A DNA stretch of 20,865 nt, taken from Flavobacteriaceae bacterium. GTDB taxonomy: Bacteria; Bacteroidota; Bacteroidia; Flavobacteriales; Flavobacteriaceae. Under the pieces are notes generated by a model that did not search any database, had not been told where the DNA came from, and was given only the letters and a program-made list of their open reading frames with translations. The DNA lies in the NCBI GenBank assembly GCA_947461915.1, contig CANHNG010000003.1, positions 1-20,865 on the forward strand, read 5' to 3'. The position numbers were made by a program, and so were the translations under genes. Shown piece after piece: positions 1 through 20,865 of this stretch. The first letter of the stretch is position 1; the number at the start of each line of letters is the position of its first letter.

Positions 1-159
1 AAAAACAATAAATTATTTGTATTTTCACCGTTAGTTAAATCGCCAGTTTCAGTCCGTTATGCTTGGAATAACACGGATAAAGCCAATCTTTTCAATGACG
101 AGAATCTACCAGCTTCCCCTTTTCGAACTGACAATTGGGAAAATATAATTATCGAATAA
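1..159 (+). CDS. Sialate O-acetylesterase-like protein, C-terminal end (partial)
   Basis: The frame is open from the first base and ends at TAA 157-159, giving the last 52 residues of a protein whose body lies upstream of the window. The stretch SVRYAWNNTDKANLFNDENL followed by PASPFRTDNW is the typical C-terminal signature of SGNH-type sialate O-acetylesterase (SASA/DUF303) proteins. These esterases remove O-acyl, usually acetyl, groups from sugars, and are common in Bacteroidota carbohydrate gene clusters with broad substrates. The catalytic Ser and His are not in the window, so activity cannot be judged. The stop lies 11 bases before the likely start of the GH2 gene, which indicates one transcript. 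The family call rests on a short but distinctive tail. Confidence 0.75.
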   Translation, partial: KNNKLFVFSPLVKSPVSVRYAWNNTDKANLFNDENLPASPFRTDNWENIIIE

Positions 160-170
160 AATCTATTTGT

Positions 171-2888
171 ATGATGTTAATTTTGAATAGAAATAATTTT
201 TACAAACTATTAATACTCTTGTTTTTAAACGGGATGATTTGCTTTACACCACTTTTTGCTCAACAAAACAATCAATTTCAGTCGAATAATTATACCATAA
301 ATGAAGCTTGGAAATTTTCCAAAGAAGATATGCCCGAGAGTTATAAAGCTAGTTTTTCTGATAAAAATTGGTCTACAGTTTCCATTCCCCATACCTGGAA
401 TAATGAAGATGCGGTTGATGAAACCCCTGGTTTTTTTCGCGGAGCTTGCTGGTACCGTCGAAATGTTTTTATCGGCGATGAAGCCAAAGGTAAAAATACC
501 CTGATTAATTTCGAAGGGGCTTACCAAGTGGTGGATTTATATATCAATGAAAAATGGGTCGGCAAACACATCGGAGGCAATACCGCGTTTACTTTTGATA
601 TTACGAAATATGTACAAGTTGGGAAATCAAATTTGTTTGCTATCAAAGTGGATAATTCCTATAATGAAAACATCCCGCCTTTAACGGCCGATTATACTTT
701 TTTCGGGGGCATTAACAGACCCATTTCTTTGTCTTTTGTGGCGCCAATATACATTTCAAAGGATGATTTTGCCTCTTCCGGGGTTTATATCAATACGCCA
801 AAAGTTTCCGAGAAAGAAGCGATTGTCGAGGTAAAAACCTTAATTAAGAATACCCTTTCCGAAAGAAAAACAATTCGTATTGTCCAAAAATACCGTGATC
901 CAAACGGCAAAATTTTAATGGTAACTTCCACTAAATTAGTTTTGAATGCAGGTGATACCCAAACTTTCGTCGCAAAGCCTGTAAAAATTAATAGTCCGGA
1001 ATTATGGTCGCCCGATTCACCTCAATTATATACGATTGTAACGAGTTTAGTCGATAAAAACAATCAAACAATTGAGGAAACGGAGAATACGTTTGGATTG
1101 CGCTGGTTTGAATTTACGGTGGATAAAGGGTTTTATTTGAACGGAAAACAGTTAAAATTAATTGGTGTCAACCGACATGAAATGTACGAAGGTATAGGAA
1201 ATGCGTTGCGTGATGAAATGCACGTTCGGGACATGAATTTGATAAAGGAAATGGGCTGTAATTTTTTGCGGATTTCTCATTATACCCAAGATCAACACAT
1301 CTTGAATCTATGCGATAAATTGGGCATTGTTGCCATGGTTGAAATTCCAATTGTAAATGCCATCACTGAAAATGATATTTTTTTGAACAATTCATTACAC
1401 ATGGCTGAAGAAATGGTCAAGCAAAATTTTAACCATCCGTCTCTGGTTACTTGGGCTTATATGAATGAGGTCATGTTGCGTCCACCTTTCAAGAAAGACC
1501 CTGTTCGCCATGCTACTTATTGCAAAGAGGTAAATAGGCAGGCCAAAGCCATCGAGAAATTAATTCGAGATTTAGATCCCAATCGATATACTTTAATTCC
1601 TTGCCATGGTTCAATAGCATCCTATAAAGAAGCGGGATTGTTTGAAATCCCTAAAATTGTGGGGTTGAATTTATACCAAGGTTGGTACAGCGGAATATTT
1701 TCGGGATTTGACGACTATTTGGATGATTTTCACAAACAGTACCCTAACTCCCCTCTTATCATTACAGAATATGGTGCCGATGTTGATTCTCGATTGCATT
1801 CCTACTTACCGGAACGATTTGATTATACGGTAGAATACGGGAATTTGTTTCACGAGCATTATTTTAAAGCGATTCAGGAAAGAAATTTTGTTTCGGGAGC
1901 TGCGATTTGGAACCTAAATGATTTTTATTCAGAAGGACGGGCTGCCGCTGTTCCTCACGTTAACAACAAAGGCATAATAGGGTTAAATCGAGAAAAGAAA
2001 GATACTTATTACATGTACCAAGCTAATTTACTCAAAAAACCTTTTGTGGCAATAGGCTCCAATGCATGGTCAAGCAGGGCAGGAGTTGAAACTCAATCAA
2101 GTGTTTGTTTGCAATCGGTAGCGATCTACAGTAATTCACCAAAAGTCGAAGTGACACTAAACACAACATTTTTGGGTTCATTTAGTCCCGTAAACGGAGT
2201 GGTTTACGTTATGGTTCCATTTATTAGTGGCGCCAATATTTTGAAGGCTGTGGTCAATAATGAAGGAATAGAAGCAGCCGATTTTTACAAAACCAATTTT
2301 CAGTTGGTTCCAAAAAAACTCCAAGAGGCTAGTTTCACTTCATTAAATGTGATGTTAGGATCCAATCGTTATTTTGAAGACAAAGAGGCCGATATTTGCT
2401 GGATTCCGGAACAACCCTATTCTGAAGGAAGTTGGGGATATATTGGGGGAAAACCCTTTAAAACTAAAACAAGATTTGGCGAATTGCCAGCCTCAGAATT
2501 GGATATTCTAAATACTACCCAAGACCCTATTTTTCAAACACAACGCAACGGAATTGAATCTTTTAAAGCAGATGTTTCTGACGGTCAATATGAAATTTAT
2601 TTCTATTGGGCACATCTTATTCCGGCAGTGCAAAAAGAGGCGTTGGCCTATAATTTAGGCAACACTTCAACTTATGAAAATGCCACTAATTATATTTTTG
2701 ATGTTGTTGTAAATGGAAGCACGGTACTTCAAAATTTTGACATTCCTAGCCAAATAGGATCGGAAAGAGCCATTATAAAAAGCACACAAATTAACGTCAA
2801 AGAAGGCAAAGGAATTACCATTAAATTGGATGCAAGTAAGAATGGGAAGACTTATTTGAATGCAATAAGAATTGTAAAAATTAACTAA
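171..2888 (+). CDS. Secreted glycoside hydrolase family 2 enzyme (beta-galactosidase/beta-glucuronidase type)
   Basis: With the start at ATG 171 the protein has 905 residues. The frame is open to ATG 135, but that start would overlap the upstream gene and put 12 extra polar residues before the signal peptide. An ATG at 174 is equally possible. Residues 1-31 form a signal peptide ending LFAQQ. A GH2 sugar-binding jelly roll (about 35-190), an Ig-like sandwich (about 195-310) and a TIM barrel (about 315-620) follow. The barrel shows GVNRHEM, the acid/base Glu433 in WAYMNEV, the nucleophile Glu533 in IITEYGAD, and IWNLNDF. The last 170 residues resemble a malectin-like carbohydrate-binding domain (NRYFEDKEADICWIPEQPYS). 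Both catalytic residues are present, so it should be active on a terminal beta-linked sugar. The exact sugar (galactose, glucuronate or another) is not clear. It is probably periplasmic and co-transcribed with the upstream esterase. Confidence 0.9.
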   Translation: MMLILNRNNFYKLLILLFLNGMICFTPLFAQQNNQFQSNNYTINEAWKFSKEDMPESYKASFSDKNWSTVSIPHTWNNEDAVDETPGFFRGACWYRRNVFIGDEAKGKNTLINFEGAYQVVDLYINEKWVGKHIGGNTAFTFDITKYVQVGKSNLFAIKVDNSYNENIPPLTADYTFFGGINRPISLSFVAPIYISKDDFASSGVYINTPKVSEKEAIVEVKTLIKNTLSERKTIRIVQKYRDPNGKILMVTSTKLVLNAGDTQTFVAKPVKINSPELWSPDSPQLYTIVTSLVDKNNQTIEETENTFGLRWFEFTVDKGFYLNGKQLKLIGVNRHEMYEGIGNALRDEMHVRDMNLIKEMGCNFLRISHYTQDQHILNLCDKLGIVAMVEIPIVNAITENDIFLNNSLHMAEEMVKQNFNHPSLVTWAYMNEVMLRPPFKKDPVRHATYCKEVNRQAKAIEKLIRDLDPNRYTLIPCHGSIASYKEAGLFEIPKIVGLNLYQGWYSGIFSGFDDYLDDFHKQYPNSPLIITEYGADVDSRLHSYLPERFDYTVEYGNLFHEHYFKAIQERNFVSGAAIWNLNDFYSEGRAAAVPHVNNKGIIGLNREKKDTYYMYQANLLKKPFVAIGSNAWSSRAGVETQSSVCLQSVAIYSNSPKVEVTLNTTFLGSFSPVNGVVYVMVPFISGANILKAVVNNEGIEAADFYKTNFQLVPKKLQEASFTSLNVMLGSNRYFEDKEADICWIPEQPYSEGSWGYIGGKPFKTKTRFGELPASELDILNTTQDPIFQTQRNGIESFKADVSDGQYEIYFYWAHLIPAVQKEALAYNLGNTSTYENATNYIFDVVVNGSTVLQNFDIPSQIGSERAIIKSTQINVKEGKGITIKLDASKNGKTYLNAIRIVKIN

Positions 2889-2933
2889 TTGTAACAAACA
2901 AGCAGTTAAAAATAAAACTAATTCATTATATTT

Positions 2934-2947
2934 CGTGTACGAACACG
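2934..2947. promoter_or_regulatory. Palindromic operator upstream of the MFS-matB operon
   Basis: The 14-mer CGTGTACGAACACG has half sites CGTGT/ACACG around a central CG. It lies 68 bases before the transporter ATG, and the identical 14-mer occurs at 6941-6954. A weak -7-like box, TATATTTC at 2927-2934, overlaps its left edge, which suits a repressor. A palindrome with a central CG is typical of LacI-family operators, but other families cannot be excluded and no regulator gene is in the window. Confidence 0.7.
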
Positions 2948-3015
2948 TTTAAAAAAATAATCAACTATAATCTAAATAACTAACCAAAAACCAATTAACC
3001 TTAAAATTTTAAAAA

Positions 3016-4215
3016 ATGAAAGAAAACGTAACATTAAACAGTAAACAACAAAAAATAGCTTTGTTTTGTGCTTGTCTCGCCGGATTTGCATTTTCAGCAA
3101 ATTATACCAATCATGCTCCTTTAAAAGAATGGTTGATGAAGAGTTTTGATACTCCCGAATTTCCTTTGACCAAAGCAATGTTTGGATTTTTAACCACTGC
3201 AATTTTTTTGACACATGCCCTAATGCAAATTCCTGGGGGGCATTTGGCAGATAAATTTGGTCCAAAAAAAGTGTTGTGTTTTGCATTGACAATTGTCTGT
3301 ATTGGCAATTTTGGAATATCTTTTTCTGATAGTTACAATCAATTATTACTTTGGAAATTTTTTGTTGGTTTTGGGACTGGAGTTAGCTTTGTTTCTGGAG
3401 CAAGGTATATCTATCAATCTATTCCTTTAGAAAAATTATTTATTTATCAGGGGTATTACGGAGCAAGTGTACTTTTGGGTTCTGGTTTTGTAATTTTCGC
3501 AGTGCCACAAATAGCACGAATTTTTGACAGTTGGTCACCTGCATTTATTTCCACTTCGGCAGTAGCTTTTATAACGTTGCTGACTGTATTTGTTTTTGCA
3601 CCAAAACCTCATGCAAAAGATCATCCTCACAGTTCACTATTAACAATGCTTTCAAATGGACAATTGTATTTATTAGGATTGGTTCAAATGGCTTCTTTTG
3701 GTTTAGTAATCGTAATTGGATCATGGATTACAGAAATGTTAAAAGAAAATTTTGAATTTGAGAATAAATTAATAATCCCATTTATTGCTTCTTTGGTTTT
3801 ATTGCTGGGAATTTTCACAAGACCTTGGGGAGGCAAATTAGTTTCGCAAATTGGAGTTCGAAAATTATTGATTATTAGTTTGCTTCTAAATGCAACCGGA
3901 TGTTTTATATTAGCTTATTTCACCCCATTTCTTTACATTGATATTATAGCAATTGTATTATTGGGAATAGGCTGCGGATTGCCTTATGCAGGATTGTTTA
4001 ATAGAGCTGCTAACTTATTTCCGGGGAGAGCTGGAGCAGCAATGGGTCTTGTTAACATGCTTGGAATTGTATTTATATTGGCAGCAGCTCCATTAGTTGG
4101 TAAAATTGCAGATTGGGCAGGAAATTTCTCCTCTGCTTTTATTTCCTTGGGGATATTTGCATTGATAGTATGCGCTATTTCAATTAGAATTAATAACGAG
4201 CACTTACAAAAATAA
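3016..4215 (+). CDS. Major facilitator superfamily transporter, candidate malonate importer
   Basis: This 399-residue protein has about 12 hydrophobic segments. The MFS motif A between TM2 and TM3 is clear at residues 74-85 (GGHLADKFGPKK), and a weaker version lies between TM8 and TM9 (RPWGGKLVSQIGVRK). The length is normal for the superfamily. The gene is first in a group with a MatB-like synthetase 30 bases downstream and a malonyl-CoA decarboxylase-like gene after that, so I infer malonate or a related small carboxylate as substrate. Known Mat systems use unrelated carriers such as MatC, so this would be a replacement by a different family. The family is clear but the substrate rests only on context. 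The start at 3016 follows an A-rich leader (ttttaaaaaATG), and a palindromic operator lies 68 bases upstream. There is no sign of truncation. Confidence 0.88.
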   Translation: MKENVTLNSKQQKIALFCACLAGFAFSANYTNHAPLKEWLMKSFDTPEFPLTKAMFGFLTTAIFLTHALMQIPGGHLADKFGPKKVLCFALTIVCIGNFGISFSDSYNQLLLWKFFVGFGTGVSFVSGARYIYQSIPLEKLFIYQGYYGASVLLGSGFVIFAVPQIARIFDSWSPAFISTSAVAFITLLTVFVFAPKPHAKDHPHSSLLTMLSNGQLYLLGLVQMASFGLVIVIGSWITEMLKENFEFENKLIIPFIASLVLLLGIFTRPWGGKLVSQIGVRKLLIISLLLNATGCFILAYFTPFLYIDIIAIVLLGIGCGLPYAGLFNRAANLFPGRAGAAMGLVNMLGIVFILAAAPLVGKIADWAGNFSSAFISLGIFALIVCAISIRINNEHLQK

Positions 4216-4245
4216 CGTATAATATTTTTAAATTATAATTAGATA

Positions 4246-5688
4246 ATGAACTTAATACAGATTTTTAATTTATCATTAGTAGAGCGAAAAGATAAAATTG
4301 CTATAGAATTTGGGAGCGTCAGCTATACGTTCGGGGAAATCAATCTAAGAAGCAATAGAATGGCCAATCTCTTGCTTTCAAAAGGGCTTGTTGCCGGAGA
4401 TCGTATCTGTATTTACTTAGAGAATTGCGTCGAGATGATTGACTTGTATTTGGCTTGTGCCAAAACGGGAATTATATTCGTACCCGTTAATATCTTATAC
4501 AAAGAAAGAGAAATTACCCATATCCTAGGGGATGCCGATCCAAAACTATTAATAGCGGATGTTGCAGTTCCAGGAGGTTTTCCGGCATTGCAATTGACTG
4601 ATTTGATTCAAGAATTAAAAAGTCAAAGTGATGCTGCCGTAAAAATTAGAACCACCGGTGATAGTCCTGCAGCCTTGGTGTATACTAGTGGTACTACTGG
4701 GGCATCGAAAGGAGCGATTCTGACACATAATAATTTTATCTCCAATGGGTTAAATTTAGTATGCAGTTGGCAAATAACCGAAAACGATCGTTTTCTGCTG
4801 GCACTTCCTTTATTTCATGTTCATTCTCTTGCGAATGGAATTCATTGCTGGTTAATGAGTGGATGTACCATGCGTTTATTGGTAAGATTCGAACACCAAA
4901 AAGCGGCGAACGAATTCCTGGATTTTAAACCTAGCTTGTTCTTTGGAGTGCCAACAATTTACATCCGCTTGCTGGAACAACCCAATGACATTGCCCAAAA
5001 AATAGGATCCAACATGCGATTGTTCGCCTGTGGTTCTGCACCATTGCCTCCTCAGGTAATGGAAGATTTTGAAACTAAATATGGCCACGTAATTCTAGAA
5101 CGTTATGGAATGACGGAAACATTAATGAACATCAGTAATCCGTATAGTGGCGAACGAAGACCGGGAACGGTGGGATTTCCTTTGCCGGGGATATCAGCAA
5201 AAATTCTCTTGCCGGATGGAGAAGTGGCAGCAATCGACGAAGAAGGAGAAGTGTGTGTAAAAGGCCCCAATGTTTTTGCAGGCTATTGGAAAAGAGATCA
5301 AGCCACTATAGATTCCTTTGTGGATGGATATTTTAAAACCGGTGATATGGGCGTTATTTCCGAAGACGGTTATTTTACCTTAAGAGGCCGAAAAAGTGAT
5401 TTGATTATCAGTGGTGGATTTAATATTTATCCCCGAGAAATTGAAGAATTTTTGTTAGAACAAATAGGAATTGCCGAGGCAGTTGTTGTTGGGATTCCAC
5501 ATGAAACAAGAGGGGAGATGCCGGTGGCTTATATCGTCCCTTCCGATAATTATGATGCCATCGTAATTGAGGAATTGTGCAAAAAGACTTTTGCGTCTTT
5601 TAAAATTCCAAGAAAATTCATTTCGGTAGAGAGTCTGCCCAGAACGGCTTTGGGAAAAGTTCAAAAACATTTACTGCCAAAAGCATAA
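4246..5688 (+). CDS. matB: Malonyl-CoA synthetase-like acyl-CoA ligase (MatB family)
   Basis: This 480-residue member of the ANL superfamily would convert malonate, CoA and ATP to malonyl-CoA, AMP and PPi. The adenylation motifs are complete: the phosphate loop at about 145-156 (LVYTSGTTGASK), RYGMTET at 286-292, TGD at 365-367, the hinge GRKSDLIISGG at 381-391, and the catalytic Lys471 in PRTALGKVQKH. The stretch after motif A5, NISNPYSGERRPGTVGFPLPG, is typical of MatB/ACSF3-type malonyl-CoA synthetases rather than acetyl- or long-chain acyl-CoA ligases. The length of about 480-510 also fits MatB. It lies 30 bases after the transporter gene and 62 before the decarboxylase-like gene. The protein is probably cytoplasmic. 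Methylmalonate is a possible alternative substrate. Assignment to the ligase family is secure; malonate specificity is likely but rests on motif similarity. Confidence 0.85.
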   Translation: MNLIQIFNLSLVERKDKIAIEFGSVSYTFGEINLRSNRMANLLLSKGLVAGDRICIYLENCVEMIDLYLACAKTGIIFVPVNILYKEREITHILGDADPKLLIADVAVPGGFPALQLTDLIQELKSQSDAAVKIRTTGDSPAALVYTSGTTGASKGAILTHNNFISNGLNLVCSWQITENDRFLLALPLFHVHSLANGIHCWLMSGCTMRLLVRFEHQKAANEFLDFKPSLFFGVPTIYIRLLEQPNDIAQKIGSNMRLFACGSAPLPPQVMEDFETKYGHVILERYGMTETLMNISNPYSGERRPGTVGFPLPGISAKILLPDGEVAAIDEEGEVCVKGPNVFAGYWKRDQATIDSFVDGYFKTGDMGVISEDGYFTLRGRKSDLIISGGFNIYPREIEEFLLEQIGIAEAVVVGIPHETRGEMPVAYIVPSDNYDAIVIEELCKKTFASFKIPRKFISVESLPRTALGKVQKHLLPKA

Positions 5689-5750
5689 AGCCAATTCAAT
5701 CAACCAACAAAAAGCAAAAAAGCATAATTTTTAATAACACACACACTATA

Positions 5751-6326
5751 ATGATACTGCAATATGGCCAAGAGGGGTTTAATGAGGAATGGCTAGAATT
5801 AATAAAAAATGACCCGGTACACCCCAATATATCCATCGCTAAAAGGATAACTGGAGACCGAACTGTTTTTGTCTTTCTACATGAGGGTGTGCCGCAATTT
5901 ATGGTTTGTGTGAGAATTGGCAATAGACTGCCAAGAAATATGATGGAGGTATTAAACGATGATGGCTATAAAAGCAAATTCGACATTACGTATGCTATTT
6001 TTTATTCTATTTTTCGTTTGCCAGAAGCCACTTTGAAAGGAGCGGGGACAACCGCGATTAAGGATTTAATTGAACATTGCCGTGCATTAGGGATTAAAAA
6101 TTTCTTTACCCTAAGTCCAATACCTTCAATGAGGGAACATATTAAAAGAAGGCCAAGCGAATCTTCGGTTCGCAAATATTTAGAATCTTGGGAAGGGTCA
6201 GTGGCTAAATTTCATTTAAGCAATGGGGCCAAAATTCACAGTATTAATTTTGATGCCGATTATAGCGAACAAAGACTGAATGAAAGTTGGGGTATCATGG
6301 TGAATTATGACTATAACACAAAATAA
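5751..6326 (+). CDS. Malonyl-CoA decarboxylase-like protein, catalytic domain only
   Basis: This 191-residue protein matches the C-terminal GNAT-fold half of malonyl-CoA decarboxylase (MatA/MLYCD), which converts malonyl-CoA to acetyl-CoA and CO2. Visible family signatures are HPNISIAKRITGDRTVFVF near residues 24-42, AIFYSI at 82-87, TLSPIPSM at 120-127, VAKFHLSNGA at 151-160 and GIMVNYDY at 181-188. From memory of the family, Ser122, His155 and Tyr186 line up with active-site positions. The helical N-terminal domain of canonical enzymes (about 450-490 residues) is absent, and only 62 bases separate the start from the upstream synthetase gene, so this looks like a true short form rather than a misplaced start. 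The region AIFYSIFRLPEATLKGAGTT departs from the usual GISFGNFLIK-type helix. It probably acts after MatB in the same operon. Activity remains uncertain. Confidence 0.72.
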   Translation: MILQYGQEGFNEEWLELIKNDPVHPNISIAKRITGDRTVFVFLHEGVPQFMVCVRIGNRLPRNMMEVLNDDGYKSKFDITYAIFYSIFRLPEATLKGAGTTAIKDLIEHCRALGIKNFFTLSPIPSMREHIKRRPSESSVRKYLESWEGSVAKFHLSNGAKIHSINFDADYSEQRLNESWGIMVNYDYNTK

Positions 6327-6344
6327 GGGAGTCATTAAAATCTA

Positions 6345-6440
6345 ATGAAAACATTAATTCAATTTTAAACAATTCCCGATTTTCTGACACAATTTAATGC
6401 TGCTTTTGCAGATAAAAATTCTATAACAGACCAATTTTAA
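6345..6440 (+). pseudogene. Possible small gene remnant with an in-frame stop
   Basis: One frame reads MKTLIQF, a TAA stop at 6366-6368, then TIPDFLTQFNAAFADKNSI and TDQF up to TAA 6438-6440, directly before the next ATG. The second part has ordinary protein composition and faintly resembles the first helix of SnoaL/NTF2-like proteins. This may be chance in A+T-rich DNA. I list it because it is the only gene-like reading in the 114-base gap. Confidence 0.22.
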
Positions 6441-6818
6441 ATGATGAGAACTATAAAATTCAGGACTTTTTATAAACCGGATGCTGATTTTGACTATCAC
6501 GATGCGGTTGATTTAAAAAAATCACCCTCTTTTTTGCTTCATTATGGAGACTGTGAAATGGAACAATTTACAGGCCTTTATGATAGAAATGGAAAAGAAA
6601 TTTACGAAGGGGATTTTTTATGTGATTTTGAGATTGAGGACGAAGAAAACGGTAATATACCATATTACAAAGTAGAGTATGTGGATCGATTGGGTTGCTG
6701 GTGTGTGGACACTTCTATTTCAAGAAACGGATCCGGTTACGTAAGCATAACAGATTATTTTGTGAAAGAAAATATAGAAATTATGGGCAATAGCTATCAA
6801 AACCCCGAGCTTTTTTAG
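6441..6818 (+). CDS. YopX-family small protein
   Basis: This 125-residue protein begins MMRTIKFRTF and contains MEQFTGLYDRNGKEIYEGDF near residues 40-60 and IEIMGNSYQNPEL at the C-terminus. These are the hallmark start, middle and end of YopX-family proteins, small beta-rich proteins of unknown function usually found in phages and mobile elements of Firmicutes and Bacteroidota. ATG 6444 would serve equally well as the start. No other phage gene is visible nearby, so its place between a catabolic operon and a secreted beta-helix gene is unusual. It could be a leftover of a past insertion or a domesticated gene. The operator and promoter of the next gene begin 108 bases after its stop. The family call is good but the function is unknown. 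Confidence 0.8.
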   Translation: MMRTIKFRTFYKPDADFDYHDAVDLKKSPSFLLHYGDCEMEQFTGLYDRNGKEIYEGDFLCDFEIEDEENGNIPYYKVEYVDRLGCWCVDTSISRNGSGYVSITDYFVKENIEIMGNSYQNPELF

Positions 6819-6926
6819 ATAAAATAACTTCAATGTTTGTTTGCATCACTTTTTTCGAGACACAAAATCAATTTTTTTTTAACTTAATTTAACGGATTGT
6901 ATAGTGCAATTGTGAATTATTTTTTA

Positions 6927-6954
6927 TTAATTTGTTTTTTCGTGTACGAACACG
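6927..6954 (+). promoter_or_regulatory. Probable promoter with palindromic operator before the beta-helix gene
   Basis: TTAATTTG at 6927-6934 differs at one base from the Bacteroidota -7 consensus TAnnTTTG. It is followed six bases later by CGTGTACGAACACG (6941-6954), identical to the operator at 2934-2947. The palindrome would overlap the start of transcription, which suggests repression. The ATG of the beta-helix gene is 52 bases downstream of the operator. No clear -33 TTG at the ideal spacing was found. Confidence 0.65.
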
Positions 6955-7006
6955 ATACAAAATCTTCACCAGAATTCCAAAAATATAAATTTTTAATGCT
7001 TAATTT

Positions 7007-9025
7007 ATGAAATCAAATTACCAAAAAAAGTCCCAAAACAGAGCCTTGTTCCAATTTATAGTGGCCGTATTGATGTTAATTTCAGTTCATCAGGCATCTG
7101 CAATCGACTACTATATTGATTCTGTTGCTGGAGTAGATACTAATAACGGTACATCACAAGCTACTCCTTATAAAAACGTATCCCGAATTAACGGAATGTC
7201 TTTCTCTTTGGGCACAAAGATATATTTGAAATGTGGCAGCGTTTGGAACGGCCAACAATTGAAATTTGGAGGTTCTGGAACAGCAGCTTATCCCATTGTT
7301 GTGGATCAATACGGAACAGGGGTAAAGCCAAGAATCAACGGGGATGGTCTAGTAGGGCAAGGCGTAGTTTATTTATATAATCAAGAATACATAGAAATCA
7401 ACAATTTAGAGATTACGAACTATCCGGTTTTATCTCCTTCTACCAACCCGAATAGTATTTTCTTCGTGGGTTTATATACCACATCAGGAACCAATAAAAA
7501 TCCTTATGGTGCCGATAGACGTGGAGTGATGGTGGCACTTATGAATAAAGGAACAGGTACTACTGCAGTTGCCAATCATATCTATTTAAAAAATTTAAAC
7601 ATTCACCATATCAAAGGACAGCTGGGTAATGGTTCTACGGCTGTTAATGGAGCCATTCCAAAAAGGACGGGAGGGATATATTTTGTGGTACTTGATGAAA
7701 CGACGGGAAACAATTCCAGATTTAATGATGTGTTGATTGACAATTGTGCAATAAATTATTGCGAAAATACAGGATTGGCTTTCGATAACGAAGACAATGT
7801 GTATTACCCAGGAGGCACTGAACTAGCCCTATGGACTGCCAGAAAGTTTACCAATATATTAGTGAAAAACAATATCATACACCACATTGGCAAGAATGCC
7901 ATGATTATAAGATGTACGGATGAAACGGGTTTAATAGAACGCAACGTTTGTTATGAAACTGCTGTGGGAACCACCGGGAACACCATGTTTACGGCACGAG
8001 CTAAAGGAACCGTTTTCCAGTATAATGAAGGATACTATAACAGAGCAACCACACAAAATGTAGACCCAGGAAACATTGACGGCAGTATGTACGATCCTGA
8101 TTTTGGCAGTGTAGGCGTTATTTTTCAATACAGTTACAGCCATGATAATTGTCAAGGAATTTATTGGGGGTGCAACACGCGCGGTTCAAATAACAATACG
8201 ACTGGAATTCCTGATCCAGAGGATGTAGGTTGTACTTTACGATATAACATCAGCCAAAATGATTTGGGAGATCTTGTATATTTCAACTATTCCTCCGCGG
8301 GAAATGAAATTTACAACAATGTTTTTTACATAAAATCAGGATTGAGTTCTAAAATCATTCATGAAAACGGTGGAAATAACCATACCTATAATTTTTACAA
8401 CAATATTATTTACGATGCGGGAAGCGCCACTTTTGCATGGGGTTCCGGTACAGGGGTGCAAACGCGGAATTTTAAAAACAATGTTTTTTATGGTGTTACT
8501 GTTCCTTCACAAATTGTAGATACACAAACTCTTACTTCGGATCCCTTGTTTGTGAATCCAGGAAAAGTCACAACAGGTGTGACTGCGGGTATTACGAATG
8601 TGCTTCTAGAGGGATATAAATTACAATCAGCTTCTCCGGCGCTTGCCAACGGAAAAATTATCAACCCTAACGGGAGTCAAGATTTTTTCGGCAATCTTGT
8701 AAATACCCTAACAGCACCCAATAGGGGAGCCTATCAAGGATCTGGAATCACGTTGGGATTAGCCGACTGGAAAATCAATATGCTCCATATTTATCCAAAT
8801 CCGGTTCGGAACAACCAATTCACCATTGCAGTACCTGACCAAATAAGCGGTGCTGTAACTGTTGAAATATGTAATTTAATTGGCCAATCAATATACAAAT
8901 TGACTACTGGGGTTGTCAATAATGAAATAACGATACACCCTATTGTGGCCTTGAATAGGGGCGTGTATATTGTATCGATGAAAAATGAGGGTGCAGTGTT
9001 TACCCAAAAAATCAGTGTGCCGTAA
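7007..9025 (+). CDS. Secreted right-handed beta-helix protein with T9SS sorting domain
   Basis: This 672-residue protein has a signal peptide (about 1-32, ending HQASA). A right-handed parallel beta-helix (about 35-585) starts with YYIDSVAGVDTNNGTSQATP, a pattern common at the N-terminus of Bacteroidota pectate lyase-like proteins. Repeated Asn-rich rungs follow (NNLEITNYP, IDNCAINYCENTG, KNNIIHHIGKNAMI, YNNVFYI). Residues from about 593 (LHIYPNPVRNNQF) to the end (GVYIVSMKNEGAVFTQKISV) form a type A T9SS sorting domain, so the protein is exported through the outer membrane and probably anchored there or released. The fold suggests a polysaccharide lyase, hydrolase or binding protein, but I do not recognise the family or catalytic residues. 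The N-terminal region of the 1821-aa protein at 15148 is a close paralogue. A shared operator lies just upstream, and a terminator follows at 9089. Confidence 0.85.
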   Translation: MKSNYQKKSQNRALFQFIVAVLMLISVHQASAIDYYIDSVAGVDTNNGTSQATPYKNVSRINGMSFSLGTKIYLKCGSVWNGQQLKFGGSGTAAYPIVVDQYGTGVKPRINGDGLVGQGVVYLYNQEYIEINNLEITNYPVLSPSTNPNSIFFVGLYTTSGTNKNPYGADRRGVMVALMNKGTGTTAVANHIYLKNLNIHHIKGQLGNGSTAVNGAIPKRTGGIYFVVLDETTGNNSRFNDVLIDNCAINYCENTGLAFDNEDNVYYPGGTELALWTARKFTNILVKNNIIHHIGKNAMIIRCTDETGLIERNVCYETAVGTTGNTMFTARAKGTVFQYNEGYYNRATTQNVDPGNIDGSMYDPDFGSVGVIFQYSYSHDNCQGIYWGCNTRGSNNNTTGIPDPEDVGCTLRYNISQNDLGDLVYFNYSSAGNEIYNNVFYIKSGLSSKIIHENGGNNHTYNFYNNIIYDAGSATFAWGSGTGVQTRNFKNNVFYGVTVPSQIVDTQTLTSDPLFVNPGKVTTGVTAGITNVLLEGYKLQSASPALANGKIINPNGSQDFFGNLVNTLTAPNRGAYQGSGITLGLADWKINMLHIYPNPVRNNQFTIAVPDQISGAVTVEICNLIGQSIYKLTTGVVNNEITIHPIVALNRGVYIVSMKNEGAVFTQKISVP

Positions 9026-9088
9026 AAGCGGTAGTCGTTTAAAACCGCATACAACGGTTTAATTAAAATTTCATAATTCAAGTGATTG

Positions 9089-9127
9089 GGCTTTCATGGT
9101 AACAAAATTGCCGTGAAAGCCTTTTTT
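9089..9127 (+). terminator. Rho-independent terminator after the 672-aa beta-helix gene
   Basis: GGCTTTCATGG (9089-9099) pairs with CCGTGAAAGCC (9111-9121) through one G-T wobble, with an 11-base loop, followed by TTTTTT at 9122-9127. It lies 64 bases after the stop and separates this gene from the 1782-aa gene. Confidence 0.85.
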
Positions 9128-9201
9128 AATTTTTCCCCATTCCAAATTCCTCAAAGCTGTATTTCAGATTTCGGCACCTATTTACGATTCGTTAATTTTA
9201 A

Positions 9202-9372
9202 AACCAAACAAATTTTAAATTCATTGAATTGAACCGAGGTTGTTTTAATCATTTCGAGGCCGCTGACTCTGGCAAAGCTAACGAACAAAGTAAATCACAT
9301 TATTCGAGCAGCAGATGCGATTTTGCCCGTTGCACGAAATGGCAAAACACGGTTTTTTTCTCATTTTGCTGA
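9202..9372 (+). other. ATG-less open frame in the 608-base gap; possible decayed gene or repeat
   Basis: The region 9026-9633 has no convincing gene. Within it one frame stays open for 56 codons between TAA 9199-9201 and TGA 9370-9372. It reads through FNHFEAADSGKANEQSKSHY and CDFARCTKWQNTVFFSFC. It has no ATG (only TTG at 9226) and is more G+C-rich between about 9250 and 9350 than the DNA around it. It could be the tail of a lost gene or part of a dispersed intergenic element. No function is claimed. Confidence 0.25.
9321..9347. repeat. Short inverted repeat in the leader region
   Basis: TTTTGCC (9321-9327) and GGCAAAA (9341-9347) are exact inverted copies with a 13-base loop, followed a few bases later by a T run at 9353. 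It could be a weak second terminator below the stronger one at 9089. Confidence 0.35.
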
Positions 9373-9407
9373 ACACACAATTGCAGCATGTGTTTTTTTC
9401 TCATTTT
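9352..9407 (+). repeat. 16-base direct repeat, two T-rich copies 40 bases apart
   Basis: GTTTTTTTCTCATTTT occurs at 9352-9367 and again at 9392-9407. The second copy is preceded by an inverted repeat AACACA...TGTGTT, and the first by TTTTGCC...GGCAAAA. Both look like weak hairpin plus T-tract units, possibly tandem terminators shielding the next promoter. Confidence 0.5.
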
Positions 9408-9518
9408 TTATTGTGGATATAAAAATTTTGTCCCCATATTTTAGGGACATCTTGAAAATGTTAACAACTTTTTTATGGATTTCCATTATTTTTATTTTTC
9501 TATTACAAATAATTTTAT

Positions 9519-9526
9519 TACGTTTG
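9519..9526 (+). promoter_or_regulatory. -7 promoter box upstream of the 1782-aa gene
   Basis: TACGTTTG matches the Bacteroidota primary sigma -7 consensus TAnnTTTG exactly and ends nine bases before the operator at 9536. No good -33 TTG is seen at the expected distance. The start of transcription would fall at or just before the palindrome. Confidence 0.6.
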
Positions 9527-9532
9527 TTTTCT

Positions 9533-9584
9533 ATTCGTGTACGTACACGTTTTTTTTATTCAAAAAACGTTATCGTACACGAAT
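9533..9584. repeat. 52-bp interrupted inverted repeat enclosing the operator
   Basis: ATTCGTGTACG (9533-9543) is exactly complementary to CGTACACGAAT (9574-9584). Inside it, ACGTTTTTT (9547-9555) is exactly complementary to AAAAAACGT (9562-9570). Both pairs share one centre, between 9558 and 9559. Three unpaired bases on each side and a six-base loop interrupt the arms. Transcribed, it would form a long hairpin in the 5' leader of the 1782-aa gene. As DNA it places two opposed operator half sites around an A/T tract. Confidence 0.75.
9536..9549. promoter_or_regulatory. Perfect palindromic operator before the 1782-aa gene
   Basis: CGTGTACGTACACG is a perfect 14-bp palindrome. It differs from the copies at 2934 and 6941 by a single central A to T change that completes the symmetry. 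It lies 84 bases before the ATG at 9634. A partial second copy, CGTTATCGTACACG (9568-9581), has one intact half site with its centre 32 bp away, about three helical turns, which would allow paired binding. Confidence 0.7.
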
Positions 9585-9633
9585 GGTACAAACATTTATT
9601 AACTATTTTCAAAAACCTTTATTTTTAAATTAG

Positions 9634-12600
9634 ATGAAAAAAAATCTACAAAAAATGTACGATGGTAAGACACTAGGTGTCTTATTGGTCGTCCTATTGC
9701 TGTTTTTTGGCAGTAATAGCATGAATGCCCAGGCCTTTTCGGCCACCTGGCCCTTTACCAGTGGGACAGCTGCTTCAGTAACGGGTGATGGTAGTAGTAA
9801 TGTATCCGCAAATGCGGCTTCCTACACTACTGGAACACTTGGGACGGTTACCTTTGCCTCCGCTACAACAACAACCGGGTTTCTTAATGGAACTGGTCTT
9901 TCGGGTAGGGCAGCAACTTCTTGTGCTTCATCCTATAATTCAGTGGGTTCGACTTCTCCAGCCGCTCCTTATATTGAATATAAGATAGTGCCTAATGCGG
10001 GTTATAAAATGACAACCAATAGTTTTACGTTTACTGTTGAGCAAGTTACTAATGTAACAAATGTTGTAGTCGCTGCTGGATATTCGGTAAACGGAGGATC
10101 ATCTTTTACGGGTCTCGCGGCTCCTACTACTTCTGGATCATTTACTGCGCCTTCAGCCAATGCTAGTCCAACAGCGTCTAACTATGGAACTTCTGCTACT
10201 GCTCCTGCCACTTGTGCTGGAACTTTTACTTTTACCGTTCCCGCCGCCACTATCGCGGCGACCAACTCTTTTATATTAAGGGTGGTTGTTTGGAGAAATA
10301 ATGCCAGTAATAGTTCATCGGCTAATTTAAAAATTTCACCTCCGGTGATTACAGGTACCACCGAGGTTAATGTTGCACCAGTGATCACGGCTCCAACTCC
10401 TGGAACCTTGAGTAATTTTAATTACATTGCTGGAGCAGGACCTTCTATTTCTAAATCGTTTGTGGTAGCAGGAACAAATCTTACGGCCGATCTTGTGGTG
10501 ACACCGGCAACGGATTATGAAATTTCTTCAGATAATGCCTCTTTTTCAACAACACCAATTTCATTGACTCCTACTGCAGGAACAGTAGCATCCACTACTT
10601 TGTATGCTAGGCTTGCTGCTGGAAAAGTCTCGGGGACGTACATGAATAGGTATATGAACATTACTTCTACCGATGCTGTAACTCAGAGTGTGGTGTGTAG
10701 CGGGTTTGTCACGGCAAATTATTCGTATGTGGGTTCAGGATCATTGGCTGATGTTAATAATTGGGGAGACGCCAGCGACGGCTCAGGGAATCATCCTTTA
10801 AACTTTACAGGCAATTATCAATATTTCACGATTAAAAATACCTCGGCTGTTGCGACAGATGTCCCTTGGACGGTTAGCGGTACTGGTTCTAGAATTATTG
10901 TGGGTTCTCCATCCTCACCTGCTGTAGCGCTAACCATCACAAGTGGAGCCAACATTATTGGCGGTCCAGTCGATTTGTCGAGCGCTAGTTCAGGGTCTAA
11001 TATATTGGTGGTAGCCAATACTTCTTTCTTACCAGCAAACTTAGGAACATTAGACGCGAGTTCAACATTAGAATTTCAAGCGACTATTACTTCAACACTA
11101 GCTACTTATGGAAATAATATCCTTGTTAGTGGAGGTACTTTTAGCCATGCTCCGTCTGGAGGTGCTGCTAATGTTACAGGTAATGTTACCGTAACGGGTG
11201 GGTCCTTTGTGTTGGCAGGTACCTCTGCTTCAACCATTTCAGGAAATGTTACCGTGACGGGTGGAGAGTTTAAAACGAATTCATCTACCATTACCGGGAA
11301 TGTTACGGTTTCAGGAACCGGTATATTTAACCTTAACACAGGAGGTTCTGCCAGAACATTAACCCTTAACGGTAATTTGGATGTTTCGGGAACTGGTGGA
11401 ATTGTAAACAGTGGGGTGACTTCATCTAATGGTTCTGTTCAAGCATTTCATATCAACTTATCCGGAACGGGTAAAACAATTGCCTATTCGGCTTCGGGAA
11501 GTAACCTAACCAAAACGAATTTTTATGTGATTGGAAGTTATGCTTTATCTGGGGATTTAGACTATTCTTCAGCGGGTACTACAGTATTTGCTGCGGGTCA
11601 AGGGTTTTTTACAAGACAAATTTCGGTACTTTCTACAGGAAGTTTGAGTATGGGTGCCCACACTTTAAAAATGGGGAATGCGATTTTAAACGTAACAGCT
11701 CCGGGTACGCTTACTGATGAAGCAGCAACTATTGTTGAAACTACGTGTGCGGCTTATAATGCCCATGACGTACTTGAAGTAAATGAACCTATTGCTCAGG
11801 CAGCTATTCTACCTTCCAGAACATGGTTAGGAACCGTAAAATACAATTATGGTTCTGGTGCTTATGGTCAGAAAATTGTGGATGGTACGTATAATAATAT
11901 TGTCCTTAATAACACTTATGGCGCTGAATTAAGTGGGAATGCTACCGTAAATGGTGCGCTTACTTTTACTGCAGGTAAAATTACCACAGGAACCAACACC
12001 TTGGCAATAGCAACTTCAGGAAGCATTTCCGGAGCTGGAACAGGATGGGTAATTGGTAATTTAAAAAAATTAACCGCTTCAGGGGCTAGTCCTTCATATA
12101 CGTATGCTATAGGAGATGCCACTACTTATATTCCTTTAGCGTTGACTTTCTCAGGTAACACTTCAGCAGCAGGAGGTCTTTCGGCTTCAACTGCTTCAGG
12201 AGATCACGCTCTTGTTGCGAGTTCCTATCTTAACGGTGCAAAAAGTGTAAACAGAACTTGGACTTTGACTAATGATTCATTAGCTGATTTCGGAACGTAT
12301 GATGCTGCTTTTGGGTATGCAATTGGGGACAATGATGCTAATACTGCACCAGCCAATTATAGAGTAGGTTTGTATAGTGCTGACACATGGTCCTATTTAA
12401 CAACTTCAGGAACTATAACTGACAGCGCTGTTACAGTGACTGGTATTTCAAGTTTTGGTGATTTTGCCATTGGAGAATATGTTAGTGCACCAGCTGCTGA
12501 GCCGGCTTCTTTTTGTAGTTCGGCAAATCCTACCATTGCGAGCCTAAGTGGTTCTACTAGTGCTACAGCTCCAAAATGGTATGCTGCTGAAACTGGAGGA

Positions 12601-14982
12601 AGTGTTTTAGCTTCAGATTTGGCATTAGCTTCAGGAACGTATTATGTTTCCCAAACTATTGACGGGGTGGAGAGTGCAAGAACATCAGTTGGGGTTACGA
12701 TAACTTCTAGTACAACAACAGGAAGTGAAACAGTATCAGCATGTGGTACGTCATACACTTGGCCATTAAACGGTCAGTCGTATTCTGCTTCAGGAAACTA
12801 TGATTATGTCGTAGGATGTAACACTGCTACGTTAACTTTGACCTTAACGCCAAACACTACAACAGGTAGTGAGTCCGTATCGGCTTGTGGAAGTTCTTAT
12901 ACTTGGCCATTAAACAGTCAATCATATACTGCTTCAGGAACGTATCCATACGTTGTAGGATGTAACACCGCCACATTGACTTTGACATTGACGCCAGCTA
13001 CAAACAACACGACTACGGTTTCTGCATTTAACACCTATACTTGGGCTAATAATGGAGAAACTTATACCACAAGTGGTACCAAAACAGGGACTACGACCAA
13101 TTGTGTGACAGAGAAGTTAGATTTAACCATTACGACCACTCAAATCCCAACAAGTCCTATGGCATTATGTGCCGGAAAATTTGTAGCGGATGCTATTGGA
13201 AATACTAGTTTGAAATTCTATAAAGATAACCTTGCAAAAACAACAGCTCCATTAGTTGCAGCTACTACCAAATTAGTTTCAGGTACAACGTACTGGGTGA
13301 CGGAAATGATAGGTGTTGTAGAAAGTCCAAGAGTACCTGTAGTGGTAAACTTGACGGCTCTTGTTGCGCCAACTACAATAGCATCGACAGAGGCTAAATT
13401 AATCTGTAAATATATTGGTACTGATAATTTAGTAACGTTCACCACTGCACCAGTTACAGGAGCTTCTTCTTACACCTGGACTGCCCCATTAGGAGCGGTA
13501 ATAACAAATGATGGTGCCACGGCTCTTATCAGTTTTAAAAATGTAAGCGCCACAGCGGGAGCTATCGGTTCAGTAACCGTTGATTCTAATAATGCCTTAG
13601 GATGTCCATCAGGAAAACCAAAAGCATTGGCTTTGACTACCAAAGCGCCAACGGCTCCTAAAACAGTAGCGCTTACTATTAATGGTGTTGCAGTTAAAAA
13701 AGCGGGTAACTTTGTAGGAGATGCTTCTAAAATACTTACATTGACAGTTACCGATCCTAGCTTAACAGCTGATCACTATGATTTTACTTTACCAGAAGGT
13801 GTAAGTGATGTAACAGGAGCTACATCTGTAGGAGGTAGTACAACTCTTTATACTACTCCTTATACAACTACTTCAACAGTGTTAACATTTAATCTAGGAG
13901 GAGTTCAAGCATCTAATACAGCTCTTGCATTTACTGCAACTTCAGTTGCTGGTTGTGGTTCTAGTTCTAAAACGTTAAGCGTTGCTAGAGCAGAGGCAGG
14001 AACACCTAAAGGAATAGTTCTTACCGATGCTACTCTTGCTGATGCTACTGCTATTCCAGCAGTTCTTCCAATAGTACTTAAGAAATTAGACAGCTACACT
14101 GGTTCATTGAAAACAAGAACCTTGACTTTGACTGCTACGCCTAATACAACAGCAGGTTCAGAGGCTACCTCATACAAATGGGTATTGCCAGCAGCTGCAA
14201 CAGTTGTTGGTGGTACTGCTACTGCTGTAGAGGGTCAAGCTAATACGTATACTAGTACTTCTAAAGTTATTAGTATAAATTTAGCTAGTGTTGGTACTGA
14301 AACTGCATTCACTTTTAGAGTGTTTGGAGTGAACGGTAATGGAGCTTCATTGGCTTCTAAAGACTTGGCTTGTACTAGCGCGTTGCCAAAAGCACCAGCT
14401 GCTATTTATGCGGGTACTAATACATCGCTTTCAGGAACTAAATTCCTTGCCTACAGCCCTAGTTGTGGTACGGTTACTATAAGTGTACCGGCAGTGTTTG
14501 GTGTTGAGAATAATTTTGAGGTAACTGCTGGTACAGCAGGTTTGCCAACAATTGCATCACATGAACCAGGCAGCAACGTAGCTACTATTGATCTTTCAGC
14601 TTTGGGGGGATCTGTTGCAGCTAAATCTACGATTACCATTAGAGCAATTGCTTATACTGCTACAGGACCTATTTATAAAGATTATATAATCAAAATAGGT
14701 ACTGCTTGTTCAGCACCTACTAGAATCGCACCAGAAGCAGCAACTGCTACTGAAAAATTCAGCGCGGTGGCCTATCCAAATCCAGCTGCGGAAGGATTCA
14801 GAGTTAAATCTAGTAACGGAAAATCATTTGGAGTACAGGTGTATGACATGTTGGGTCGTTCAATCGAACAACGTCAGATGAGCTCTGATGCTCAAATAGG
14901 GTCTAACTATGCTAAAGGGATTTACAATGTAATTGTAAACCAAGGAGCAAGCGTGAAAACACTACGAGTGATTAAGCAATAG
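9634..14982 (+). CDS. Giant repetitive cell-surface protein secreted by T9SS
   Basis: This 1782-residue protein has a signal peptide (about 1-34, ending SMNAQA). Residues 35-240 are a Ser/Thr/Gly-rich beta domain, and an Ig-like domain lies at about 245-360 (TPGTLSNFNYIAGAGPSISK). Beta-solenoid-like rungs sit near 516-562 (GNVTVTGG repeats). An Ig-like unit at about 952-1025 (SGTYYVSQTIDGVESARTSV) matches the array in the 1821-aa protein. Two near-identical 48-residue units and a degenerate third occupy 1027-1168, and Ig/PKD-like modules run from there to about 1700. The end, from about 1707 (AYPNPAAEGF) through VQVYDMLGRS to KTLRVIKQ, is a type A T9SS sorting domain. I see no enzyme motif. 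It probably acts as an adhesin, scaffold or carbohydrate-binding surface protein. A promoter and a palindromic operator shared with the malonate operon lie upstream, suggesting induction together. Confidence 0.85.
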   Translation: MKKNLQKMYDGKTLGVLLVVLLLFFGSNSMNAQAFSATWPFTSGTAASVTGDGSSNVSANAASYTTGTLGTVTFASATTTTGFLNGTGLSGRAATSCASSYNSVGSTSPAAPYIEYKIVPNAGYKMTTNSFTFTVEQVTNVTNVVVAAGYSVNGGSSFTGLAAPTTSGSFTAPSANASPTASNYGTSATAPATCAGTFTFTVPAATIAATNSFILRVVVWRNNASNSSSANLKISPPVITGTTEVNVAPVITAPTPGTLSNFNYIAGAGPSISKSFVVAGTNLTADLVVTPATDYEISSDNASFSTTPISLTPTAGTVASTTLYARLAAGKVSGTYMNRYMNITSTDAVTQSVVCSGFVTANYSYVGSGSLADVNNWGDASDGSGNHPLNFTGNYQYFTIKNTSAVATDVPWTVSGTGSRIIVGSPSSPAVALTITSGANIIGGPVDLSSASSGSNILVVANTSFLPANLGTLDASSTLEFQATITSTLATYGNNILVSGGTFSHAPSGGAANVTGNVTVTGGSFVLAGTSASTISGNVTVTGGEFKTNSSTITGNVTVSGTGIFNLNTGGSARTLTLNGNLDVSGTGGIVNSGVTSSNGSVQAFHINLSGTGKTIAYSASGSNLTKTNFYVIGSYALSGDLDYSSAGTTVFAAGQGFFTRQISVLSTGSLSMGAHTLKMGNAILNVTAPGTLTDEAATIVETTCAAYNAHDVLEVNEPIAQAAILPSRTWLGTVKYNYGSGAYGQKIVDGTYNNIVLNNTYGAELSGNATVNGALTFTAGKITTGTNTLAIATSGSISGAGTGWVIGNLKKLTASGASPSYTYAIGDATTYIPLALTFSGNTSAAGGLSASTASGDHALVASSYLNGAKSVNRTWTLTNDSLADFGTYDAAFGYAIGDNDANTAPANYRVGLYSADTWSYLTTSGTITDSAVTVTGISSFGDFAIGEYVSAPAAEPASFCSSANPTIASLSGSTSATAPKWYAAETGGSVLASDLALASGTYYVSQTIDGVESARTSVGVTITSSTTTGSETVSACGTSYTWPLNGQSYSASGNYDYVVGCNTATLTLTLTPNTTTGSESVSACGSSYTWPLNSQSYTASGTYPYVVGCNTATLTLTLTPATNNTTTVSAFNTYTWANNGETYTTSGTKTGTTTNCVTEKLDLTITTTQIPTSPMALCAGKFVADAIGNTSLKFYKDNLAKTTAPLVAATTKLVSGTTYWVTEMIGVVESPRVPVVVNLTALVAPTTIASTEAKLICKYIGTDNLVTFTTAPVTGASSYTWTAPLGAVITNDGATALISFKNVSATAGAIGSVTVDSNNALGCPSGKPKALALTTKAPTAPKTVALTINGVAVKKAGNFVGDASKILTLTVTDPSLTADHYDFTLPEGVSDVTGATSVGGSTTLYTTPYTTTSTVLTFNLGGVQASNTALAFTATSVAGCGSSSKTLSVARAEAGTPKGIVLTDATLADATAIPAVLPIVLKKLDSYTGSLKTRTLTLTATPNTTAGSEATSYKWVLPAAATVVGGTATAVEGQANTYTSTSKVISINLASVGTETAFTFRVFGVNGNGASLASKDLACTSALPKAPAAIYAGTNTSLSGTKFLAYSPSCGTVTISVPAVFGVENNFEVTAGTAGLPTIASHEPGSNVATIDLSALGGSVAAKSTITIRAIAYTATGPIYKDYIIKIGTACSAPTRIAPEAATATEKFSAVAYPNPAAEGFRVKSSNGKSFGVQVYDMLGRSIEQRQMSSDAQIGSNYAKGIYNVIVNQGASVKTLRVIKQ
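11179..11319 (+). repeat. Short internal coding repeats (GNVTV rungs)
   Basis: GGNAATGTTAC-type units begin at 11179, 11242 and 11296, encoding GNVTVTGG, GNVTVTGG and GNVTVSGT with spacings of 21 and 18 residues. This period fits successive rungs of a beta-solenoid. Confidence 0.6.
12712..13137 (+). repeat. Tandem 48-residue units in the 1782-aa protein
   Basis: Two 144-base units (12712-12855 and 12856-12999) encode TTTGSE(T/S)VSACG(T/S)SYTWPLN followed by a stretch ending GCNTATLTLTLTP. A third, shorter and diverged unit runs to about 13137 (SAFNTYTWANNGETY). The first two differ at only a few residues, which points to a fairly recent duplication. Confidence 0.85.
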
Positions 14983-15005
14983 TTTAATCAGTCAGTAATT
15001 AAAAA

Positions 15006-15041
15006 AAAGGGATAGTCTTTAAAGACTATCCCTTTAATTAC
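15006..15041 (+). terminator. Terminator-like 30-bp perfect palindrome after the 1782-aa gene
   Basis: AAAGGGATAGTCTTT (15006-15020) is followed directly by its exact complement (15021-15035). With a small TTTAAA loop this gives a strong stem closed by GGG/CCC. The T tract after it is short (TTTAATTA), and A8 precedes it, so it may end transcription on either strand or stabilise the mRNA 3' end. Confidence 0.7.
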
Positions 15042-15147
15042 AATATACAAATAGTAATAAAAAAGCATTTGAATACCCCTTATTTCTTAAATTTTTCCTC
15101 TAAATTCGCTGTGGGACCTTATACGCTATGGCACAATAATAAAACCT

Positions 15148-18100
15148 ATGAAAAATAAACTACTTTCGATCTTATACAATGGTCAATCAAAAAAATATGG
15201 AATTAGTATTCTATTCCTGATTTTTTTGACTACCAATACGGCTCTAGGAGCCACTTATTATATTGATTCCGTAGCTGGTTTAGATTCAAACAATGGGACT
15301 GCAATAACCACCCCATGGAAGAGCGTGACCAAAGTAAATTCAAAAACTTTGGTGGCAGGGGACAAGATTTATTTAAAATGCGGAAGCGTATGGAACGGTG
15401 AACAACTAAAGTTTTCTGGTTCAGGTTCTGCAGCTAGTCCCATTATTGTGGATCAATACGGTACGGGAGCTAAACCCATTTTAAACGGGAATGGACTCAC
15501 CACCACAGATCAAGGAGTTGTTTATTTATACAACCAACAGTATATTGAAATCAATAATTTAGAAATCACTAATTATCCGACATTATTGGTGTATGCAAAT
15601 AGTACAGCATATACCGTCAATCAAATTGTGTATAACGGAATTTATGCCTACAAAGTTACCGTTGCGGGAACCTCGCCTGCTTCAGGTGGAACTCCTATAC
15701 ACACTTCAGGTACTGCTGTAAGTGGTAGCGTAACATTTTCCTACTATTGTAATTTAACCAATTTATCTTATCCTGAGAATATGTTTTTTACTGGAATTTC
15801 AGACGGGACGCTTACCAATAACCCGCTAGGTGCAGACCGACGCGGCGTAATGGTTGCCCTTAAAAACAAAGGATCAGGAACAACGGCTGTTGCTAATCAC
15901 ATCTATTTAAAGAATCTATACATCCACCACATCAAAGGACAGTTGGGCAATGGTTCGACAACTGTAAACGGTGCCATACCAAAACGGACAGGAGGGATCT
16001 ATTTTACGGTACTTGATGAAACAACAGGAAACAATTCCAGATTTAATGACGTGCTGATTGACGGATGCACCATAAGTTATTCTGAAAATGTAGGATTGGC
16101 TTTTGATAATGAAGATAATGTGTACTACCCTGGAGACACGGAATTGACACTATGGACTGCCAGAAAATTTACCAATATAAAAGTGAGCAACAATACCATT
16201 CATCATATAGGCAAGAATGCCATGATTATTCGTTGTACCGACGAAACAGGACTGATTGAACACAATACCTGTTATGAAACTGCTTTAGGGACTACAGGAA
16301 ACACTATGTTTTCGGCTCGGGCAAAAGGTACTGTATTTCAATACAACGAGGGATATTACAATAGAGCCACCACCCAAACGGTTGATCCGGGAACAATTGA
16401 CGGCAGTATGTATGATCCGGATTACGGAAGCGTAGGGATTATTTTTCAGTACAGTTACAGCCACGATAACTCCGAAGGGATTTACTGGGGTTGCAATACC
16501 CGAAGTCTGAGCAATAATACATCAGGAATTCCTGATCCGGAGGATGTCGGTTGTACCTTGAGGTACAATATAAGTCAGAATGATAAGGGAGACCTTATTT
16601 TCCTTAATTATTCCTCAGCCGGAAACGAAATCTACAACAATATTTTTTATATAAAATCAGGTCTAAGTCCAAATATCATTCATGAAAATTCAGGCAACAA
16701 TCACACTTATAATTTTTATAATAATATTATTTACAATTTAGGAAATGGTGGCTATGCTTTTGGTTCGGGAACCGGAATTCAAACTAGAACTATCCAAAAC
16801 AATACTTTTTACGGCACTCATGCGTCTGACGAACCTTCGGATATAAACAAGTTAACCTCTAATCCTTTATTTGTGAGTCCTGGAGCTGGAACCGTAGGCA
16901 TTAATTCACTTTTGGAAGGCTATAAATTACAAAGTGGATCACCAGCACTTTCTAGTGGAAAATTAATTGCTACTAATGGCGGATTTGATTTTTATGGCAA
17001 TAGCGTTTCCTCTAGTACCATTCCGAATCGTGGCGCTTACCAGGGCGCAGCTATTGTTTCTGTCACGCCACCGCCAACTGCAAATAATCAAAATTTTTGT
17101 GACTCTCTAAATCCAAGCGTTGCAAATTTGGTTGCCACAGGCACGTTATTGAAATGGTATGCAAATGAAATAGGCGGGACTGCATTAGCGACAAGTACAA
17201 TTTTGGTTACGGCAACCTACTATGTTTCGCAAACGATAAGTGGAGTCGAAAGCTCAAGAACAGCAGTTACCGTAACGGTTAACACCACGGAATCCCCACT
17301 GGCAAGTGCGCAAGTTTTTTGTAATTTGGGCACAGTTGCTGATTTGGTCGCCACGGGGACAAATTTGCAATGGTATTCAGCCGCCACTGGAGGAGTTGCT
17401 TTGGCAACAACTTCAGCTTTGACTTCAGGAACTTATTATCTTTCGCAAACTTTGAATGGTTGTGAGAGTGCCAGAGAATCAATCCTAGTGACGGTAAATA
17501 CGACTTCGGCTCCATTGGCGAGTGCTCAACTTTTTTGTAATTCAGGCACGGTTGCTAATTTGGTTGCCATAGGTACTGCTTTGCAGTGGTATGTCGCTCT
17601 TACGGGCGAAAGTGCTTTGGCAACACCTACCGTTTTAGCTTCTGGGATTTATTATGTTTCGCAAACGTTGAATGGTTGTGAGAGTGCCAGGATATCGGTT
17701 TTGGTGACGGTAAATACGACTTCGGCTCCATCTGCAAGTGCGCAAGTTTTTTGTAATTCGGGCACAGTTGCTGATTTGGTCGCCACGGGGACAAATTTGC
17801 AATGGTATTCAGCCGCCACTGGAGGAGTTGCTTTGGCAACAACTTCAGCTTTGACTTCAGGAACTTATTATCTTTCACAAACGTTGAATGGTTGTGAAAG
17901 TGCTAGAACATCGGTTTTGGTGACGGTAAATAAGACTTCGGCTCCATCGGCAAGTACGCAAGTTTTTTGTAATTCAGGTAAGGTTGCTAATTTGATTGCC
18001 ACAGGCACGGCTTTGCATTGGTATGTCGATATTACGGGCGGAAGTACTTTGGCAACAACTACCAATTTAGCTTCTGGGACTTATTATGTTTCGCAAACGT

Positions 18101-20613
18101 TGAATGGTTGTGAGAGTGCCAGAACATCGGTTTTGGTAACGGTAAATACAACTTCGGCTCCCTCGGCAAGTGCACAAATTTTTTGTAATTCGGGAACAGT
18201 TGCTGATTTGGGTGCCGATGGAGTAGCGTTGAAATGGTATCCCACTATTACAGGCGGAACTGCTTTGGCAACCACCACCACTTTAGCTTCGGGGACTTAT
18301 TATGTTTCGCAAACGTTGAATAGTTGTGAAAGTGCTAGAACATCGGTTGCAGTAACTAGAAATAGTACCGCTGCCCCAACTGCAATTGCGCAAAGTTTTT
18401 GTGTTTTGTCTTCCCCCACTATAGCCACTTTAGCAGCAACGGGAGAATCCTTAAAATGGTATAGTGTTCTTACTGGAGGTGCTTCCTTGGAAACGAATAC
18501 GGCCTTAACTGCCCGAACCTATTATGTATCCCAAACTTTGAATGGTTGTGAAAGTACACGACAATCCGTTGTTGTATCTCTTACAAGTGGCTATTCTTAT
18601 TTTGTGGATGCGGACGGAGATGGTTACGGATCCACTACAGCAGTCCAATTATGTGAGGCCACAGCACCTGCAGGCTATGCAACGAATAACACAGATTGTG
18701 ATGACAATTTCATTTCTTCAGCATCAGAAGTTGCCAACGGAATTGATGACAATTGTAATGGCCTTATTGATGAAGGTTTTACTCCGCCGCCCCCTGCTGT
18801 CAATTCTCCTTTGAATCTATGTAAAGGACAGGCATCTGTTCAATTAACAGCTACTCCAATTTCAGGGTATACTTTGAAATGGTATGCTACCGAAACAATT
18901 GTTACTCCCTTATCTGCTGCGCCTATAGTCACTTCTGCTGTGGCTAAAACCTATTGGGTATCCCAAAAATTAGGATCAACCGGATTAGAAAGTGCAAGAA
19001 CTCCAATAACTGTAAATATAATAGCCTTGCCGGCTACACCAGGAACTATAACAACATCTGATGCTGTAATCTGTAAATACATAGGTACAACTAATACGGT
19101 AATCTATACTGTGCCTGCATCACCTGGTATTACTTTTAACTGGACTGTTCCAACAGGGGCAAACATAATAGAAGATGAGAGTGCCACGGACAATAGCATC
19201 ACCGTGGATTTTCTTGGCGCAAGCACAAGCATATTAACGGGAGGTGTGGGAACAATAGCTGCTAGAGCCGTAAATTCAAACACTTGCGTTTCTGCTGCGG
19301 CAAGATCACTTGTTTTGACATCTAAATTACCAACTGCTTCAACAGCCTTAGTGATGACAAGTTCAGATACTACGCCATCATTTAATCTAGCTGGTGTTCC
19401 TACTGCACTAAGCACACTTACTAAAATCACTAAAGTAGGACCTTATATGGGAACTAGCACTGAATTTACTTTGACTGCAGTAGAAGCTCCTACAGCAGCA
19501 AGCTATGCATGGACATTACCTGATGGTGTAACTCAATTAGAGGGTGGTACTTCTAATGTAATTACTGTAGATTTTGCAGGTGTTGCTTCTGGAATAGGAT
19601 TCTTACCAATTGTGGTTAAATCAGTAGGTGGTTGTGGAACATCTACCGCTGCTAGAACCCTAAATTTAGCCAGAGCCCTACCAACAGCACCAGCAGCTTT
19701 GGTGCTTACTGCTTTAGCTAGTAATGCCATAACTCTCCCAGTTGCGACTGCTGATAAAATCACGAAAGTTAGTCCATATGTGGGTAAATCAACAGCCTTG
19801 ACATTGGTGGCTACACCTATAACCGTGCAAGGAGCAACTGCTACTTCATACGAATGGGTATTTCCTTCGGGAGTCAATTCTTATGGCACAACTTCTGAAA
19901 CAGTAAATGGAGTAACTACAATTTCTAGTATTTCCAATATAATAACGGTAGATTTTGAAGGTGTTGCATTAGGAGTTTTAGAACTTCCAATAAGCGTTTA
20001 TGCGGTAAACGGTGCCGGTAGGTCTTTAGCTAGAACTTTTAAATTTACAAGTGCAGCACCAGCGACTCCGGGATCTATTACGACTCCTGCATTCGCAGTA
20101 CCAACATATAACCCTGCTTGTAGCGTTACTACTATAACTGTACAGGTGCCAAGTGTATTTGGAGTATCAAATACTTGGGCTGTTGGAGGAAGTGAAGCTT
20201 CAATTACAAGTGGACAAGGCACCAATTCAATTGTTATTAATGTGGAAGCTGTAACAACCGCTACACTTACCATTAGTGTTGTAGGTTCTAACGGAACGGG
20301 TACTAGTCTTGCTGCTAAAACACTTACTATCAAAAAAGTAAATACTTGTAGAGAAGCAAGCAATACAATCGCTGACGAGTTCAACGTAATCGCGTATCCA
20401 AACCCATCTTCATCTGAGTTCACTCTTGAGGTACAATCATCAAGTAAAGGGGCTACAAATGTTCAGGTGTACGATATGACAGGACGTTTGATTGAAAACC
20501 GTCAAGTAAATTCTAATTTCCTTCAAGTAGGTAGGAACTATGCATCCGGAATTTACAATGTAATTGTAAACAGGGGTTCGCAAGTTAAAACACTTCGAGT
20601 GATAAAGCAATAA
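15148..20613 (+). CDS. Multidomain T9SS surface protein: beta-helix, Ig-like array, MopE-like motif
   Basis: This 1821-residue protein has a signal peptide (about 1-34, ending TALGA). A right-handed beta-helix (about 35-632) is closely related to the 672-aa protein at 7007 (shared YYIDSVAG, ADRRGVMVAL, HHIGKNAMIIRCTDETGLIE) but carries an extra module of about 55 residues near 146-202. Seven Ig-like units of about 72 residues follow (640-1148), then an Asp-rich MopE-like motif (about 1151-1210), an eighth diverged Ig unit and PKD/Ig-like modules to about 1735. The end is a type A T9SS sorting domain (IAYPNPSSSEF, VQVYDMTGRL, KTLRVIKQ). The C-terminal half parallels the 1782-aa protein (CKYIGT.N, TLRVIKQ), so the gene looks like a fusion of the two neighbouring architectures. 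The beta-helix may cleave or bind a glycan, but the family is not identified. No copy of the shared operator is seen before it. Confidence 0.87.
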   Translation: MKNKLLSILYNGQSKKYGISILFLIFLTTNTALGATYYIDSVAGLDSNNGTAITTPWKSVTKVNSKTLVAGDKIYLKCGSVWNGEQLKFSGSGSAASPIIVDQYGTGAKPILNGNGLTTTDQGVVYLYNQQYIEINNLEITNYPTLLVYANSTAYTVNQIVYNGIYAYKVTVAGTSPASGGTPIHTSGTAVSGSVTFSYYCNLTNLSYPENMFFTGISDGTLTNNPLGADRRGVMVALKNKGSGTTAVANHIYLKNLYIHHIKGQLGNGSTTVNGAIPKRTGGIYFTVLDETTGNNSRFNDVLIDGCTISYSENVGLAFDNEDNVYYPGDTELTLWTARKFTNIKVSNNTIHHIGKNAMIIRCTDETGLIEHNTCYETALGTTGNTMFSARAKGTVFQYNEGYYNRATTQTVDPGTIDGSMYDPDYGSVGIIFQYSYSHDNSEGIYWGCNTRSLSNNTSGIPDPEDVGCTLRYNISQNDKGDLIFLNYSSAGNEIYNNIFYIKSGLSPNIIHENSGNNHTYNFYNNIIYNLGNGGYAFGSGTGIQTRTIQNNTFYGTHASDEPSDINKLTSNPLFVSPGAGTVGINSLLEGYKLQSGSPALSSGKLIATNGGFDFYGNSVSSSTIPNRGAYQGAAIVSVTPPPTANNQNFCDSLNPSVANLVATGTLLKWYANEIGGTALATSTILVTATYYVSQTISGVESSRTAVTVTVNTTESPLASAQVFCNLGTVADLVATGTNLQWYSAATGGVALATTSALTSGTYYLSQTLNGCESARESILVTVNTTSAPLASAQLFCNSGTVANLVAIGTALQWYVALTGESALATPTVLASGIYYVSQTLNGCESARISVLVTVNTTSAPSASAQVFCNSGTVADLVATGTNLQWYSAATGGVALATTSALTSGTYYLSQTLNGCESARTSVLVTVNKTSAPSASTQVFCNSGKVANLIATGTALHWYVDITGGSTLATTTNLASGTYYVSQTLNGCESARTSVLVTVNTTSAPSASAQIFCNSGTVADLGADGVALKWYPTITGGTALATTTTLASGTYYVSQTLNSCESARTSVAVTRNSTAAPTAIAQSFCVLSSPTIATLAATGESLKWYSVLTGGASLETNTALTARTYYVSQTLNGCESTRQSVVVSLTSGYSYFVDADGDGYGSTTAVQLCEATAPAGYATNNTDCDDNFISSASEVANGIDDNCNGLIDEGFTPPPPAVNSPLNLCKGQASVQLTATPISGYTLKWYATETIVTPLSAAPIVTSAVAKTYWVSQKLGSTGLESARTPITVNIIALPATPGTITTSDAVICKYIGTTNTVIYTVPASPGITFNWTVPTGANIIEDESATDNSITVDFLGASTSILTGGVGTIAARAVNSNTCVSAAARSLVLTSKLPTASTALVMTSSDTTPSFNLAGVPTALSTLTKITKVGPYMGTSTEFTLTAVEAPTAASYAWTLPDGVTQLEGGTSNVITVDFAGVASGIGFLPIVVKSVGGCGTSTAARTLNLARALPTAPAALVLTALASNAITLPVATADKITKVSPYVGKSTALTLVATPITVQGATATSYEWVFPSGVNSYGTTSETVNGVTTISSISNIITVDFEGVALGVLELPISVYAVNGAGRSLARTFKFTSAAPATPGSITTPAFAVPTYNPACSVTTITVQVPSVFGVSNTWAVGGSEASITSGQGTNSIVINVEAVTTATLTISVVGSNGTGTSLAAKTLTIKKVNTCREASNTIADEFNVIAYPNPSSSEFTLEVQSSSKGATNVQVYDMTGRLIENRQVNSNFLQVGRNYASGIYNVIVNRGSQVKTLRVIKQ
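15583..15753 (+). other. Extra module inserted in the beta-helix
   Basis: Residues 146-202 (containing AYTVNQIVYNGIYAYKVTVA and PIHTSGTAVSGSVTFSYY) have no counterpart in the paralogue, which passes from NYPVL straight to SPSTNPNSIFFVG. The pattern of V.Y.G..Y.VTVAGTS, P.HTSGT and G.VTF.Y resembles small beta modules found in phage tail and chitin-binding proteins. It may be a carbohydrate-binding insert. Confidence 0.65.
17065..18591 (+). repeat. Tandem array of seven Ig-like coding repeats (216-bp unit)
   Basis: Units begin at about 17065, 17293, 17509, 17725, 17941, 18157 and 18373; units 2 to 6 are exactly 216 bp. Each encodes FC near the start, a W-Y pair, then YYVSQTLNGCESAR and a TVN linker. 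The two Cys residues per unit could form a disulphide. Unit 2 and unit 4 share 117 identical bases (17328-17444 and 17760-17876), and units 3 and 5 also resemble each other more than their neighbours. Confidence 0.92.
18598..18777 (+). other. MopE-like Asp-rich, probably calcium-binding motif
   Basis: Residues 1151-1210 read YFVDADGDGYG, then TNNTDCDDNF and NGIDDNCNGLIDEG. This is the MopE-like putative metal-binding motif of secreted Bacteroidota proteins, related to thrombospondin type 3-like DxDxDG loops. It sits between the Ig-like array and the C-terminal modules and probably binds Ca2+ as a rigid linker. Confidence 0.85.
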
Positions 20614-20644
20614 AATTTTTCATAGTAATTGTTTTTTGTAAGAG

Positions 20645-20672
20645 AGGCTGTCCGAAAGGACAGCCTTTTTTA
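20645..20672 (+). terminator. Rho-independent terminator after the 1821-aa gene
   Basis: AGGCTGTCC (20645-20653) pairs perfectly with GGACAGCCT (20658-20666) across a GAAA tetraloop, and a run of T residues follows. It lies 32 bases after the stop codon. Confidence 0.93.
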
Positions 20673-20850
20673 TGATTTCGGATCGTTTATTGGATAAAAA
20701 TAGGTCGTCAATATAAATCGTTAGAGCCAATTTAGTAGCGATTTTTATCAATTTAGCTCAGTTTATAGCACAATCATTTTGTTAAATATGCTATGGTCTA
20801 CAATAATCCAAAATAATTTTATTTTTTGTCGGATGTATTTATTTTTTTAT

Positions 20851-20865
20851 TATTTTTGTTTTTCG
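20851..20865 (+). promoter_or_regulatory. Promoter-like sequence at the window edge, possibly with the same operator beyond
   Basis: TATTTTTG (20851-20858) matches TAnnTTTG exactly and is followed by TTTTTCG as the window ends. Before the 672-aa gene the order is TTAATTTG, TTTTTT and then CGTGTACG. The terminal CG may therefore be the first two bases of another operator copy. This depends on sequence outside the window. Confidence 0.4.

Follow-up and report, generated by a model that had tools for sequence, protein, structure and literature searches.

The window, by which we mean the whole 20,865-nucleotide stretch of Flavobacteriaceae DNA analysed here, opens with a run of genes pointing in the same direction (Table 1). 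The genes for an MFS transporter, an ANL ligase and a protein resembling malonyl-CoA decarboxylase (MCD) follow each other in tandem, and the gaps of exactly 30 bases (MFS to ligase) and exactly 62 bases (ligase to MCD) given by an earlier sequence-only reading of this DNA are exact in the ORF coordinates. All three families were matched by Pfam with E-values far past the threshold (MFS_1, 163 bits; AMP-binding, 283 bits, together with AMP-binding_C; MCD PF05292, 94 bits for a cut-off of 23.2). These E-values and the same gene order in other genomes rule out a chance neighbourhood of the trio. Esterase and GH2 genes had also been described beside it; both kinds are present, but the window holds a single GH2 gene and only the last 52 codons of the esterase. 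The esterase remnant corresponds to residues 444–495 of the homologue in locus L026, found at window positions 1–156 (85%, tblastn). The GH2 gene has its first in-frame ATG at 171 and a further ATG at 174, and the ORF list begins it at a TTG at 135.

Table 1. Position, strand and basis of assignment of the genes at the start of the window.
Feature	Position	Strand	Basis
3' end of second SASA-type esterase (last 52 codons and stop)	1..159	+	tblastn with L026 homologue
GH2 glycoside hydrolase with Malectin domain, predicted beta-glucuronidase type	171..2888	+	Pfam, PDB matches, NxKG motif
MFS transporter, probable malonate importer (from gene context), 399 aa	3016-4215	+	MFS_1; gene neighbours
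Predicted MatB-type malonyl-CoA synthetase, 480 aa	4246-5688	+	PDB and NCBIfam scores, Arg residues
Predicted short malonyl-CoA decarboxylase, catalytic GNAT domain only, 191 aa	5751-6326	+	Pfam MCD PF05292

The ligase had been read as MatB-type, and the comparison of scores and residues bears this out. Its best match among solved structures is MatB from R. palustris, with 352 bits (4fuq) and 354 bits for a chimera containing it, as against 234 bits for the best non-MatB enzyme, MenE; S. coelicolor MatB (ScMatB) scores 265 bits. We rejected MenE, fatty-acid and oxalate ligases as identities for this protein, as they fall at least about 118 bits under R. palustris MatB, though only at least about 31 bits under S. 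coelicolor MatB. Out of 107 NCBIfam families, the malonyl-CoA synthase model PRK07514 gave the highest score, 475 bits, yet this lies under its cut-off of 558. Residues R236 and R283 of ScMatB, which we take to be malonate ligands, line up in the window ligase with the Arg in YIRLLE and the one in ERYGMTET. Both Arg residues are retained in 12 of 14 ligase rows, the window included (L005 and L026 are one locus); in the ligases of L040 and L041 the first position is Lys, and that of L041 still finds MatB as its best PDB match. Malonate-binding residues are not named in the excerpts of PMC5479551. Scores and Arg residues thus support a MatB-type malonyl-CoA synthetase such as belongs to the MatABC system.

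The third protein of the trio retains the Ser/His dyad of MCD, the surrounding Tyr and Phe, and the Asp that separates MCD from CurA, as seen in an alignment of 46 of 213 homologues with the window protein. In a structural comparison of its predicted fold, the best nine matches are all decarboxylases, with identities of 28–30% to MCD as against 14–16% to the CurA, GphF and SxtA domains. By their entry titles, these GNAT-like decarboxylase domains belong to polyketide synthases or related megaenzymes, whereas the window MCD is a separate protein. The predicted model matches the MCD chains over their C-terminal part only, and an alignment with three long MCDs shows that the whole N-terminal domain is missing and that the CoA loop is two residues shorter. 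With canonical MCD (human, R. palustris, A. vitis and C. metallidurans), the short protein shares the GNAT core, the Ser/His dyad, and the Tyr and Phe; unlike canonical MCD, it has neither the N-terminal helical oligomerisation domain nor the beta5-beta6 helical insert, and it comprises 191 residues instead of the 428–460 in the PDB chains (canonical features and roles of the dyad residues according to the portions of PMC3701320 consulted). A broken long MCD could be rejected as an explanation, because the relatives share the same length: 114 of the best 120 of 213 matches have 180–205 aa, in a search that admitted proteins of about 105–334 aa and so had long MCDs outside its reach. Among these relatives is a short MCD from Flavobacterium sp. 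N1994 with 69% identity. The dyad residues and the predicted fold support membership in the MCD family, and hence a predicted decarboxylase role. That the protein might be an acetyltransferase or another GNAT enzyme would fit the isolated GNAT domain and the shortened CoA loop, but we regard it as very improbable given the dyad, the Tyr and Phe, this Asp and the nine decarboxylases at the head of the structural matches.

MatB enzymes also accept methylmalonate, and the MatB of two Chitinophagaceae genomes belongs to a different branch, in which Lys replaces one of the two conserved Arg. The ligase and MCD could therefore act on a related acid attached to a glycan, such as methylmalonate or another substituted malonate. 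We consider this quite unlikely, as the fold and dyad of the MCD match malonyl-CoA decarboxylases and MatB gives the ligase its highest scores; malonate itself is the substrate that we favour.

The MFS transporter has no close relative among characterised carriers. Its nearest NCBIfam models (NarK, lactate, galactonate and oxalate/formate) match weakly and all under their cut-offs, and Pfam at 1e-3 returned MFS_1 and MFS_1_like only, with no MatC-type carrier. It directly adjoins the ligase or the MCD gene in all 13 genomes examined. Malonate is predicted to be freed outside the cytoplasm and would therefore need a carrier, for which the MFS protein is the only candidate within the trio; from its gene context, it probably imports malonate. 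Its specificity is illegible from the sequence, and the mixture of anion and sugar-acid carriers among its best sub-threshold models would also suit a carrier that brings in a glucuronide or the sugar left after deacylation, or one that exports malonate, with malonate entering by another route. This alternative appears unlikely, since the transporter stays with the ligase and MCD in loci L030 and L039, which have no GH2 beside them, and a separate ExuT-like carrier is present wherever uronate genes precede SusC. The Mat-like pathway with an MFS importer proposed by the sequence-only reading is supported: by its scores the ligase sides with MatB, and the trio is conserved.

The GH2 enzyme has the GH2 domains and Malectin in Pfam, and its closest PDB entries are 5uj6/6nzg and 6d50, which we take to be Bacteroides uniformis-type GH2 beta-glucuronidases. 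With these it has in common a full-length match of about 620 bits and the NxKG motif. Numbered from the start of the TTG-135 ORF, the window enzyme has NNKG at 610–613, E445 (MNE) and E545 (TEYG); among seven full-length GH2s, NxKG and MNE occur in all seven and TE(Y/F/W)G in five. NxKG serves as a glucuronidase criterion in PMC6712278, which also names other N and Y motifs of the active site. The NCBIfam glucuronidase models remain under their cut-offs (best, LacZ4 beta-glucuronidase with 432 bits for 950). The NxKG motif and the catalytic Glu pair suggest a beta-glucuronidase-like enzyme, and its N-terminus, judged by eye, indicates that it is probably exported. The N-termini of the GH50-SASA protein and the second esterase of the related loci likewise resemble export signals by eye, which those of the ligase and MCD do not.

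The GH50-SASA protein, of about 715 aa, consists of an N-terminal GH50-like part and a C-terminal SASA esterase. For the former, the homologue in L028 matches PDB 5t3b with 264 bits, and agarase matches make GH50 its probable family; the SASA Pfam family was confirmed on the homologues in L028 and L046. The activity for which SASA enzymes are best known is deacetylation. PMC11079163 mentions neither 5T3B nor Bacteroides.

The order SusC-SusD-GH50/SASA-SASA-GH2-MFS-MatB is found in L026, L027, L028, L029, L031, L046, L070 and L071, the protein families having been checked on members of L028, L046 and L029 (SusC and SusD on L028) and assigned elsewhere by sequence match. In the window's own genome, a draft with 81% completeness and 3.6% contamination, the 8,721-base contig C52 carries SusC, SusD, the GH50-SASA gene and the second esterase up to residue 445: residues 4–445 of the L026 esterase match C52:7404–8720 (70%, tblastn), and residues 444–495 open the window. 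C52 and the window ends have no exact overlap of 15 bases or more, so the join rests on the split esterase gene. With this genome (C52 and C3) included, the order from SusC to MatB is the same in all nine Flavobacterium-type loci long enough to tell.

Genes for UxuA, UxaC and an ExuT-like MFS lie upstream of SusC in five of the nine loci (L027, L029, L031, L046 and L070); in L027, L029 and L070 the available sequence ends within UxuA. L028 begins at SusC, and L026 and L071 have no uronate genes adjoining SusC; an opposite-strand gene stands there, resembling by eye a LacI-type regulator. A 3-kb contig (C326) of the own genome carries UxuA, UxaC and the start of ExuT, and the ExuT end is absent from the 214 bases before SusC on C52.

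An adjacent susC/susD pair with hydrolases, the mark of a polysaccharide utilisation locus (PUL), is present in the own genome (on C52) and in the eight other loci. Bacteroidota PULs with glucuronate catabolism have in common with them SusC/SusD, UxuA/UxaC, a hexuronate-type MFS and hydrolases and esterases that are exported; the window locus differs in its dedicated malonate module, of which the literature matches listed gave no example. The trio is, with fair confidence, the malonate-using end of such a locus. Because the beta-glucuronidase-like GH2 enzyme lies within a SusC/SusD locus, the sugar partnered with malonate is probably glucuronate. The earlier proposal that an esterase frees malonate and a glycosidase the sugar is retained in that esterases and glycosidase share one gene run; the sugar is refined to probable glucuronate, and the substrate is left more general than the plant glycosides first named.

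That the trio is kept together elsewhere, a check named in the earlier reading, proved true both in other Flavobacterium-type genomes and in Chitinophagaceae. In the named-record loci from the genome contig scan, the order MFS-ligase-MCD occurs in 8/8 and GH2 directly upstream in 7/8; in L010, stops and a frame change disrupt the MCD gene. L004 and L005 do not differ from each other in their identities to the MFS and ligase of the window. A profile search showed the short MCD to be rare, with 4 of 299 genomes of the window genus and 4 of 195 in a Chitinophagaceae sample. G1133 and G1154 match G876 and G873 in contig numbers and almost in coordinates, and each such pair was treated as a single genome. 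Counted in this way, 13 genomes have a short MCD, which is broken in one, and in every one of them an MFS and a MatB-like ligase belong to the same run of genes. The GH50-SASA fusion occurs in eight of the 299 genus genomes (two cut by contig ends), among them all four with a short MCD (hypergeometric 2e-7, uncorrected for kinship). The fusion was called at E below 1e-200, a cut of our own choosing; 69 of the 299 genomes match at E 0.001 or better, and most of the remaining matches cover the SASA or the GH50-like part alone.

Where the contig of a fusion genome runs on, MFS and MatB follow GH2 in six of six cases, the contigs of G1074 and G1205 ending inside GH2. The MCD gene is absent in G1211 and G1174 (loci L070 and L071), where the ligase is soon followed by the sequence that lies behind MCD in L031. 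In G878 (the broken L031) the MCD gene is a pseudogene; all three genomes keep MFS and MatB. The carrier and ligase are the constant part of the module and the MCD is dispensable, and conversion to acetyl-CoA is therefore not always kept.

Two Chitinophagaceae genomes, G1013 and G925, have a second layout, in which UxuA is accompanied by a MatB from a different branch, a BD-FAE/GDSL esterase, an MFS and the short MCD. Here malonate, esterase and uronate genes keep company again, although their order has changed and the ligase is not the same, and this recurrence is the strongest argument that an ester on a compound containing uronate is the source of the malonate. In L030 and L039, the trio has no GH2 beside it and no SusC/SusD within about 1 and 2 kb upstream of MFS, and an MFS-ligase pair alone could consume malonate. 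Both observations would fit a trio that uses malonate occurring free in the environment, or that detoxifies it as an inhibitor of succinate dehydrogenase, and that owes its place behind the glycan genes to shared regulation or hitch-hiking. We judge this unlikely because MFS and MatB follow GH2 in all nine Flavobacterium-type loci reaching that far, and because the second, differently ordered operon again unites an esterase with a uronate gene.

For the preferred origin of malonate from an ester, the computed gene identities, catalytic residues, predicted MCD fold and conserved order are consistent with the following mechanism. SusC/SusD would take in a glycan or glycoside fragment, from which two exported SASA-type esterases, one of them fused to the GH50-like part, might strip acyl groups, malonyl included, and the GH2 enzyme might free beta-linked glucuronate. 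Malonate released outside the cytoplasm would enter through the MFS carrier; the MatB-type ligase would spend ATP to turn it into malonyl-CoA, from which the short GNAT-fold MCD would yield acetyl-CoA and CO2. Where the MCD is missing, malonyl-CoA might go directly into fatty-acid synthesis. Glucuronate would pass through UxaC, mannonate oxidoreductase and UxuA. From these assignments we infer the substrates of the carrier and the esterases, the malonylated substrate itself and co-regulation.

The evidence for malonyl esters is indirect. None of the literature matches listed (open-access texts, as titles and abstract starts) concerns a malonate PUL or a malonylated polysaccharide. In the excerpt of one paper, two Flavobacterium species tested did not use malonate, and in that of another, malonate is a crystal ligand. 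As a tentative extension, which we hold to be possible though short of probable, the locus might serve an undescribed glucuronate-containing glycan or glycoside bearing malonyl esters, the SASA enzymes being malonyl esterases and the GNAT-only MCDs unusually small stand-alone decarboxylases that recycle a carbohydrate decoration. Gene loci of Bacteroidota can expose glycan decorations ahead of chemists, and from the conserved malonate module in a SusC/SusD locus linked to glucuronate, a malonylated substrate is predicted to occur where these bacteria live. The two SASA esterases and the BD-FAE/GDSL esterase become candidate malonyl esterases, the MFS protein a proposed malonate carrier, and the 191-residue single-domain MCD offers material for mechanism and engineering.

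When 149 genomes of the family and 395 of the phylum were searched with PF05292, the own genome was the only one to match. In the class sample (n=395), three genomes besides the own genome have long MCDs (473–480 aa), and the window ligase was unmatched in the 8–16 kb around these three genes. The rhizobial MatA-MatB-MatC system likewise combines a malonyl-CoA synthetase and a malonyl-CoA decarboxylase with an adjoining carrier gene; compared with it, the window has an MFS carrier, a short GNAT-only MCD and a SusC/SusD setting with esterases and a glucuronidase-type GH2. Plasmid records gave 185 matches, all under 60% identity and the first at 34.9%, with names chiefly of rhizobia and Rhodobacteraceae.

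The malonyl-CoA decarboxylase (MCD) appears to be the least stable member of the trio. In the Flavobacterium-type locus L031, the MCD copy (18907–19474) carries stops and a frame change, while the preceding MFS and MatB genes are intact. Two further Flavobacterium-type loci, L070 and L071, lack the MCD, which points to repeated loss. Long MCDs of 473–480 residues were found in three genomes from another family of the same class (L032, L033, and L034), and no relative of the window's ligase occurs near them in the stretches read.

A separate observation concerns contig C326 (L057) of the window's own draft genome, on which the uronate genes are far closer to those of L031 (UxuA, 97% identity; ExuT, 94% over 158 residues) than the window's GH2 is to the GH2 of L031, with only 58% identity. 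Differences in selection might explain this contrast, as might transfer or a contig that strayed into the draft assembly.

Genes located downstream of the MCD gene in the window
Product	Position	Remarks
Small YopX-domain protein, phage type	6441–6818	just 3' of MCD gene
Secreted protein, LnbX-type match	7007–9025	T9SS sorting domain
1782-aa protein	9634–14982	T9SS sorting domain, PKD-like domain
Secreted protein	15148–20613	start closely resembles 7007–9025 product (comparison by eye)

By PDB sequence comparison, the 7007–9025 product matched lacto-N-biosidase LnbX-type enzymes (7v6m, 151 bits), and its score against the NCBIfam LnbX model fell under the model cut-off. The Chitinophagaceae locus L030 has a related piece immediately ahead of its trio.
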